From assembly GCF_011044175.1 (NCBI RefSeq), contig NZ_CP049057.1, positions 1,503,501-1,567,500 on the forward strand: a DNA stretch of 64,000 nucleotides, written 5' to 3'. The DNA comes from Rasiella rasia. GTDB taxonomy: Bacteria > Bacteroidota > Bacteroidia > Flavobacteriales > Flavobacteriaceae. Within the stretch, counting starts at the first letter, position 1. Every line of letters starts with the position of its first letter. Below, one piece after another: positions 1 through 64,000 of the stretch. The translations under genes and the position numbers were made by a program. The notes beneath the pieces were generated by a model. The model searched no databases, was not told where the DNA came from, and saw only the letters and a program-made list of their open reading frames with translations.

Positions 1-747
1 ATTGGGGTTCGTGTAGAACATCAGCAGGAGTTAATAGACACCATACAGTATCACGGAGATAGTGACAATCCTTACCTACCTCCAGCTTCCTATGGTTTAG
101 TAGAACAGGTAGATGGTTTAGGTGTGTACTCATTTTGCATGTGCCCGGGTGGCATAATCGCACCCTGCGCGACAGAACAAGAAGAAGTAGTTACAAATGG
201 CTGGAGCCCTAGTAAGCGTAACAATCCGTATGCAAATTCTGGCATAGTAGTTAGTGTTGCTCCAGAAGATTTACCTAATTATGTTGAAGGAGACCCATTT
301 GTTTGTCTCAATTTTCAGAAAAAAGTAGAGCGCGATTGTTGGGAAGCTGCCGGAAAAACACAGGCCGTGCCAGCCCAACGTTTAATAGATTTTGTAGAAG
401 GTCGCATTTCAGTAAACTTTCCGAAGACATCGTACCAACCTGGTATTGTTTCGGTAGACTTGAATAACGTTTTACCCCCACTCATTAGTAAACGATTAAA
501 AAAGGCATTTAAAGCTTTTGGGAGAAAAATGAAGGGATATTACTCCAATGAAGCTGTTTTACACGCTCCAGAAAGTAGAACCTCATCTCCTGTTTCTATT
601 CCAAGGAACCCTGAAACCTTAGAGCACGTTGAGATTTCTGGACTATACCCTTGCGGAGAAGGCGCAGGATATGCGGGTGGCATTATATCTGCGGCTATCG
701 ATGGTATAAATTGTGTAGACGCTGTAGCCAAGAAAAAGGGGTATTAA
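1..747 (+). CDS. FAD-dependent dehydrogenase, COG2509 type (3' part, start outside window)
   Basis: The reading frame is open from base 1, so the gene starts upstream of the window and only about 248 C-terminal residues are present. The segment around GVYSFCMCPGG and the C-terminal SGLYPCGEGAGYAGGI motif are typical of the COG2509 family of predicted FAD/NAD(P)-dependent oxidoreductases; the second motif belongs to the nucleotide-binding fold that closes over FAD. Substrate and pathway are not known for most members. A GTG inside the frame at 124 could be read as a start, but homology-like sequence continues upstream of it, so it is not the real start. The gene ends 84 bases before the kinase gene and looks like an independent chromosomal gene. 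Confidence 0.85.
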   Translation: MGVRVEHQQELIDTIQYHGDSDNPYLPPASYGLVEQVDGLGVYSFCMCPGGIIAPCATEQEEVVTNGWSPSKRNNPYANSGIVVSVAPEDLPNYVEGDPFVCLNFQKKVERDCWEAAGKTQAVPAQRLIDFVEGRISVNFPKTSYQPGIVSVDLNNVLPPLISKRLKKAFKAFGRKMKGYYSNEAVLHAPESRTSSPVSIPRNPETLEHVEISGLYPCGEGAGYAGGIISAAIDGINCVDAVAKKKGY

Positions 748-831
748 GAATTGTTTTTGTTTCGATAGACGTTGAAATAATGGCTTTCAAAATATAACCA
801 TCTATCTTTACAATAATTTAGTACGGTAAAA

Positions 832-1911
832 ATGAATCATACAGAAATAGCGTTAAAAGAGCGCATCAAAGAGCTAACTTGCCTCTATGATATATCATCT
901 ATTATCGTAAATGCAGATGTTGGGCAAATGGAAGAAACCCTTAAAGCGATTGCGTTAAGCTTGAAAAAGGGATTTCAATTTCCCAAACATACCGAAATTT
1001 CCATCAAAACTGCCATTGCATCATTTGAAACTAAAGTTGTGAAAGAGGGGCTTCAAATAAGCTCTTCTATTCAAATATTTAATAAATCTGATGGGATGAT
1101 TATCGCTTCCTTAAAAGATGACAAAAGCTCTTTTCTAAAAGAGGAGCAGCAATTGCTAGATAGCGTAGCTCTTAAGATAGGAAATCTTTTAGAGCGTATT
1201 GAAATTCAACAAAATGAAATTTCACTTAAACGCCAAATGGAGCGAGCAGATCGTTTAGGAATTTTAGGTGAGCTAACAGCGGGAATTGCGCACGAACTTA
1301 ATACGCCACTGACAAACATTTTGGGGTTTGCCGAATTATTAAAAGATGATTTTAAAACAGATAAAAGAGTTTCATCAGATTTAGACAAGATTATTGACAA
1401 TGCAATTTTCTCTAGGGAAGTAGTAAAAAAATTGATGTTTTTCGCTTGCGAGATGCCCCAGGAAATGAAAGAATTAAATCTGGTACCCAGAATAAAAAAT
1501 GCGTTAGAATTACTCGATGCTTCCTTTAAGAAAGCGAAAGTTAAATACCTTGTAAAAATTGAAGATGATGAGCTTTTACTGAAAGCAGATACCATTCAAC
1601 TCACACAAATAATTTTCAACTTAATAATTAATGCCATTTATTTTTCGCCAGAAAATGGGTTGGTAACCATTGAAGCTTCGCAGTCTAAAAGTTATATAAT
1701 TTTAAAAATTATTGATGAGGGTCCTGGACTATCTAATGAAGCATTAGAAAAAGTGTTTCAACCATTCTTTACCACAAAACCTATTGGCGATGGTTCTGGG
1801 TTAGGATTGAGTGTGGTACACGGTATTGTGGCAAGCCATAAAGGGACTATAACTGTAGAAAACAATTCCAAAAAGGGCGCAAAATTTACAGTTAAACTAC
1901 CAAAAACTTAA
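832..1911 (+). CDS. Cytosolic sensor histidine kinase (NtrB-like)
   Basis: This 359-residue protein has no membrane segment, so it should sense a cytoplasmic signal. Residues 1-130 look like a degenerate GAF-type sensor domain ending in a coiled helix. The H-box is GIAHELNTPL with the phospho-accepting histidine near residue 154. The catalytic domain shows the N-box (LIINAIYFSPE), G1 (DEGPGL), F-box (FQPFFTTK) and G2 (GDGSGLGLS). The next gene, 15 bases downstream, encodes an NtrC-type response regulator, so the pair forms a two-component system. The ligand is unknown; the location before gdhA hints at nitrogen, carbon or energy status, which is inference. Confidence 0.93.
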   Translation: MNHTEIALKERIKELTCLYDISSIIVNADVGQMEETLKAIALSLKKGFQFPKHTEISIKTAIASFETKVVKEGLQISSSIQIFNKSDGMIIASLKDDKSSFLKEEQQLLDSVALKIGNLLERIEIQQNEISLKRQMERADRLGILGELTAGIAHELNTPLTNILGFAELLKDDFKTDKRVSSDLDKIIDNAIFSREVVKKLMFFACEMPQEMKELNLVPRIKNALELLDASFKKAKVKYLVKIEDDELLLKADTIQLTQIIFNLIINAIYFSPENGLVTIEASQSKSYIILKIIDEGPGLSNEALEKVFQPFFTTKPIGDGSGLGLSVVHGIVASHKGTITVENNSKKGAKFTVKLPKT

Positions 1912-1926
1912 TACTTTTATAGTCGA

Positions 1927-3261
1927 ATGCAGTTTAGAAAAGAGAATATACTCATTGTTGATGATGACATCCATATTCTGGAGTTACTGCAACGTCATTT
2001 ACAATCTTGGAGCTATCATTCTTATAAAGCTGTATCGGTAAAAGAAGCTGTTCAAATACTTCGAGATACCAACATAGACTTGCTCATAACCGATTTAAAA
2101 ATGCCTGAAATTGATGGTACAGAGCTTATCAAGTTCGTATCTGAGCACTACCCTACTTTGCCCAAACTTATTATTACTGGCTATCCTTCTGTTCAAGATT
2201 CTCTTGCTGCTATTAAATCTGGTGTAGTAGACTATTTAACCAAACCTTTTACAAAAGAAGAGCTTAGGAGTGCCATTGACAAATCGATAGGCAGTGCTAC
2301 TGATGTTTCAAAAAACATATTAAAATCTAAATCAGAAAATAAAAAACCACATTCCTACGGTGATATCATTGGCAATTCAGAAAAAATAAATAATGTTATT
2401 CAAATCATTGAACGGGTAAAGGACAACAAAGCGACCATTTTCGTTAAAGGCGAAAGTGGAACGGGTAAAGAACTTGTAGCACGTGCTATTCATTATCAAG
2501 GGAAATTTTCTCGAGCACCTTTTATTGCGGTAAATTGTGGAGGTATTCCTGAAAATTTATTGGAATCAGAACTTTTTGGCTACACCAAAGGCGCTTTCAC
2601 AGGAGCTGAAAAGAATCGCGACGGATTTTTTCAAGCGGCAAATGGCGGAACTATTTTTCTTGATGAAATAGGCAATGCTTCTACAGCTGTTCAATCTAGA
2701 TTGTTACGCGTCCTTCAAGAAAAAGAGGTGGTAAAAGTAGGTGCCCAAAAGGCTGAAAAAATTGATGTTCGCATTATTGCCGCCACCAATAGTGACTTAA
2801 AAGAAATGATTAGTAAAAAAGCCTTCAGAGAAGATCTTTATTACCGTCTCACGGTGGTAGAAATTGAAGTAGCTCCTTTGCGAGAACGTAAAGAAGACAT
2901 TCCGTTACTTGTTGAAAAATTTCTCTTTAAATACGGTGTAGAATATAAAGACCGCTTTATTAAAATTAGCCCCGAGGCTTCAGAAATATTGCAAAGATAC
3001 GATTGGCCAGGAAACATTCGTGAACTTGAAAATGTGATACAGCGAGCGGTTATTATGTGCGATAGACATATTGATGTTGCAGATCTCCCGGTAACTTTAA
3101 AATATACTATAGATTTTCCTGAAGGAGAACTACTTCCTCTCAAAGAAATTGAAAAAAAATATATTCAAAAAGTGTTAAATGCAACTAATAATAACAAGAC
3201 TAAAGCTGCTGAGATTTTGGGGATTGACAGGAAGACTATTAGATTGAAATTGAAAGATTGA
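1927..3261 (+). CDS. Sigma-54-dependent response regulator, NtrC family
   Basis: This 444-residue protein has the three expected domains. The receiver domain (1-120) carries the DDD acidic pocket and the phosphorylation site Asp56 in LLITDLKMP. The AAA+ domain (about 145-380) has Walker A GESGTGKE, the sigma-54 contact loop GAFTGA and Walker B TIFLDEIG. A Fis-type helix-turn-helix is at the C-terminus (KAAEILGIDRKTIRLKLKD). It should be phosphorylated by the kinase encoded just upstream and then open complexes of RNA polymerase with sigma-54. A near-perfect -24/-12 promoter lies 375 bases beyond its stop codon, ahead of gdhA, which makes that operon its most likely target. Confidence 0.95.
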   Translation: MQFRKENILIVDDDIHILELLQRHLQSWSYHSYKAVSVKEAVQILRDTNIDLLITDLKMPEIDGTELIKFVSEHYPTLPKLIITGYPSVQDSLAAIKSGVVDYLTKPFTKEELRSAIDKSIGSATDVSKNILKSKSENKKPHSYGDIIGNSEKINNVIQIIERVKDNKATIFVKGESGTGKELVARAIHYQGKFSRAPFIAVNCGGIPENLLESELFGYTKGAFTGAEKNRDGFFQAANGGTIFLDEIGNASTAVQSRLLRVLQEKEVVKVGAQKAEKIDVRIIAATNSDLKEMISKKAFREDLYYRLTVVEIEVAPLRERKEDIPLLVEKFLFKYGVEYKDRFIKISPEASEILQRYDWPGNIRELENVIQRAVIMCDRHIDVADLPVTLKYTIDFPEGELLPLKEIEKKYIQKVLNATNNNKTKAAEILGIDRKTIRLKLKD

Positions 3262-3529
3262 TGTCTTTTTTAGTTTAACAACAGAAGATATTTTTGAAAC
3301 TATTAAAATCTTTAAAAAGCTTATTACAAAAATCTAAGTATGCTTTAATAAGTGGCATCTCAATCAGAATTTTCTGCACTTCTAACTAAATTAGTTCTCC
3401 CTACCGAACCACTAATAGTCATGGTAGCGCCTTAAAGTTTAATTTGCAATAAGCCTATAAGAACTAAAGATAACTCATACTAATAATTCAAGCTACGTAA
3501 GTTCCTAATTGATACAAATCTCCCCTACT

Positions 3530-3543
3530 GGGTAATAATACCC
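3530..3543. promoter_or_regulatory. Candidate enhancer site for the NtrC-type regulator
   Basis: GGGTA-ATAA-TACCC is a perfect inverted repeat about 95-105 bases upstream of the sigma-54 promoter. That is the distance at which activator sites for this regulator class usually lie. The assignment is positional inference only; no second copy was identified. Confidence 0.35.
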
Positions 3544-3635
3544 CAATACTTAAACTATTCCCTTTTCCAAATTAAATCTAAAAACCCTTACTCAGTCAGG
3601 GTTTGTTCATTAAAATGCCATCTTGGTTTTTCCAA

Positions 3636-3650
3636 TGGCATGCGCCTTGC
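3636..3650 (+). promoter_or_regulatory. Sigma-54 (-24/-12) promoter ahead of gdhA operon
   Basis: The sequence TGGCATGCGCCTTGC matches the sigma-54 consensus TGGCAYG-N4-TTGC, with the invariant GG and GC doublets spaced exactly 12 bases apart. Transcription would begin near 3662 and give a leader of about 340 bases before gdhA. An NtrC-type activator with an intact GAFTGA loop is encoded immediately upstream. Confidence 0.75.
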
Positions 3651-3844
3651 CTTTAGTACATAAAACAAAGCCAGAAATGGCGATGGCATGATTTTAAAAA
3701 TAAAAACACAGTACATAATAAATTAGTTATCAGATTAGTAAAAACAAATTAGTCAGCACACCAAGAGATAGCCTATTCAGATTTACGAACAGATAAAATC
3801 TACCAAATAGGGACTTAAGTAAAATTCATTATAACACAAATACC

Positions 3845-3964
3845 ATGAGTTCACAATCACAAATAAACAATACTCAAAAAAGAGAAGAAACCCTTAAGCG
3901 AAGAAGACGATACATCGTCGAAAAATATAATGAACGAAGTATCACCAATCGACTTTTTAAATAA
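3845..3964 (+). CDS. Small basic peptide ORF in the gdhA leader
   Basis: An ATG-started frame of 39 codons lies within the leader of the gdhA transcript and ends 40 bases before the gdhA start. The product is very basic, with KRRRRY in the middle and a K at the C-terminus, and has no recognisable domain. It could be a real small protein, a regulatory leader peptide, or chance. The sequence gives no way to decide, so the call is weak. Confidence 0.3.
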   Translation: MSSQSQINNTQKREETLKRRRRYIVEKYNERSITNRLFK

Positions 3965-4004
3965 ACACTGAAAATAAAAAACCCGTTCAAAACGGTCTAT
4001 ACCT

Positions 4005-5312
4005 ATGAGAACAATCACAGCTGAAGTAAATAACACTAAAAAGAAAAAAGCACCTGTAAAGGGCATGATGGACAATGTGATGGAGCAATTTAATAGTGCT
4101 GCAGACCATATTGATCTTCACCCTAACATACGCAAGATTTTAAGCATTACCAATAATGAAATCATCGTGCACTTTCCTGTAAAAATGGATAATGGTGAAG
4201 TTGAAATATTTACAGGATATAGAGTGCAGCATAATAACGCATTAGGTCCCTATAAAGGAGGGTTACGTTATCACCCAACAGTAGATATAGATGCTGCAAG
4301 AGCATTAGCCATGTGGATGACTTGGAAGACTTCATTAGCTGGCTTGCCTTATGGAGGTGGCAAAGGTGGTATCCAGCTAGACCCATCGCAATATTCTCAG
4401 GGAGAATTAGAGCGTATTACACGTAGATTCACCTTTGCACTGGCAGATAACATTGGTCCAGAGCATGACATCCCTGCTCCAGATGTAAATACTAACAGCC
4501 AAACTATGGCGTGGATAGCAGACACCTATATGAGTACGCGACCGCCGGCAGAGCGCACTGCAAACCAACACGTGGTAACTGGAAAACCAGATGGTAGCGG
4601 TGGTCTCGAAGGCAGAGATCGTGCAACTGGTTATGGGGTGTTTCTAAACATTAAATTTTGGGCAGAACGCAGAAAGGAAAAATTAAAAGGCAAAAAATTT
4701 ATCGTTCAAGGTTTTGGTAATGTTGGGTATTGGGCAGCTCACTTTATGGAAAAGGAAGGGGCAAAATTAGTTGCCGCTCAAGATGCTTTTGGCAGTATAA
4801 GAAATACCAACGGAATTAAGGTTGAGGATTTGTACAATTATACTAGAATCAACAATGGAAGCTTAACAGGATTTCCAAATGCATTTGATCTTGACAATGA
4901 AAAATTTTTTACTACTGAATGCGATATCTGCATTCCAGCGGCATTAGGTAACCAAATAACGCAAAAAAACGCGAAAAGTATAAAGGCCAAGCTTATTGCC
5001 GAAGGCGCTAATGGTCCAACCAATGTAGAAGGTGAAAAAATATTATTAGAGCGAGGAGTTACAATCATCCCAGATATTCTTTGCAACTCTGGTGGTGTAG
5101 TAGGAAGTTATTTTGAATGGCTACAGAACCGAAACGGAGAACTGTGGCACTTAGATGAAGTAATGGCAAAACTCGATAAAAAGATGCGCGAATCGTTTAA
5201 TAAAGTGTTTGATTATTCTGAAAAAGAAGGAATGGATTTAAGAACGGCGGCTTATTGCATTGCTATTAGACGCATAGAGAAAGCCTATATCCAACGAGGG
5301 ATATTTCCTTAA
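4005..5312 (+). CDS. gdhA: Glutamate dehydrogenase (Glu/Leu/Phe/Val dehydrogenase family)
   Basis: This 435-residue enzyme interconverts glutamate and 2-oxoglutarate plus ammonia with NAD(P)H. The N-terminal catalytic domain has GPYKGGLRYHP and LPYGGGKGGIQLDP, which carry the substrate-binding and catalytic lysines. The C-terminal Rossmann domain has VQGFGNVGYWAA and is followed by the CDICIPAALGNQI and AEGANGPT motifs. Length is normal for the family. The first 20 residues are lysine-rich and variable. It is the first full-length gene after the sigma-54 promoter at 3636, which fits nitrogen- or energy-linked control. A GreA-like gene follows 21 bases later, probably in the same transcript. 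Cofactor preference cannot be read with confidence. Confidence 0.95.
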   Translation: MRTITAEVNNTKKKKAPVKGMMDNVMEQFNSAADHIDLHPNIRKILSITNNEIIVHFPVKMDNGEVEIFTGYRVQHNNALGPYKGGLRYHPTVDIDAARALAMWMTWKTSLAGLPYGGGKGGIQLDPSQYSQGELERITRRFTFALADNIGPEHDIPAPDVNTNSQTMAWIADTYMSTRPPAERTANQHVVTGKPDGSGGLEGRDRATGYGVFLNIKFWAERRKEKLKGKKFIVQGFGNVGYWAAHFMEKEGAKLVAAQDAFGSIRNTNGIKVEDLYNYTRINNGSLTGFPNAFDLDNEKFFTTECDICIPAALGNQITQKNAKSIKAKLIAEGANGPTNVEGEKILLERGVTIIPDILCNSGGVVGSYFEWLQNRNGELWHLDEVMAKLDKKMRESFNKVFDYSEKEGMDLRTAAYCIAIRRIEKAYIQRGIFP

Positions 5313-5333
5313 TTAAGAACATTAAAAAAAATA

Positions 5334-5759
5334 GTGAAAATGAAATACGGAAGCATAATATTAGAAAAAAAGGAGTATGTCTACCTAAAGCGTATACTCA
5401 ATATATCGGGATACGCCGAAAATTTTGAAACACAGAAATCACTTCAGCGGTTAAGCAATGAACTTAAGGAAGCACAAATCGTAGACGAGAAAGATATGCC
5501 AAAAGATGTAATCCGTTTCAATAGTAAGATTATGGTGTATGCTGAAACTGGATGGGAAAAAACACTTCAGCTTGTTATTCCTTCAGAAAAAAACACCAAG
5601 CTGGATAAAATTTCAATCCTAACACCAATGGGGGCCGCCCTTATTGGGTATTCTGAAGGGGATACAATTGAATGGGATTTTCCTTTAGGAACCCAGAAAA
5701 TAAATATTGTGACTGTAACACAGGACACAAATCAAAAAACCATAGAAGTACCCATTTAA
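5334..5759 (+). CDS. GreA/GreB-family (Rnk-like) elongation factor homologue
   Basis: This 141-residue protein has a C-terminal GreA/GreB domain, shown by LTPMGAALIGYSEGDTIEW followed by a strand-rich tail. The N-terminal half is shorter than in true GreA and lacks an obvious long coiled coil, so it resembles Rnk-like proteins that bind RNA polymerase without transcript cleavage. The start shown is a GTG; an in-frame ATG two codons later (5340) is equally possible. It follows gdhA by 21 bases and is probably co-transcribed. The role in this operon is inferred as tuning polymerase or stress response. Confidence 0.8.
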   Translation: MKMKYGSIILEKKEYVYLKRILNISGYAENFETQKSLQRLSNELKEAQIVDEKDMPKDVIRFNSKIMVYAETGWEKTLQLVIPSEKNTKLDKISILTPMGAALIGYSEGDTIEWDFPLGTQKINIVTVTQDTNQKTIEVPI

Positions 5760-5770
5760 AATTTAGAGCA

Positions 5771-6193
5771 ATGGAAATCTTAAAGACAGAAATATACAAT
5801 CACGATACAGACGTCGATGTAACCCATAAAATAAACACGATTGAACTAGACAACTGGATCAATCATCTCAAATACATAAAAAAAGAACTCAATAATTTAA
5901 TTGGGCTTTGTGGAGAAGATTTAAGTAACAAGTTTAAAGATGATAGCGTGCTTCTAAAATTTCAGAAAAAAGAAGCTGAAAATGAAATATTACTACAGGC
6001 GCTTTTTAATTATATGAATTCAAGAAGTGATATCGTAGAATGTGAAGACACGCATTGTGATATGGTCTTTATCACTGAACACGAAAGTTACAGGAGAAGT
6101 TATTTATATCATCTAGACAAATACAGAAGATTGAAAGATGAATTTTTTAGTCAAGTACAAGGCAAACTCACGCGACTAAATTTGATCTCATAA
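5771..6193 (+). CDS. Hypothetical helical protein
   Basis: This 140-residue charged, helix-rich protein has no family I recognise. It begins at the ATG at 5771, 11 bases after the GreA-like gene; a longer upstream extension would overlap that gene. It resembles the next gene product in length, in a central coiled region (ELNNLIGLCGEDLS..) and in a closing segment with YR and KEFF-type residues, so the two look like diverged duplicates. No signal peptide or membrane segment is seen. It is likely part of the gdhA-usp transcript. Confidence 0.7.
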   Translation: MEILKTEIYNHDTDVDVTHKINTIELDNWINHLKYIKKELNNLIGLCGEDLSNKFKDDSVLLKFQKKEAENEILLQALFNYMNSRSDIVECEDTHCDMVFITEHESYRRSYLYHLDKYRRLKDEFFSQVQGKLTRLNLIS

Positions 6194-6203
6194 GTCACAT
6201 ATA

Positions 6204-6593
6204 TTGGAAATTGAATTACCATACAAGATAGATGCCCATAGAAGACTGTGTATCAAAAAAGATCTTATAGAATTGAGTTATTGGATTGACACTCTTACAA
6301 CTATTAACACAGAAATTGATTATTCAAAAATTATCGGGCAGCAGCTTATTAAAGAGCAAAGTATAGAGGTAAACATTCAAGGACTACGTAGAAAGAACAC
6401 ATTAGTGATGGCAATGCTCTGTAAATATGAAAAAGAACTCAATGCAGAATATGAGTATGGAAAGAGAGAATATAACGTAACGCGTGCCAAAGAACACGAA
6501 AAAAAACGCGATTCGCATACAGCACTCATTAAGGAGTTTACACAACTTAAAAAAGAGATTTACCAGAAGTTATCCAAATTTCAACGCAGATAA
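6204..6593 (+). CDS. Hypothetical helical protein, likely paralogue of the previous gene
   Basis: This 129-residue protein starts at a TTG at 6204, 10 bases after the preceding gene; no ATG fits the start of the conserved part. Like its neighbour it has an LSYWIDTLTTINTEID segment (compare LDNWINHLKYIKKELN in the neighbour) and a long charged helix towards the C-terminus, which supports a tandem duplication. The function is unknown. It precedes the universal stress gene by 12 bases. Confidence 0.65.
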   Translation: MEIELPYKIDAHRRLCIKKDLIELSYWIDTLTTINTEIDYSKIIGQQLIKEQSIEVNIQGLRRKNTLVMAMLCKYEKELNAEYEYGKREYNVTRAKEHEKKRDSHTALIKEFTQLKKEIYQKLSKFQRR

Positions 6594-6605
6594 AACCAAG
6601 AAAAG

Positions 6606-7448
6606 ATGAAAAAGATACTAATTCCTATCGACTTTAAATTTAATAGCCATGATGCTATAGATTATTCCATCCAGTTTTTTAAACGTGAGCAATGCGAATT
6701 TTTCTTCTTACACACGTACACTTATGACCTATCTGGGCTTAACACCATAGATTTACTTCAGGCAGATGATGACTGGTTCGATAAGCCTAAATGCGAATCT
6801 GAAAATAACCTTGGCAAAATTATTCAAAAATATGCCTTTAATAAACGAGACGCCAAGCATCGATTTAGTGCCATTTCTGAATATTCCAATTTAATTCAGG
6901 GAATGAAAAAAGCCATTAAAGAAATTAATATCGATTTGGTTGTCCTCCCAGGAAAAGACAAAACAGGGGATGGTACAATAAGGTATAGCCGAAATACCAA
7001 ACGAATTATAGAGCATATCCGGGAATGTCCTGTAATGATCATTCCTGCCTCATCAAAAATGCATAAGAAACCTAAATTTGCATTGGTTTCAAGTTTCGAT
7101 TTGGATCTTCCTATAAGTGAGCTCGAAAATTGGTGTGAATTGGTACAAATTGCCAAAGGCAGTATAAAAATTGTTACGCTATCGGCAAAAGAAAAGTTAT
7201 CTGAACTTCAGAAAGCCAATCAAAGCAAGGTGCGTTATCAACTTGAAATGCTCACTAAAGAAAAAATTCAAATGGAGTATATTAAAAATGCCCCAGCTCT
7301 TAAGGACTTTGCCAGGGATCACGTAGATTACATAATGTGCCTTATAGATCGAAAACCTGATTTTTGGAGAAAACTGGGTATTACCCATTCACGTATCACG
7401 GATTTGGGACCAATTCCAAGTACCCCTGTAATCGCTCTACACAGATAG
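6606..7448 (+). CDS. Universal stress protein, tandem-domain type
   Basis: This 280-residue cytosolic protein belongs to the UspA superfamily. The first domain begins with KKILIPIDFKFNSHDAIDYS and reaches the ILVVLPGKDKTGDG-like nucleotide-loop region (here DLVVLPGKDKTGDG, about 110-125). The second domain (about 155-280) is degenerate and lacks a clear G-2x-G-9x-G(S/T) ATP-binding loop. It is the last gene of the gdhA group. UspA proteins respond to starvation and energy stress, which fits a sigma-54 operon with glutamate dehydrogenase, but the exact activity is unknown. Confidence 0.85.
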   Translation: MKKILIPIDFKFNSHDAIDYSIQFFKREQCEFFFLHTYTYDLSGLNTIDLLQADDDWFDKPKCESENNLGKIIQKYAFNKRDAKHRFSAISEYSNLIQGMKKAIKEINIDLVVLPGKDKTGDGTIRYSRNTKRIIEHIRECPVMIIPASSKMHKKPKFALVSSFDLDLPISELENWCELVQIAKGSIKIVTLSAKEKLSELQKANQSKVRYQLEMLTKEKIQMEYIKNAPALKDFARDHVDYIMCLIDRKPDFWRKLGITHSRITDLGPIPSTPVIALHR

Positions 7449-7652
7449 TTTTAAAATCAATTAGCGACGGTACATACCATATTATCTGAAGACTCATTCG
7501 TTCAGCCATCGTGGCTTTCCTGAGCGGGTAAGAGCCTGCGTCTATTTTTAATTAATTTCTCAATAGAAATTGGTTACAATAAACGTTCACTTCCTATTAA
7601 ATGGAGCCTATAGTTTTAAGAGTTATTTATCATTCTTATCAGAATTCTTCAA

Positions 7653-7660
7653 TACATTTG
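7653..7660 (+). promoter_or_regulatory. Bacteroidetes -7 promoter element
   Basis: TACATTTG fits the TAnnTTTG -7 consensus of Bacteroidetes sigma-A promoters. It sits 20 bases upstream of the GTG chosen as the start of the next gene and helps to choose that start over a TTG at 7570. A clear TTTG -33 element is not seen. Confidence 0.5.
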
Positions 7661-7680
7661 TACTTCGAGTAGCAACCACG

Positions 7681-8052
7681 GTGAAAAAATTTCAAAAAAT
7701 AGTGAGCCTATGGATGGCAATTTTGCTTACAGCCCTGTCTGTAAATGCAACTGCTATTACAACTACTACAACCGAGGCTCATAATGGAACTCAAAAACAG
7801 CTTGACGCTCATTTCTTCGGAAACAACGCAGGCTACTTCATTGATCAAACTCAACAAGAAATAAATTTTGAAACTGAAGAAGATAATATACCCTTATCGG
7901 TAGATGACAGTTTATTTTTTGGCACTCAAAGCAATTGTAATACAGCGCTTTTAAGTGCAGCTACGCACCATAAAAAAATTGCTAATGAAAACGCTTCAAT
8001 TAGCAAATACTACACAAAACAGATTCTTTTTCCCTTCCATTCCTTTTGGTAA
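7681..8052 (+). CDS. Hypothetical exported protein
   Basis: The frame is open from 7570, but a GTG at 7681 gives a classical signal peptide: a basic KKFQK start, then IVSLWMAILLTALSVNA with cleavage expected after it. A -7 promoter element just upstream supports this start. The mature protein is about 100 residues, threonine-rich at first and acidic in the middle (NFETEEDN), with no domain I recognise. It lies 86 bases before the next small gene. It probably acts in the periplasm; function is unknown. Confidence 0.55.
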   Translation: MKKFQKIVSLWMAILLTALSVNATAITTTTTEAHNGTQKQLDAHFFGNNAGYFIDQTQQEINFETEEDNIPLSVDDSLFFGTQSNCNTALLSAATHHKKIANENASISKYYTKQILFPFHSFW

Positions 8053-8138
8053 ACAATTGTTGCATGCTACATATGGTGTACTATTTCTTCGGAAACTTTA
8101 CACAATCACAACAATTAAAAAATTAAAAAAATACTACA

Positions 8139-8669
8139 ATGGATTCAGGAATGATGATAATCGCCATGGTACTCTTGGCAACTATAACAATACCTATATT
8201 TTTAATAGGTAGAAATGTAAAGAAACAATCGAAACAACTCTACAACGGACTAAATGCGCAGGCCTTTAAGAATAACGGAACACTAACTCGGCATACAGAG
8301 CACACCAATTTTGCACTCGGTTTAGACGAAACGGCCAAAGCTATTTATTATTTCAAAAAAACGGAAGACACAGAAGTATCCAAACAAATTGATTTAAACG
8401 TAGTAACGTCATGTGAAGTTATTAAAAAGACAAGACGGATAAAAAAGGCTAAAGGATTTGATGAAGTAATTGAAAAAATAACACTGATCTTCGTCAATAA
8501 AAATGGAGAAACAACACATATAGAATTTTACAATGAAGACGAAAATGTGTTGTCTGATGAGCTCACCGTTGCCAAAAAATGGAATGACACTATACAACAA
8601 ATACTGTCTAAAAAACAGGTGGCTAGTGGCACTAAAAAGGAATCTCCTATAGCCGCGGTTTTGTCATAA
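8139..8669 (+). CDS. Hypothetical protein with N-terminal membrane anchor
   Basis: This 176-residue protein starts with one strongly hydrophobic segment (MIIAMVLLATITIPIFLIG, residues 4-23) followed by a basic stretch, so it is likely anchored in the inner membrane with the rest in the cytoplasm. The soluble part (about 40-165) is a strand-rich domain of unknown fold, ending in a flexible lysine/serine tail. No family is recognised. A strong terminator follows, which closes this chromosomal gene group. Confidence 0.7.
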   Translation: MDSGMMIIAMVLLATITIPIFLIGRNVKKQSKQLYNGLNAQAFKNNGTLTRHTEHTNFALGLDETAKAIYYFKKTEDTEVSKQIDLNVVTSCEVIKKTRRIKKAKGFDEVIEKITLIFVNKNGETTHIEFYNEDENVLSDELTVAKKWNDTIQQILSKKQVASGTKKESPIAAVLS

Positions 8670-8712
8670 AAAGTAAATGATTAGGTAGTTTTATAATTAG
8701 GTGTTATGATGG

Positions 8713-8746
8713 AAAGAGGGTTAGCCACGTGTTATCCCTCTTTTTT
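8713..8746 (+). terminator. Rho-independent terminator
   Basis: AAAGAGGG (8713-8720) pairs with CCCTCTTT (8736-8743), with a 15-base loop, and the stem runs into a T-tract. It closes the plus-strand group ending at 8669. Confidence 0.75.
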
Positions 8747-8887
8747 ATATAGTATTCATCGTATCTCTTAAGCAAAAAAAGCCCTCACATAGCTGTAAAG
8801 ACTTTTCTTTAGAGTAGCGGATGAGGTTAAATTATCGAACCAATTTATTGTGGATTTTAAAACAGTAAGATTCCAATTCGTTCATAA

Positions 8888-9271
8888 CTAGTCAATTTCA
8901 TGATAATCTTCAAAATTTGCTTCTTCGTCATAATTATCAACTAAAGAATATTTTTCATCATGCCTAGAATGTAAAACAACATTAAACCTTTTAAATAAGG
9001 TATCTAGAATATTTGTTTCGTCTTCACAATCACAGAGAATCTTAACTATGCGTTCTTTATCATCAGTGTTTTGTTCTGAGTCAACACAGAATAACAATAT
9101 TGAAAAATCTTTTGTTCCATAAATAGATATACCAACTACCTTAAATCGGTCAGTATTAATGCCAAAATAATTGGCTATATCCTGTAAGTTATCCATTCCA
9201 CTACTCAATTCGTCAGAAATATCAGCCGAAGCCGTTCCTTTAAAATCACCATATTGTACACTTGCTTTCAA
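8888..9271 (-). CDS. Hypothetical acidic protein
   Basis: This 127-residue very acidic cytosolic protein has no recognised family. It reads divergently from the CBASS operon, with 196 bases between them. The C-terminal tail (NYDEEANFEDYHEID) is rich in Asp and Glu. It contains two cysteines close together (LCDCEDE) but no other metal-binding pattern. It might be a resident of the same defence island, but nothing in the sequence shows that. Confidence 0.55.
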   Translation of the reverse strand: MKASVQYGDFKGTASADISDELSSGMDNLQDIANYFGINTDRFKVVGISIYGTKDFSILLFCVDSEQNTDDKERIVKILCDCEDETNILDTLFKRFNVVLHSRHDEKYSLVDNYDEEANFEDYHEID

Positions 9272-9467
9272 ATATAAATTTATTTATTAGTTAAAGTACA
9301 TATCAAAAAAAGACCAATTGAAAAATTGTTTAATGCTTAAGCTTTTTATATTATTAATCACTAATAAATGCCAGCTTGTCATACTTTCACAATTATTTTG
9401 ACAGATGTTCAATAAAAATACATTCTGGCTTCATACTTGACATAGTTTTTACATAAAAATTATTATT

Positions 9468-10433
9468 ATGTCGTTAAACAAGCAAGAATACCTATCAAAT
9501 GTGTTAGAAACACATAGAATGAAACATATTGAATCCGTCGTTAAAAAATTTAAAGACAACAGGGATGAAGTTAAGGCTGCATTAATTGAGCACTATACTT
9601 CAAATATATATTCTCCATTCGATTCTGGTTCATTCAAAAAACATACGGCGATTAACACCAAGTTCGATTTGGACGTTGTAGTTCCATTCAAAAGAAATGC
9701 TTTTGAAACGCTAGAAGGTATGTTTAATGATTTATATGAGTTTTTAGATGAAAAGTTCAGTGACGTTGCCTATGTTAGAAAGCAGAAGGTTTCAGTAGGG
9801 ATAGATTTTTTTAAAGATGATGATGGTGATACGGTAAGTCTGGATATGGTGCCAGGTCGTGAATTAAACCAAGACCAATATTTAGATGATAAAAACTTAA
9901 ATTTATTTGTTAACGGAACATGGGGTATTTTTGATAATAGCACTCATATTCAGACCAACATCAAGGCGCAGATTGACCATATAACGGCGAAAGAGAATGA
10001 AAGAAAGATTATTCGACTATTAAAAATATGGAACAATAATGACGGAAAGGAATATAAATCCTTTTTATTGGAACTTATTACAATAAAAGCCTTTGAGAAG
10101 GAAGATATTTCTGGTAATCTTTGGGAGAAATTAGAGAAAGTAATGGAGTACATTAAAGATAACGTTACAGAAGATGGTTTTAAGTTAATTGACCCAGGAA
10201 ATAGCAACAATGATTTAATGGACACCTTGGAGAGTTGGGAAAAAACCAATTTATCTAATAGAATGGAAACTATAATCGAAAGGATTAACAATAATAGCGA
10301 TAACATCAAAAGCTATTTCCCAACAAATAAGGATTTTGAGGATGATGACAAATCATCAAGCAGCAACGGGTACGGAATTAAAACAGGAGGAGCTGCTTAC
10401 TCGACACCTCCAAAAAATGAACGATTCGGATAA
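9468..10433 (+). CDS. CBASS CD-NTase (cGAS/DncV-like nucleotidyltransferase)
   Basis: This 321-residue protein makes a cyclic oligonucleotide alarm signal on phage infection. The nucleotidyltransferase core is clear: DSGSFKKHT with Gly-Ser at 54-55, then FDLDVVVPF with Asp67 and Asp69, and a third carboxylate at Asp126 in SLDMVPG. The helical remainder has the usual length. The last residues are poorly ordered and end KNERFG; a C-terminal glycine is what a Cap2 enzyme would activate and conjugate. The stop codon is followed directly by the ATG of cap2. Product identity (which nucleotides, how many) cannot be read from sequence. Confidence 0.95.
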   Translation: MSLNKQEYLSNVLETHRMKHIESVVKKFKDNRDEVKAALIEHYTSNIYSPFDSGSFKKHTAINTKFDLDVVVPFKRNAFETLEGMFNDLYEFLDEKFSDVAYVRKQKVSVGIDFFKDDDGDTVSLDMVPGRELNQDQYLDDKNLNLFVNGTWGIFDNSTHIQTNIKAQIDHITAKENERKIIRLLKIWNNNDGKEYKSFLLELITIKAFEKEDISGNLWEKLEKVMEYIKDNVTEDGFKLIDPGNSNNDLMDTLESWEKTNLSNRMETIIERINNNSDNIKSYFPTNKDFEDDDKSSSSNGYGIKTGGAAYSTPPKNERFG

Positions 10434-12083
10434 ATGGGGTTTCTGGATGATGTTACCAAGCTTATTAGCAATATTCCATTTGTAGCAAAAGCGTATGATT
10501 TTGTAGAAGAGGAATTACAGGTAAAGGGAAAGGTTAGTATATCTTTCAAGGAATTGGCACAACCTTTAGAATTTGAAGTAGTAGTTTTCAAGTGCTACCC
10601 ACTTAAATATAATGATGCAGATTCAATAAAGTTTAAAAACACTAATCTTTTAGAGTACAAGCACGTTATGGAAGATGGTGTAGTCTGCATTCACACCACT
10701 CACCATACGAATTTAAAATCAAAGCTAAATTACGACTTCAATTCTTTGAAGAATTGGATTGTCAAATACTACATCAATAAAGACCAAGATGACCACTACG
10801 AGCATATCATTGTTGATGATAAACTAATCAATAATCGATATTGGTCTTATCAATTCACAGACCTTGAACACTCTTTTGAAAAAGGAGAATTTGGCGAGGT
10901 GTCAATTACATCGCTTCAACTTGGAACTTTCAAAGGCAACCTAATTTCAAACCATATAATTCAAAGCTTCATTAGAGAAAATGGAGAGCAGTTAGAATGT
11001 GAATGGAGTCAACTTTATAAAAATATGAACATTACCAATTCGGGTGCTTATGTTTACATTGAAACCCCACCTGCTACCTATGGAAAGTTCATTTTTACTA
11101 AATGGTTGGATTTACAAGACCACCTCCCAGAGAAATTTTTAAACTTTCTACTCAAATTTCAAAAAAGACACATTGAACATAGAGGAAAATTATTGCCTCT
11201 ATTTTTTGGATATAAAATTGATGATACCAATATTCACTGGCAAGTCGCAATGTTAGAGATAGGCGATTTTCCAATAATAGGTTACCAATTACCTAACAAA
11301 GAGTGGATCACAATACCAAAAAATGAATTAGAAATAAATTGGGGAATAACTAGAAATTCTTCATATAAATATTTTTTTGGAAGAGGTTTATTCTCGCAAA
11401 GCTTTGTGGAAAAGAAAATATTAATTATTGGAGTTGGAGCATTAGGTAGTATGGTTGCCAAAACTCTTACAAGATGTGGCTGTAAATTTATCGATATTGC
11501 CGATAATGACATTAAAGAGCCTGAGAATGTTTGTCGCTCTGAATATTTATTTAATACAGGTTTAATGGATAAAACAGAAGAACTAAAATTCATTCTTAGT
11601 ACAATTTCTCCATTTGTAGAAACCAACATTATTGACAAGGACTATTTTCAAGGGATTATTAAATTATTCCATAAAGAAAAGGGTGGAAAGAGTGGTTTTG
11701 AAACAAACCTCAATAAATATGATTTAGTAATAGATTGTACGACCGATAATGACCTTATGTACATACTGAATTCACTCGATTTAAAGTGTGACTTGATTAA
11801 TCTTTCAATTACGAATTTTGCTAAAGAACTGGTTTGTGCATTTTACCCTAATACTTACAATTTTGTAATGAATCAGTTTATGAATGTTTTAGAAAACGAC
11901 ACAACTGATTTATATAACCCAACTGGTTGTTGGAGTCCAACTTTCAAAGCATCCTATAATGACATATCATTATTGGTTCAAATGGCTATCAAACATATTC
12001 ATAGTTTGTACGAAACTGGAGCAAGAAAAAATAATTTTGCTATTGAAAGTGATTTGTCGAACCTAAATATAATTGAGTATTGA
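10434..12083 (+). CDS. cap2: CBASS Cap2, E2-E1 fusion ubiquitin-transfer-like enzyme
   Basis: This 549-residue protein joins an N-terminal E2-like domain (candidate active Cys85 in GVVCIHTTHH) to a C-terminal E1-like adenylation domain with nucleotide loop LIIGVGALGS (about 331-340), the DIADNDIKEPEN acidic strand, and a catalytic-type Cys near 499 in PTGCWSP. By the established type II CBASS mechanism it would adenylate the C-terminus of the CD-NTase and attach it to a target, priming it. It starts with no gap after the CD-NTase stop. Its 3' end overlaps the start of cap3 by 4 bases, so all are one transcript. Confidence 0.93.
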   Translation: MGFLDDVTKLISNIPFVAKAYDFVEEELQVKGKVSISFKELAQPLEFEVVVFKCYPLKYNDADSIKFKNTNLLEYKHVMEDGVVCIHTTHHTNLKSKLNYDFNSLKNWIVKYYINKDQDDHYEHIIVDDKLINNRYWSYQFTDLEHSFEKGEFGEVSITSLQLGTFKGNLISNHIIQSFIRENGEQLECEWSQLYKNMNITNSGAYVYIETPPATYGKFIFTKWLDLQDHLPEKFLNFLLKFQKRHIEHRGKLLPLFFGYKIDDTNIHWQVAMLEIGDFPIIGYQLPNKEWITIPKNELEINWGITRNSSYKYFFGRGLFSQSFVEKKILIIGVGALGSMVAKTLTRCGCKFIDIADNDIKEPENVCRSEYLFNTGLMDKTEELKFILSTISPFVETNIIDKDYFQGIIKLFHKEKGGKSGFETNLNKYDLVIDCTTDNDLMYILNSLDLKCDLINLSITNFAKELVCAFYPNTYNFVMNQFMNVLENDTTDLYNPTGCWSPTFKASYNDISLLVQMAIKHIHSLYETGARKNNFAIESDLSNLNIIEY

Positions 12084-12544
12084 AACTTTATAACAAGCAC
12101 AGAAAAGTTGAACTAATTATAGACGACGAATTAATTGATAAAATTAGTAAGTCAGGAGTGGAACATTTTCCTAAGGAGTTTGGTGGTTTTTTAGTAGGGA
12201 AATACTCAGATGATTTCAGCAGTTTATCTATAACCGATTATATTCTCCCCAAAAGCTATAAGGGAGGCAGATATTTATTTGAAAGAAGTTCTAAAGGAAT
12301 GAAGTCTTTTTTTTCTAAATTATTCAAAAAGAAAAAAGAATATTATGTTGGTGAATGGCACACCCACCCAAATGGAAGTACTAGATTTAGCGACACCGAT
12401 TTAAACGCAATGATTAACATTGAATCATCCCCAAGTGTTAATATTAGAAATCCTGTTTTACTCATTTTGAGTGTTTCAGATAAGCAACTTAACCAAGCAA
12501 CCTTTTATATTTACGATAACAAAAAATTAATTCCGTATGAGTGA
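12080..12544 (+). CDS. cap3: CBASS Cap3, JAMM-family isopeptidase
   Basis: This 154-residue metalloprotease has the JAMM/MPN motif intact: Glu33 in KEFGGFLVG, then His93 and His95 in EWHTHPNGS, and Ser104 and Asp107 in FSDTDL. Cap3 enzymes remove the CD-NTase from its conjugates and so oppose Cap2. The start is a TTG overlapping the cap2 stop codon; no ATG is available nearby without losing conserved sequence. A lysine-rich insertion (SKLFKKKKE) precedes the catalytic motif. The 3' end overlaps the next gene by 8 bases. Confidence 0.9.
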   Translation: MKLYNKHRKVELIIDDELIDKISKSGVEHFPKEFGGFLVGKYSDDFSSLSITDYILPKSYKGGRYLFERSSKGMKSFFSKLFKKKKEYYVGEWHTHPNGSTRFSDTDLNAMINIESSPSVNIRNPVLLILSVSDKQLNQATFYIYDNKKLIPYE

Positions 12545-13367
12545 TAAAATTTTACTAAGAGAACTTTTTTCTGGTTTGCAGAGTCAAATGATTGCACAAT
12601 TGAGTACAAACCGAAACAATATAAAACACTCTACATCTAAAGGTGATGCGCTCGAAAATGCTTGGATTGAATGGTTAAAGAAATATTTACCAAATAGGTA
12701 TAGCGTTGATAAAGGCATAGTAATAGATTCAACGGGGGAAACAAGTGACCAAATTGATATTATCATTTATGATAATTGGTTTACTCCTTTTATATTTTCA
12801 CAAAATGGATTTCATTATATACCTGCTGAAGGAGTTTATGCAGTTTTTGAGTGTAAACCCGATATTTCTGGAAGTTCAGATGGTATTACTAACATTGAAT
12901 ATACAGGAAAAAAAATTGAAAGTGTTAGGAAACTAAAAAGAACTACAACACATATCATAAGTGTAGGAGAAAGAGTTGAACCTCGTGGATTAACTAAAAT
13001 AGTAGGTGGAATCTTGACCTCAACGAAATCGGGAGATAAAACTAATAATAAGACTTTAGAAAAACATTTAGTAGCCCAAACAGGTTTAAAAAGTATAGAT
13101 TGCGGCTGCATAGCTGATTATGGTGCTTTCTTTATAGATTATGAGAATAAAGAAGACAAAAGCATTAAAGACTTTGATAAACGATATTTTGAGTACTATA
13201 AAAAAAGAGTATTCAATAAGGTAGAGTTCAGTAAACAAGAAAATTCATTAGTTACATTCTTTATGCAATTAACCAGATACTTACAACAAGCAATAGGTAC
13301 TGTGCCCGCAATTAATTTACAGACCTATTTAGACAGTATTAACGAGAAAATTGATAAGGAAATTTAG
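12537..13367 (+). CDS. PD-(D/E)XK nuclease-like protein (DUF6602-like), probable CBASS effector
   Basis: This 276-residue cytosolic protein occupies the effector position of the type II CBASS operon and overlaps cap3 by 8 bases. A PD-(D/E)XK-type active site can be traced: Glu40 in KGDALENAW, Asp74 in DQIDIIIYDN, and Glu105-x-Lys107 in YAVFECKPD. The fold and order resemble DUF6602 proteins. No SAVED, TIR, patatin or transmembrane effector domain is seen. The C-terminal 120 residues, ending in a long helix, could hold the signal-binding or oligomerisation part. It would degrade nucleic acid when the cyclic nucleotide appears, which is inference. A nuclease of restriction type is the alternative. 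Confidence 0.75.
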   Translation: MSDKILLRELFSGLQSQMIAQLSTNRNNIKHSTSKGDALENAWIEWLKKYLPNRYSVDKGIVIDSTGETSDQIDIIIYDNWFTPFIFSQNGFHYIPAEGVYAVFECKPDISGSSDGITNIEYTGKKIESVRKLKRTTTHIISVGERVEPRGLTKIVGGILTSTKSGDKTNNKTLEKHLVAQTGLKSIDCGCIADYGAFFIDYENKEDKSIKDFDKRYFEYYKKRVFNKVEFSKQENSLVTFFMQLTRYLQQAIGTVPAINLQTYLDSINEKIDKEI

Positions 13368-13494
13368 CCATTTTACATCTTTTACATTTTTTTCATTAAG
13401 AAAAACGCTCTTTTACTACTTTGTATTCGACTGCCTAAAAAGTAAAGATTTAGCGCATAAAAAAAATTACCATACAGTAGCCGTACAAATAAAA

Positions 13495-13528
13495 AAGCGC
13501 AACTATTGATTATCAATTAGTTGCGCTT
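13495..13528. terminator. Strong bidirectional hairpin terminator
   Basis: AAGCGCAACTA (13495-13505) and TAGTTGCGCTT (13518-13528) form an 11-bp perfect stem with a short pairing loop. On the minus strand it is followed by a T-run, so it ends transcripts coming through the tRNA-like array; on the plus strand it can end the CBASS transcript. Confidence 0.75.
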
Positions 13529-13536
13529 CTTCTTCG

Positions 13537-13586
13537 TAGCGGGAACAGGACTCGAACCTGTGTCCGCCGCGGCGGATATGAGCCCA
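13537..13586 (-). other. tRNA-Met-like 3' half, copy 1 (mimic)
   Basis: On the minus strand this reads an anticodon loop CTCATAT, then a 14-base GC palindrome (TCCGCCGCGGCGGA, 13563-13576), then a perfect T-arm (ACAGG-TTCGAGT-CCTGT) and the 3' acceptor strand. The D-arm and 5' acceptor strand are absent, so it is not a functional tRNA. The palindrome replaces the 3' anticodon stem and variable loop found in the copy at 14587. Confidence 0.85.
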
Positions 13587-13590
13587 ACCA

Positions 13591-13845
13591 CTAATTAAAA
13601 CGTACGTTTTTGACAATCCACTCTCTCCCAACACCAGATTTTAAAAATTTCTCAAATAGCATAGCTTCACGCTTCAATTCAAAATTTCTAACAAAAACAA
13701 CTCTCCAAGGACGATATTTAATGGTCCATCCCTTTTTACTTAACAAATTATGCGATTGAAAACGAGAAATAAGATTACTGGTATAACCAATGTATGACTT
13801 GGAATAGGAATCAGACCATAAAATATAAACTACAAACGATTCCAT
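13591..13845 (-). CDS. Small GIY-YIG nuclease, copy 1
   Basis: This 84-residue protein is a stand-alone GIY-YIG endonuclease domain of the UPF0213/YhbQ type: VYILWSD and SYIGYTSNL form the GIY-YIG strands, followed by the conserved Arg (SRFQSHN) and Glu (AMLFEKFLKSG). There is no separate DNA-binding domain. It is one of three copies with identical proteins in a 350-bp tandem array. The ATG lies directly after the T-run of a hairpin, leaving no room for a ribosome-binding site, so translation may be weak or specially controlled. Its stop codon lies about 5 bases from a tRNA-like 3' half. Confidence 0.9.
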   Translation of the reverse strand: MESFVVYILWSDSYSKSYIGYTSNLISRFQSHNLLSKKGWTIKYRPWRVVFVRNFELKREAMLFEKFLKSGVGREWIVKNVRFN

Positions 13846-13850
13846 AAAAA

Positions 13851-13878
13851 AACTCCCCTTAAGAGATTAAGGGGAGTT
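13851..13878 (-). terminator. Hairpin abutting GIY-YIG start codon, copy 1
   Basis: AACTCCCCTTAA and TTAAGGGGAGTT form a 12-bp perfect stem with loop GAGA (TCTC on the minus strand). On the minus strand seven T residues follow and lead straight into the ATG of the GIY-YIG gene. It looks like the intrinsic terminator of a tRNA transcript. Confidence 0.85.
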
Positions 13879-13886
13879 CTATTTAG

Positions 13887-13936
13887 TAGCGGGAACAGGA
13901 CTCGAACCTGTGTCCGCCGCGGCGGATATGAGCCCA
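13887..13936 (-). other. tRNA-Met-like 3' half, copy 2 (mimic)
   Basis: Same structure as the copy at 13537: T-arm and 3' acceptor strand intact, 14-base GC palindrome in place of the 3' anticodon stem and variable loop, no 5' half. Confidence 0.85.
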
Positions 13937-13940
13937 ACCA

Positions 13941-14195
13941 CTAATTAAAACGTACGTTTTTGACAATCCACTCTCTCCCAACACCAGATTTTAAAAATTT
14001 CTCAAATAGCATAGCTTCACGCTTCAATTCAAAATTTCTAACAAAAACAACTCTCCAAGGACGATATTTAATGGTCCATCCCTTTTTACTTAACAAATTA
14101 TGCGATTGAAAACGAGAAATAAGATTACTGGTATAACCAATGTATGACTTGGAGTAGGAATCAGACCATAAAATATAAACTACAAACGATTCCAT
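13941..14195 (-). CDS. Small GIY-YIG nuclease, copy 2
   Basis: Encodes an 84-residue protein identical to copy 1. The only visible coding difference is a synonymous A/G change shared with copy 3, so copies 2 and 3 are closer to each other than to copy 1. The hairpin and tRNA-like flanks are the same. Confidence 0.9.
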   Translation of the reverse strand: MESFVVYILWSDSYSKSYIGYTSNLISRFQSHNLLSKKGWTIKYRPWRVVFVRNFELKREAMLFEKFLKSGVGREWIVKNVRFN

Positions 14196-14200
14196 AAAAA

Positions 14201-14228
14201 AACTCCCCTTAAGAGATTAAGGGGAGTT
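14201..14228 (-). terminator. Hairpin abutting GIY-YIG start codon, copy 2
   Basis: Same 12-bp stem with a four-base loop and T-run leading into the ATG as in copy 1. Confidence 0.85.
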
Positions 14229-14236
14229 TTATTTAG

Positions 14237-14286
14237 TAGCGGGAACAGGACTCGAACCTGTGTCCGCCGCGGCGGATATGAGCCCA
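14237..14286 (-). other. tRNA-Met-like 3' half, copy 3 (mimic)
   Basis: Same structure as copies 1 and 2, including the 14-base palindrome between the anticodon loop and the T-arm. Confidence 0.85.
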
Positions 14287-14290
14287 ACCA

Positions 14291-14545
14291 CTAATTAAAA
14301 CGTACGTTTTTGACAATCCACTCTCTCCCAACACCAGATTTTAAAAATTTCTCAAATAGCATAGCTTCACGCTTCAATTCAAAATTTCTAACAAAAACAA
14401 CTCTCCAAGGACGATATTTAATGGTCCATCCCTTTTTACTTAACAAATTATGCGATTGAAAACGAGAAATAAGATTACTGGTATAACCAATGTATGACTT
14501 GGAGTAGGAATCAGACCATAAAATATAAACTACAAACGATTCCAT
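14291..14545 (-). CDS. Small GIY-YIG nuclease, copy 3
   Basis: Encodes the same 84-residue GIY-YIG protein as copies 1 and 2. It is the copy nearest the attachment site: the hairpin upstream of its ATG separates it from the cleaner tRNA-Met 3' half at 14587. Read on the minus strand, the original arrangement was therefore tRNA-Met, terminator hairpin, GIY-YIG gene. Confidence 0.9.
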   Translation of the reverse strand: MESFVVYILWSDSYSKSYIGYTSNLISRFQSHNLLSKKGWTIKYRPWRVVFVRNFELKREAMLFEKFLKSGVGREWIVKNVRFN

Positions 14546-14550
14546 AAAAA

Positions 14551-14578
14551 AACTCCCCTTAAGAGATTAAGGGGAGTT
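14551..14578 (-). terminator. Hairpin abutting GIY-YIG start codon, copy 3; terminator of tRNA-Met
   Basis: The 12-bp stem lies 8 bases downstream (minus strand) of the tRNA-Met 3' end at 14587, the normal place for a tRNA terminator, and its T-run ends at the GIY-YIG ATG. Confidence 0.85.
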
Positions 14579-14586
14579 CTACTTAG

Positions 14587-14628
14587 TAGCGGGAACAGGA
14601 CTCGAACCTGTGACCTTCGGGTTATGAG
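14587..14628 (-). other. attL: 3' half of tRNA-Met(CAU) at the left ICE boundary
   Basis: On the minus strand these 42 bases read exactly as tRNA positions 32-73: loop CTCATAA with anticodon CAT, 3' anticodon stem, variable loop AGGTC, T-arm ACAGG-TTCGAGT-CCTGT, acceptor strand TCCCGCT and discriminator A. Identity to a tRNA stops at the anticodon loop, where tyrosine integrases usually cross over, and an integrase gene starts 160 bases further on. The intact tRNA should lie at the other end of the element, outside the window. Confidence 0.85.
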
Positions 14629-14733
14629 TTTTTGATACTATCATATCAATTTAACCTAAAAACACTTTAAATCAATGTTTTATATATGCTTTAATATATC
14701 TTAACAGCAAATAACATCAAACAAAACTAACAA

Positions 14734-14755
14734 ATGTTGTACCTATGTTGTACCT
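14734..14755. repeat. Tandem 11-bp direct repeat, candidate integrase arm sites
   Basis: ATGTTGTACCT occurs twice in direct succession between attL and the integrase start codon. Tyrosine integrases with an N-terminal arm-binding domain bind short direct repeats flanking the crossover site, and the integrase here has such a domain. The repeats also overlap the likely promoter region of the integrase gene, so autoregulation is possible. Confidence 0.55.
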
Positions 14756-14790
14756 AAAATGATTACCTTTATAATCCAAAAGTAATTATT

Positions 14791-15996
14791 ATGGCAACAA
14801 TTAGAGTGGTTTTAAGAAAAAAGAAAAATAAAGCCGGAAGGTTTCCTATTGCTATTCGCATAACTAAAGACCGTAAAAGTTCTTACTTAAATACAGGTCA
14901 ATATATAGATGAAAAATTTTGGGACGAGAAAAACCGCAATGTTAGGAAGTCGCACCCTAATTCAAAGATGCTGAATAATTTTATTTCAACCAAGGTTGCA
15001 GAAGCCAACGATAAGGTTTTAAAATCTGAAATGAATCCAGAGTATCAAACCGTATCGGATATAAAAACTAAAATTATTGCTACAAAGGGACTTGATTTTT
15101 TTGCCGTAGCTGAAATGCACCTTCAAAACTTAAAAAACAGAAATAAACATCATCAGTATGACACTGAAATTGGGCGAATAAAAAAGTTCAAGGAATTTCT
15201 TGATAAAGATATTCTTCCGTTCAACAAGCTGAATTCAACAGTTCTTAAAAAGTTTGAAACTTTCCTGCTTCACAAGAAAAAACTTGCGCCCAGAACAGTC
15301 GTGAATTATTTAATCCTTATTAGAACGATATTCAATCTTGCAATTTCTGAATCAATTGCAGATAGAGGATTATATCCATTTGGAAAAGGTAAAATGACAA
15401 TCAAAATCCCAGAGGCTCAAAAAATAGGATTTAGCACTGATGAAATACAAAAGTTAGAGAATGCAGAGAGTTTAACTGAAGCTCAACAGAAAGCCGTTCA
15501 CGTATGGCTTGTCAGTTTTTACTTTGCAGGAATACGCGTTGGCGATGTCTTAAAATTAAAGTGGTCAGATTTTAATGATGGGCGCCTACTCTACCGGATG
15601 AACAAAAACAGTAAACTAGTTTCTCTCAAAATCCCTGATAAAGCTATCGAGATTTTCAATCATTACCGGAAAAACTCAAATTATAATGGTCTCGTATTCC
15701 CTCAGTTGAAAGGTGTAAATCTTAATGACACCGAAGAAGTGTCTAAAAGAACCCAATCCATTACCCGCAATTTGAACAGACGATTAAAAATTGCAGGAAA
15801 AAGCCTCGGAATACAAAAAAACATAAGTATGCATATTGCTCGGCATAGCTTCGGAAATATTTCTGGGGATAAAATACCAATTCAAATGCTGCAAAAATTA
15901 TATCGTCATTCTTCCGTTACAACTACTATTCGCTATCAAGCAAATTTCATCCACAAAGATGCAGATGACGCTTTAGATAGTGTGGTGAATTTTTGA
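14791..15996 (+). CDS. int: Tyrosine integrase of the ICE
   Basis: This 401-residue recombinase inserts and excises the element at the tRNA-Met 3' end. The order is an N-terminal arm-binding domain typical of Bacteroidetes integrases (MATIRVVLRKKKNKAGRFP), a SAM-like core-binding domain (about 105-200) and a catalytic domain with the first Arg in AGIRVGDVL (about 249), HIARHSFGN (HxxR, about 347) and the active Tyr in TTTIRYQ (about 381). All catalytic residues are present. It starts 162 bases from attL, the usual place for a tRNA-targeting integrase, and converges with the following gene with 19 bases between their ends. Confidence 0.95.
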   Translation: MATIRVVLRKKKNKAGRFPIAIRITKDRKSSYLNTGQYIDEKFWDEKNRNVRKSHPNSKMLNNFISTKVAEANDKVLKSEMNPEYQTVSDIKTKIIATKGLDFFAVAEMHLQNLKNRNKHHQYDTEIGRIKKFKEFLDKDILPFNKLNSTVLKKFETFLLHKKKLAPRTVVNYLILIRTIFNLAISESIADRGLYPFGKGKMTIKIPEAQKIGFSTDEIQKLENAESLTEAQQKAVHVWLVSFYFAGIRVGDVLKLKWSDFNDGRLLYRMNKNSKLVSLKIPDKAIEIFNHYRKNSNYNGLVFPQLKGVNLNDTEEVSKRTQSITRNLNRRLKIAGKSLGIQKNISMHIARHSFGNISGDKIPIQMLQKLYRHSSVTTTIRYQANFIHKDADDALDSVVNF

Positions 15997-16015
15997 CGAA
16001 CTTTTTATTTGAAAA

Positions 16016-17698
16016 TTATTCTGGTAGCACATCCCTAAATTTATCTACAAGTAAATTCATTGAGAACTGGTATTCGTCTAACCTAAAACTGATGGGTGAT
16101 AGCTGTTTGAACATTCCTTTTTTGGCTTGTGTAATACCTTCTTCAAGATTTGGATTATTAATGACTACACGGGTTTTCATTGCTTTGTGATGTCGGTCTA
16201 GTAAATCTCTAAAATTCCTATCCTTTTCTTTAAGATACGGTGCCCAGAAAATAAGAGTATCAATATCTACAAATGTTAGTGGTTTAATTAAACTAGGATT
16301 ATACATATTACCCAATCGTTCTTGCACTAATTCGTTATATCTCTTGTTTAGAAGATAGTTCATCCCTGGAATTTCAAAAACCCTATCGCTTACTAAGAGT
16401 ATTGGATAAATAGATAAGTTGTTTTTTTGATTGGCATAATCATCATAAGCGAACGTTTTGTTAATTATCTGCTGAATCGAGGTAATTAACTGACCGATAC
16501 CAACGTGACGGTCGCCATCGTGAACAAATTTTTTATCCAGTAGTTTTTTTATCTTCTCAATATCAGAAGAACTCTTAATATCTGCCCTTACAAGAATGTC
16601 CTTGTTTTCAAATAGGTAAATCTTATTATTGTGACGAACATAATAGTCGGGTTCGTTATCGCGTGTGGCCGTCTCTTGTCGCTTTACCATATATTTCCAA
16701 TGGAATATCTCATCGAGGACTTTCTTCATAACAACTTCTTCTGAAAAGTCGCTATTGTAAAACGCAAAAAAGGAACTATCATCTGGCTCTAGACCGTGAT
16801 GAGCGATAAAAGCATCTTTCAAGATAAACCTAACGCTTTTGAAAAATTTATCTAGCAAATAAAAATAGTCTACAAGCGAGAATTGTGTTTCATCTATTTT
16901 ATAAAGTGGAAATTTTTTGAGGTTTGTAAAGTCATCCGAAACATCTATTTCTGCCTTTGTTAAAGTATTCAAGAAATTAATATGGTCTTCTCTGTCGGGT
17001 GTTAAAATGTAGCTATTAAGGTGTTTCATTCGCAACAGAGTTGCCACCAACAATTTTACTTGATAATTAAGCTGCTCTAGATTTTCTTGATTGAATTCTT
17101 TTGCTAATGCTTCGCCCAGATATTGGTTTTCGTCTTCAGAAACAAAGTCAAGCAAAAATTCAAATTTTATTACCGTGGCATAAAGTAGTTTAGCAAACTC
17201 AAGGTCATTATCTTCAAAAAGGCCTGTATCTGCTGAAGAAAAAGACATTGCAATGAGCATCTCTGCCATACGGTCTATATTATCCTGAGCATCGCCAAGA
17301 TTTTGTTTTTTGTTGGCCTGAAGATTTATTAAAAGATAAGTTTTGAACAAGTTTATTTCATCTTCATCAATACCTTCATTTTCATTACCTTCTAACAAAC
17401 TATCCCTGTTAGCAAGGATAATCTCGCTTAGCATTAAACTGCTTTCTCGTGATATAAGAATAGGTCTTTCTGGTATTTGATAGGCCTTGCCATAATCAGC
17501 TACTCTTTTATTTATTTCGTGTTGCTTCTCTACATTACTAAAAATCCTGTTATAATTAGGTTGATTTTTGGTCGTGCTAAAACCAATAATTTTAAGAAGC
17601 GTCTCACGCGAGATATTTGAAAGATATTCGAGAATTTCTTTTGGCTCTTCCTCTGGAAATACGTTAGCAAACTCTAGTCTTTGTACAGCTTTAATCAT
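16016..17698 (-). CDS. Unknown protein with PD-(D/E)XK-like nuclease motif
   Basis: I do not recognise the family of this 560-residue cytosolic protein. The first 340 residues are helix-rich with no known motif. A candidate nuclease core follows: Asp351 in NEPDYYVRHN, then Glu364-x-Lys366 in IYLFENKD, with an earlier Glu330 in KVLDEIFHW; this order and spacing fit a PD-(D/E)XK active site. The last 190 residues are charged and helical. The gene reads opposite to the integrase and divergently from the 1344-residue protein, with 216 bases between them that may hold both promoters. It could be the nuclease of a defence module in the ICE, which is inference. Confidence 0.6.
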   Translation of the reverse strand: MIKAVQRLEFANVFPEEEPKEILEYLSNISRETLLKIIGFSTTKNQPNYNRIFSNVEKQHEINKRVADYGKAYQIPERPILISRESSLMLSEIILANRDSLLEGNENEGIDEDEINLFKTYLLINLQANKKQNLGDAQDNIDRMAEMLIAMSFSSADTGLFEDNDLEFAKLLYATVIKFEFLLDFVSEDENQYLGEALAKEFNQENLEQLNYQVKLLVATLLRMKHLNSYILTPDREDHINFLNTLTKAEIDVSDDFTNLKKFPLYKIDETQFSLVDYFYLLDKFFKSVRFILKDAFIAHHGLEPDDSSFFAFYNSDFSEEVVMKKVLDEIFHWKYMVKRQETATRDNEPDYYVRHNNKIYLFENKDILVRADIKSSSDIEKIKKLLDKKFVHDGDRHVGIGQLITSIQQIINKTFAYDDYANQKNNLSIYPILLVSDRVFEIPGMNYLLNKRYNELVQERLGNMYNPSLIKPLTFVDIDTLIFWAPYLKEKDRNFRDLLDRHHKAMKTRVVINNPNLEEGITQAKKGMFKQLSPISFRLDEYQFSMNLLVDKFRDVLPE

Positions 17699-17914
17699 AT
17701 TGGTGAGTTATAACTAGTACAATGTAATAAAATTTAAAAATCACTCGAGATTTTTATGTTCATTTTTTACCAAAAACCACAAAGAATTAAACTGTGCGAA
17801 ACAGAAAACTCAGTATAGTTAATTAATTGGCTATTTTCTAATTTTCGGATATACTCACTCGTTCATTCTACAATAGTAATATCTTTATAGACTTGAATAA
17901 AAAAATAATTGTTA

Positions 17915-20900
17915 ATGAGACATCAAGTAAACGAAAAAGTTAAGAATCTCAATGTATTACTTAAACACTACAAAAAGCCTCAATATATTCACAAGAACAA
18001 CAAAACTGAAGATGCCGAAAAACTCTGGAACGCATCTCTGTTTTTTGCAAATATTCTATTAGCAAGTGATTACTCGGGACCTGATGTTTCCGATAAAGAA
18101 CTAAAGGATTTTACAACCAATTACGAGGCACAAAATAAAGAAACGATTGACATAGAAGAGTTGCTTTCAAAATTTTGGCTTCGTAATATCTTTGGAAATA
18201 TTTACATCCCTGATATAATAAGGCAAACTGCCAGAGATTATGAAAAGAAAAAAGATAGGTACAACGAATTACTTTTTATAAAGCATTTAAAAGCTGATTT
18301 AGGAATTGATGAAACTTCATCAAAAGAACTTAAAAAAATTATTAAGTCTTATGAATCTATACAAAAACTTAGTCTAAACAGCGATTGGCTTTTCGAAGCA
18401 CACTTCATAAAAGAGAACAAAGATGGCTCTGCTTTTAAAGTTAGTAGTGTTGACTATTATACCAAGCTACTTGATTATTGGACAACTTTCAAGTTCATCA
18501 ATGAAGTCCTAAAGTACAAGCAGAAAAAGTATGAAGCAAGTATAGGTGTAACCAAAGTCAGCTTTGATAAGATATATAAAAGACACAAGTCACTCTTTCC
18601 CAAAACACCTGATATTGAAGAGTTATTAGATGACAAAGTTTTAGAAGAAAAATCCGAGGTCTATAATATCTCTATCCGCTCAGGAAACCCAAATTACATC
18701 TTTGATTTAGCTGGCAAAATCAAAGCCACTATTTGGCAAAGACTTCTAGATGACAATTCTTTCGAAAATGACACCCTAAGAGTTTCAAAATTTCTATCCT
18801 ATTCTAAATTTGATGACCATAGACACGACATTGCCCTGCATCTTTCTGAGGACGCGAAAGAGCGATTCCGAGAATCTGCATTGACAATGGTTTTAAACCA
18901 ACCAGACCTGCTATCTATTGACCAAGAATTTAACAAGGTGTTTTTAGAGGATAATATTTCCTCTCGAAATTATTGGAATAGTGATTATATAAATAAGAGT
19001 GATGATTTAATACTAACGGAAGACTTGTATGACCTCTATGACAAAATGCTCAGTGTTTCCGATAACTATAATGGTAACCTCTTTTTTATGCAGGATTGTA
19101 GAGCAGACATATCCTATTTAGTTGATGAACTACTTATATTAGATAATGAATATCCTAAACACAACAAAGCAGATAACTTTAAATATTCTCATTATCCACT
19201 TACAAAAATATTATTGTCAGAAGGTCTTACAAAACCTTACTTACTATGGGAATCCGCCTATTTTTTAAAACACAGAGGCCTCACTCGATTGCCTTTTTTA
19301 CTTATTGAAGAAAATTTTGAAACATTGACATTCAGATTGCTTGATAATGCTTCGATTGAGGTTTTGCCTGATGAAACTGTATCGCAAGTAAGAACAAAAA
19401 TGTTGAAAATCGCAATTCAGCTGATTTTTGACGAAATCACTTCTTCCCATAATTATGATAGGGATAATTTTGCGAACGTAGTTTTTCAATTATTCAAGGA
19501 AATTAATAGGGATAAATTTATACTGGTACGAAATTCAAGAACTATCGAGATTTATGAACAGACCGTCGCCGATAAAAAAGATAGGGAAAACATCTTATTG
19601 AACACTATCGAGAATTATTCTGTAGATATAAATAGTTTCCCCAAAAAAGCCAGTCCGTCAGTTATTTCAAAACACCTATCATTACTTTTAGAACGTGTCC
19701 ATTCCTATTTGCCTGCAAGAGAACTATCAAACGGTAGTTGGCACCTACCATTGCATAAGCTTGATTACTTAAGTTGGTTATCAAAAATTACAATAAACTG
19801 TCAGTTAAAAAAGGAAAAGCTTGAGGCTAACATAGAGAAAGAAATTGAAAAGGTTTACTTTGACACCTACCGGTCTGCAATCGAGAAAACTTCAATTACT
19901 AAAACAGTTTACCCTAATCTTAGTACAAAAACAGATATACCTTCTTGGTATCTAGATAACGAGCATTTAGATAATATTGATTGGATTTTCCCATTTATTC
20001 TATTGCAACGAAGCAACACATTTTCAAAATTATTAAGCCCAACGATTGCTTTTAACTCAGATGAAGACATTTATGATGACCTGAACAAATATTCCGTAAA
20101 GCGTCTGCGTTCACATTTATTTATACTGTTATCCACCCTAGACTTCATAAATAGCCGAAATTCAAATCTTATCAGGCTACAAAAAGAAACTACTAACATC
20201 AAGAAAAAGCTAGAAGCCGAAATAGTAGATATTCTAAAAGAAAATGCTGTTCAGCACAATAAGAACAAGATTGATATTCTTGATGAGTTTTTTGAAAGAA
20301 GTTATAATAGCTCAAACAAAAATGAATTAATACCGCAAATAGCCAATAGCATAAATTGGTTTACAGATAAAAAAGGGATTCTAAAAGCTCTAACTAAAAC
20401 GAGTGATTTGATACGTCTTTTAATTATTGTGGATTGGATTACTGCCGAGGGCTTAAAGAAAGTATTAATCAAAAAAATTAAGAAATCAAAAATTACTGAG
20501 TTCATAAAATCCCGTAGGTTTAATCCAGAAATGGAATTGCTGATTACAAAGCTCACATATCAACGAAAGCTACTAAAACAAACAAAAGAAGCTCTCGACT
20601 ACTGGAAAAAAAATGTAACTTCTCACGGCAAAAAAGATTTTGAAAAAGTAGCATACCTCGTTGATTTAATGGTTGCTTATAATGGCAAAGATGAAAAAGC
20701 CCTCGATGCCATAAAAACACCCGAGCATAAATCTTATAAGATTCATAAAGAATTTGGAATTGAAAACTACAAACAGTTCTATCGTGGCCTAATCCGTTTC
20801 AGTACAAATCCTGAATCTGCATATCAAATATTTGATAGTTTACACCATCAGTTTCCTCAACATTCATCCATTGCTTTAAATCGTTTAGCAGCTAAAGTAA

Positions 20901-21949
20901 ATTGGGCATCAAAAACAGAATCTAATACACTATTTGAAGAAGCTCTTGATGAATGGGAACAAATGGAACCGTGTTTGCCAGAAACCTATTTAGACAATGT
21001 TAAAGATAGCGTTTGGACCAATAAACTTACCGCTTACTATCATATAAACGATAAAACTGAATTCGACAAACTTTACTTATCCATTCCTTTTCCATACCAA
21101 ATGAAAGAGGATATGGTAGAATTGAAAATAGGAATGTTATTGAAGAATCAACTACGGGAAGATGCAAAGAAAATATTATTTAAAGCCACTAATTACCACA
21201 AAGACTCTGCTGGAAGAGTCCCAAAATTCATCAGAAAGCTTAAGAGCAAGCTTGATGACGAAACCGATATAAAGTTACTTCAAAATAATTTTAATGAAAT
21301 TTTTGCATCCCAGCCTAAAACACTAATTCAAATATTTCCTGATAGATTAAATACAGAAAACAGTTTGGGAAGTTTTATTGCCAAAGAAGTTACACTTGCC
21401 AGTAGCAAAATGCTAGATAAAATGAATGCGATTAGAGAGGTTGGACACGAAGATAAATATAATGATTTAGTTCAACTTGCTCTTGATGCTAGAGTAGCTC
21501 AATGGGGTTGGCAGGTCAAAGACCAAGCACGAGGTGGTTTTTCTGGTAATCAGAAAAAATACAATCCAGGCGAAAGAGATATAATTATCTTTGATGGTAA
21601 TGGCGAACCACTAATCGTTTGCGAAGCATTTATCTGGACAGACAAACGAAAGGCTCAAAGTCACATCACAAAGGTTTTTAATTATCATCATAATCGTACA
21701 AATTTCATAATGTTGGTTTATGATAAGAGACAGTACAAAAACTTTGATTCTAACTGGAAAAAGTACAAAGAAGATGTCTTACCAAATTTATGCTATCCGT
21801 CAGGTTTCGGTCTAAAAAAATCGAAATTGAAAGAGTTAACAAATAAATTTGGTTATAAATCATCCGCCATTAAAGTAGGTTCGTCTAATCACGGAAAAAA
21901 CACAAAGATTTTCCATATAATGGTCAATATCAATTATAGGGTAAATTAG
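17915..21949 (+). CDS. Very large helical protein, unknown function
   Basis: This 1344-residue protein is not one I recognise. The ATG at 17915 is preferred to a TTG two codons upstream. It is almost entirely charged, helix-rich sequence that may form alpha-solenoid repeats, with no P-loop, signal peptide or membrane segment. The C-terminal 190 residues differ: they contain ERDIIIFDGNGEPLIVCEAF and a following helix with HITKVFNYHHNR, the pattern of a restriction-nuclease-like fold, but the expected lysine after the Glu is missing. The N-terminal part could be a sensor or scaffold. It precedes the helicase-nuclease gene by 197 bases, with a terminator-like hairpin between them. Confidence 0.65.
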   Translation: MRHQVNEKVKNLNVLLKHYKKPQYIHKNNKTEDAEKLWNASLFFANILLASDYSGPDVSDKELKDFTTNYEAQNKETIDIEELLSKFWLRNIFGNIYIPDIIRQTARDYEKKKDRYNELLFIKHLKADLGIDETSSKELKKIIKSYESIQKLSLNSDWLFEAHFIKENKDGSAFKVSSVDYYTKLLDYWTTFKFINEVLKYKQKKYEASIGVTKVSFDKIYKRHKSLFPKTPDIEELLDDKVLEEKSEVYNISIRSGNPNYIFDLAGKIKATIWQRLLDDNSFENDTLRVSKFLSYSKFDDHRHDIALHLSEDAKERFRESALTMVLNQPDLLSIDQEFNKVFLEDNISSRNYWNSDYINKSDDLILTEDLYDLYDKMLSVSDNYNGNLFFMQDCRADISYLVDELLILDNEYPKHNKADNFKYSHYPLTKILLSEGLTKPYLLWESAYFLKHRGLTRLPFLLIEENFETLTFRLLDNASIEVLPDETVSQVRTKMLKIAIQLIFDEITSSHNYDRDNFANVVFQLFKEINRDKFILVRNSRTIEIYEQTVADKKDRENILLNTIENYSVDINSFPKKASPSVISKHLSLLLERVHSYLPARELSNGSWHLPLHKLDYLSWLSKITINCQLKKEKLEANIEKEIEKVYFDTYRSAIEKTSITKTVYPNLSTKTDIPSWYLDNEHLDNIDWIFPFILLQRSNTFSKLLSPTIAFNSDEDIYDDLNKYSVKRLRSHLFILLSTLDFINSRNSNLIRLQKETTNIKKKLEAEIVDILKENAVQHNKNKIDILDEFFERSYNSSNKNELIPQIANSINWFTDKKGILKALTKTSDLIRLLIIVDWITAEGLKKVLIKKIKKSKITEFIKSRRFNPEMELLITKLTYQRKLLKQTKEALDYWKKNVTSHGKKDFEKVAYLVDLMVAYNGKDEKALDAIKTPEHKSYKIHKEFGIENYKQFYRGLIRFSTNPESAYQIFDSLHHQFPQHSSIALNRLAAKVNWASKTESNTLFEEALDEWEQMEPCLPETYLDNVKDSVWTNKLTAYYHINDKTEFDKLYLSIPFPYQMKEDMVELKIGMLLKNQLREDAKKILFKATNYHKDSAGRVPKFIRKLKSKLDDETDIKLLQNNFNEIFASQPKTLIQIFPDRLNTENSLGSFIAKEVTLASSKMLDKMNAIREVGHEDKYNDLVQLALDARVAQWGWQVKDQARGGFSGNQKKYNPGERDIIIFDGNGEPLIVCEAFIWTDKRKAQSHITKVFNYHHNRTNFIMLVYDKRQYKNFDSNWKKYKEDVLPNLCYPSGFGLKKSKLKELTNKFGYKSSAIKVGSSNHGKNTKIFHIMVNINYRVN

Positions 21950-22088
21950 AGCAAAGCATATTAAAAAACTGTCTGGCCTTAAGATATGTTAATCCTTTTG
22001 CCACTTTTTATGGTCAAATACATTCAAAATTTATTATAATTGTTAAACGAATTCAAATAAAGTAAAACTTTTTTCTGGTAATAATCCT

Positions 22089-22110
22089 GGCTTCGTAGGA
22101 AGCCTTTTTT
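22089..22110 (+). terminator. Intrinsic terminator or attenuator before the helicase gene
   Basis: GGCTTC-GTAG-GAAGCC followed by six T residues is a textbook terminator. It lies 37 bases upstream of the helicase ATG, so it either ends the 1344-residue gene's transcript or acts as a leader attenuator for the helicase. Confidence 0.75.
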
Positions 22111-22146
22111 ATGCCGTGAATTCAAAGAATAAACACCTATAAATCT

Positions 22147-25100
22147 ATGATCGAAATTTTAAAAAACCATTGCAATGCAGAAAACGGTTTGCTTTTGTTT
22201 GACCCACCTACCGGTTCAGGTAAAACGTATAACGTTTTAAAATGGATTTTTGAAAATTATAAGACACATTGTAAAGAAGGGCGCAAAATTTTCTTCATTA
22301 CTAACTTGAAGAAAAACCTTCCTCTAGATGATTTAAGGAACGACCATTTTGCGAAAAACAACAAAGTCGACGATTTTAATAAACACGTCCTTTTTCTTGA
22401 CTCTAATATGGGTTTCGTATTGAAAAATTTTGACGAAATCAAAGATAATATTCCTGAATATTTCGGTAAACTACAGGCCTTTAGAAGCCTACGGAATCAA
22501 GTGCGCTTGGTCAACAATTTAAAATCTTCAAACAAATTCAAGGATGTTTTAAGTGCTGCTGAAAATGAACTTAGAAACAAATATGAGCCTGAATTTAGAA
22601 GAAGAATAGAGCTGTATTTAAAAGAAAATTATCCGAATAAAAAAGAACGTTTAAAGGCCATAAAAACTGAGCCCAATTTAAAGTGGGTTGGCACATTGTA
22701 TCCATCGGTTTTTTCTTCTGTACGTAAGATTTTCTTTTTGAGCATAAGTAAATTTTATGCTCAAAACAGCACCCTTGTAGAACCTTCTTACCACTTTATT
22801 AACCACGATATTACTAAAGATGCCATCATTTTTATAGACGAAATTGACGCTACGAAAGATAGCATACTATCTAACATTATTGATAAAGGAAAACGCCAGC
22901 GTATAGATTACATTCATTTGTTCAATGAAATCTATTGGGCACTTTCAAACAATACACTTCCTGTAGATTTTTTGGTACATTCAAAAAATAGACAACAGCA
23001 AATTGATAATGGCTACAACTACAAAGATTTAAAAGACATTGAAAATGTTCTAAAGTCGATGGCTGCTGAAATTGTAGAGAAATACAATGTAATGTATAGT
23101 TTCAAGACAACAATGGCACCCAATGTTTCAAGAGAACGCAACCTATTGTTTCACGACTTTCAATACCACGCGGTCTACCGCAACAATTATAAATACATTG
23201 AAATTGATACTGATTATGGAAAGCGAATGAACCTATTGCAGTTTACTAATGAGAAACCTGTAGATAACTCATTAAACATCATAACATTGCTCAATCAAAT
23301 AAAGGGCTATGTTAGGTATTTTCAGGGTGCGGTAAAGAGTTTGGCACAAAATTACCAAGAAACCATTAATGAGCGCCGTATCGCATCCACATCACAAGAA
23401 TCTGAATATGCTTATGATTTAGCGTTAAGCACCGTACTTGAAGAATTTAGGCTGGAAGGCAAGTACAAAGCATTTATTATGGACAGCATTCTTTCTGAAA
23501 GAGAAAATGCAAATCAATCTGACAAAAACAAACCGCAAATACGTTATGATTTTAGTGTATATGAAAACGGCTTTAGATACTTCGACTTTATTGACGATGA
23601 GCAGCACGAAACAATTACCAAAACATTTATCTATGATTTTAATAGTACCCCAGAGAAGTTTTTGTTAAAACTTGCTGAAAGGGCTAAAGTTATAGGTATT
23701 TCTGCCACTGCCAATATTGAAACCGTAACAGGTAATTATGACATAAGTTATTTAAAGAAACAATTGGGCTCTTCCTTCTTTGAACTCAATAGTGATGAAA
23801 AAGAACATCTTAAAAGTTTTATTGAAAAACAGAACGAAAATTACAAGGACGTAACCATACATCCTATCTGGATAAAAAATTACAGTACCGAAGCCGAAGT
23901 AGCAGAAGGTTTTTTAAAATTGATTGAAGACAAAGAATTGGTGCGTCATATTATAGGTAAAATAGATAATCCAAACCCATTTATTCAAAATAGATACCTG
24001 CGAATTGCTCAGGCATTTGATAAGTTCCTCTTATATCAGGATATCAAGGCAATGCTTTGTTTGTTGAACAAAGAGCCTAAAAAATGGGATGATAAACTAC
24101 GTATTTCTACACTCGAAGAGATTTTTGAAATTCTTATTGAAAAATACAATACCCAAGAGATCTTCACTCAGAAAGATGATGACAGCGATGAATTGGTGTA
24201 CAGCGTTAAAAATTCGTACAGAATTATTAATAGTGCAGATTTCGATTTGAAAAAAGAAGATTTTACAGATCGATTGCATCGTGGTCAAAAGCTATTTTTA
24301 ATATCAATGTACCAAACAGTAGGTGCTGGTCAAAACCTTCAGTATGTTTCGCCCGACATCACAGAACTTGTTGATGTGCGCAGTAGTGAACTTCCAAAAT
24401 ATAATCTTGATAAAACCGACATCAACGCTATTTATCTGGATAAACCCACGCACCTTATTCAGCTTATAAATAAGCAACTTGATGAAGAAGGCTTTATCAG
24501 GTATCTATTTCAGTTGGAATTTTTACTGGAAGCTGGTAGAATTTCAATGGCAACGCTAAAAAGTGAGGTTACCAGAGGATTTGAAAACTTGATGGCATCA
24601 CTTAATTCTAACGGGATTCCCAAACGTAGTAAGGCTTCACTTTACGATGACTACAATATAAAACAGCATTATTCAAAATTTATAATCCAAGCTATTGGGC
24701 GGATTTGCCGCACAAACCTAAAAGCAAAGAATATCTACATCTTGGCTGATGATGAACTACAAAATCATATTGCATCCTTTGATATTGAAAACAATGTAGT
24801 TCTTAAAGAATTTAAAGCCTTGGTCTCTTCTTGTCGAAAGCATACAAAGGAAATAGAATCTGACGAAGTTTTTGTGAATAAAGCCATAATGGCCAATAGA
24901 AAAACCCTATCCAGAATATTGCGTTTTATCCGCAGAGATTGGGAATGGCGTGATAAAGATATTAAGGAATGGCAGCAGTTGAGAGAACTCTGTCTCATCT
25001 ATCCAACAATGACCAAGGAATGTTCAAAAAACTTGATTAGAGTTCTGGATGTCTATGTAGAATTACCATCAATGGGTAACAGTTACAGTTATGAAGAAGA

Positions 25101-25674
25101 AAACGATTTTCAATCCATCACAATTGATTTCAATAACAAATTGCCAGCAAAGGTTTCCGAAACATCAGCGCGATTACAGTCTATGCTATCCATCCCAGGT
25201 TTAAAACAACATTTTGAAGGAAAGCAATACGCTACACAATTCAACAATGGATCTTTTATATTGAGCCCTGTCTTATTTCATAATATATACAAAGGCGCTT
25301 TGGGTGAGGAAGCCGGACGTTTCATCTTTGAGAACGAACTACATATTCCGCTTGAAGAAATTCCAAAAGAACACTTTGAATTGTTTGATTTCAGGATTAA
25401 AGAAACAGATATCTATGTAGATTTTAAGCATTGGCAGGAATACACCGAGTTTGATGCTACAAAAATTCAAGATAAAATATTAAGCAAATTAACTAAAGTA
25501 AACGGGTCAAAAGCGCTAATCGTAAACGTGCTTGCCGTAAATAATTACAGAACCATTACCAGGATAGATGGTAAGATTGTAGAAATAGGAAATTTATATG
25601 ACGAAGAGAACAAAAGTTACAACACTCAAGCTATCAAGAAAATTTTAGAAGTCTATGGAAAAAGTAAAGATTAA
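22147..25674 (+). CDS. SF2 helicase fused to a C-terminal PD-(D/E)XK-like nuclease
   Basis: This 1175-residue protein has the motifs of an SF2 helicase: Walker A PTGSGKTYN (residues 21-29), Walker B IIFIDEIDAT (about 235), motif III-like GISATANIE (about 517) and motif VI QAIGRICRTN (about 847). A long insertion separates the two RecA-like halves. The C-terminal 150 residues look like a nuclease: GEEAGRFIFE, ELFDFRI, then YVDFKHW (Asp-x-Lys near 1091) and a Gln-containing helix, in PD-(D/E)XK order. It should translocate on and cut nucleic acid. Its 3' end overlaps the next gene by 20 bases, so those two are translationally linked. The family is not one I can name. Confidence 0.8.
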   Translation: MIEILKNHCNAENGLLLFDPPTGSGKTYNVLKWIFENYKTHCKEGRKIFFITNLKKNLPLDDLRNDHFAKNNKVDDFNKHVLFLDSNMGFVLKNFDEIKDNIPEYFGKLQAFRSLRNQVRLVNNLKSSNKFKDVLSAAENELRNKYEPEFRRRIELYLKENYPNKKERLKAIKTEPNLKWVGTLYPSVFSSVRKIFFLSISKFYAQNSTLVEPSYHFINHDITKDAIIFIDEIDATKDSILSNIIDKGKRQRIDYIHLFNEIYWALSNNTLPVDFLVHSKNRQQQIDNGYNYKDLKDIENVLKSMAAEIVEKYNVMYSFKTTMAPNVSRERNLLFHDFQYHAVYRNNYKYIEIDTDYGKRMNLLQFTNEKPVDNSLNIITLLNQIKGYVRYFQGAVKSLAQNYQETINERRIASTSQESEYAYDLALSTVLEEFRLEGKYKAFIMDSILSERENANQSDKNKPQIRYDFSVYENGFRYFDFIDDEQHETITKTFIYDFNSTPEKFLLKLAERAKVIGISATANIETVTGNYDISYLKKQLGSSFFELNSDEKEHLKSFIEKQNENYKDVTIHPIWIKNYSTEAEVAEGFLKLIEDKELVRHIIGKIDNPNPFIQNRYLRIAQAFDKFLLYQDIKAMLCLLNKEPKKWDDKLRISTLEEIFEILIEKYNTQEIFTQKDDDSDELVYSVKNSYRIINSADFDLKKEDFTDRLHRGQKLFLISMYQTVGAGQNLQYVSPDITELVDVRSSELPKYNLDKTDINAIYLDKPTHLIQLINKQLDEEGFIRYLFQLEFLLEAGRISMATLKSEVTRGFENLMASLNSNGIPKRSKASLYDDYNIKQHYSKFIIQAIGRICRTNLKAKNIYILADDELQNHIASFDIENNVVLKEFKALVSSCRKHTKEIESDEVFVNKAIMANRKTLSRILRFIRRDWEWRDKDIKEWQQLRELCLIYPTMTKECSKNLIRVLDVYVELPSMGNSYSYEEENDFQSITIDFNNKLPAKVSETSARLQSMLSIPGLKQHFEGKQYATQFNNGSFILSPVLFHNIYKGALGEEAGRFIFENELHIPLEEIPKEHFELFDFRIKETDIYVDFKHWQEYTEFDATKIQDKILSKLTKVNGSKALIVNVLAVNNYRTITRIDGKIVEIGNLYDEENKSYNTQAIKKILEVYGKSKD

Positions 25675-27667
25675 CATTGTAAATCCAAAGCTAAACTATC
25701 ACAATATTGACAACGAGTTCAGTATTGTTCGGTTTACCACGTCCGAAAATTATATTCCATTTGGGGCACAATTTATAGACGCCTTCTCACAAAATATTAA
25801 GGCCAAAAGTGTGGTTTTTGAAAATGGCCGTTCTCTTTACACGCTATTTACGAAAGCGGAATTAGAAAAAATCAATCTTAGAGCCGAAATTGATAAAATT
25901 GAAGGTGCAGAGGTCTTGACCTTTTCGGTATTAAAAAACAGAGAAATCCAGCAGATCCCAATACATCTATTAGTTCAATTACTAATAAATTCTTTGAGCT
26001 CGCCAGAGAACCATCGCCTTCGGTTCAACAATTTAACGGGTAAATTATTTCTTTATAATGAATCGCTTTTTGAGCGTAGAAAGTTTAAAGATGATAGACT
26101 GATAACTAAAATTCCTGCGATTGAATTTAAAGTTCATAGTGATTTGAACTTAGAATTGCGCATTACAACTTTTACAAGCCTTTTATTAAAAACAAAACTT
26201 GATTTTTCCAGAAAGTCTTTGCATAAATACGCTAAATATACCTACTCGCACGCCACCAAATCAATGCGCAGAATTATAGATGGTGAGAACTTTGATGCCA
26301 AAGATGTTTTTATAATCAAGCAAGAGCCCAGAAAGAAGACAGTCATTCCATTCTTGGATTTTAATGAATTGGATTCCTTTCAGGAAAGTAAAATGGGTTT
26401 TATGGCCGAAACCCTTGAAAAAGTTGAAGATAAACTAAATGTGTGTTTACAATTAGCCTTCAAGGAAGCGTCTGTCAAAAATACCTTTAGAACTGCTGAC
26501 CAAAACCAACAGGATATCAATTCCATAATATCACAGACCAAAAAAACCGTACATATCATAAATGCAGTAGGCGAAACGGCAGAAGATTATATTGAAGTTT
26601 TTCAGGATACATTAAAGACAGTTTTACCCACAACTAAAACAACAATCTCTGGTAATCATAAAAAGCAGGCCTTGAATATTCGCTTGGTGCACAACAAGCA
26701 CTACTACGACAAGAACGGAATACAAGATAAGTACGATTCATCACTAATAAATACACAACACCTCACGATAGAAGATTTTAAATATAATAATACGAGTGCT
26801 GTAAAGGCAGTTTTAAAAGAGCTGTTAATTAAGAATGATATAGTGAAAAAGCAAGTCTCTATTATAGATTGGCCTCAATACAATTTTACCAATGATTTTG
26901 TGTTCGGCATCAAAGATTATGAGCAGTTCATATTTCTAAAAATAACACCATCTGGAAAGATGCAGTTTGAAGTTAAAGAACAAACATTATTCAACCAGTC
27001 TGAATTTGATGACTTAATTTCAATTTTTGAAGAAGATTCAACTGTTGAAGGTGTTGTTAAAAATCATTTAGGACACATCAACGTTATTAAAAGGACGGGC
27101 TTGTACACAATTCCAAATTTCAAAGAAATTTATGGTCAACTCAAAGCCGAAAATAAAAACGAAAACTTCAAAATATCTGATGTAAAGCGATGGCTTTCAG
27201 ACACTGATATTGAAGAAAAGCATAAAAAACATTACCAGACAATTTTTAATAATTGGGACGAAGAATTCATTTCAAAATCAAACCTTTTAAAGATAATTGA
27301 CCATCGTTCGGTAAAGAAAAAACTATCAAAACACGTTTTCGAAAAAACAGGTATCGTAGTCAAATCCTATATGCGAGATAAGACAAAATATGATTTAATG
27401 GACAGTAATCTTGATATTCACTCATATTCTGAAAACGGCAAGTTGTTCTATTATGTTGGAACCATAGGTGATGGGATGCGAACAAAAATTGGTCGTGCAT
27501 CGAAAATTCGTGAGATATCAGGATTTTCAGACGCGCCTATTTTTTTTGATGAGATGTTACCCTTAATGAATGTGGATTTTGTGAGATACGGTGATTTAAC
27601 AGTAATTCCATTTCCTTTCAAATATCTAAGAGAATGGGCTCGGATATCTCATAAGGAACAAATCTAA
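25655..27667 (+). CDS. Unknown 670-residue protein coupled to the helicase-nuclease
   Basis: I do not recognise this protein. It starts 20 bases inside the 3' end of the helicase gene, strong evidence that the two act together. The first half is strand-rich (GKLFLYNES, LELRITTFTS). The middle holds an ALNIRLVHNKHYYDKNG segment leading to TQHLTIEDF, and later strands (FVFGIKDYEQFIFLKI) alternate with helices. The C-terminal third has a distinct VGTIGDGMRTKIGRAS stretch. The arrangement of strands and helices raises the possibility of a PIWI- or RNase H-like fold, but I cannot place catalytic residues, so this is only a suggestion. No membrane segment or signal peptide. Confidence 0.65.
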   Translation: MEKVKINIVNPKLNYHNIDNEFSIVRFTTSENYIPFGAQFIDAFSQNIKAKSVVFENGRSLYTLFTKAELEKINLRAEIDKIEGAEVLTFSVLKNREIQQIPIHLLVQLLINSLSSPENHRLRFNNLTGKLFLYNESLFERRKFKDDRLITKIPAIEFKVHSDLNLELRITTFTSLLLKTKLDFSRKSLHKYAKYTYSHATKSMRRIIDGENFDAKDVFIIKQEPRKKTVIPFLDFNELDSFQESKMGFMAETLEKVEDKLNVCLQLAFKEASVKNTFRTADQNQQDINSIISQTKKTVHIINAVGETAEDYIEVFQDTLKTVLPTTKTTISGNHKKQALNIRLVHNKHYYDKNGIQDKYDSSLINTQHLTIEDFKYNNTSAVKAVLKELLIKNDIVKKQVSIIDWPQYNFTNDFVFGIKDYEQFIFLKITPSGKMQFEVKEQTLFNQSEFDDLISIFEEDSTVEGVVKNHLGHINVIKRTGLYTIPNFKEIYGQLKAENKNENFKISDVKRWLSDTDIEEKHKKHYQTIFNNWDEEFISKSNLLKIIDHRSVKKKLSKHVFEKTGIVVKSYMRDKTKYDLMDSNLDIHSYSENGKLFYYVGTIGDGMRTKIGRASKIREISGFSDAPIFFDEMLPLMNVDFVRYGDLTVIPFPFKYLREWARISHKEQI

Positions 27668-27694
27668 CGAAGAGCCCAAAAGAATTAATATAAT

Positions 27695-28405
27695 TTGGAA
27701 AAAAAAGGCACTTGCAGAATATGCGGTAAATTTGGCAAACTAACGTTCGAGCACGTTCCGCCTCAGAGTGCGTTCAACACTTACCCCGTATTTTTTCAGA
27801 AATCAGTACATCTTCACGACAAGAATAGTCCCTTGTATGGAAAGCGTATTCGTAGTAATCAGGGTGCTGGCGACTATTATCTTTGCAAATCTTGCAACAA
27901 CTTAACGGGCAGTTACTACGGCGAAAGCTATAAGAAGTTTGCATATATGGGAATGATGGCCCTGACAAATCGAGTTTGGGCATCAAAGGTTATAACTTTT
28001 GAATACGCCATTCAACCTCTCAACATACTAAAGCAAGTCTTGTCTATGTTTATGTCGATTGATACAAGTGACCAACTTCTAAATTTAGAAGGGCTATCAA
28101 AATTTCTATTGGATAAAGATTCCCAGGCACTTCCAGAAAATATAAGGGTTTTTGTCTATCATACTGCTACAAAGCAAGTAAGAAATGGTTGGGGAATGGC
28201 AAGAACGGAAAAAGGATTTCACATTCTTGGCGAGATTACCTATCCGCCATTTGGTTTAGTTTATGCCTTAAATTCTGAACCGACCCGCAATGATTTTTTT
28301 GAAATTACTGATTTTAAAAATTATGTTTTCAATCAAACTGTTCAGGCGAGTTTGACCATTCCTTTTTTGACACCTAAAACATATATTCCTGGTCTTTACA
28401 CATAA
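27695..28405 (+). CDS. HNH-type zinc-binding endonuclease-like protein
   Basis: This 236-residue protein has an N-terminal HNH-like core: CRICGKFGKLTFEHVPP (a CxxC pair, then Glu-His) and a second CxxC pair in LCKSCNNLTG, with the Asn expected after it. The rest (about 80-236) is an unassigned domain. The start is a TTG at 27695, 27 bases after the previous gene; no ATG allows the first CxxC. It is probably the last gene of the helicase block and would supply a second nuclease activity. Similar HNH proteins also occur alone, so membership in the system is inferred from position. Confidence 0.75.
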   Translation: MEKKGTCRICGKFGKLTFEHVPPQSAFNTYPVFFQKSVHLHDKNSPLYGKRIRSNQGAGDYYLCKSCNNLTGSYYGESYKKFAYMGMMALTNRVWASKVITFEYAIQPLNILKQVLSMFMSIDTSDQLLNLEGLSKFLLDKDSQALPENIRVFVYHTATKQVRNGWGMARTEKGFHILGEITYPPFGLVYALNSEPTRNDFFEITDFKNYVFNQTVQASLTIPFLTPKTYIPGLYT

Positions 28406-28443
28406 TCAAAATTCTTTGCAACACGATTGCATTAAAATTCTGT

Positions 28444-28451
28444 TATCTTTG
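28444..28451 (+). promoter_or_regulatory. -7 promoter element nearly touching the start codon
   Basis: TATCTTTG matches TAnnTTTG and ends 4 bases before the GTG start of the DUF6660-like gene. Transcription would begin at or within a few bases of the start codon, suggesting a leaderless or nearly leaderless message. Confidence 0.5.
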
Positions 28452-28455
28452 TAAT

Positions 28456-28761
28456 GTGAAATTTTTAGCAATCATATTATCCTTTTACTTCTTGGCACTT
28501 AATGCTGTGCCTTGCAGCGACTCGGCGAATAACGAAAGTGATTCCCAAGTTACGGTAATCGACTTTGATGGCGAACACGACCAAGATTGCGAGTTATGCT
28601 CGCCTTTCTGCCAATGTCATTGCTGCCACGTTCACACCATAAATTTTGGGCTTGTTGCTTTTGAACCGTTACAGCCTACAATTCCACACGAATTTTTTGT
28701 CCATTTTGATAATCTCGGCAAAGATATTCCCCTTTCCCTTTTACAGCCCCCACAGGTATAA
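28456..28761 (+). CDS. DUF6660-like small exported cysteine-rich protein
   Basis: This 101-residue protein starts at a GTG and opens directly with a signal peptide (KFLAIILSFYFLALNAVPCSD). The mature part is acidic and contains a dense Cys/His cluster, CELCSPFCQCHCCHVH, that could bind metal ions in the periplasm. Such proteins are commonly found just ahead of CusA/CzcA efflux genes in Bacteroidetes, as here (125 bases upstream). It probably acts as a periplasmic metal-binding partner or sensor, which is inference from composition and position. Confidence 0.75.
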   Translation: MKFLAIILSFYFLALNAVPCSDSANNESDSQVTVIDFDGEHDQDCELCSPFCQCHCCHVHTINFGLVAFEPLQPTIPHEFFVHFDNLGKDIPLSLLQPPQV

Positions 28762-28885
28762 TTCAGTTTTCATAGGATAGCTATATCCTGTTTTGACGTG
28801 TCTAAATTTTGGATATGTCAATATGGTACGTTGCATTTCTGCAATGCGCCCAAAGAGAATTTAAACTGAATTAACACCCTTATCT

Positions 28886-31800
28886 ATGATTAATAAAATC
28901 ATTGATTTTTCAATCAATAACAAATTTATTATTGGTCTGCTCACGCTTGCATTAATTGGTGCCGGCATTTACAGTATGACCCAAGTTCCTATTGATGCCG
29001 TGCCAGATATTACCAATAATCAGGTACAGGTCATTACACAATCGCCCAATTTGGGGACAGAGGATATCGAGCAATTTGTAACCTATCCTGTCGAGGTGGC
29101 TATGAGTAACCTGCCCAATGTCAAGGAAATCCGTTCGGTTTCCCGCTTTGGTCTTTCTGTTGTAACTATTGTCTTCGACGATGATGTAGGAACATATTTA
29201 CCCAGACAACTTGTTGCAGAAAAACTGACAGAGGTACAGGAACAAATCCCGATGGGTTTTGGCGAACCGTCTATGGGGCCCATTTCAACGGGACTGGGCG
29301 AAATCTACCAATATACCCTTGAAGTCGATGAAGAACACCAAGGTGAATACACAGCAACAGAACTACGAACCATTCAGGATTGGATAGTTCGCAGACAAAT
29401 GGCAATGGTTACTGGCGTTGTGGAAGTGAATGCTTTTGGCGGAAATAAAAAACAATACGAAGTAGCGGTTGACCCTGACGAACTTCGTGCCATCGGAATT
29501 ACAATATCTGAAGTGTTTTCAGCTTTGGAAAATAATAATCAGAATACGGGCGGTGCCTATATCGAGCGAAATCATCAAGCTAATTTTATACGTGGTGAAG
29601 GTCTTGCCAGAACCGTTTCGGATATCGAAAATATGGTCGTAAAAACGGTCAACGGTATTCCTATAAAAATCAAAGATGTAGGGAACGTGAGTATAGGAAG
29701 TGCCGTACGTTACGGTGCGCTGACCAAAGATGGCAAGGGCGAAGCTGTGGGTGGAATGATTTTGATGCTGAAAGGCGCAAATTCCAACGAAGTCATCGAA
29801 AACGTGACGCAACGGATGGAACAAATTCAGCAATCCCTTCCGGATGGGGTTAGCATCAAACCTTTCCTCGACCGTAGTGAACTAATTGCGGAAACTACGG
29901 GAACAGTAACCGGAAACCTATTGGAAGGTGGCTTAATCGTAATCTTTGTTTTGGTTTTACTCTTAGGGAATTGGCGCGGTGGTCTTATCGTTGCATCTAC
30001 TATCCCCCTATCGCTACTGTTCGCGTTCATACTGATGAACGCTTTTGACGTGTGGGCGAACCTGATGAGTTTGGGTGCGATTGACTTCGGTATTATCGTA
30101 GATGGTGCGGTCATCATTGTGGAAAGCACCGTTTTCTTGATGTACTCTTATGTAGTCAAAAAGAAGGCCGTGGATTCGGAAACGCGGGATAAAATTGCGG
30201 CGAAGTCATCTAAAAAAATGATGAATGCCGCCTTCTTTGGTCAGCTAATCATTCTTATTGTTTTCCTTCCTATTCTGGCGCTCGAAGGTGTTGAAGGTAA
30301 GATGTTTCAGCCTATGGCTTTAACTTTCATCTTTGCTATGATTGGTGCAATGTTACTTTGCTTGACTTATGTTCCAATGATTTCCGCATTATTCCTTAGA
30401 CCGCCGAAATCTGAAAAGAAATCGTATGGCGATAAATTCGTGCATTGGATTGAAAGAAAATATGAACCGCTATTGACCAAATCGCTCACTAAAGGGAAGA
30501 TGGTTATAGGTATCGCTATTGCTCTTTTTGCAGTTGCCATTTTTGCCTTTACCAGAATGGGCGGCGAATTCATCCCACAGCTGGATGAAGGCGATATTGC
30601 GTTTCACGCTATTCTAAAACCCGGAAGTTCCCTTTCGGAAACTATAGAAACAACTACGAAAATAGAGCGAATAGTTAAAGTGGAATTTCCAGAAGTAGAA
30701 ACTATCATCAGCCGTATTGGTGTGGCCGATGTGCCTACCGACCCTATGCCAATGGACATTGCGGATGTATTTGTCATTTTAAAACCAAGTGATGAATGGA
30801 CATCTGCCGAGAGCAAAGATGAATTGGTCGAAAAAATGAAGGAAGCCATAAGCATAGTTCCCGGTGTCAATTATGAATTTACCCAACCCATAGAAATGCG
30901 TTTTAACGAACTACTTACGGGTGTACGTGAAGATGTTGCCATTAAACTGTTTGGGGAAGATTTGGACATTCTGGCAAGCAAGGCGGAAGAAATGGGCAAA
31001 ATCATTGCGACCGTTCCGGGTGTAGCGGATATGAAAGTAGAGGCAACTGACGGATTACCTCAAATAACCATTGATTACAACCGCAATAAACTGGCACAAT
31101 ATGGGCTTGAAATCAACCAGCTCAATAGTGTGGTACAGGCTGCTTTTGCAGGTGGTAAGGCAGGTGTGATATTCGAGGGTGAAAAGCGATTTGACTTGGT
31201 GGTTAGACTGCAAAAAGAAAACCGAGAAAGCATTAATGATATCCAAAACCTATTTATCAATTTGCCCAATGGCTCACAAATTCCGCTAAGGGAAATTGCG
31301 AATGTGAGCTACGAACCTGGACCGATGCAAATAAGCAGGGACAATACAAACAGACGAACGTATGTAGGTATCAATATCCGTGACCGTGATGTTAAATCGG
31401 TAGTCGAAGAAATTCAGGATAAATTGGAAACCCAATTTGAATTACCCCCTGGATATTACATTCGTTATGGTGGTGCTTTTGAAAACCTTGAACGCGCCAG
31501 CACTAGATTACAGACCGTTGTCCCGATTGCTTTATTGCTAATTTTCATTTTGATTTATTTCGCTTTAAAATCCTTTCCGCAGACCTTGATGATATATTTA
31601 GCCATCCCGATGGCTACCATAGGCGGTGTATTCGCGCTATGGCTCAGGGATATGCCATTTAGCATTTCCGCAGGGGTCGGTTTTATCGTGCTCTTTGGTG
31701 TGGCGGTACTGAATGGATTGGTAATGATAAGCGGATTGAACGAACTGAAGGAAGAAGGTGTTACCGACTTGAGACAGCGAATTATAGAAGGTACTAAACG

Positions 31801-33229
31801 TAGAATTCGTCCTATTATGCTTACTGCCTTAACCGATATCCTTGGTTTCCTGCCTATGGCCATTTCAGCATCCGCAGGGGCTGAAGTGCAACGACCCTTG
31901 GCAACCGTGGTCATTGGTGGATTGCTAACTTCAACGCTCTTAACACTTTTTATCCTTCCTATTTTTTATCAGTGGGTCGAGAAACGTTCGGAACGTAAGA
32001 TGAGATTCAATCCAAAATTTGTTACGGCAACTGCGGTAATCTGCTTGCTGTTCTCCTCCTCTTTCGTTGAGGCACAACAGGTGCAGCAGAATAATCCCCT
32101 GCCGGTAATATCATTGGAAAAAGCGGTAGCAATTTCTAAGGAAAACTATCCGCTCTTGAAAACGAAACAGTTGGAAATACAAAGGCAAACTGCTCTCAAA
32201 GGCACAGCTTACGATTTTGGAAACACCCAAGTGTTTACTGGTGGCGAGGAAATATCGGATGGTCAGGGTATTTATACATTGGTTGGTTTAGGGCAACAGA
32301 ATATCAACTTATTCGGCATCGGTGCGAAAAAGCGTCTGCAAAAGCAACGTATCGCTTTGGCCGAAACAGCTCTTGACCTTTCTGAACTTCAAGTGGAACA
32401 GGAAGTTAAAAAAGCGTGGTCACAAGCTTATCAACAACGGCAGAAATTTGAATTGTACCAAGAACTGGATTCTATCTATTCACAATTTGAAAAAGCCATT
32501 GCGCTCAATTATGAGGTAGAAGCCATTTCACGCTTGGAATATTCATCAGCTACAAATCAGGCATTGCAAATCCGCAACAAATTGCAACAGGCCGAAAGCG
32601 ATTACGCCATTGCCCTTCAAAAACTCAACCTATGGCTGGTCTCGGACGTTTTTTATACGGTTCCAAAATCGCTTGATGAAAGTGAAGTTGCCGTATTGGG
32701 CATACCCACATCAGTAGAAAATCATCCCGAACTGAAGCTTTCGCAAAGACAAATTGATGAGGCTGAGGCAAATTATGATGCGGCCCGTTCGGACTTGCTT
32801 CCTAAGTTAAATCTTCAGGGCGGACTTCAAAGAGTGAACGGCAATAGCGGGTTTTACAGCTATCAAGCTGGTATTTCCATTCCTTTATTTTCTGGAACGG
32901 AACGTAGCCAAGCGAAGGCCGCTAAAATCGATAGCGAAATCGCAAGGACTAATGCTGATTATACACAACGCCAATTGCAATCCGAATTTCAGCAGGCGGT
33001 ACAATCCTATAAAAAATGGGAAGCATCCTGGCAATTTTATAGAGATAAAGCCTTGCCGCTTGCTGAAGAGCAACGCAAAGGTGCGCTGCTTGCCTACAAG
33101 GAAGGCGCGGTGGACTATGCGGCATTCACACAAATCATACGGGATGCCATAAATACCGAAATGGATGCGCTGGACGCACTCGACAATTATCTAAAATCAG
33201 TTTTCGAACTAAAATATTTTAAACAATAA
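28886..33229 (+). CDS. CusA/CzcA heavy-metal RND pump fused to a TolC-like outer-membrane factor
   Basis: This 1447-residue protein combines two components. Residues 1 to about 1035 form a full RND transporter: a first membrane helix, PDITNNQVQV, two large periplasmic loops, and the central transmembrane set with the proton-relay acidic residues in GAIDFGIIVDGAV. From about 1036 a second signal-like segment (FVTATAVICLLFSSSFVEA) leads into a 400-residue TolC-family outer-membrane factor with coiled coils. It should export Cu/Ag or Zn/Co/Cd across both membranes with the adaptor encoded 1 base overlapping downstream. How the second half reaches the outer membrane (cleavage or linker) is not clear. 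Such fusions are known in Bacteroidetes. Confidence 0.93.
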   Translation: MINKIIDFSINNKFIIGLLTLALIGAGIYSMTQVPIDAVPDITNNQVQVITQSPNLGTEDIEQFVTYPVEVAMSNLPNVKEIRSVSRFGLSVVTIVFDDDVGTYLPRQLVAEKLTEVQEQIPMGFGEPSMGPISTGLGEIYQYTLEVDEEHQGEYTATELRTIQDWIVRRQMAMVTGVVEVNAFGGNKKQYEVAVDPDELRAIGITISEVFSALENNNQNTGGAYIERNHQANFIRGEGLARTVSDIENMVVKTVNGIPIKIKDVGNVSIGSAVRYGALTKDGKGEAVGGMILMLKGANSNEVIENVTQRMEQIQQSLPDGVSIKPFLDRSELIAETTGTVTGNLLEGGLIVIFVLVLLLGNWRGGLIVASTIPLSLLFAFILMNAFDVWANLMSLGAIDFGIIVDGAVIIVESTVFLMYSYVVKKKAVDSETRDKIAAKSSKKMMNAAFFGQLIILIVFLPILALEGVEGKMFQPMALTFIFAMIGAMLLCLTYVPMISALFLRPPKSEKKSYGDKFVHWIERKYEPLLTKSLTKGKMVIGIAIALFAVAIFAFTRMGGEFIPQLDEGDIAFHAILKPGSSLSETIETTTKIERIVKVEFPEVETIISRIGVADVPTDPMPMDIADVFVILKPSDEWTSAESKDELVEKMKEAISIVPGVNYEFTQPIEMRFNELLTGVREDVAIKLFGEDLDILASKAEEMGKIIATVPGVADMKVEATDGLPQITIDYNRNKLAQYGLEINQLNSVVQAAFAGGKAGVIFEGEKRFDLVVRLQKENRESINDIQNLFINLPNGSQIPLREIANVSYEPGPMQISRDNTNRRTYVGINIRDRDVKSVVEEIQDKLETQFELPPGYYIRYGGAFENLERASTRLQTVVPIALLLIFILIYFALKSFPQTLMIYLAIPMATIGGVFALWLRDMPFSISAGVGFIVLFGVAVLNGLVMISGLNELKEEGVTDLRQRIIEGTKRRIRPIMLTALTDILGFLPMAISASAGAEVQRPLATVVIGGLLTSTLLTLFILPIFYQWVEKRSERKMRFNPKFVTATAVICLLFSSSFVEAQQVQQNNPLPVISLEKAVAISKENYPLLKTKQLEIQRQTALKGTAYDFGNTQVFTGGEEISDGQGIYTLVGLGQQNINLFGIGAKKRLQKQRIALAETALDLSELQVEQEVKKAWSQAYQQRQKFELYQELDSIYSQFEKAIALNYEVEAISRLEYSSATNQALQIRNKLQQAESDYAIALQKLNLWLVSDVFYTVPKSLDESEVAVLGIPTSVENHPELKLSQRQIDEAEANYDAARSDLLPKLNLQGGLQRVNGNSGFYSYQAGISIPLFSGTERSQAKAAKIDSEIARTNADYTQRQLQSEFQQAVQSYKKWEASWQFYRDKALPLAEEQRKGALLAYKEGAVDYAAFTQIIRDAINTEMDALDALDNYLKSVFELKYFKQ

Positions 33230-34428
33230 TGAAAAATCTATCAAAATGTACAATCATAGGATTATTGACGATGCTCTTAGCGTTGACCTCTTGTGGTGAT
33301 TCTAAATCAGAGTCAGCTGAAAACAATGAAGGAAATCCTGTAACGGAAGAAGCCCACACAGAAGGCGAAGCTGAAGAAGTGATGCTCACTGCCAAACAAT
33401 TCGACGCCCTGCAAATGCAAATCGATACCCTACAAATTAGAAATATGAGCGGGTATGTGGAAGCGAACGGTCAACTGGAAGTCCCACCACAGAATGAAGC
33501 ATCCATTACAACAGTGGTTGGTGCAAACGTGGTTTCCATTGAAGTTATCGAAGGCGAAAAGGTCAATAAAGGGCAAACAGTCGCTTACCTCTCGCATCCC
33601 AACATCATTCAGAAACAGACCGATTACCTCAATGCATACAGTAACAGTCAATTTCTTAAGAAGAAATTTGAACGACAAAAAACCCTCTACGATGCAGGGG
33701 TAGGAAGTGGTGCTAATTTTCAAAAGGCAGAAGCCGAATACCAAGCATCCCGAAGTATGGCAAAAGGTCTTGAAGCCCAACTGCAACAACTAAACGTTAG
33801 TGCATCAGGCGTAAGGAACGGAACGATTTACCAGCGTGTCGCGCTGCGAAGTCCCATCGAAGGATTTGTACAAAAGGTAGAAGTCAAAACAGGGCAGTAT
33901 GTAGAACCCCAGACCGACCTAATGGAAATCGTAGACACCCACCACGTTCACGCAGATTTGATGGTCTTTGAAAAAGATGTCTATAAAGTCAAGGAAGGTC
34001 AGAAAGTGACTTTCAATGTTCAATCTATTCCTGGGAAGGAACTGACCGCTGAAATCTATTCCGTAGGCAAGACTTTTGAGCAGAACCCGAAAGCAATACA
34101 CGTTCACGCAGAAATTGAGAACAAAGAAGGCAACCTGATACCCGGAATGTACATTCAGGGACGCATACAAACGGACAATAATAAGACGTTGGCGATACCC
34201 GAAAGTGCTATAGCCTCTGATGGCAACCGATTTTTTGTGTTTGTGGTTGAAAAGGAAGGCGATGACTGGTCTTTTACACCTAATGAAATCACTAGAGGGG
34301 CTCAAGATGGGGATTGGTTTCCCATTGATTTTCTAACAGAACAAAAATCGAATGCAAAATACGCTTTTAATAATGCTTACTATTTAATGGCTGAAATGAA
34401 AAAAGGCGAAGCGGAACATAGTCACTAA
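33229..34428 (+). CDS. RND periplasmic adaptor (CusB/CzcB-like), lipoprotein
   Basis: This 399-residue membrane-fusion protein has a lipoprotein signal peptide (LLTMLLALTSCGDS, lipid-modified Cys near 22). Residues 65-330 carry the barrel-sandwich (lipoyl) halves around a helical hairpin, for example NEASITTVVGANVVSIEV and RSPIEGFVQKVEVKTGQYV. The start overlaps the pump's stop codon by one base, so the two are translationally coupled. Its function is to link the RND pump to the outer-membrane factor and pass metal ions. The C-terminus ends in EHSH, which may add a weak metal site. Confidence 0.92.
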   Translation: MKNLSKCTIIGLLTMLLALTSCGDSKSESAENNEGNPVTEEAHTEGEAEEVMLTAKQFDALQMQIDTLQIRNMSGYVEANGQLEVPPQNEASITTVVGANVVSIEVIEGEKVNKGQTVAYLSHPNIIQKQTDYLNAYSNSQFLKKKFERQKTLYDAGVGSGANFQKAEAEYQASRSMAKGLEAQLQQLNVSASGVRNGTIYQRVALRSPIEGFVQKVEVKTGQYVEPQTDLMEIVDTHHVHADLMVFEKDVYKVKEGQKVTFNVQSIPGKELTAEIYSVGKTFEQNPKAIHVHAEIENKEGNLIPGMYIQGRIQTDNNKTLAIPESAIASDGNRFFVFVVEKEGDDWSFTPNEITRGAQDGDWFPIDFLTEQKSNAKYAFNNAYYLMAEMKKGEAEHSH

Positions 34429-34445
34429 TACCTATTTACTAAATA

Positions 34446-34862
34446 ATGAAAGAAATAGAAAAAACATTGGAAAACAAAAGTGTGCGTCCTACGGCAATGC
34501 GCATTTTGATTTATAAGTATATGGCCGAGAAAGAAATTGCAGTTGCATTAACGGACATTGAGAACGCTTTCGCGAAAGCGGACAGAACTACACTCTATCG
34601 AACCTTAAAAACTTTTGAAGAAAAAGGAATCGTGCACCAAATAGACGATGGCACTAATATTTCAAAATATGCGCTTTGTGAACCTGGGTGCAATTGTGAG
34701 ATTGAACAGGATTTACACCTGCATTTTCATTGCAACAACTGCGATGAAACCGTATGTCTCACAGAACATAAGATTCCGCAGGTTAATCTACCCGATGGGT
34801 ATGTGGCTGAGGATGCAAACTTGGTCATAAAAGGAATTTGCGAAAAGTGTAGTGGGCAATAA
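34446..34862 (+). CDS. Fur-family transcriptional regulator
   Basis: This 138-residue repressor has the winged-helix domain at 1-80 (RTTLYRTLKTFEEKGIVHQI) and the metal-binding dimerisation domain after it (HLHFHCNNCDETVCL and CEKC). The structural Zn is held by the two CxxC pairs; an extra CEPGCNCE cluster precedes the second. The mix resembles Zur or PerR-like members found with metal-efflux genes. It sits 17 bases after the adaptor and probably controls this metal block. An AFAKA stretch at residues 41-45 is encoded by a 16-bp palindrome that also occurs in traN. Confidence 0.9.
   Translation: MKEIEKTLENKSVRPTAMRILIYKYMAEKEIAVALTDIENAFAKADRTTLYRTLKTFEEKGIVHQIDDGTNISKYALCEPGCNCEIEQDLHLHFHCNNCDETVCLTEHKIPQVNLPDGYVAEDANLVIKGICEKCSGQ
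34565..34580. repeat. 16-bp palindrome CGCTTTCGCGAAAGCG inside the Fur-like gene
   Basis: A perfect palindrome, identical to the one at 52747-52762 and read in the same frame (Ala-Phe-Ala-Lys-Ala). A related core is at 62929-62938. Confidence 0.85.
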
Positions 34863-34919
34863 ATGCACTTCCGTTGCACGGTTTAAACCTGTACTTTGAA
34901 CGCTGAAAAATAACAAGTT

Positions 34920-35276
34920 ATGATACAATTTATAGAAACAAAAAAAGAAAACCTTATTGCCGCAAAGCTTTCGGGCAAATTGAACGAAGAAAATTTAAAG
35001 ACCATTCACAAACAAATCCATAGAATCATCGACAAGGGTCACAAAGTGGACTTTTATTTTGAAATGGAAGATTTTGAAGGCTATACTCTAAAAGGTTTTT
35101 GGGAAGACATAAAAACAGATGCCGCACATATCGATGACTATGGAAAAATGGCGTTTGTCGGCGAAAAGAAATGGCAAGAATGGGCTGCGAAAGCCACCGA
35201 TTTCTTCACAAGCTCGGAAGTAAAATACTTCGATTTAAAAGATAAAGAACAAGCAAAAATTTGGATAGCAGAATAG
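34920..35276 (+). CDS. SpoIIAA-like (STAS/SEC14 fold) protein
   Basis: This 118-residue soluble protein resembles the SpoIIAA-like family found next to heavy-metal transporters and in stress regulons: a first strand (MIQFIETKKENLIAAKL), then GKLNEENLKTIH, a VDFYFEMEDFEGYT strand and a C-terminal TSSEVKYFDLKDKEQAKIW. The substrate or partner is unknown. The stop codon overlaps nothing, but the P-type ATPase starts at the next base, so the two are co-transcribed. Cargo of the metal-resistance block. Confidence 0.8.
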   Translation: MIQFIETKKENLIAAKLSGKLNEENLKTIHKQIHRIIDKGHKVDFYFEMEDFEGYTLKGFWEDIKTDAAHIDDYGKMAFVGEKKWQEWAAKATDFFTSSEVKYFDLKDKEQAKIWIAE

Positions 35277-37250
35277 ATGAAAAAGAAAAAAGTAAATTTA
35301 CGCGACATAGACCCTAAAGAACATAAAGGCGAGCACAGCCACGATGACGGACACAATCACAGCAGTCCGGAAGAATTGTCCAACTTCAGAACTTATTTGC
35401 CTGCCATTTTCAGCTTTGTGATGCTGATAGTCGGCATTGCCATTGATTATTTTGATGCCTTTCCCTTTTTTAAAGGTTGGATTCGCGTTGTCTGGTATAC
35501 AGTAGCTTATATTCCTGTAGGATTTCCTGTTATACGGGAAGGATGGAACAGTATTTTAAAAGGCGACTTCTTCACGGAATTTTTCTTAATGTCCATTGCC
35601 ACTTTGGGGGCATTTGCCATAGGCGAATATCCCGAAGGTGTGGCCGTAATGCTCTTTTATGCTGTGGGCGAGCTGTTTCAAAACGCAGCTGTAAACCGAG
35701 CCAAAAGAAACATTAAAGCACTACTCGACGTGCGCCCTAACGAAGCATTGGTCTATCGTGATAATGATTTTGTCTCTGTCAATCCTGAAACCGTCGAGAT
35801 TGGCGAGAAAATTCAGGTTCGGGTGGGTGAAAAAGTACCACTTGATGGTATTCTACTTTCAGAGAAAGGGTCGTTCAACACAGCTGCTTTAACAGGCGAA
35901 AGCAAGCCAGATACCATTGCGAAAGGCGAAAAGGTTTTTGCGGGAAGCATCAATCTCGATGGTGTCATCGAAGTTGAAACCACCAAAGAATTTAAGGACA
36001 GTTCCATTGCCCGTATTCTGGATATGGTGGAAAATGCTACTGCCCGCAAATCAAAGACTGAATTGTTCATCAGAAAGTTTGCACGGATTTACACACCTAT
36101 CGTGGTATTTCTTGCTATCGGTTTAACGTTTTTGCCTTACTTTTTTGTGGACGATTATGTATTTAGGGATTGGCTTTATCGTGCGTTGATTTTCTTGGTT
36201 ATTTCCTGTCCCTGTGCTTTGGTTATATCAATTCCATTAGGATATTTCGGCGGATTGGGTGCAGCATCCCGCAACGGTATTTTGTTCAAGGGCGCATCCT
36301 TTTTGGATGCAATGACCAAAGTTAATACCGTGGTAATGGATAAAACGGGAACTGTTACCAAAGGGGTCTTTAAGATTAAGGAAGTGGTCAATAAATCCGC
36401 TTTCGCAGAAGCGGAATTTATGCAATACCTGATGGCTATGGAAGAACAATCCACCCATCCCATTGCAAAAGCAATTCTGGAATACAAAGCTGACGGTGCT
36501 GATTTGGAAGCAACCGAAGTTTCCGAAGTCGCCGGAAAGGGCTTAAAAGGAACGGTCAATGGAAGAACCGTTTTTGTCGGCAACAAAGCACTGATGACCT
36601 CGAATAGTATAGAAGTACCCTCTGAAACCGATAGCATTGTAGAATCCATAGTAATGGTTGCCATTGATGGAAAGTTTGCAGGCTATGTGACCATTGCCGA
36701 TGAGCTGAAGGAAGATGCCCACCAAGCCATTAAGCAAATACGTGAGGCTGGTATTTCAAAAATCATAATGCTTTCGGGCGATAAGGATTCCATTACCCAG
36801 CAAGTAGCAAAAGAACTGAACATAGATTGGGCAAAAGGTGGTTTATTGCCGGAAGATAAGTTAAACGAGGTCGAAGAACTCAAAAAACAACCTGAAACGA
36901 AAGTGGCATTCATAGGCGATGGTATCAACGATGCGCCTGTATTGGCAGCAAGTGGTGTGGGTATCGCAATGGGTGGTTTGGGTAGTGATGTTGCCATTGA
37001 GACGGCAGATGTTATCATCCAAACCGACCAACCAAGCAAAATTGCCAGGGCAATTAAAATTGGGCGTTCTACCCGAAGCATCGTTTGGCAAAATATTGGC
37101 TTGGCATTTGGGGTGAAAGTAATTGTGCTTATCCTTGGTGCAGGTGGATTAGCTACAATGTGGGAAGCAGTGTTTGCCGATGTGGGTGTGGCGCTTTTGG
37201 CTATATTAAATGCGGTTCGGTTGCAGAAGATGAAGTGGAAAGATTCTTAA
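35277..37250 (+). CDS. Zn/Cd/Pb-type P1B ATPase (ZntA/CadA-like)
   Basis: This 657-residue ion pump has the metal-binding motif SCPCALV in a membrane helix (about 310), the phosphorylation site DKTGTVTKG (about 354), the actuator motif TGES, and the GDGINDAP hinge. The N-terminus has no CxxC heavy-metal-associated domain; instead a histidine-rich stretch (HKGEHSHDDGHNH) could bind Zn. It pumps Zn, Cd or Pb from the cytoplasm into the periplasm, from where the RND system would remove them. It starts immediately after the SpoIIAA-like gene. A degenerate copy of the CGCTTTCG palindrome lies near 36399. Confidence 0.95.
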   Translation: MKKKKVNLRDIDPKEHKGEHSHDDGHNHSSPEELSNFRTYLPAIFSFVMLIVGIAIDYFDAFPFFKGWIRVVWYTVAYIPVGFPVIREGWNSILKGDFFTEFFLMSIATLGAFAIGEYPEGVAVMLFYAVGELFQNAAVNRAKRNIKALLDVRPNEALVYRDNDFVSVNPETVEIGEKIQVRVGEKVPLDGILLSEKGSFNTAALTGESKPDTIAKGEKVFAGSINLDGVIEVETTKEFKDSSIARILDMVENATARKSKTELFIRKFARIYTPIVVFLAIGLTFLPYFFVDDYVFRDWLYRALIFLVISCPCALVISIPLGYFGGLGAASRNGILFKGASFLDAMTKVNTVVMDKTGTVTKGVFKIKEVVNKSAFAEAEFMQYLMAMEEQSTHPIAKAILEYKADGADLEATEVSEVAGKGLKGTVNGRTVFVGNKALMTSNSIEVPSETDSIVESIVMVAIDGKFAGYVTIADELKEDAHQAIKQIREAGISKIIMLSGDKDSITQQVAKELNIDWAKGGLLPEDKLNEVEELKKQPETKVAFIGDGINDAPVLAASGVGIAMGGLGSDVAIETADVIIQTDQPSKIARAIKIGRSTRSIVWQNIGLAFGVKVIVLILGAGGLATMWEAVFADVGVALLAILNAVRLQKMKWKDS

Positions 37251-37332
37251 ACAAACTGTGACTTAACAAGTTCAACAAGAGTTGAGTATAAATTATTACC
37301 ACTATATTTATAGGTCCAAACGAAGACCTATT

Positions 37333-37818
37333 ATGATACATATATTCACAACAGGTGGCACCATAGAGGGTTTAGATTATGTTGATGACAACGGAATAAC
37401 AAAATCCAATGTTACCATCGAGGATTTTTTTAAAGGTGCAAATGTTGATTTTAAATATACCATCGAGGGCGTCTTTAAAAAAGATAGTCGGGCAATAAAT
37501 GAAAATGATAGAAATCTGTTAGTTAGCAAGATTGCCGAATCTAATGCAACTAAAATTTTAATAACACACGGTACTTTCACGATGGAAGATACCGCAAAAT
37601 ATATAGGAAGACTCAATCTGAAAAAAACCATTGTTCTGGTTGGGTCTTTCATTTTAGGTTCATCTGAGAACACGGATGCACCATTTAATTTAGGATATGC
37701 AATCAGCTCGCTACAGCTTCTAAAACCGGATGTTTATATTGCTATGAACGGACAAATTTTTCTTTGGAACAATGTTTCAAAAAATTTAGAAACCAACAAA
37801 TTTGAGCGCAATGAGTAG
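37333..37818 (+). CDS. Short asparaginase-like domain protein
   Basis: The ATG at 37333 is preferred because it starts the conserved strand MIHIFTTGGTIEG; an upstream in-frame extension is unlikely. The 161-residue protein keeps the N-terminal asparaginase motifs, TTGGTIEG and ITHGTFTMEDTA, each with the catalytic Thr, but lacks the C-terminal domain of true asparaginases (about 330 residues). It is probably a stand-alone member of the asparaginase/glutaminase N-domain family with an unproven activity. It ends 8 bases before the membrane LuxR-type regulator and may be co-regulated. Confidence 0.75.
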   Translation: MIHIFTTGGTIEGLDYVDDNGITKSNVTIEDFFKGANVDFKYTIEGVFKKDSRAINENDRNLLVSKIAESNATKILITHGTFTMEDTAKYIGRLNLKKTIVLVGSFILGSSENTDAPFNLGYAISSLQLLKPDVYIAMNGQIFLWNNVSKNLETNKFERNE

Positions 37819-37826
37819 GAATATAA

Positions 37827-38744
37827 ATGTTTGGGACATCAATACATTGGACAACGTTCTTCTATCTTTTAATAGATACGGTCATTGTATTGCTTACCCT
37901 TTATTTTTCGAGAAAAAAAACTCGCAGTAGCCTAAGACGGTTTCTCTATCTTGGCTTTTTATTTATTGCCTATAATGCCACTGGTGGGTTTCTACCCGTA
38001 GAAGATTTTCCCGGACCTTTTATACTTCAATATATAATTACTTACGGTGTTGCCATTACGCTTTGTGTTTACATTGTTTACTACCTGTATAAAGAGTATG
38101 ATATTGTTGTGTTGAAGTTTAACTCGTCCATTAGAAATCTTGCAATACTGGCAAGTGTCAGTTTTATAGTTTTATTCTTGATTCCCTATTTTCTAACAGA
38201 TTCGCTGAAATCGGCACGTTTTCTTTTTACCATTCCGATATCGATTTTAGCCTTTATTTTTTTATTCATTTTCTACCGTAGAATCTCGAATCCCAGCAAT
38301 CCAAATGCCTTTATACTAAGGCGAAATAAGTTGTCGATGGTTAGTGTGGCAAGCATAGCCTTATTACCCATTTGTACGGTAATAGGCGATTACCAATGGA
38401 TAACTTTTACCGTAATGAACTTGGCTTTTTTTGCGATAACCGCTATTGAAGCAGATAGGTATTTGTACTTTATAGAAAACAATAATCGAATGTATGAGGT
38501 ATTCGCCTTAAAGAAAAAACAACGGGATGAATCGGTAGAGCGCAAAATCATTTATGAAGATTTGACACGAAGGGAAATCGAGGTCGCCTTGTCAATTCTG
38601 AGTAATTTGAGCTATAAAAATATAGCCAAAGATTTGTTCATTGCTGAAAGTACGGTATCAAAACACGCATCCAATATCTTTAAAAAGACCGGTGTGAAGA
38701 ATAGGCGCGAGTTTTTAAAGCGATTCAGGAAGAAAAGTAAGTAA
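37827..38744 (+). CDS. Membrane-embedded LuxR-type regulator
   Basis: This 305-residue protein has six or seven hydrophobic helices in residues 1-215 and a cytoplasmic C-terminal LuxR-type helix-turn-helix (LTRREIEVALSILSNLSYKNIA and STVSKHASNIFKKTGVKNRR). No receiver or kinase domain is present, so it probably senses a membrane or small-molecule signal and acts on DNA directly. It lies just upstream of rteC, and the 272-base gap between them holds two CCGTA-N6-TACGG inverted repeats that could be its operators. Regulator of ICE transfer is a likely but unproven role. Confidence 0.85.
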   Translation: MFGTSIHWTTFFYLLIDTVIVLLTLYFSRKKTRSSLRRFLYLGFLFIAYNATGGFLPVEDFPGPFILQYIITYGVAITLCVYIVYYLYKEYDIVVLKFNSSIRNLAILASVSFIVLFLIPYFLTDSLKSARFLFTIPISILAFIFLFIFYRRISNPSNPNAFILRRNKLSMVSVASIALLPICTVIGDYQWITFTVMNLAFFAITAIEADRYLYFIENNNRMYEVFALKKKQRDESVERKIIYEDLTRREIEVALSILSNLSYKNIAKDLFIAESTVSKHASNIFKKTGVKNRREFLKRFRKKSK

Positions 38745-38790
38745 ATTCAATTCTTTGCAGAACCCACTATATACAATGTCTCACAAATAA

Positions 38791-38829
38791 TCCGTAGAAA
38801 AATACGGACTATTCCGTAATTATATACGG
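38791..38829. promoter_or_regulatory. Two CCGTA-N6-TACGG inverted repeats ahead of rteC
   Basis: TCCGTA-gaaaaa-TACGGA (38791-38808) and CCGTA-attata-TACGG (38814-38829) are perfect inverted repeats with the same six-base spacing. Both lie about 190-225 bases upstream of rteC, between it and the LuxR-type regulator gene, and look like operator sites. Confidence 0.6.
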
Positions 38830-39016
38830 TGCGTTTTCCTTGTAAAATCACAAGGTAAAGTTACTTTAGATAGAGTTCCCTAAAATACATCAATGAACCA
38901 CAAATTTTATGAAGCGTGACTTTCATTTATACCATTTTGCAGGACTATGACATCATCTAACCAACCTTATCAACTAAATCCCATTACTATGGTTTCAATA
39001 TTAAAAGTACCTGCTT

Positions 39017-39853
39017 ATGGACTCACAATTATTATCAAAAAAGTTATTAGAGGATCTGGATGAAATAAGAGTTCAAAACGAAAATATTTTAGACTGTGCG
39101 GTACGTTCTATAAAAGCCTGCCGCAAATTATTGAGCTTCTACAAAAATGAAATTCTCAATAAAGAATTTAAATCCATCAAAGAAGAAATAAAATTCTTTA
39201 AAGAAACAAAACAGGTGCCTCTAATACGGCTCATATACTTTTCAGAAATCCATTCGTTTGAAGTTCAATTTCCCAAAGGCAATAAAGATTGCCAGTTAAA
39301 GTTCATTAAAAGGAAAATTAACAAATTAAATCGCTTCTTTCTCTATAACATAGATTTTGGTCGATACGTCAATTCTGGTGCTACGCATTTTGACAAGGAA
39401 TATTACACAAGGGATTATCTCGAAACCTTTCATATTACAACATCCAAATTCTACTTTCAAGACCCTGAATTTTGCACACCAAGAGATATGCTTTTGGGCA
39501 AATACAAGGCGTATGATTATTTAGTGACCTATTTTGATGAAAAGAAAGATAGGGTTCGTAACGGATTAAACGGAAAACACAATAGCATCAAACCAATGGA
39601 AAAAATTGATTGGCCATTTTCTAACACAGATTATGTGGAACTGCTCTATGCACTATGTTCAAAAGGATTGGGAAAACAAAACAATCAAGGCATTATGCAG
39701 GTTTCAAAAAAGTTGGAACAACTATTTAATATTGAACCAAAGGACATCTACAAAACCTTTCAGGACATCAAAAACAGGAAAAAAAGCCGAACGCTATTTC
39801 TTGATGAACTAAGCACATCGCTTCTTTCTGAAATGGATAAAAGCGAGGAATGA
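39017..39853 (+). CDS. rteC: RteC-family regulator of ICE excision
   Basis: This 278-residue protein matches the RteC family of Bacteroidetes conjugative elements: a helical N-terminus, LIRLIYFSEIHSFEVQFPKG in the middle, HFDKEYYTRDYLETFHI, and a C-terminal basic helix-turn-helix-like region. In CTnDOT, RteC binds inverted-repeat half sites upstream of the excision operon and activates it. Here two identical palindromes (ACCGTAGTACGGT) lie downstream, just ahead of the excisionase-like gene at 40177. No rteA/rteB partner is present; the LuxR-type membrane regulator upstream may replace them. Confidence 0.85.
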   Translation: MDSQLLSKKLLEDLDEIRVQNENILDCAVRSIKACRKLLSFYKNEILNKEFKSIKEEIKFFKETKQVPLIRLIYFSEIHSFEVQFPKGNKDCQLKFIKRKINKLNRFFLYNIDFGRYVNSGATHFDKEYYTRDYLETFHITTSKFYFQDPEFCTPRDMLLGKYKAYDYLVTYFDEKKDRVRNGLNGKHNSIKPMEKIDWPFSNTDYVELLYALCSKGLGKQNNQGIMQVSKKLEQLFNIEPKDIYKTFQDIKNRKKSRTLFLDELSTSLLSEMDKSEE

Positions 39854-39901
39854 ACCCATAATTTTCTCTATTAATATTACGTTTCAAATTGTTAAAAAAA
39901 G

Positions 39902-39925
39902 ACCGTAGTACGGTTGACCTACGGT
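39902..39925. promoter_or_regulatory. Palindromic operator candidate 1 for RteC
   Basis: ACCGTA-G-TACGGT (39902-39914) is a perfect palindrome, followed by a half site ACCTACGGT (39917-39925). The same 13-mer recurs at 40040. Gap between rteC and the excisionase-like gene; no ORF is seen here. Confidence 0.6.
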
Positions 39926-40039
39926 AATCGAGTTCCGCATCAATTTACCATAAATTTTAGAGTGATTTGATAGCATCATTTCATAAAAATTATCTCAAAA
40001 CACTATAAAACATAACAAATTTCAAGATGTTAAATTTTA

Positions 40040-40052
40040 ACCGTAGTACGGT
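40040..40052. promoter_or_regulatory. Palindromic operator candidate 2 for RteC
   Basis: Second exact copy of ACCGTAGTACGGT. It lies about 33 bases upstream of a weak -7-like element (CAAATTTG, 40085-40092), the position expected for an activator site ahead of the -33 region. Confidence 0.6.
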
Positions 40053-40117
40053 CGTACTGGGGAATAAAATCCAATAAACCTATTCAAATTTGTAGAACGA
40101 AAGTCAAATCAAGTCAG

Positions 40118-40162
40118 GGGCTATCAATTAAAAATTTTAAATCATCGATAGCCCTTTTCTTT
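40118..40162 (+). terminator. Leader terminator/attenuator before the excisionase-like gene
   Basis: GGGCTATC (40118-40125) pairs with GATAGCCC (40147-40154) and is followed by TTTTCTTT. It lies 14 bases upstream of the ATG at 40177 and downstream of the operator palindromes, so it would stop transcripts of the excision operon unless antitermination occurs. Confidence 0.65.
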
Positions 40163-40176
40163 AAAACCGTTCTATT

Positions 40177-40461
40177 ATGCCGACAAGTATTATTACCACA
40201 GACGATCTTCGGGAATTCAAAATGGAATTGCTCGATGACATCAAAAAACTACTTACCAGACAAGCCAGCGGGAAACTAAAGAAGTACCTCAAATCTTCTG
40301 AGGTTATGGATTTACTTCAAGTCAGTCCAGGCACACTTCAAAATCTTCGCATCAATGGCACCTTGCCTTATACCAAAGTAGGTGGGATTATCTATTATGA
40401 TACAGAGGAAATACAAAAAGTGATGGATGCCAACCGTGTGCATCACGGTCTAAATTCTTAA
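40177..40461 (+). CDS. Excisionase-like helix-turn-helix protein
   Basis: This 94-residue protein has a MerR-like winged helix used by excisionases: KYLKSSEVMDLLQVSPGTLQ, then NLRINGTLPYTKVGGIIYYD. It starts after a palindromic operator and a leader hairpin and is followed 3 bases later by a replication-type gene, the common order of the excision/mobilization operon in Bacteroidetes ICEs. It likely binds near the attachment sites and directs excision with the integrase. Whether it is a true Xis or a local regulator is not decided by the sequence. Confidence 0.8.
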   Translation: MPTSIITTDDLREFKMELLDDIKKLLTRQASGKLKKYLKSSEVMDLLQVSPGTLQNLRINGTLPYTKVGGIIYYDTEEIQKVMDANRVHHGLNS

Positions 40462-40464
40462 GCG

Positions 40465-41217
40465 ATGAACTATATAAAGCTACTTAATGCGGCTTTTGAA
40501 AAGTTCTATTTTGATGACCGCTTAAACCCTACCCATATCAGTTTGTATATGGCGCTGTTCCAAGAATGGAACAGCTCTCGGTTTATGGATGAATTCTACG
40601 TGAACCGTAGGGAACTGATGCGCGTTGCCAAGATTGGTTCAAAATCTACGTACCATAGGTGTATTGTCGATTTGGATGCTTGGCTGTACCTATCCTACTT
40701 TCCTTCCAACAATCCATACAAAGGCAGCAAAATCAAGATGGCCATTATTGGGACAAGTGATGAACGGGTTACGGGACAGTACAATCCCATTTTAGAACAG
40801 CTTGCGGAACAGTACCATCCCAGAGGTGTACCGCTTGAGGGACACCACCATCCCAAAAACGGACAGGTTGTGTACCAACACCGTCCCATAGATGGACAAG
40901 CATTGGTATCTAATACAAACAATATCAAACAAGAAAACAATATAAAACAGCCAAAGGGCAGGCAGGCCGTTATTTTATTTTTTGAAGAAAAAGATTTTGA
41001 TGCTGATGAAGCAAAAAAATTCTACGAGCATTATGCCGACCGGGAATGGAAAACAAGCGACGGAAAACCGATACGGGATTGGCGCTCATTGGCCACAAAC
41101 TGGATGGATAGAACCGAACTTTTTGAAGAAGAAAACAAACCAAACAAAAAACAAGCGTCCCTAATCAAGGACAACTTGCGAACCACTAAAAACAAAGACT
41201 ATGGACAACCCCTCTAA
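40465..41217 (+). CDS. ICE protein with N-terminal replication-initiator-like HTH
   Basis: This 250-residue protein opens with a winged-helix-like segment (YMALFQEWNSSRFMDEFYVNR, then MRVAKIGSKSTYHRCI) typical of replication-associated helix-turn-helix proteins in Bacteroidetes ICEs. A Gln/His-rich linker follows and then a C-terminal domain (FFEEKDFDADEAKKFYEHY). Its stop lies 17 bases inside the next gene, an ATPase, so the two are translationally coupled. It probably guides circular-form replication or loading of the ATPase, which is inference. Confidence 0.7.
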   Translation: MNYIKLLNAAFEKFYFDDRLNPTHISLYMALFQEWNSSRFMDEFYVNRRELMRVAKIGSKSTYHRCIVDLDAWLYLSYFPSNNPYKGSKIKMAIIGTSDERVTGQYNPILEQLAEQYHPRGVPLEGHHHPKNGQVVYQHRPIDGQALVSNTNNIKQENNIKQPKGRQAVILFFEEKDFDADEAKKFYEHYADREWKTSDGKPIRDWRSLATNWMDRTELFEEENKPNKKQASLIKDNLRTTKNKDYGQPL

Positions 41218-41863
41218 AATTACCGAAGGTGGTGTGGAATATTCGTTGGGAAAATTCGATGGTAAAAGCGTTCTCTACGACTTCCCGAAAATTCTGATTT
41301 ACCTGAATGCCAAGGGCAAACTGTTGTTCGGAAAGAAATTCAGGATTTATGATGAGGACAAAGATATTTTACTAACGCTCTGTTCATATTTCATCAAGGA
41401 CAAGGAAAATTGCGAAACCTACGGCATCGACGTGGATAAAGGCATCTTGCTTTCTGGACCGGTAGGTTGTGGAAAGACCTGTTTAATGAAATTGCTACGG
41501 CATTTAGTACCCTTGCAACGACCTTACGAAATGATTCCCTGTCGGAATGTCACATTTAGTTTCAATCATCTTGGCTTTAAAACGGTTGAGGAATATGGCA
41601 ACACCAAATTTTATTGTTTTGATGATTTGGGTGTCGAACCCGCTGGAAGATTCTACGGTAAAGATTTGAACGTTATGGGCGAAGTACTATTATCCCGATA
41701 CGAGCTCTATCTTGACACGAAACGTAAAATTAAGACCCACGCCACTACCAATCTAAACGCTGAAGAATTGGAAGAACGCTATGGCAACCGAGTCCGTAGC
41801 CGGATGCGGGAACTCTTTAATTTGATTGCCTTTGATAAAGGGGCTGGGGATAAAAGAAAGTAA
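41201..41863 (+). CDS. DnaC/IstB-like AAA+ ATPase
   Basis: This 220-residue ATPase has Walker A SGPVGCGKTCLM, Walker B KFYCFDDLGVEP and a sensor segment THATTNLNAEEL, the pattern of DnaC/IstB-type helicase loaders. The N-terminal 60 residues are specific to ICE homologues. It overlaps the preceding gene, so both are made together. It probably loads a replicative helicase on the circular or single-stranded form of the element. No further replication gene follows; a 148-base gap without ORF separates it from the AraC regulator. Confidence 0.8.
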   Translation: MDNPSKITEGGVEYSLGKFDGKSVLYDFPKILIYLNAKGKLLFGKKFRIYDEDKDILLTLCSYFIKDKENCETYGIDVDKGILLSGPVGCGKTCLMKLLRHLVPLQRPYEMIPCRNVTFSFNHLGFKTVEEYGNTKFYCFDDLGVEPAGRFYGKDLNVMGEVLLSRYELYLDTKRKIKTHATTNLNAEELEERYGNRVRSRMRELFNLIAFDKGAGDKRK

Positions 41864-42011
41864 TCTGCCAATGAGAAACTTACACTGAACAAAATCCCAT
41901 ATCTAATAATTTACCGTTTTTTTCGTTGACTTATGTAATTGACGCAAAGCAATACGGAACGGCAACCGTAGTCGCAAATTTTAATATCTTGCCAAATAAT
42001 TATTTTTTTTA

Positions 42012-43037
42012 ATGCTAAAAACACTACAAATAATTGCCTTAATACAAGGTGTTTTTGTCCTTACGGTATTGTTTATCAATCGTAAAGAATACAAGAAAAC
42101 TACGTTTTGGTTGCTCTTTGGAAGTTTGATTTCAGTGCTACTGTATGTGGCAGGCGATGATGATAATAACCTATTTGTTCAAGATGCAGACTGGTTTCTG
42201 TTCGATAGTTCACTATTTGTAACATTCCTATTCCTGTTTTTCCGATACTATAAAAATGGGAAAGAAAAATTCGCCAAGCTTGATTACCTTTTCTTTTTGC
42301 CTAATATCATTTATTTCTTTATTGAAGCGCTTGAAATATGGATGGTTGAAGAAAATTCAATTGTTGAAATATTTGAAAGCATTATAGAGTTAACATTTGT
42401 GGCGTATTTGGCTTTGATAATATATTCAATCCTGACTACCAGAACGAAACATTGGATAATCTATTTTGCGATTCCGATAGCATTGATATTTGCTTTGTCA
42501 TCTTTAGATGAATTACTGAATGTTTTTATTAAAGTTGAATTACCTTTTCTTAATGACAAGAATTTCAACACTTATCTTCTATTGGTCGTTGCCTTTTTGT
42601 TTTATTTTATAGCGTTCAAATTGTTAAGTAAGGGTAAAGATGTCCTACCAAATGTTGAAATTAGCAAATACAAAAATTCCAACCTTAATCCAAAACTAAT
42701 TGAACAATACAAAGCGGACTTAGTTCGCTCAATGGAAACGGATAAATTGTATCTCAATAACAAATTATCAATTGTCGATGTTTCAGATAAACTAAATATT
42801 CCACGCCAATATATTTCGGAAGTATTGAATGAACATATGAATGTAAGTTTTCAAGATTTCGTGAATGAATATCGTGTAGAAGAATTCGTAAATCGACTTA
42901 AAAACGACCAGAATAATCATTTTACACTTCTTGGTATTGCTACGGATGTTGGATTTAATTCCAAGTCCTCATTTAACGCAACCTTCAAGAAACATAAGGG
43001 TTTAACACCTACTCAATTCAAAAATAGTCTTTCCTAA
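42012..43037 (+). CDS. AraC-family regulator with membrane domain
   Basis: This 341-residue protein has about six or seven hydrophobic helices in the first 210 residues and an AraC-type double helix-turn-helix at the C-terminus (LSIVDVSDKLNIPRQYISEVL and LLGIATDVGFNSKSSFNATF, ending GLTPTQFKNSLS). It likely senses an envelope signal and activates the block of membrane genes that follows (PAP2, ICMT-like, COG4705, HD), which begins 97 bases downstream on the same strand. The ligand is unknown. Confidence 0.88.
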   Translation: MLKTLQIIALIQGVFVLTVLFINRKEYKKTTFWLLFGSLISVLLYVAGDDDNNLFVQDADWFLFDSSLFVTFLFLFFRYYKNGKEKFAKLDYLFFLPNIIYFFIEALEIWMVEENSIVEIFESIIELTFVAYLALIIYSILTTRTKHWIIYFAIPIALIFALSSLDELLNVFIKVELPFLNDKNFNTYLLLVVAFLFYFIAFKLLSKGKDVLPNVEISKYKNSNLNPKLIEQYKADLVRSMETDKLYLNNKLSIVDVSDKLNIPRQYISEVLNEHMNVSFQDFVNEYRVEEFVNRLKNDQNNHFTLLGIATDVGFNSKSSFNATFKKHKGLTPTQFKNSLS

Positions 43038-43134
43038 ATTTACCTATTTTGTGCAGATTAATTGTTCTGCACTACTCTGTTAAAATTTACATCAAATCTC
43101 GTGCGTTCTTTGGATAACAATTCAGATTACGCAG

Positions 43135-43716
43135 ATGAAAAAAGCATTTTTAAAAAAAGCGTTTTTACTCTTTTTTAGCTTATTCTTTAGCCTTGTAACA
43201 TTTCAAATACAAGCTCAAGATACGAGCGAAACAAAGCCCGAAATTGGTACAACCCAAAAAATTGGTGATGTCGTCTTATTTGCATTGCCTGCCGCAACTT
43301 TAGGAACAAGTTTTATAATTGGTGATAAAAAAGGGGCTTGGCAGTTTACTAAAGGCCTTCTGCTTACCGTAGGCGTAACCTATGGCCTAAAATATTCCAT
43401 CAACAAACAGCGACCGGATATGAGCAATGATAACGCTTTTCCATCCGGACATACTTCAACGGTTTTTCATAGCGCAGGATATGTGCATAGACGTTACGGG
43501 TTTAAATATGCCATACCATCTTATGCATTAGCAGGCTTTACAGCTGCAAGCCGTATCGATAGTAACAAACACGATATACTCGATGTAATTGCAGGTGCTG
43601 CAATCGGTCTTGGAAGCAATTTATTATTCACTACAGAGTATCAACAAGAGCATATGGAATTGACCTATTCAAATTTTGAGGGCAATCATATGGTAGGTTT
43701 CAAATTTAAATTTTAA
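43135..43716 (+). CDS. PAP2-family lipid phosphatase
   Basis: This 193-residue inner-membrane enzyme has a signal-like N-terminus (FLLFFSLFFSLVTFQIQA) and the three phosphatase motifs KYSINKQRP, PSGHT and SRIDSNKHDILDV. It would dephosphorylate lipid phosphates such as undecaprenyl-diphosphate or phosphatidic acid in the periplasmic leaflet. It belongs to a membrane-directed cargo block with an isoprenylcysteine-methyltransferase-like protein 5 bases downstream. Confidence 0.85.
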   Translation: MKKAFLKKAFLLFFSLFFSLVTFQIQAQDTSETKPEIGTTQKIGDVVLFALPAATLGTSFIIGDKKGAWQFTKGLLLTVGVTYGLKYSINKQRPDMSNDNAFPSGHTSTVFHSAGYVHRRYGFKYAIPSYALAGFTAASRIDSNKHDILDVIAGAAIGLGSNLLFTTEYQQEHMELTYSNFEGNHMVGFKFKF

Positions 43717-43721
43717 CAAAA

Positions 43722-44474
43722 ATGGCATTACAAGAAGAATTAAAAACACAGGGCGATTTTCTATTTAAAAACAGAAGTTATCTGCCTTTAATTATTTTAG
43801 GAATTGGACTATCGGTATACATCTACACCGAATATTATGAGATTGAAACACCTGAAACCTGGTTGTCCGAAAGTTTCGAGTATATCTGTCTTGGCGTAAG
43901 CTTGCTCGGTCTTGCAATCAGAATTTTTACCGTTGGGCATACACCTAAAAATACATCGGGAAGAAATACAAAAGGTGGACAATTGGCCGATGAGTTGAAT
44001 ACCACAGGGATCTATTCAGTAGTGAGGCATCCATTATATCTCGGAAACTTCTTTATGTGGCTCGGTGTTGCAATGCTTACTGAAAATGCTTGGTTTACAG
44101 TTGCTTTTATTTTCTTCTATGCTTTTTATTATGAGCGTATAATGTATGCCGAAGAAAATTTTCTACGGAATAAATTCGGGCAAACGTATTTAGATTGGGC
44201 AGAGAATGTTCCAGCATTTATTCCATCTCTCAAAAATTATACAAAACCGAAATACGCTTTTAGTATTAAAAAAGTACTCAAAAAGGAAAAGAATGGGCTT
44301 TGCGCAATATTTCTACTTTTTTGGATTTTCGATTTGGTGGGCGATTTGGTTGAAAAAGAACCTTTTGAATTTGAAACTGAGTTTTGGTTTTATGGTGCAA
44401 TTATCACAACCTTGATTTATCTGATTTTGAAAGTATTGAAAAAACGAAAATTGTTAGACGAAACAAACCGCTAA
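43722..44474 (+). CDS. Isoprenylcysteine carboxyl-methyltransferase-like membrane protein
   Basis: This 250-residue integral membrane protein has the ICMT-family core: TTGIYSVVRHPLYLGNFF, then EENFLRNKFGQTYLDWAENVP, the SAM-binding signature of the family. Bacterial members are thought to methylate lipids or other membrane molecules. It differs from usual members by a C-terminal extension with a further membrane segment (about 190-245). It is flanked by PAP2 and COG4705 genes with almost no gap, implying one operon. Confidence 0.82.
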   Translation: MALQEELKTQGDFLFKNRSYLPLIILGIGLSVYIYTEYYEIETPETWLSESFEYICLGVSLLGLAIRIFTVGHTPKNTSGRNTKGGQLADELNTTGIYSVVRHPLYLGNFFMWLGVAMLTENAWFTVAFIFFYAFYYERIMYAEENFLRNKFGQTYLDWAENVPAFIPSLKNYTKPKYAFSIKKVLKKEKNGLCAIFLLFWIFDLVGDLVEKEPFEFETEFWFYGAIITTLIYLILKVLKKRKLLDETNR

Positions 44475-44475
44475 A

Positions 44476-45231
44476 ATGAAAAAGGCAAAAGTTATCTCAG
44501 AGGGTTTAAACAAAGTCGCAAAGATTACATTGCTCTTTTGGATAATGAAAATTATCGCAACTACATTGGGCGAAACATTGGGCGACCTTTTGGCACATAC
44601 GCTACAATTAGGATATGCGATTGGTCTTGCCATTACCGCTGTATTTTTTCTGTTGGTGTTAGCAATACAATTAATGGCTAAAAAGTACATTCCATTGTTA
44701 TTTTGGTTGGTCATTGTCGGCACCACAACCGTAGGTACTGAAATATCGGATTTTATGGATAGGACATTGCATTTAGGCTACCTCGCAGGATCATTGATTT
44801 TGATAACACTATTGATAAACACCCTTTGGATATGGAAAAGCACCATTGGAAAAATTGAAGTGTATCCCATTTTCAATAAAAAAGTGGAACTGTTTTATTG
44901 GATTGCAATTTTATTCTCTAACAGCTTGGGCACAGCCTTTGGCGATTTTTTAAGTGATAATGTAGGCTTGAGTTATTTGCAAGGTGCATTGGTAACCGCA
45001 GGTGTTATTGTAATTGTTGTTTTGTTGCATTACACCACCAAAATAAGCCATATCATTTTGTTTTGGATTGCGTTTATTTTCACGAGGCCATTCGGCGCAA
45101 CATTTGGCGATTTGCTTACAAAGACGACGGCTGAAGGCGGTATGGACTTGGGAACAATTCCCGCAACGGCAGTGAGTGTTGCACTATTGGGCATATTGAT
45201 TTTTTACAGTCATAAAAAGAAGTTGGTATAG
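44476..45231 (+). CDS. COG4705-like membrane protein with four internal repeats
   Basis: This 251-residue polytopic membrane protein consists of four units, each with an acidic-glycine motif between two hydrophobic helices: TLGETLGDLLAHTLQLGYAI, TVGTEISDFMDRTLHLGYLA, SLGTAFGDFLSDNVGLSYLQ and PFGATFGDLLTKTTAEGGMD. This is the COG4705 pattern of uncharacterised membrane proteins. The aligned acidic residues suggest a metal or proton path, which is inference. It starts one base after the ICMT-like gene and ends one base before the HD gene. Confidence 0.8.
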   Translation: MKKAKVISEGLNKVAKITLLFWIMKIIATTLGETLGDLLAHTLQLGYAIGLAITAVFFLLVLAIQLMAKKYIPLLFWLVIVGTTTVGTEISDFMDRTLHLGYLAGSLILITLLINTLWIWKSTIGKIEVYPIFNKKVELFYWIAILFSNSLGTAFGDFLSDNVGLSYLQGALVTAGVIVIVVLLHYTTKISHIILFWIAFIFTRPFGATFGDLLTKTTAEGGMDLGTIPATAVSVALLGILIFYSHKKKLV

Positions 45232-45232
45232 A

Positions 45233-45820
45233 ATGAACACTGAATTAATTATTAAGACAGAAAAACACTGCAAAAAACTTTTAAAAAGCGGAAGGTGTCG
45301 CTCTTTACAATTCCATAACTATCGGCATACAGCAGAAGTCGCTCATAATGCAAATTTCCTTGCACAAAAATCGAACCTGACAGACGTGGAAAGAGAAATG
45401 GTAGTGATAGCCGCTTATTTTCACGATGTCGGCAACATCGAAATAACAATAGGTCACGAAAAGTTAAGTTGTACAATTGCAAGAGAATTTTTGCAAAAAC
45501 AGAATTTTCCAAAAGAGAAAATCAAGATAGTGGAAAATACTATCCTTTCAACGGAAATGGGAAGAGAGCCAACAAATCTATTAGAAAAAATATTGAACGA
45601 CGCAGATTTAAGCCATTTAGGAATGACCACTTTTTCAGAGAGAAATCGATTGCTGCGTAAAGAATGGGAAACTTTTCTGGATATGACATTCACAGATGAT
45701 GAATGGATAAAATTGAATGTAAAATTTTTGAATGAACACCATTTTTATACAGAAGCAGCAAAAACTGCATTTGAAAATCAAAAAAAACAGAATCTAATTT
45801 TATTACAAGAAGCCCTCTAA
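45233..45820 (+). CDS. HD-domain phosphohydrolase
   Basis: This 195-residue cytosolic protein carries an HD domain: NYRHTAEVAHNANFLA, AAYFHDVGNIEITIGHEKLS and NDADLSHLGM supply the metal-binding His, His-Asp and Asp. It probably hydrolyses a phosphate ester or nucleotide; similar short HD proteins are of unknown substrate. Last gene of the membrane-cargo block. The 123 bases after it hold no gene. Confidence 0.82.
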   Translation: MNTELIIKTEKHCKKLLKSGRCRSLQFHNYRHTAEVAHNANFLAQKSNLTDVEREMVVIAAYFHDVGNIEITIGHEKLSCTIAREFLQKQNFPKEKIKIVENTILSTEMGREPTNLLEKILNDADLSHLGMTTFSERNRLLRKEWETFLDMTFTDDEWIKLNVKFLNEHHFYTEAAKTAFENQKKQNLILLQEAL

Positions 45821-45943
45821 ACCTTAATTGTTTATCTGCCCTTTTTCAACATACCTTTGACTGCGGACCTTAATTCCACAAACAATATTTTGAATATATC
45901 TGTCATTGAAATGAAAACTTCTTTGAACAACTGTTTCATAACT

Positions 45944-46579
45944 TCATTTTTTAAATTGTAAAACAATAAGAATTGATAACGCCATCGCAAGTATATTATC
46001 TTTCTCTCTTATATGTAGTCCTTCATCTTTATTACTCAAAAACCCCAATTCCAAAAGTATAGAGGGACAATTATCAATAGTTTCCCGAAGCACTTGGAAT
46101 TTGGCAAACTTTACACCTCTACTTTCATATCCCAATTCTTTATTGAGTGCAGCTTGCATTTGAAAAGCAAGCCAAGCAGCATCATCAGAATATTTGGATG
46201 TTGCAACTGCCACATAAACTTCAATCCCTCGTGCATTTGGATTATCCGAATGATTACAATGCAGCGACACAAACAAATCTGCTTTCAATGATTTAGCCAA
46301 CTTCGTCCTATCCGATAAAGAAATGAGCGTATCGGTGTACCTGGTTAAGTAAATTTCCAAAGGTTTATCTAACTCATCATTCAACTTCAAAATGGCATTT
46401 GCAATATTAAGTACCACATCCTTTTCTTGGATGCCATTTATCCCTATCGCACCAGAATCTTTTCCACCGTGGCCAACATCAATTATTATTCTTTTTTGAG
46501 CATCTGGTTCTTGTCCGAAAATGAGGCACATTTTCAAAAGTAAAATCACAAAACTGACGTTTTTGAGCACTTTTTTCAT
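45944..46579 (-). CDS. N-acetylmuramoyl-L-alanine amidase (Amidase_3)
   Basis: This 211-residue enzyme starts at an ATG at 46579, which leads directly into a signal peptide (KKVLKNVSFVILLLKMCLIFG); a GTG ten codons upstream is less likely. Zinc ligands are visible: DVGHGGKDSGA (His), Glu in GIQEKDVVL, His in VSLHCNHSD, and the catalytic Glu in LLELGFLSN. It cuts peptide stems from peptidoglycan. It is transcribed divergently from traE, and a cell-wall hydrolase next to a transfer operon fits a role in opening the wall for the conjugation channel. Confidence 0.9.
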   Translation of the reverse strand: MKKVLKNVSFVILLLKMCLIFGQEPDAQKRIIIDVGHGGKDSGAIGINGIQEKDVVLNIANAILKLNDELDKPLEIYLTRYTDTLISLSDRTKLAKSLKADLFVSLHCNHSDNPNARGIEVYVAVATSKYSDDAAWLAFQMQAALNKELGYESRGVKFAKFQVLRETIDNCPSILLELGFLSNKDEGLHIREKDNILAMALSILIVLQFKK

Positions 46580-46768
46580 TTTCAATTTTCGGGTTATCAA
46601 CAACTTCACTTCAAAATTTCATAGAATTTGATGCCAAATAATAGCAACGGAATTCAAACAAAACCAAATATTATTTTATTCACAAATATTTGATTTTCAG
46701 TTATTTATATTCAAATATATGTAAATTTCCCATAACGAAAACAACACAAAAATTTAAACTGTTACGTT

Positions 46769-47056
46769 ATGAAAAAATCACTCTATTTAGCATCCTTTTT
46801 TTCGCTCTTATCCACTTCGCTATTTGCTCAAATTGGTGGCATTGAAGATTCCGTTAACGATGTGGGCGATACTATAAGAACTGTATTTCCCATTTTACTC
46901 GGTGTCATTTTCCTTGTTGGTTTCCTCTTTAATGCAGGACATTTCTTTGGCGAAAATGCAGACCTAAAAAAAGGGATTACCCGAGTTCTCGTCTTTGTTT
47001 TGATTGCCGGTGCAGTAGTCGGCATCTTCACTTACCTCATAGGAATAGTTGTGTAA
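46769..47056 (+). CDS. traE: Conjugation protein TraE (DUF4134, pilin-like)
   Basis: First gene of the transfer operon. The 95-residue product has a signal peptide (KKSLYLASFFSLLSTSLFA) and two hydrophobic segments (TVFPILLGVIFLVGFLFNAG and VLVFVLIAGAVVGIFTYLIG), the DUF4134 pattern of CTnDOT TraE, which is viewed as a VirB2-like pilin subunit in the inner membrane. It abuts traF directly. The 159-base gap before it, shared with the divergent amidase gene, must hold the operon promoter but shows no strong consensus match. Confidence 0.85.
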   Translation: MKKSLYLASFFSLLSTSLFAQIGGIEDSVNDVGDTIRTVFPILLGVIFLVGFLFNAGHFFGENADLKKGITRVLVFVLIAGAVVGIFTYLIGIVV

Positions 47057-47341
47057 ATGAAACGGTTTGAGGTCTATAAAAACATCAGGAAACGGGCGGT
47101 TATTTTTGGGCTGCCCATTTCTCTGTTTGCCTTACTGATGGTTTCCATTTTGGCTTCGTTGCTCATCATCATATTCTCTTTCAGCTTTGGGATAATTATA
47201 GGCGTACTGGTTTTTAACGCTGCGCTCTATGTGGCATTGACAAGAATAACCTACAACCCTCAGCTATTTCAAACTTCCAATGCATTCCCTAAAATAATCA
47301 GCAACAAAAGAAATTCAGGTTTTAATTATGAACAAGATTAA
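47057..47341 (+). CDS. traF: Conjugation protein TraF (DUF4133, VirB3-like)
   Basis: This 94-residue inner-membrane protein starts at the base after the traE stop codon. It has a basic N-terminus (KRFEVYKNIRKRA) and one or two hydrophobic helices (ISLFALLMVSILASLLIIIFSF), the VirB3-like size and layout of TraF in Bacteroidetes type IV secretion. The last 14 bases overlap traG, as is normal in this operon. It should sit next to the VirB4-like ATPase TraG. Confidence 0.83.
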   Translation: MKRFEVYKNIRKRAVIFGLPISLFALLMVSILASLLIIIFSFSFGIIIGVLVFNAALYVALTRITYNPQLFQTSNAFPKIISNKRNSGFNYEQD

Positions 47342-49730
47342 CCTTTCTAAATATCAACCCATTGCAGATATTCAGGACAATATCGTGTTTGCCAATAATG
47401 GCAATGTCGTTCTGTGCTATGAAGGGAATCTACCTGAAATTTATTCGTTGTCCGAAAAGGATTTTGAGGATATGCACGGTGCCTGGTTTCAGGCTCTGAA
47501 ATCTCTGCCTGTTGGGACTGTGGTTCACAAACAGGATATCTATTTGAAGAAATCCTATTCTTCGGAACAACTTCCAAATACAACCTTTCTGGAAAAAGTA
47601 ACGCACGAGCATTTTAAAGGTCGTGGCCACATAGAACATAAATGCTATTTGTTCTTCATCCTGACCAAAAACAAAGCACTTAATAATTCAAAATATTTCA
47701 ATCCGTTCCGGAAGGTTTCCAAGGGAATTGTGCAAGAACTCAATGACAACGTTAAGAGCTTTGTCAATTCAGTAAGTGATTCTGTTTCCTTCATCAACAA
47801 CAGTCGAAAAATGGAATTTATTTCGCTTAAAGCGAAAGAGATTCAGCAACTCACGAATGGCTATTTCAATGGTTTCAACGAAGGCTTTGATACCGACATC
47901 ATCTTAGATAAAAAAAGCGTCAATATAGGCGAAAACCATTTTGATGCCCTGGCCATCAATAGCGAACTGTGCTTTGGCGAAAGTGTACAGAGTAGCAAGA
48001 CCAATGAGAAATTCACATCTGACGATTTTGTGTTTCATCAAGGGTTTATTGATGGCTTAGGGCTTACGCTTAACGAGAACCATATTGTCAACCAAATACT
48101 ATATCTCGATGACAAACAGAAGTGGCGTAAGCTTCTGGATAAGAAAATTGAAGAACTGAATAAAAGTTCCAATTTCGGGTCGCAGAACAAAGTGGTACTG
48201 GGTAAAATTCAGCACATCCTGGACCAAATTAATGCCGATGATAATGCCAGAATCATTCGTGGTCATCTCAATATTGTGTATTGGTCTAAAGATGCCAATG
48301 CGCTCGATAAGATTACCTCAAAAATCAAAACCGAGTTCAAGGAACTGGATATCATCCCCTACTATCCAAGAGGCGAAGAACGAAAAAACTATATCCTAAA
48401 TAGTTACTGCTGTTTTTCATCCAATTTCTCGAATAACGATTTATATGTTACCGATTTAAAGCACGCCCTGTGCCTGTTCATAAATAACACGAACTACAAG
48501 TCCGATGCTACTGGCATCATCTTCAACGACCGTGAGCATAACATTCCCGTGCTGAAGGATGTTTGGGACGAGCGCAAGAAGCGCATCAAAGCTCGGAACT
48601 TCGCCATCTTTGCACCAACAGGTGAAGGCAAATCCTTTTTGGCCAATAATATATTGCGCCAATACTTTGAAAGTGGCGTTCGTCTGGTCATTATCGATTT
48701 GGGTGGTTCTTACACTAAGTTTGCCAAACTCTACCCAGAAAAGTATACCGTATTGCGGTATGAAAGCGGAAAGAATCTTGGAATCAACCCATTCTACATA
48801 AGTAATACAAATGACCTGACACCCGAACGTTTGGAAGACTTATCAGTTTTCCTATTTGAGCTGTTCGCATCTGATTTGAAAGTGACAAAAGCGCAATCGG
48901 TGTCGGTCAAAAAGATACTGCGCCATTATTATGACAGCACTTCAGAAAACCACTCTTTGGATGGTTTTTACAGCTTTATAGAAAGGAATCAGAAAGAGCT
49001 TCTGAGCACCTTAAAAATCCATCCCGACTACTTCAATGTTACAAGCTTTTTACACGTAATGTCAGAATATGTCGGCGATGGTCTATACAGTTTTCTATTT
49101 GAAGTGAGTGAAGACCAGACCTATAAAATCGAGGACAAGCGATTGATTGTTTTTGAACTGGATGAAGTGAAGGACAATAAGGAAATCCTGTCCGTAATGC
49201 TGAAATTGATAAAGTCAGCAATCCAAAGAACGATTTGGAAGAACCGAGCTGAAAAAGGCATCATCCTTTTCGATGAATTTGCCAAGCAACTGAAGTTTGA
49301 TAACGTACTGGAAAGTGTCGAGTTCTACTATCAGGCCATCAGAAAACAGAACGGTGCGATTGGTATTATTCTACAATCCATCAATCAGCTGCCAAACAAT
49401 TCTACTTCTGCAAGCATCCTTGAAAACACACAGGTCATCTACAGCTTGAACAACGAAAAAGGCTATGACGAATTGGTCAAAAGGCTCAACCTATCCAGTC
49501 ACGACCTAAATCAGTTAAAATCCATCAAGAACAACCTTACCGGACGGCGCAAATACACCGAAATGTTTATCAAAATAGGTAGGGAAAGCAACATTTTCCG
49601 TCTTGAAGTTCCGAAAGAAGTGTATGCCGCCTACTTAACGGATGGCAAAGAAAACGAAGAAATAATGAAGTTCTACAACGAGCATCAGGATATGCAAAAA
49701 GCAATAATTCAATTCACATCTAAAACATAA
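47328..49730 (+). CDS. traG: Conjugation ATPase TraG (VirB4-like)
   Basis: This 800-residue ATPase powers assembly of the conjugation channel. Walker A is APTGEGKSFLANN (about 428), Walker B is GIILFDEFAKQL (about 645), and an N-terminal VirB4-type domain precedes them (FANNGNVVLCYEGNLPEIYSL). Length and order match the TraG/VirB4 protein of CTnDOT-like elements. The cysteine/lysine content and codon use look like the rest of the operon. The start is the ATG at 47328, overlapping traF. Confidence 0.93.
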   Translation: MNKINLSKYQPIADIQDNIVFANNGNVVLCYEGNLPEIYSLSEKDFEDMHGAWFQALKSLPVGTVVHKQDIYLKKSYSSEQLPNTTFLEKVTHEHFKGRGHIEHKCYLFFILTKNKALNNSKYFNPFRKVSKGIVQELNDNVKSFVNSVSDSVSFINNSRKMEFISLKAKEIQQLTNGYFNGFNEGFDTDIILDKKSVNIGENHFDALAINSELCFGESVQSSKTNEKFTSDDFVFHQGFIDGLGLTLNENHIVNQILYLDDKQKWRKLLDKKIEELNKSSNFGSQNKVVLGKIQHILDQINADDNARIIRGHLNIVYWSKDANALDKITSKIKTEFKELDIIPYYPRGEERKNYILNSYCCFSSNFSNNDLYVTDLKHALCLFINNTNYKSDATGIIFNDREHNIPVLKDVWDERKKRIKARNFAIFAPTGEGKSFLANNILRQYFESGVRLVIIDLGGSYTKFAKLYPEKYTVLRYESGKNLGINPFYISNTNDLTPERLEDLSVFLFELFASDLKVTKAQSVSVKKILRHYYDSTSENHSLDGFYSFIERNQKELLSTLKIHPDYFNVTSFLHVMSEYVGDGLYSFLFEVSEDQTYKIEDKRLIVFELDEVKDNKEILSVMLKLIKSAIQRTIWKNRAEKGIILFDEFAKQLKFDNVLESVEFYYQAIRKQNGAIGIILQSINQLPNNSTSASILENTQVIYSLNNEKGYDELVKRLNLSSHDLNQLKSIKNNLTGRRKYTEMFIKIGRESNIFRLEVPKEVYAAYLTDGKENEEIMKFYNEHQDMQKAIIQFTSKT

Positions 49731-49734
49731 AATT

Positions 49735-50322
49735 ATGAAGACAAAAATTAAAACATTGTCATTCGGGCTAATCTTAGTGGTTGCCCTTTTAATGCCGAAA
49801 GATGCTTCCGCTCAAGGAATGCCGGTTTATGACAACACCAACTTTATCAGCTTGGTAAAGCAACTTTTGGAATCGGGTAAACAGACGGCAGAAATGATCA
49901 AGTCCGTAAAGTTCTTGAAGGATGCCAAAGAAGCTATTGAAAAAGTATCGAGCGTTGTCCAACAGCTTAGGGCGGTTGAGGAAATCGCACAGAACAATCA
50001 GCGCCTTATCAATGTAATGCAGAATGACCTTCAGGATATTCTGAATTCGCCCTACATCAAACCCGAAGAAATTGATAGGGTTGTAGCCTCTTTTGAAACC
50101 ATTGTACAAAATTCATTGGACACGGTGGATTTTATAGACGAAGTCCTATCAAGTGATTATCTAAAAATGAGCGATGCCGAACGTGCCGAAATATTGAAAG
50201 CAAAAGAACTGGAATCTAAACAAATGGTTTCCAACATCACTACGAAGACAAAACGCTATCGTGATATTATTTCCTTCAGAAAAATGCAGGATAAAGTCAA
50301 TAACCGCGAAACAGAATATTAA
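49735..50322 (+). CDS. traI: Conjugation protein TraI (DUF4141)
   Basis: This 195-residue protein has a signal peptide (KIKTLSFGLILVVALLMPKDASA) and a long coiled-coil body (LKDAKEAIEKVSSVVQQLRAVE..) typical of DUF4141/TraI. It is exported and thought to be a VirB5-like channel component. It begins 4 bases after traG and ends 2 bases before traJ. No traH homologue lies between, so the usual traH position is skipped in this element. Confidence 0.82.
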   Translation: MKTKIKTLSFGLILVVALLMPKDASAQGMPVYDNTNFISLVKQLLESGKQTAEMIKSVKFLKDAKEAIEKVSSVVQQLRAVEEIAQNNQRLINVMQNDLQDILNSPYIKPEEIDRVVASFETIVQNSLDTVDFIDEVLSSDYLKMSDAERAEILKAKELESKQMVSNITTKTKRYRDIISFRKMQDKVNNRETEY

Positions 50323-50324
50323 CA

Positions 50325-51167
50325 ATGACAGCGACCATCATTTTAGGGATTGGGTTGGAATACATTGATACGGTTTTCCAGACCATACAGGCCAGCGACT
50401 TTTCGCAATATACTATTGCCGGAATGAAAACGCTCGCTGTCCTATTCTTTTTGGTAAACATCCTTAAAAAATACAACGAAGGTATTGCAGACAAGGACGG
50501 CTACACTTGGGGATTGAGTCCGGGCGAACTGGCCAAGAATTTTGCCATTGTCCTATTGGTCATATTTTCAACGCAGGTGTTAGGATTCTTTGATGGGATA
50601 TTGGTGGCCATCGAGGGACAATATAGGGGCACGGCACCTGCGTTACTTCCATTGCAAATGCAGGATATTCCATTAGAGGAAGATGTAAGCCTCTTTGATG
50701 CCGCAAGTTCCGCAATGACGCTTTTGTATGAGGCATTGGTAACACCACTATATGGTTTCAAAATATTGGCTTTTATCCTAAGTACCATCCTCTGGATATT
50801 GGATTTGTTCATCTATCCGTTATTCTTGGCAGAGCGTTTTTTCCTTTTGGGGATAATGCAAGCGTTCTTCCCGTTGGTCATTAGTTTAGCGGTTTTTGAA
50901 AAGTTCCGTTCGCTCGCCTATACTTTCTTTAAACTCTATGCTGCCGTTTATATGCTCGTGCCGGCATTTTTCTTGGTCAATGTGTTTATCAATGCTATTT
51001 ATACTGAAATCAACACCAATTTCTGGGTCAACCTGTTTGGAACAGATACAGGTCAAGGCTTTTTTGCACCTGTCGTTCAATTGGGCTCTGTTGGCTTTAT
51101 CGTCTTCCTGAAATTCAAATTGTACAGACGTGCCACATCCTTTACGCTCAGACTCTTTACCAACTAA
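50325..51167 (+). CDS. traJ: Conjugation protein TraJ (VirB6-like)
   Basis: This 280-residue inner-membrane protein has several hydrophobic helices (for example FAIVLLVIFSTQVLGFFDGI and FFLLGIMQAFFPLVISLAVF) and ends with the KLYRRATSFTLRLFTN basic tail, the TraJ pattern. TraJ proteins are VirB6-like inner-membrane channel parts. It lies in tight order with traI and traK. It uses an ATG at 50325; the preceding gap is 2 bases. Confidence 0.85.
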   Translation: MTATIILGIGLEYIDTVFQTIQASDFSQYTIAGMKTLAVLFFLVNILKKYNEGIADKDGYTWGLSPGELAKNFAIVLLVIFSTQVLGFFDGILVAIEGQYRGTAPALLPLQMQDIPLEEDVSLFDAASSAMTLLYEALVTPLYGFKILAFILSTILWILDLFIYPLFLAERFFLLGIMQAFFPLVISLAVFEKFRSLAYTFFKLYAAVYMLVPAFFLVNVFINAIYTEINTNFWVNLFGTDTGQGFFAPVVQLGSVGFIVFLKFKLYRRATSFTLRLFTN

Positions 51168-51178
51168 TTCAATTCAAA

Positions 51179-51793
51179 ATGAAAACACCCTACAAAAATA
51201 TCTATAACGTCCTAAAATTAAATCGGTTTATCGTTTTGGCAGTCGTCGTCTGTGCGTTGCTGTCCAGCACCTTTTCAGTTTGGATGGTATTCAACAACAA
51301 TCAAAAGGCGCTCAATAGTGCTTTTGCGATAAATACCGATGGTAGTATTATTCCGCTGAAGCTCGTTACCCAAAAAGAGAATTTCAGGGTGGAAGCTTTG
51401 GCACATCTGGAATTGTTCCACAACTACTTCTACAACATCGATGCGAGCAATTATGAACGGAATTTGGAAAAGGCGCTTTGGTTGGGCAATAGTTCTGTGG
51501 ATAATCTGTACCGTCAGAAAAAAGCGGATGGCGTTTATAACAGATTGCTTCAATATTCATTGGTGCAAAAGGTATTGAGTATTGATTCAAAAATTTCAGA
51601 AAGCAACGGTACGTACAGTTTCACTACCAAGACCATTTTTGAAATAAATAGAGGTTCTATCATCGACACCTACGAATTGGTTTCCACCGGAAACCTAATT
51701 ATGGTGGACCGAAACTTTCCCAACAATCCGCACGGATTGTTGATTACAAACTATTTCGAGAACACTTTAAAAAAACTGAATGATGAAAGTTGA
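51179..51793 (+). CDS. traK: Conjugation protein TraK (VirB8-like)
   Basis: This 204-residue protein has a single N-terminal membrane anchor (FIVLAVVVCALLSSTFSVWMVF, residues 18-40) followed by a periplasmic domain of the TraK family, viewed as VirB8-like. A conserved ALWLGNSSVDNLYRQK stretch and a C-terminal NPHGLLITNYFEN are typical. It overlaps traM by 14 bases, so the two are translationally coupled. Confidence 0.85.
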   Translation: MKTPYKNIYNVLKLNRFIVLAVVVCALLSSTFSVWMVFNNNQKALNSAFAINTDGSIIPLKLVTQKENFRVEALAHLELFHNYFYNIDASNYERNLEKALWLGNSSVDNLYRQKKADGVYNRLLQYSLVQKVLSIDSKISESNGTYSFTTKTIFEINRGSIIDTYELVSTGNLIMVDRNFPNNPHGLLITNYFENTLKKLNDES

Positions 51794-52712
51794 GAAAAAT
51801 AAAATAGTATTTGCAGCGGTATTGGCCGTGATTTTCATATTCCTCATTTCCTATTCCGTAATGGTAATGGGTGATGATGACAGCGAGAACGAAAGCCTAC
51901 AACAGACTTTAGTCCCTGATTTGGAAGAAAACCAGAAGGAATACGAGTCCAAGCTCGATGCAATTAACGACCTCAAAGAAGTGCGTGAAACCAACGCGCC
52001 CAGTATCTATGATGAAAAGCTAATTGATTCCCTGGGCTTTTACGACCCAGATTTACCGGAACGTGAAAAAGAACGCATTGTTGACAGTATCTATGATGCT
52101 GGCAAGATTAAGTATTCCGAAAAGCGGTATCAAAATTTGAGGCAAAGGCGAGCTGTTCAAAAAACAGTACCAAATGTGGATTCAGCCGAAGTTAAAAGAG
52201 AACAAAAAATTGAAGCTAAGGAACTTGGTTTGGAACATCAACTGTTCTTTGCTGCCGATCCTAAGCCCAATGAAGTTTCAATTATCGGCAATACAGACGA
52301 AACGATTTATGTAGTCGTGGATGGCGACCAAATTGTTCAGGCAAATACCCGATTACGGATGCGCCTTACCAAAGCTGCTACAATAAATGGCAAACTGATG
52401 CCAAAGAACACACCGATTTTTGGGTTTATCAGCTTTCAGCCCAATCGTGCATTGATTGAGATTGAAAACATAAAGCACCATCCCACTAAACTCAAAGCAT
52501 TCGATTTACAAGACGGTAGCGAGGGCATCTATGTTGAGAACAACTTTAGGGAAGAAGCTACGAGAGAGGTGCTCGATGATGTTATTGGTGATATAAATAT
52601 CCCGAGTGTCCCACAAGTTGGCGGACTTACACAAGTATTCAGGCGCTCTAACCGAAGGGTAAAAGTAACCGTACTGAACAATTACAGATTAATTCTAAAA
52701 CCCAAGTTATGA
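51780..52712 (+). CDS. traM: Conjugation protein TraM (VirB10-like)
   Basis: This 310-residue protein starts with a membrane helix (IVFAAVLAVIFIFLISYSVMV), then a long acidic, flexible region that spans the periplasm (about 35-165), and a C-terminal beta-rich domain (about 170-310; LRMRLTKAATINGKLMPKNT). This is the TraM layout, thought to bridge both membranes like VirB10. The gene overlaps traK at its start and traN at its end (4 bases). Confidence 0.85.
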   Translation: MMKVEKNKIVFAAVLAVIFIFLISYSVMVMGDDDSENESLQQTLVPDLEENQKEYESKLDAINDLKEVRETNAPSIYDEKLIDSLGFYDPDLPEREKERIVDSIYDAGKIKYSEKRYQNLRQRRAVQKTVPNVDSAEVKREQKIEAKELGLEHQLFFAADPKPNEVSIIGNTDETIYVVVDGDQIVQANTRLRMRLTKAATINGKLMPKNTPIFGFISFQPNRALIEIENIKHHPTKLKAFDLQDGSEGIYVENNFREEATREVLDDVIGDINIPSVPQVGGLTQVFRRSNRRVKVTVLNNYRLILKPKL

Positions 52713-53539
52713 AAGTGACAATTTCCATATTAACCGTATTTATTTTCGCTTTCGCGAAAGCGCAAACAACTATAAAATTAGATACCATATATGCCAACGA
52801 TACCAAGAATGTTGCACTATTCTTCCCAGAACCTATTCGGCAAGGCATAACTGGTTCAGATAATTTTGTCTTTACCTACAATCGTGAAAAAGAACAGTAT
52901 TTTGGCTTGTTACAAGCCAAGCCTGGAAAGGAAAGTAATTTACTGGTAGTCAACCGAAATGGCTCAATTTTTTCGTATATTGTAAGGTATAAAAAACAGC
53001 TTTCTAAGCTCAATTATTTCATTCCGGCATCCAATAGTATCGGGAATGAAAAGCCGATTGTAACTGATTCAATTCCTGCTGAATCCTCTGAAGAACGTGT
53101 AGATAACAGAACCTATTATTACCAAAAATTCTGCTCGTATCTGCTCAATAGAAAACAGCGTATAGGTCGAATCAAAAAGCGAAATGAAGGCATTGTTTTG
53201 AGTGTTGAGAATATCGTTTTTGATAAAGAAGAGCTCTATTTCGTTATCCAAATTGAGAATAATTCTACCTTGGATTACGATTTGAATTTCCTGAACCTTT
53301 CGATTGAAACGCGACAAAAAGGAAAAAGAAAATCGTTACAACGTCTGTATCAAGAGCCGATTTACAAACATAATCTGCCTTCAAAAATTGTAGAAGGTCA
53401 AACGGTACGGTTCGTTTATATTTTGCCCAAGTTTTCATTATCCAATGACCGCAGGGCAGTTTTAGAACTGAATGAAAAGGATGGCGAACGGAATATTGAA
53501 ATGAAACTATCGCACAGATATATTAATAACCCAAATTAA
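52709..53539 (+). CDS. traN: Conjugation protein TraN (VirB9-like, DUF4138)
   Basis: This 276-residue exported protein begins with a short signal peptide (VTISILTVFIFAFAKAQTT). The beta-rich mature part (KLDTIYANDTKNVALFFPEPI, DNFVFTYNREKEQYFGLLQAKPG) matches TraN/DUF4138, the outer-membrane-side channel component resembling VirB9. The signal peptide's FAFAKA is encoded by a 16-bp palindrome shared with the Fur-like gene. TraL, TraO, TraP and TraQ homologues are not seen after it. Confidence 0.85.
   Translation: MKVTISILTVFIFAFAKAQTTIKLDTIYANDTKNVALFFPEPIRQGITGSDNFVFTYNREKEQYFGLLQAKPGKESNLLVVNRNGSIFSYIVRYKKQLSKLNYFIPASNSIGNEKPIVTDSIPAESSEERVDNRTYYYQKFCSYLLNRKQRIGRIKKRNEGIVLSVENIVFDKEELYFVIQIENNSTLDYDLNFLNLSIETRQKGKRKSLQRLYQEPIYKHNLPSKIVEGQTVRFVYILPKFSLSNDRRAVLELNEKDGERNIEMKLSHRYINNPN
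52747..52762. repeat. 16-bp palindrome CGCTTTCGCGAAAGCG inside traN
   Basis: Second exact copy of the palindrome at 34565. It is in the same reading frame and forms the end of the TraN signal peptide, just before the expected cleavage site. Confidence 0.85.
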
Positions 53540-53546
53540 AGTCATT

Positions 53547-53918
53547 ATGAAAAATTTTATAATTTTCACACTCGTGCTACTATTTTTTTCGTGCGCCGAT
53601 TCTAAAACTAAAGTTTCAGGACCAAGTGCCACAGCCCAAGTTGTTATCGAAAGTTTCTATGAAAAGGATGAAGAAACCTTAAAAGCCAACTCTACACCAC
53701 AGGCGTATTCTAACTATATGAATACCATAAATATGTTCAACGCTACGCCAAAAGATGATTCCAATTTTGCTGTTTTGCAGGACACGATTATGGGCGACGT
53801 GGCTTGGGTAAAATATACCACAGCTTATGACAAAACGCCTGGTATTTTCAAACTGGTCAAGCAGGATGGAAAGTGGTTGGCAGATGCGAGAGGTTCAAAG
53901 GATAAATCGCCTTTTTGA
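53547..53918 (+). CDS. Small lipoprotein, DUF4878/NTF2-like
   Basis: This 123-residue lipoprotein has a signal ending in FFSCADSK, with the lipid-modified Cys at about 16. The mature part, including VVIESFYEKDEETLKANS and WVKYTTAYDKTPGIFKLVKQDGKWLAD, fits the NTF2-like DUF4878 lipoproteins. It is 7 bases after traN and likely the last gene of the transfer operon. It could protect against surface exclusion or stabilise the channel; neither is shown. It converges with the DUF4238 gene, 6 bases away. Confidence 0.75.
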   Translation: MKNFIIFTLVLLFFSCADSKTKVSGPSATAQVVIESFYEKDEETLKANSTPQAYSNYMNTINMFNATPKDDSNFAVLQDTIMGDVAWVKYTTAYDKTPGIFKLVKQDGKWLADARGSKDKSPF

Positions 53919-53924
53919 TTTCCT

Positions 53925-55001
53925 CTAAATTACTTTGGTCTTCTTAAGGTAACTTTTATCCATTTTCATCCATTCGACAATTTCATTATTACGATATGAA
54001 TTCATACCTATATTATCTTTTCCATTTCGAGCAGCATCGGTCAGTTTAAGAAATGTAAATTCAGGATTATGTAAATGCTCAATGTAATATGAAAGTAATA
54101 ATTTCTTATCTGGGTTTGCTTTATCTAATACGTCATCATTAATATGTTTATCTAACTTGTGCCAAGAGGCTTCATCAGTTAAGTTCTTGATGTATTGAGT
54201 TTTCTTTTCTGATGAAAAATAGATTGTCTCTTCTGCCGATATTGCTTGCAAAAGATTAAGGTTATGAATATCATAATCATCGGTTAGAGACAACAAACCC
54301 TCATTTTCAAAATTTACTCTATACGCCCATTTATCATAATAAATTAAATATAACTTCGGCGAAATTGGGAAGAAAATTATCAATCCGGTACTCAATAGAC
54401 CACCATTATTAGGGAATCTTTTTCGGGATAATTGGATAGGATTAAATTGCACAAATGGATTATCCGAAATTATAAATTCTGTTGCTGTTTCATTTTTTAT
54501 CAAGCCTAAACTCAAATCGGCGGTTATGACCCAATTATCCATATTATAGGCTAAGTTAAATGCAGCTGGTTCTGGATGTGATACTCTACATTTTGAAAAA
54601 TCTATTTTGCTTAAAGTTTTATCAAATTGAGCAATTTTCTGAATACCAGAATTTATTTTTTCTTCTGTATTTGCCACGGATGCTTTTGTTCTAAAAGCAT
54701 ACATCATCACAAAATGAAGTAAAAAGGAATAATCCTTCGTTCCTACTTTTGGAAGGGTATTGTAATTTTTAATCTGATTGATAACCTTGGAAGCCGTATT
54801 TTCACTATGTGCTAAATAATCCTCGAAAACTGCATCTTCCCCGTAAAAGTATTTTTGTTGAGCCTGAGATTTGATTGGGGCATTTTTAACAAATTTACCC
54901 GTACCTTTTTGATGTAGATGGATTGATTTTGAGTTCGTTGCAACTGCGAAGTTTCTTAGTAAGAATTGGGATATGTAATGCTGTCTTTTTTTATTGGCCA
55001 C
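53925..55001 (-). CDS. DUF4238 protein
   Basis: This 358-residue protein opens with the DUF4238 signature KKRQHYISQFLLRNFA. The middle holds LGLIKNETATEFIISDNPFVQFNP, also typical of the family, and the C-terminus is mixed helix-strand. DUF4238 proteins are common in defence islands and mobile elements, but the activity is unknown. It lies 8 bases downstream of the Schlafen-AlbA_2 ATPase on the same strand, so the two form a pair, and next to the Gabija genes, which supports a defence role by context only. Confidence 0.8.
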   Translation of the reverse strand: MANKKRQHYISQFLLRNFAVATNSKSIHLHQKGTGKFVKNAPIKSQAQQKYFYGEDAVFEDYLAHSENTASKVINQIKNYNTLPKVGTKDYSFLLHFVMMYAFRTKASVANTEEKINSGIQKIAQFDKTLSKIDFSKCRVSHPEPAAFNLAYNMDNWVITADLSLGLIKNETATEFIISDNPFVQFNPIQLSRKRFPNNGGLLSTGLIIFFPISPKLYLIYYDKWAYRVNFENEGLLSLTDDYDIHNLNLLQAISAEETIYFSSEKKTQYIKNLTDEASWHKLDKHINDDVLDKANPDKKLLLSYYIEHLHNPEFTFLKLTDAARNGKDNIGMNSYRNNEIVEWMKMDKSYLKKTKVI

Positions 55002-55009
55002 TTCTGTCT

Positions 55010-56380
55010 TTAGTTTTTGTCTTCTATCCTAACTTCCCAATAACCCCTTGTTCCGCCTTGACGCTCTATATATCCAGCATCCTTTAAGTTGTTTAGATGC
55101 TTCTGAATTGCGGATTCATTTATATGTAGGACTTCTGCTATTCCTGAACGGCTTATGCGGTTATTTTCGGCAATCAATTTCAGTACTTGCTTTTGCCTAA
55201 GAGTTAATTCTGAAATAGCATCTATGGTTTTTTCGATTTGACCACCTATTTGACCACCTTTTAGACCACCCATTACACCACCTATTTGACCACCTTCTTC
55301 AAGAGTAGTTTCTTTAACCATAAACTTCATTCTGAGAAAGTTATCGGAAAAACCAAAACTCTCTTTGCCATAATGCTCCAAAATACGAGGGATGCCAGAA
55401 CCTAACTGTTCCACCAGTTCCAAATCCTTAAAAATTCGCATCAGTTCTTTGTTCCGTGGGACTGAAAAACCTTCAAAAAATTCTTGTTTACTCAAACCTT
55501 CAGGCAAACCGCCAGCCGACGTGATTTCGATTCTATCCGTAAAGATTTCAAACTTTGGGGTAATCTCATTGGTATAGTCATTATGCACAAAGGCATTGAT
55601 TATTGCCTCACGCAAAGCGATGGGATGCCAAAGGTTGGCTTGTTGTCGCTCTTTGGCTGTGATTTTCGTCGCGGTTCTGTTCTCGACCGCAATTTTATCT
55701 ATCACTTGTTTAGTAGCCTTTACTAAACATTCGTGGCCATATTCATTGCTTTCTATTAAGTCAGTACGGGTCTTGCCTGAATATTTGGCAACTTTTATAG
55801 AGGTATTGTTTTTGTCGGCCAATAAATAGCCGGCGTAATTGAATGCGCCATCTTCAGTAAGCAGTTCCAGATTTTTCGCAAAGGCAGTACCAAGAGTGTA
55901 GCCAGCTTCCTCATAGTAGATTTTCAACTGGCTAAAGCTTAAATCTTGTCGCCCTGCTTTAATCTTACTGATGGAATTTCGAGTACGTTTAGCAAACAGC
56001 TCGTCTATCATCTTTTGCGGCATCGGTTCAGCTGCTGAGCCCAAACGTATAAAACAGCCCTTTTCGCTCATCCCATATTTTTTGAGATGATAGGGTTTTT
56101 CAGGACCGCTGGCTACAATAATTTTTAGGATGTCATTACCATCTCTTTCCTCGCTCACTATGTCAAATAAACCCAAAGCAGAAGGACGGATATTGTTCTT
56201 AAGCCTATCCTTAATCTTCAACTGGTCGTTATCTGCATCTGCCAAACCGTAGGTATTTCCGTCTTTATCAACACCAATGTATAGAATACCACCTTCACGG
56301 TAGTTCAGAAATGCAATAACCTCTTTTTCAAGACCATCGGACAATTCTCGTTTGTATTCTATGCGGTTTGTTTCTGGCAT
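55010..56380 (-). CDS. Schlafen-AlbA_2 / HATPase protein with winged-helix tail
   Basis: This 456-residue protein has an AlbA_2 domain at 1-120 (EYKRELSDGLEKEVIAFLN, GGILYIGVDKDGNTYGL), an HATPase-like region in the middle (LREAIINAFVHNDY, GGLPEGLSKQEFFEGFSVPR) and a C-terminal winged helix (RISRSGIAEVLHINESAIQKHL). A low-complexity GGQIGG..GGLKGGQIGGQ linker lies before the winged helix. This family is usually annotated as a putative DNA-binding or tRNA-targeting regulator. Its position beside DUF4238 and Gabija suggests a defence function. Its promoter must lie in the 141-base gap to the divergent gajA. Confidence 0.82.
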   Translation of the reverse strand: MPETNRIEYKRELSDGLEKEVIAFLNYREGGILYIGVDKDGNTYGLADADNDQLKIKDRLKNNIRPSALGLFDIVSEERDGNDILKIIVASGPEKPYHLKKYGMSEKGCFIRLGSAAEPMPQKMIDELFAKRTRNSISKIKAGRQDLSFSQLKIYYEEAGYTLGTAFAKNLELLTEDGAFNYAGYLLADKNNTSIKVAKYSGKTRTDLIESNEYGHECLVKATKQVIDKIAVENRTATKITAKERQQANLWHPIALREAIINAFVHNDYTNEITPKFEIFTDRIEITSAGGLPEGLSKQEFFEGFSVPRNKELMRIFKDLELVEQLGSGIPRILEHYGKESFGFSDNFLRMKFMVKETTLEEGGQIGGVMGGLKGGQIGGQIEKTIDAISELTLRQKQVLKLIAENNRISRSGIAEVLHINESAIQKHLNNLKDAGYIERQGGTRGYWEVRIEDKN

Positions 56381-56521
56381 TCTTTAATTAAAATCGAACA
56401 GTAAAGATATTGAAATTAAATTGTGGGAATTGGTTTGAACAACCATAAAAAGAATACACCAATTCAAAATGCAGGAAAATGTTTGTTAAATTTACAAGTT
56501 TAACTAACCATCTACTTACGT

Positions 56522-58447
56522 ATGTATTTATCCAAACTTGTTATAAAAAATTTTAGGGGTATCAAAGAAATAGTACTCAATTTTAATCGTAGTATAAATA
56601 TACTAATTGGGGAAAATGGAAGTAATAAATCGGCAGTTATCGATGCTATTAGATTGCTCTACAATATGGGCGAACCCATTAGAGATATCTCTGTTGGATT
56701 TTCTGACTTTCACGAAACTATAGAAAGGGATGCTGAGGACAACTTAACTATAACGAGAGCGGATAAGATTTCATTAGTTTTTCAGTTCAAGGGATTATCG
56801 GCGTCACAGCGAGGTGCATTGTATGAGTATATGGTGATTGACCCTGAAAATGACACAAATGAGTATGCACAAGTTGCGCTGACTTATGAGGATAAAGGCG
56901 GGAAATACCCTATTTCATCTTATTACACAGGAAATGTTGAAGGTCAAAAAGCAGACTATAGTACATTTGCGATTTTTCAACATTATTACTTGAGCGGTCT
57001 AAGAGATAGTACCAAGGACTTATTAACTAATAGAGGAAATGTTTTGGGTCGTGTTATTAAAAGGCGTGTTGAAAAGAACGAAACGGAAGATGTTATCGAG
57101 GGCATTATGCGTACTGCAAATGATGAGCTGTTAGCCCAGGTCGAAGTTTCGGAAACCCGTGATGGCGTAAATAATAATCTCGCTGGAATTTATCAACGCT
57201 TTAGAGATAACCAGATTGGACTTCAAATAGAGCAATCAAAAACCGAATATATAGTAAACGCCATAAAACCATTTCTTCCACACGACAGGGATAGTTTGGC
57301 AGGCGAGGGATTTTCACTTTGGCAGAATAGTTTAGGGCAAAATAATCTCATTTACATCGCAACAGTTCTTGGCGATATTAAAGACCAAATAAAAGATAAT
57401 AAGGTACCTCACTTCGCCCTGCTTATAGAGGAACCAGAAGCACACCTGCATCCACAACTTCAGCTGAGCTTATATAGCTTTTTGAGGGATTCCAGTAAAT
57501 CTAAAAACAGCCAATTATTCATAACAACCCATTCCCCAACATTAACTTCAAAAGTTCCTTTAAAGAATTTGATACTTTTAGATGGCCAAGCCTTTCAGTT
57601 GAGCAAGCAGTTTAAAGATAGGGTTAGTGAAAAGATTATAGAAGATACCGTTAGGGATAAAGAATTGACCCAAGCCAATTTCAGATTTAGACGAAGACAA
57701 TTAGAAAGGTATATAGACGTGACAAAATCTCAACTTTTGTTTGCAAAAGCAGTACTATTTGTCGAAGGTATTTCTGAAGAACTTTTAATATCGGCCTTTA
57801 CAGCAATAAAAAAATACCGTTTAGAAGATTACAGAATAGAGCTGGTCAATATTGGTGGCACAAGTTTTTATCCATTTATCCACTTGTTTAATTCAAAGCA
57901 GCCACATAAATCTATTGACAAACCAGTTTCAATTTTAACGGACGATGACAAGTTTTCTGACTCAAAGAAAAAAGAATACTCTTTTAAGAAACTTCTTGCA
58001 ACAGATTATGAAAAGCTGGATGAATTGGATGATTCAATTCAGGCGGCAGACGTATCATCGAGAATTCCTAATATCACTTCCGCAATTAATGGCAAAGGCA
58101 CTATTAAAATATTTTCTGCTGAAAAAACTCTTGAATATGAATTGGCACTTGCCAATATCTCAAACACAAAAGAGGAAATTGAAAATAACTTTCTATTTAA
58201 GTACATCAACAAAATTAGGCCTAAAAAGACGAAATCCATCCTTGACTATGTAGATGCCGTGATTGACGAAGAACTTACCGAAGATCAAAAAAGAAAAGTA
58301 GCATTACTATTGTGGAAGTCGTTTCCGGCTAAAGGCGAGTTTTCTCAAAACTTCTCACTTTATATTCTCAAAAACCTAAAACGTGCCAGAAAAGAATTTG
58401 TAATTCCAAAATATATTAGAAAAAGTCTAAAGCATTTAAGAGGGTAA
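56522..58447 (+). CDS. gajA: Gabija GajA, OLD-family ATPase/TOPRIM nuclease
   Basis: This 641-residue protein has an ABC-type ATPase half with Walker A GENGSNKSAV (30-39; Asn in place of the usual Gly), Walker B LLIEEPEAHLHPQ (about 300) and switch FITTHSPTL, then a TOPRIM nuclease half with LFVEGISEEL (about 410) and the acidic LTDDDKFSD (about 473). It is a class 2 OLD nuclease and sits next to a UvrD-like helicase gene, which is the Gabija layout. GajA nicks DNA when nucleotide levels fall on phage infection. The gene is 3 bases upstream of gajB and reads away from the Schlafen-like gene. Confidence 0.9.
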   Translation: MYLSKLVIKNFRGIKEIVLNFNRSINILIGENGSNKSAVIDAIRLLYNMGEPIRDISVGFSDFHETIERDAEDNLTITRADKISLVFQFKGLSASQRGALYEYMVIDPENDTNEYAQVALTYEDKGGKYPISSYYTGNVEGQKADYSTFAIFQHYYLSGLRDSTKDLLTNRGNVLGRVIKRRVEKNETEDVIEGIMRTANDELLAQVEVSETRDGVNNNLAGIYQRFRDNQIGLQIEQSKTEYIVNAIKPFLPHDRDSLAGEGFSLWQNSLGQNNLIYIATVLGDIKDQIKDNKVPHFALLIEEPEAHLHPQLQLSLYSFLRDSSKSKNSQLFITTHSPTLTSKVPLKNLILLDGQAFQLSKQFKDRVSEKIIEDTVRDKELTQANFRFRRRQLERYIDVTKSQLLFAKAVLFVEGISEELLISAFTAIKKYRLEDYRIELVNIGGTSFYPFIHLFNSKQPHKSIDKPVSILTDDDKFSDSKKKEYSFKKLLATDYEKLDELDDSIQAADVSSRIPNITSAINGKGTIKIFSAEKTLEYELALANISNTKEEIENNFLFKYINKIRPKKTKSILDYVDAVIDEELTEDQKRKVALLLWKSFPAKGEFSQNFSLYILKNLKRARKEFVIPKYIRKSLKHLRG

Positions 58448-58449
58448 AT

Positions 58450-60258
58450 ATGGAATTGGATGTTACAGATGAATTGCAAGCATATTTTGATGCTAAAGGC
58501 AAAGTTGTTTTAAATGCGTGCCCAGGTGGTGGTAAAACAACTGCGATTGCTCAAAAAATAATCAATCTTGAAGATGAGTATAAAAAAACTTATGGTAACC
58601 ATTCAGGAATTGCTTGTATTTCTTTTACAAATGCGGCAAAGGATGAACTTAATCTTACGTACAATCAGCTTTGTGGCAATAATTTAAAATACCCAAATTT
58701 GGTTAGCACGATTGATAGCTTTATAAATACCTACATTACTTTGCCATTTTATTATCTTCTTGAGAGAAATTTTGCCAGGCCTCAGATTTTGGAAAGTAAT
58801 ACTCGATTAGATTTATTCTGGAAAACGAAATACACAAACAAGAAAGGTCAATTGGTAGACGGTCTCAAAAACCCAATGAATTCTTTAAAAGCTATGTCCG
58901 GAAGAAGTATCTATTATCAGTATTTACCATCTACGATAAGATTAGAACCGGATGGAAGCTATTCTGTAAACGGAAACGCACCTTCGGAAGAGAAAGTCGA
59001 TTTGGAAGTATTTGAAAAATATTGCAAATATATCAAAGGATGGCAGTTTAAAAATGGGCTTATAACCACTAATGATTCCGCATACATCGCATTACGGCTA
59101 TTAAGAAAAAATCCGAAAATTTGTGAATGGCTAGCGAGTAGGTTTCCACACATAATTGTCGATGAGGCACAAGATAACTCACTTATGCAACATCAGATCT
59201 TCGAAGAATTAAATAGCCAAGGACTAGAGAATATTGAATTTATTGGCGACCCTTATCAAAGCCTATACGAATTTAGAGATGCCAACCCACAATTATTTTT
59301 AGACAAATATAATAGCGATGATTATGTTGGTTTAGAATTATCAAACAACAGAAGGTCGCCACAACATATTATTGACTGTTTCTCTCTATTGAGACCCAAA
59401 GATGAACGAACTATATTAAGTGCCTGCAAAACTGATTTGGAAGAGCCTATTCTTATCTATAAATATAAGGATGGCGATAGAGGCAAAATCATAAATCATT
59501 TTGAAGAATATTGCGCGAGTAAGGACTTAAAAAAAATTAAGGTAGTAGTTCGAGGTAATAGTATCAGAAACAAAATGTTGGGTAGAGATGCACAACAACG
59601 CCCTTGGCACAACGCATTAGCTTACGACCTTATTGCTGCCAAAATAGAATACGATGATAAAAATTTAAAAGATGCCATCAACATTGCAAGGAACATTGTA
59701 ATTCGATTGGAAAATAGAGGATTGTCTTTTGTTGATTTTGGACATTTGCGAGCTGAACTAAAAACAGATTATCTAAACAACGCCCGTATCATAAAATTTG
59801 TTAAAGGGTTACCAGAACTTGTAAATACGATAGAGGACTGGTCTCAACTATGCCCAGCGTACGTAAAGAAAGCTCTAAATCTCGATTATGATATAGATTT
59901 TGGAATGAAGAAAACTTCGAAATATTTTGCTAAGACTACGAGAACTGAGCCTGTCTCGGCTCATTTTAACCGAGTAGATATTGACAAAACAAGCTCGCTA
60001 ACCACAGTCCATCAAGTCAAAGGAAAAACGTTGGATGCTATCCTTATATTTTTCGACGAAAAGAACCACGCAAGTAATATTAATTTTAGAGATTTAGAGC
60101 CTGATGCTGACGGATTTATTAAAGAAAAGAAACGTATTATTTACGTGGCAATGTCAAGGCCAAAACACCTCTTGGCTATGGCGTTTCCTCAAAAAATTAG
60201 TGATGAGCAGTTGATTAATAAGTTTGGAAAAGATATTTCAACTATTAACCTTGATTGA
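58450..60258 (+). CDS. gajB: Gabija GajB, UvrD-like helicase
   Basis: This 602-residue SF1 helicase has Walker A ACPGGGKTTAIA (about 23-34), motif Ia CISFTNAAKDEL, Walker B IIVDEAQDNS, motif III IGDPYQSLYEF, motif V TTVHQVKGKTLDAI and motif VI YVAMSRPKHLLA. It is somewhat longer than the best known GajB proteins (about 500 residues). It follows gajA after 2 bases and is its obligatory partner in Gabija. It ends 15 bases before the convergent coupling-protein gene. No terminator is evident in that gap. Confidence 0.9.
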   Translation: MELDVTDELQAYFDAKGKVVLNACPGGGKTTAIAQKIINLEDEYKKTYGNHSGIACISFTNAAKDELNLTYNQLCGNNLKYPNLVSTIDSFINTYITLPFYYLLERNFARPQILESNTRLDLFWKTKYTNKKGQLVDGLKNPMNSLKAMSGRSIYYQYLPSTIRLEPDGSYSVNGNAPSEEKVDLEVFEKYCKYIKGWQFKNGLITTNDSAYIALRLLRKNPKICEWLASRFPHIIVDEAQDNSLMQHQIFEELNSQGLENIEFIGDPYQSLYEFRDANPQLFLDKYNSDDYVGLELSNNRRSPQHIIDCFSLLRPKDERTILSACKTDLEEPILIYKYKDGDRGKIINHFEEYCASKDLKKIKVVVRGNSIRNKMLGRDAQQRPWHNALAYDLIAAKIEYDDKNLKDAINIARNIVIRLENRGLSFVDFGHLRAELKTDYLNNARIIKFVKGLPELVNTIEDWSQLCPAYVKKALNLDYDIDFGMKKTSKYFAKTTRTEPVSAHFNRVDIDKTSSLTTVHQVKGKTLDAILIFFDEKNHASNINFRDLEPDADGFIKEKKRIIYVAMSRPKHLLAMAFPQKISDEQLINKFGKDISTINLD

Positions 60259-60273
60259 AACTTTTTTAATTCT

Positions 60274-61860
60274 TTAGCTAAATATCGACCGCACTTCAGC
60301 ATAAACCCGCTCAAAATTAGCATTCATATCTGCACTTGAATATTGCTTCGCTTCTTCTGGTAGTTGCCTGTCGATTTTAGATAGTTTGAATTGCACCTTC
60401 TTATCCTTCCCATCTGCATACGTTATAAATTCGCCCTGTTTCAATCTAAAAAATACATCTGCTCGAATCTTGGGAATTTCCTTTTCGCCCGTGGTAATCC
60501 GTGTATCAAAATCAAGATTATGTCCACGACTTATGCTTTTTGTAGGATCCTTGATGATTTCAAAAAAGCGTTCGTAATATTTTGCGGTGTCTGGGTCATT
60601 GACTTTACCGAAAAATTGATAGGATAAATTACTCAATATGGCTTTACTCGCCTTGTCGCCATACATCATATCGTTTTGGATTTTGTCCTGCATCACATAA
60701 ATGGTTGCGATATCGTAACTTCTCAACGTTGCCGGAATACGGTGCATATTTAATAGACGAATGGTCGGCGCTTCTTCCATCAGCAGAAAAGATGGTTTTG
60801 AATTTCGCACGCTCATTTGTTTGGTTATGGTGTGTATAATTGTTGCGATTACTGGCGAATATGACGTTTCAAATTTTGGGTTATTGACTATTGAAATGAC
60901 CGCTGGATTTTTCTCATTGTTTATATTGAGTGGCACTTCATCTGCGGATAACGCCATAAAAATCCGTTGTGTACTAATTCGCTTTAGCGCATTGGCCAGC
61001 GTGCTTTTTACGCCTGCTGTCTGTCTGTCGGAATCCTTTCCACTTATAAAAGCATCTGCCATTGCCCTCGATGTGGTATTGGTTTCCAAGAACTGGATAA
61101 GGCTGTCCGTGTCCAGATATTGGTAGATGGCAATTAAATGTGGAAGTGTGCAGAATTGTGGATAGGTGGTTTTCAGTTTCCAAATCAACCCACCAATCAA
61201 ACCTTCCGCAGCATCATTAAAGAATTTTGTCGTGCCAGTTGTGCCACTTTCTCTTTGCTCTAATAGGTTCTCAATCAATACCCGCGACACCTCGTTTACG
61301 CTTTCCTCATTCTCTAAATAGCGTGGTGCAATAGGATTAACCCGATGGATGATTCTATCAAAGGAAATAACCTTAAAAGGGATATCACTATCCTTAAAAA
61401 GCGGGTACGCCATTTCGGTCAGTTCAAAATCCTTATAGTCGTGGATAATTCCACAAAACCCTTCTTTACGGAAGTGTTTCAAAAATCCATAGACAACGCT
61501 TTCGGTCTTTCCACTTCCGGCAGAACCAATGATGGATGCACCTCGTTTGATGTTATCCAATTTGAAATTTCCCTTAGTGGTGGCAAAGCTGACCTGATAT
61601 TTGCTATCGCCATTTAACGGCTTGTCAGTTTTATGTAGAAAAACATACATTCCTATGTTAATTAATATGAGAGGGCAACCTAAATAGAGAACAATAAGAG
61701 TCAATGCGTTTTCTTCGTTCAAATAAAATACCATCGCACCAAGCACGAGAAAATTAACGATGAATGCATATCGAGTTACCCGAAACATTCCATAGAAAAC
61801 AATACTGGCCAGACCAATAATTGAAAGTGTCGTTATAAAATTATCTACCTGCATACACAT
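60274..61860 (-). CDS. Type IV coupling protein (VirD4/TraG-like, MobC-like)
   Basis: This 528-residue ATPase couples the relaxosome to the transfer channel. Two N-terminal membrane helices (TLSIIGLASIVFYGMF and ALTLIVLYLGCPLILIN) are followed by Walker A GSAGSGKTES (112-121) and Walker B SFLLMEEAPT (about 363), with TraG/VirD4 motifs such as GIIHDYKDFELT. Its ATG overlaps the relaxase stop codon by one base, so the two are made together. In Bacteroidetes elements this gene is often called mobC or traG; the name is left open to avoid confusion with the VirB4-like TraG. Confidence 0.9.
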   Translation of the reverse strand: MCMQVDNFITTLSIIGLASIVFYGMFRVTRYAFIVNFLVLGAMVFYLNEENALTLIVLYLGCPLILINIGMYVFLHKTDKPLNGDSKYQVSFATTKGNFKLDNIKRGASIIGSAGSGKTESVVYGFLKHFRKEGFCGIIHDYKDFELTEMAYPLFKDSDIPFKVISFDRIIHRVNPIAPRYLENEESVNEVSRVLIENLLEQRESGTTGTTKFFNDAAEGLIGGLIWKLKTTYPQFCTLPHLIAIYQYLDTDSLIQFLETNTTSRAMADAFISGKDSDRQTAGVKSTLANALKRISTQRIFMALSADEVPLNINNEKNPAVISIVNNPKFETSYSPVIATIIHTITKQMSVRNSKPSFLLMEEAPTIRLLNMHRIPATLRSYDIATIYVMQDKIQNDMMYGDKASKAILSNLSYQFFGKVNDPDTAKYYERFFEIIKDPTKSISRGHNLDFDTRITTGEKEIPKIRADVFFRLKQGEFITYADGKDKKVQFKLSKIDRQLPEEAKQYSSADMNANFERVYAEVRSIFS

Positions 61861-62891
61861 TAAATTCCAATGGAACTCGATTTAATTGCTATTTCAGCAC
61901 CACGTCTCAACCGTTTAAGAACCCTAAGTGCAATCTGTGTTTGACTAACTGGAATATTTGGCACTATCGGTAATCCCGTTTTTGCTATCATTTTAAAAGC
62001 CAAGGCTTTTTCGTTAGCTGGTAGTTTCATCAAGGCAGCGAAATAGAGATTGGGATTTTTTACAAAATCCTTTCGGGCTTTGTAGGTCTCGGCAAAGTTG
62101 CGTTTATAGCCAAAAGTCTTATCAAAAGTTTTTTCTGCATTCTTAAAGAATTTATCTCGGTCAAATCCCCGTTTTACGTTTTGCCCATTCAACTTTACAT
62201 CTGACGCTTTGTATTTGCTTCCGGGCGATAAGCTGAATCTGTTGGACGCATCCTTACGGCTCACGATAATATGGATGTGGCTTTGGTTTCCATCTTTTTG
62301 CATTCCCTGGACAATCCGTTTTCCATTTTGTTGGTGTGGTGCTTGGCGTTCCAGTTTGGCAATTTCCTTTTTCATCCTTTTAATATTTCCTTCTGCTCGT
62401 CCTTCCTGAACGTTTCGGATTTCAGTTTTCAGCTGAAGTATTTTTGTTGCGAAAGGTTGGTTCTCTTTTACTTGAAAATCTGTCCCTTTAAATGTGCGTT
62501 GGTGCTCTATTTTTGCATAGTACTTTATGTCATCTATGTTGACCGGTCGCCCTTTGATTTCCCTATTGAATGAAGCCACATAATCTTTCATCAGCTCTCT
62601 GGTGTATCGTTTTAAATCTTTGCTACTGTTCTGAAGTTTTTGCAATTCATATTTTGAAGGACTAACGGTAATTGAGTAGAATCTTGGTTCGTGTTTTTCC
62701 AGTTTGGCGGTATTCCCATCGATTTCCTTAATGACTTCCTCAGCAGAAATCTCATCGCCGTATTGATTGAAAAAATGTTCCATATCCTGCTGTTCCAAAC
62801 CTTGATTTTCTTTCTCTAAATAGCCAACAAAATCTGCTGAACTTTTGGAAAAGTTACCGCCCATCTTTTGGGGTGTTATCGTGATGTACAT
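61860..62891 (-). CDS. mobB: MobB-like relaxase (DUF5712)
   Basis: This 343-residue protein starts with TITPQKMGGNFSKSSADFV, the DUF5712/MobB signature. A relaxase metal motif is visible as SHIHIIVSRKD (His205, His207) and an upstream aromatic cluster PRFYSITVSPS could hold the catalytic Tyr. It would nick the DNA at oriT and remain bound to its 5' end during transfer. It lies between the BfmA-like gene and the coupling protein on the minus strand, all reading away from the candidate oriT. Confidence 0.85.
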   Translation of the reverse strand: MYITITPQKMGGNFSKSSADFVGYLEKENQGLEQQDMEHFFNQYGDEISAEEVIKEIDGNTAKLEKHEPRFYSITVSPSKYELQKLQNSSKDLKRYTRELMKDYVASFNREIKGRPVNIDDIKYYAKIEHQRTFKGTDFQVKENQPFATKILQLKTEIRNVQEGRAEGNIKRMKKEIAKLERQAPHQQNGKRIVQGMQKDGNQSHIHIIVSRKDASNRFSLSPGSKYKASDVKLNGQNVKRGFDRDKFFKNAEKTFDKTFGYKRNFAETYKARKDFVKNPNLYFAALMKLPANEKALAFKMIAKTGLPIVPNIPVSQTQIALRVLKRLRRGAEIAIKSSSIGI

Positions 62892-62902
62892 AGCTGGAAA
62901 AA

Positions 62903-63304
62903 TTATAGTTCGTTCTTAATGTTTCGCTTTTCGCGAAAGCCTGCCTCGCCGGCAGGCAGGCGCACTTCTTTCTTTTCTTCGGCATATTTCTTTTCAACTA
63001 TCAATGGTTTTTTGTTGGGTTCTTCCATCACAAAAAGGGATTGCAACATTGCGACCGTAGGTTTGGTTTGTGTCTTTTCTACATCACGCATTATGGCGAT
63101 GACAGCATTGATTCTTTTCAAGAGCTTGGCTTCAATAGTTCTACCTGTAGGACCAAATTTTTCTCGTGGGGAAATCTCGTTATAGAGAAAGAAATCAAGG
63201 ATGTTTTCCATCGCTTCGGTGTGCGTTTTAAAGTGCATTTTGGAAAATTCCTGAAACCGCTTGGCAGTTTTTCGTTTGAACCTGATAGTGATGAATGAAT
63301 CCAT
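62903..63304 (-). CDS. BfmA/BtgA-family mobilization protein
   Basis: This 133-residue protein has the compact ribbon-helix-helix-like N-terminus of BfmA/BtgA relaxosome accessory proteins (SFITIRFKRKTAKRFQEFSK). It should bind oriT and recruit the relaxase MobB, encoded 11 bases downstream. The C-terminal tail VRLPAGEAGFREKRN is partly encoded by a GC-rich palindrome (62939-62957) fused to a TTTCGCGAAA palindrome core, apparently a short mobile repeat inserted in frame. The tail is therefore not likely to be ancestral to the family. Confidence 0.8.
   Translation of the reverse strand: MDSFITIRFKRKTAKRFQEFSKMHFKTHTEAMENILDFFLYNEISPREKFGPTGRTIEAKLLKRINAVIAIMRDVEKTQTKPTVAMLQSLFVMEEPNKKPLIVEKKYAEEKKEVRLPAGEAGFREKRNIKNEL
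62929..62960. repeat. Composite palindromic repeat inside the BfmA-like gene
   Basis: TTTCGCGAAA (62929-62938) is followed directly by GCCTGCC-TCGCC-GGCAGGC (62939-62957). GC content is much higher than in the surroundings. It is translated as part of the C-terminal tail. Confidence 0.75.
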
Positions 63305-63451
63305 TTCCTTTCGCTTTTTTAAATGATTTGACGTAAAACCATCCCTGTTTACTGGTGTTTCAAGACCATTTGACGCAAATTGTTGGAATTTTTAAATCCT
63401 GCTTGATTTTAAATAGTTAAAAATCAATGGATTAAAACGAAAATGGAATAT

Positions 63452-63510
63452 GTAACGTGGCGCAGCCCGTTACCCTCTTGCTATTCCTTTTCGTCACGTG
63501 CAAGCGTGAC
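63452..63510. other. Candidate origin of transfer (oriT)
   Basis: GTAACG (63452-63457) pairs with CGTTAC (63468-63473), and GTCACG (63493-63498) pairs with CGTGAC (63505-63510) around the loop TGCAAG. The repeats lie just upstream of the BfmA-MobB-coupling protein operon, which reads away from them, the usual place of oriT in mobilizable Bacteroidetes elements. The nick site is not identified. Confidence 0.5.
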
Positions 63511-63704
63511 AAAAATCCATACAATCCAGCTAAAAAGCCGATTGCCATTTTCAGGGAAAATGATTTTCCGATATGTTATTTTTCGATGTGTAAGGGTATC
63601 GGCGAAAGTCGAAAAGTGGATAACCTTACTTTAATTTGAATGCTGAATTTCAGCGAAATAAAGATACGTATTTTTCTTGACTTCAAAATAATTACATACA
63701 AAAA

Positions 63705-63726
63705 CACCTCTAAAATTTTAGAGGTG
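63705..63726 (-). terminator. Perfect 22-base palindrome terminator
   Basis: CACCTCTAAAA and TTTTAGAGGTG form a perfect stem. On the minus strand it is followed by TTTTTG, so it ends the transcript of the small gene at 63749-63946. Confidence 0.7.
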
Positions 63727-63748
63727 CTTGGTTCATTTTTGCTGAAAA

Positions 63749-63946
63749 CTATATATTGAAAACGTAGGTATAGGAATATAAATTCCGAAGTGCTTCTTCT
63801 TCAATCATTGTTTCAAAACAGCCATAATTTTCTTTCACGTATTTGCGAATACTATCCCCAAATTTTCGTTTCACATCTTCTTTGGACGTTTCCAAAAGTC
63901 GGTTTTGAGCTTCCTCGCTCAAGTCTGTAAAATTGAGATATACCAT
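63749..63946 (-). CDS. Small hypothetical ICE protein
   Basis: This 65-residue acidic protein starts at an ATG and is followed by a terminator. It is helical, with YLNFTDLSEEAQNRLLETSKE at the front and a Glu-rich middle, and has no family that I recognise. Its position beside the candidate oriT suggests an accessory role in transfer or in stability of the element. It reads in the same direction as the mobilization operon but is separated from it by the oriT region and a terminator. Confidence 0.5.
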   Translation of the reverse strand: MVYLNFTDLSEEAQNRLLETSKEDVKRKFGDSIRKYVKENYGCFETMIEEEALRNLYSYTYVFNI

Positions 63947-64000
63947 AGCTTCATTTCTAATATTCGCTTGGTAGCATCAGCGTATCATTTACAAAAAACA

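What the first reader, a model, noticed from the sequence alone, without database searches (positions are those of the whole stretch)
16016..28405. Five-gene block of unfamiliar nucleases and a helicase at the ICE left end: candidate new defence system
Next to the integrase lie a PD-(D/E)XK-like protein, a 1344-residue helical protein, a helicase-nuclease fusion, an unknown 670-residue protein that overlaps it, and an HNH protein. Cargo next to the integrase is a usual place for defence genes, and none of the large proteins matches a system I can name. The helicase-670 overlap and the HNH gene right after it mark these three as the core.
Basis: partly seen in the sequence, partly recalled or inferred. 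Interest (0 to 1): 0.8.

Follow-up and report, generated by a model that had tools for sequence, protein, structure and literature searches.

The report
DdmDE plasmid-defence genes in a mobile element
[quoted passage not shown] the other three are separate defence-type neighbours, two of which matched no named family here.

Summary
The five genes are real. The core pair is a known system, not a new one. The helicase-nuclease (22147-25674) is DdmD: PADLOC E 1.5e-53, solved DdmD E 2.6e-62. The 670-aa protein (25655-27667) is DdmE: profile E 2.4e-35, and its predicted fold matches Lactobacillus casei and Vibrio cholerae DdmE (Foldseek 5.3e-32, 2.7e-25; VIA Z 17-20 against 10.9 for the best other Argonaute). 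In 12 of 12 other genomes examined DdmE follows DdmD; in 0 of 12 is the HNH, 560-aa or 1346-aa gene in the DNA held. The HNH gene matches in 13 other family genomes of 397, none with full-length DdmD. A clean cargo swap between 93%-identical flanks shows Hachiman plus HNH in one element and DdmDE without HNH in another: HNH is not needed with DdmDE but can travel with a defence operon. The 560-aa protein has a conserved PD...ExK motif and lay near defence genes in 6 of 6 loci examined, without a control; the 1346-aa protein lay beside a 560-like gene in one other genome and a Jet-like operon in another. Both are candidate new defence genes, unproven. Likely function of the core: DNA-guided plasmid elimination.

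The parts
22147..25674 (+). ddmD: SF2 helicase with C-terminal PD-(D/E)XK nuclease, 1175 aa
   Evidence: PADLOC DdmD 1.5e-53 over 193-1166; solved DdmD 9ix4 2.6e-62 over 10-1160; Walker A PPTGSGKT, FIDE and nuclease FDF...DFK align with solved DdmD
25655..27667 (+). ddmE: Argonaute-like protein, 670 aa; overlaps ddmD by 20 bp
   Evidence: phmmer to DdmE 9iw3 1.8e-8; profile of 4 sequences 2.4e-35; model pTM 0.70, Foldseek to 9iw3 5.3e-32, VIA Z 20
27695..28405 (+). HNH-type gene, 236 aa, 27 bp after ddmE: neighbour, not a conserved DdmDE component
   Evidence: 0 of 12 other DdmDE genomes have it in the DNA held; 14 of 397 family genomes match, only the window's own with full-length DdmD
17909..21949 (+). 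1346-aa protein with a C-terminal nuclease-like segment (GERD...CEAF; reading inferred); candidate separate defence gene
   Evidence: no match in PADLOC, Pfam, NCBIfam or PDB, weak PHROG of unknown function 0.0087; full-length 38% homologues L069 and L075 beside Jet-like and Septu/restriction genes
16016..17698 (-). 560-aa protein with conserved PD...ExK motif; candidate stand-alone defence nuclease
   Evidence: motif shared with 4 homologues; 7 of 199 family genomes, own included; defence genes nearby in 6 of 6 loci examined, window included, no control
22089..22104 (+). terminator-like hairpin with T run between the 1346-aa gene and ddmD
   Evidence: weak, as 6 such sites were found in the region scanned and 6.5 expected by chance
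14791..15996 (+). tyrosine integrase beside the cargo
   Evidence: Pfam Phage_integrase 1.4e-15

Best explanation
ddmD and ddmE at 22147-27667 are a Bacteroidota DdmDE system carried as cargo of a conjugative element. DdmE, an Argonaute-fold protein, would load a short DNA guide and pair with plasmid DNA, then recruit DdmD, which loads on the displaced strand, moves along it with its helicase and cuts with its C-terminal nuclease, so the plasmid is lost. Shown here: identity of both proteins, fold of DdmE, helicase and nuclease motifs, overlapping genes, conservation as a pair. Inferred from published work on DdmDE: guide use, recruitment, plasmid loss. The HNH, 560-aa and 1346-aa genes are separate cargo; HNH may be a portable add-on that is not needed for DdmDE.
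For:: matches to DdmD and DdmE profiles and solved chains; the DdmE model (pTM 0.70) matches solved DdmE far better than any other Argonaute listed; motifs align with solved DdmD. DdmE follows DdmD in 12 of 12 other genomes; spacing -23 to +1 bp in the 9 other pairs measured. DdmD and DdmE identities correlate (r 0.97, 45 pairs from 10 loci), as expected of genes inherited together, though any two vertically inherited genes would also correlate; flanks 93% identical over 4241 and about 1524 bp enclose HamA-HamB-HNH in L036 and DdmD-DdmE in Nonlabens dokdonensis (L052, L062). Mechanism: passages of PMC12409362.
Against: No activity was tested. Identity to solved DdmE is 16-18% in structure, and parts of the model (such as 176-219 and 574-585) are under pLDDT 50. 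In 2 of 12 other genomes (L058, L059) ddmE reads as split pieces. HNH starts 27 bp after ddmE, and in L036 it lies inside the swapped cargo with Hachiman, not in the flank, so it can travel with a defence operon; a role in this one locus is not excluded.
Confidence: 0.9

Rival explanations
1. In this locus ddmD, ddmE and HNH act as a three-gene variant in which HNH adds a nuclease to the work of DdmD.
For: 27 bp gap on the same strand. The same HNH family follows other defence operons: 4-bp overlap with hamB in L036, 10 bp behind a 1493-aa Mrr-AAA protein in L037. In L036 HNH lies inside the cargo that DdmDE replaces in N. dokdonensis, so it moves with operons.
Against: 0 of 12 other DdmDE genomes have HNH in the DNA held: 7.9-9.0 kb downstream in 11, 1.5 kb in N. 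dokdonensis. 13 other family genomes of 397 have HNH matches without full-length DdmD. Distant relatives stand among other genes in L064-L067 and on four plasmids viewed of ten hit.
Confidence: 0.12
2. All five genes are one new defence system.
For: Adjacent, between integrase and efflux genes.
Against: The 560-aa and 1346-aa genes are divergent, and 197 bp separate the latter from ddmD. Neither is found with DdmDE in 12 other genomes within the DNA held. Six other genomes with a 560-like gene gave no 1346-like match.
Confidence: 0.02
3. The 560-aa and 1346-aa genes are a separate two-gene defence module beside DdmDE.
For: Adjacent in the window; in L075 a 560-like gene (29%) is followed 20 bp later by a 1346-like gene (38%) on the same strand, behind Septu and restriction-modification genes. 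G696 holds remnants of the one and a 35% relative of the other, on different contigs.
Against: Opposite strands in the window. In L069 the 1346-like gene overlaps a JetD-like gene by 4 bp, and that genome (G175) has no 560-like match. Six of six genomes tested with a 560-like gene gave no 1346-like match.
Confidence: 0.2
4. The pair is an ApsAB system rather than DdmDE.
For: ApsA and DdmD form one broad family (PMC11096173, passages).
Against: The 670-aa partner matches DdmE by sequence and fold; that paper reports no sequence similarity between ApsB and DdmE and different predicted structures. ApsB was not compared directly here.
Confidence: 0.03

Closest known systems
DdmDE of Lactobacillus casei (9iw3, 9ixm, 9ix4) and Vibrio cholerae (8u3k, 9ezy, 9bgk)
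   Same: Two-gene pair, protein sizes, helicase and nuclease motifs in DdmD, Argonaute fold of DdmE
   Different: Low sequence identity (DdmE 16-18% in structure); on a Bacteroidota conjugative element; an HNH gene follows here
ApsAB antiplasmid system of Escherichia coli
   Same: Helicase-nuclease plus Argonaute-like partner; ApsA and DdmD in one broad family (PMC11096173, passages)
   Different: The partner here matches DdmE, which that paper reports as unlike ApsB
Hachiman (HamAB)
   Same: A 62% relative of the window's HNH gene follows hamB in L036
   Different: Different helicase, no HamA match in the window block
Jet (Wadjet)-like operon in L069
   Same: A 38% homologue of the 1346-aa protein lies at its end
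   Different: No Jet genes beside the 1346-aa gene in the window; the JetC and JetD matches there are weak (3.7e-10, 6.1e-5)

Membership tests
DdmDE | DdmD with SF2 helicase motifs | tested here: met
   Match to solved DdmD over 10-1160, Walker A and B aligned
DdmDE | C-terminal PD-(D/E)XK nuclease in DdmD | tested here: met
   FDF...DFKHW aligned with FDF...DFKNW of L. casei and FDN...DSKYW of V. cholerae; D1081, D1092, K1094 invariant in 5 sequences
DdmDE | Adjacent DdmE with Argonaute fold | tested here: met
   Profile 2.4e-35; Foldseek 5.3e-32; VIA Z 17-20
DdmDE | PIWI domain without catalytic tetrad | tested here: inconclusive
   Few acidic residues of the C-terminal half are invariant in A2 and A4, but tetrad positions were not mapped on the structure
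DdmDE | Short DNA guides, recruitment of DdmD, plasmid loss | not testable with these tools
   Needs biochemistry and plasmid assays
DdmDE | Conserved as a two-gene unit | tested here: met
   12 of 12 other genomes; HNH, 560-aa and 1346-aa genes in 0 of 12 within the DNA held
ApsAB | ApsB partner with MID-like motif | not tested
   No ApsB sequence was compared; the partner matches DdmE
Hachiman | HamA beside HamB helicase | tested here: not met
   No HamA or HamB match among the five block proteins at E up to 1

The most novel reading that the evidence does not exclude
The 560-aa protein is the type of an undescribed PD-(D/E)XK defence nuclease family of Bacteroidota; the 1346-aa protein, with a C-terminal nuclease-like domain, is an undescribed effector that joins different defence operons (beside a 560-like gene in L075 and in the window, behind a Jet-like operon in L069); and HNH is a second portable add-on, seen behind DdmDE, Hachiman and an Mrr-AAA protein and exchanged together with Hachiman in a clean cargo swap.
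Probability: 0.35. Interest if true: 0.5.

Novelty: new member of a known kind. Interest (0 to 1): 0.32.

Why it matters
Solved DdmDE structures come from Vibrio cholerae and Lactobacillus casei. Here the pair appears in Flavobacteriaceae, Saprospiraceae, Prolixibacteraceae, a Bacteroidales genome, a Clostridiales genome and a Nostoc plasmid, and the window's copy lies on a conjugative element. An element that carries an antiplasmid system could keep competing plasmids out of its host, which can be tested directly. The cargo position shared by L036 and Nonlabens dokdonensis, where Hachiman plus HNH and DdmDE replace each other between 93%-identical flanks, is a place to look for further defence genes.

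Tried and rejected
Five-gene system: rejected on comparative data. HNH as conserved core: rejected, kept as a locus-specific rival. I lowered confidence from 0.92 to 0.90 and raised the three-gene rival from 0.10 to 0.12 for that.

Structure of the 560-aa protein from one sequence gave pLDDT 33 and was not used. A weak NCBIfam hit of the 560-aa protein over its motif (capSnatchArena, E 0.093, below cut-off) was not counted. Searches without a relative: PDB for the 560-aa and 1346-aa proteins, viral contigs for DdmD, the 560-aa protein and HNH, plasmids for the 1346-aa protein, phages for DdmE. The first genome-contig scan found nothing, the second gave 12 loci; each used two short patterns, so the number of DdmDE loci is a lower bound. 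The phylum sample gave three weak DdmE pieces besides the window (4 of 395).

Rows dropped: G044, a 95-residue weak DdmD match. L057, L059 and L061 are the contigs of G394, G055 and G170 and were counted once; L052 and L062 are two scaffolds of one genome, counted once. Of the 13 other HNH genomes, G350 is broken and G338 a 29-residue piece. That saw the same 397 genomes is inferred from their equal number and from the handle numbers. Neighbours of the 560-like genes were picked by eye for the PADLOC scan, with no control loci; L049 and L078 were not examined. The empty answer carries the tool's warning, though the same query does match. ORF lists were made for L031, L034, L036 and L037 of the seven loci; the other three were checked by tblastn alone.

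Papers: passages only of PMC12409362, PMC11096173, PMC12904381; the last swaps the names DdmD and DdmE in one sentence. No held paper has 'DdmDE' with 'Bacteroidota' or 'Flavobacteri'; one has it with 'Bacteroidetes' (listing only). This does not show that Bacteroidota DdmDE is unpublished; the tree in PMC11096173 gives taxonomy that I did not see.

Full report
Observation. The five genes exist as described, with small corrections: the second protein is 1346 aa from a TTG codon, and HNH also starts with TTG. The integrase is a tyrosine recombinase, and conjugation-type genes lie further right.

Helicase. PADLOC gives one family, DdmD, E 1.5e-53. Pfam gives two helicase families below cut-off, NCBIfam none. 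phmmer against solved chains gives L. casei DdmD at 2.6e-62 over residues 10-1160 and V. cholerae DdmD at 1e-49. The nuclease motif (FDF...DFKHW) and the helicase motifs align with solved DdmD, and D1081, D1092 and K1094 are invariant in five sequences.

The 670-aa protein. No family library names it. Among solved chains it finds only DdmE (4 distinct sequences at E up to 10, best 1.8e-8); a profile of four homologues raises this to 2.4e-35. An AlphaFold2 model from ten sequences has mean pLDDT 74.4 and pTM 0.70. Foldseek ranks six DdmE chains first (5.3e-32 to 1.1e-18), then Piwi and Argonaute chains at 1.3e-7 to 1.1e-5. VIA-align gives DdmE Z 17.3-20.4 and the best other Argonaute 10.9. It is DdmE.

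Who else has the pair. Of 397 family genomes, 5 match DdmD: the window's own, three full-length (52-54%), and one weak 95-residue piece that I dropped. A plasmid of Nostoc has the pair. A scan of one genome per species found 12 loci in 11 genomes, three of them the same as those above. That makes 12 genomes besides the window. DdmE follows DdmD in all 12; in two it reads as split pieces. The spacing was -23 to +1 bp in the nine other pairs measured, and identities of DdmD and DdmE correlate at r 0.97 over 45 pairs. No HNH, 560-aa or 1346-aa homologue appears in any of the 12 at E up to 1e-3; the DNA held reaches 7.9-9.0 kb downstream in 11 and 1.5 kb in Nonlabens dokdonensis.

The HNH gene. 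It matches in 14 of 397 family genomes, own included; two of the matches are fragments. Only the window's own also has full-length DdmD. At 83-84% identity it occurs in L031-L035, in all five with a 139-aa gene and an RND efflux gene on one side and in four with an integrase on the other (L033 is a short contig). In L031 and L034 a pair of 300/303 and 258 aa precedes it. In L036 (62%) it overlaps Hachiman hamB by 4 bp, in L037 (47%) it lies 10 bp behind a 1493-aa Mrr-AAA protein. L068 and L070 keep remnants.

A cargo swap. L036 and the two N. dokdonensis scaffolds share 93.4% identical DNA over 4241 bp on one side and 93.2% over 1524 bp on the other. Between these flanks lie HamA, HamB and HNH in L036, and DdmD and DdmE in N. 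dokdonensis, whose DdmDE is the closest to the window's (58-68%). That the two scaffolds meet is inferred from DdmD running off both. So HNH moved with Hachiman, and DdmDE sits there without it. This speaks against HNH as a DdmDE part, and for HNH as a gene that can travel with a defence operon. Distant relatives (26-34%) stand among other genes in four genomes and on four plasmids viewed of ten hit.

The 560-aa protein. No library match reaches its cut-off and no solved chain matches. It and four homologues share PD...ExK. It matches in 7 of 199 family genomes, own included, and on 8 Hymenobacter plasmids. Six loci were examined for neighbours, and all six hold known or predicted defence genes within about 10 kb: Zac-like genes in L045 (weak matches), DRT8 and type I restriction in L047, Ppl in L048, a PDC-S06 ATPase in L046, Septu with restriction-modification in L075, DdmDE in the window. 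No control loci were scanned.

The 1346-aa protein. No match except a weak PHROG of unknown function. Full-length homologues (38%) were found in one other of 249 family genomes and one other of 128 genomes of an order sample; two further matches are fragments. In L069 it overlaps a JetD-like gene by 4 bp, at the end of a Jet-like operon behind Gabija. In L075 it follows a 560-like gene by 20 bp. Of four genomes with a 1346-like match, two have a 560-like gene, one of them adjacent. The C-terminal GERD...CEAF segment is conserved between the window and L069 and may be a PD-(D/E)XK core without the usual lysine; that is inference.

Mechanism. Passages of PMC12409362 describe DdmE as a catalytically inactive Argonaute that uses DNA guides to find plasmids and recruits DdmD, whose autoinhibited dimer opens, loads on the non-target strand, translocates and cleaves. 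The motifs needed for this are present here; nothing was tested. Passages of PMC11096173 link DdmD to ApsA of ApsAB.

Verdict. A new member of a known kind, with three separate neighbours. The most useful leftovers are the 560-aa and 1346-aa families and the travelling HNH gene.

Noticed in passing
9468-13367: Type II CBASS gene set left of the integrase: cyclase, E1-E2, JAB and a NucC-type nuclease.
   Followed up: partly
56522-60258: Gabija GajA (3.1e-282) and GajB (1.9e-104) beside the conjugation-type genes.
   Followed up: partly
13536-14612: Tandem array, period 350 bp, 3.1 copies, 99% matches; three copies of an 84-aa GIY-YIG gene and a stretch that looks to me like a tRNA 3' end (ARAGORN finds no tRNA). 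True array or assembly artefact not settled.
   Followed up: partly
L034 8298-9989 and L031 9894-11576: A 300/303-aa plus 258-aa gene pair between integrase and HNH; the L034 copies have no PADLOC or Pfam match at E 0.01. Candidate undescribed cargo.
   Followed up: no
L036 9431-14033 against L052 4241 and L062 2699: Clean exchange of HamA-HamB-HNH for DdmD-DdmE between flanks 93% identical.
   Followed up: partly
L069 3229-9427: Divergent Jet-like operon (JetC 3.7e-10, JetD 6.1e-5) behind Gabija, ending with a homologue of the 1346-aa protein.
   Followed up: partly
L058 13533-15513 and L059 6966-8941: ddmE reads as split pieces in Nonlabens tegetincola and an Algibacter MAG, while ddmD is one open frame.
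   Followed up: no
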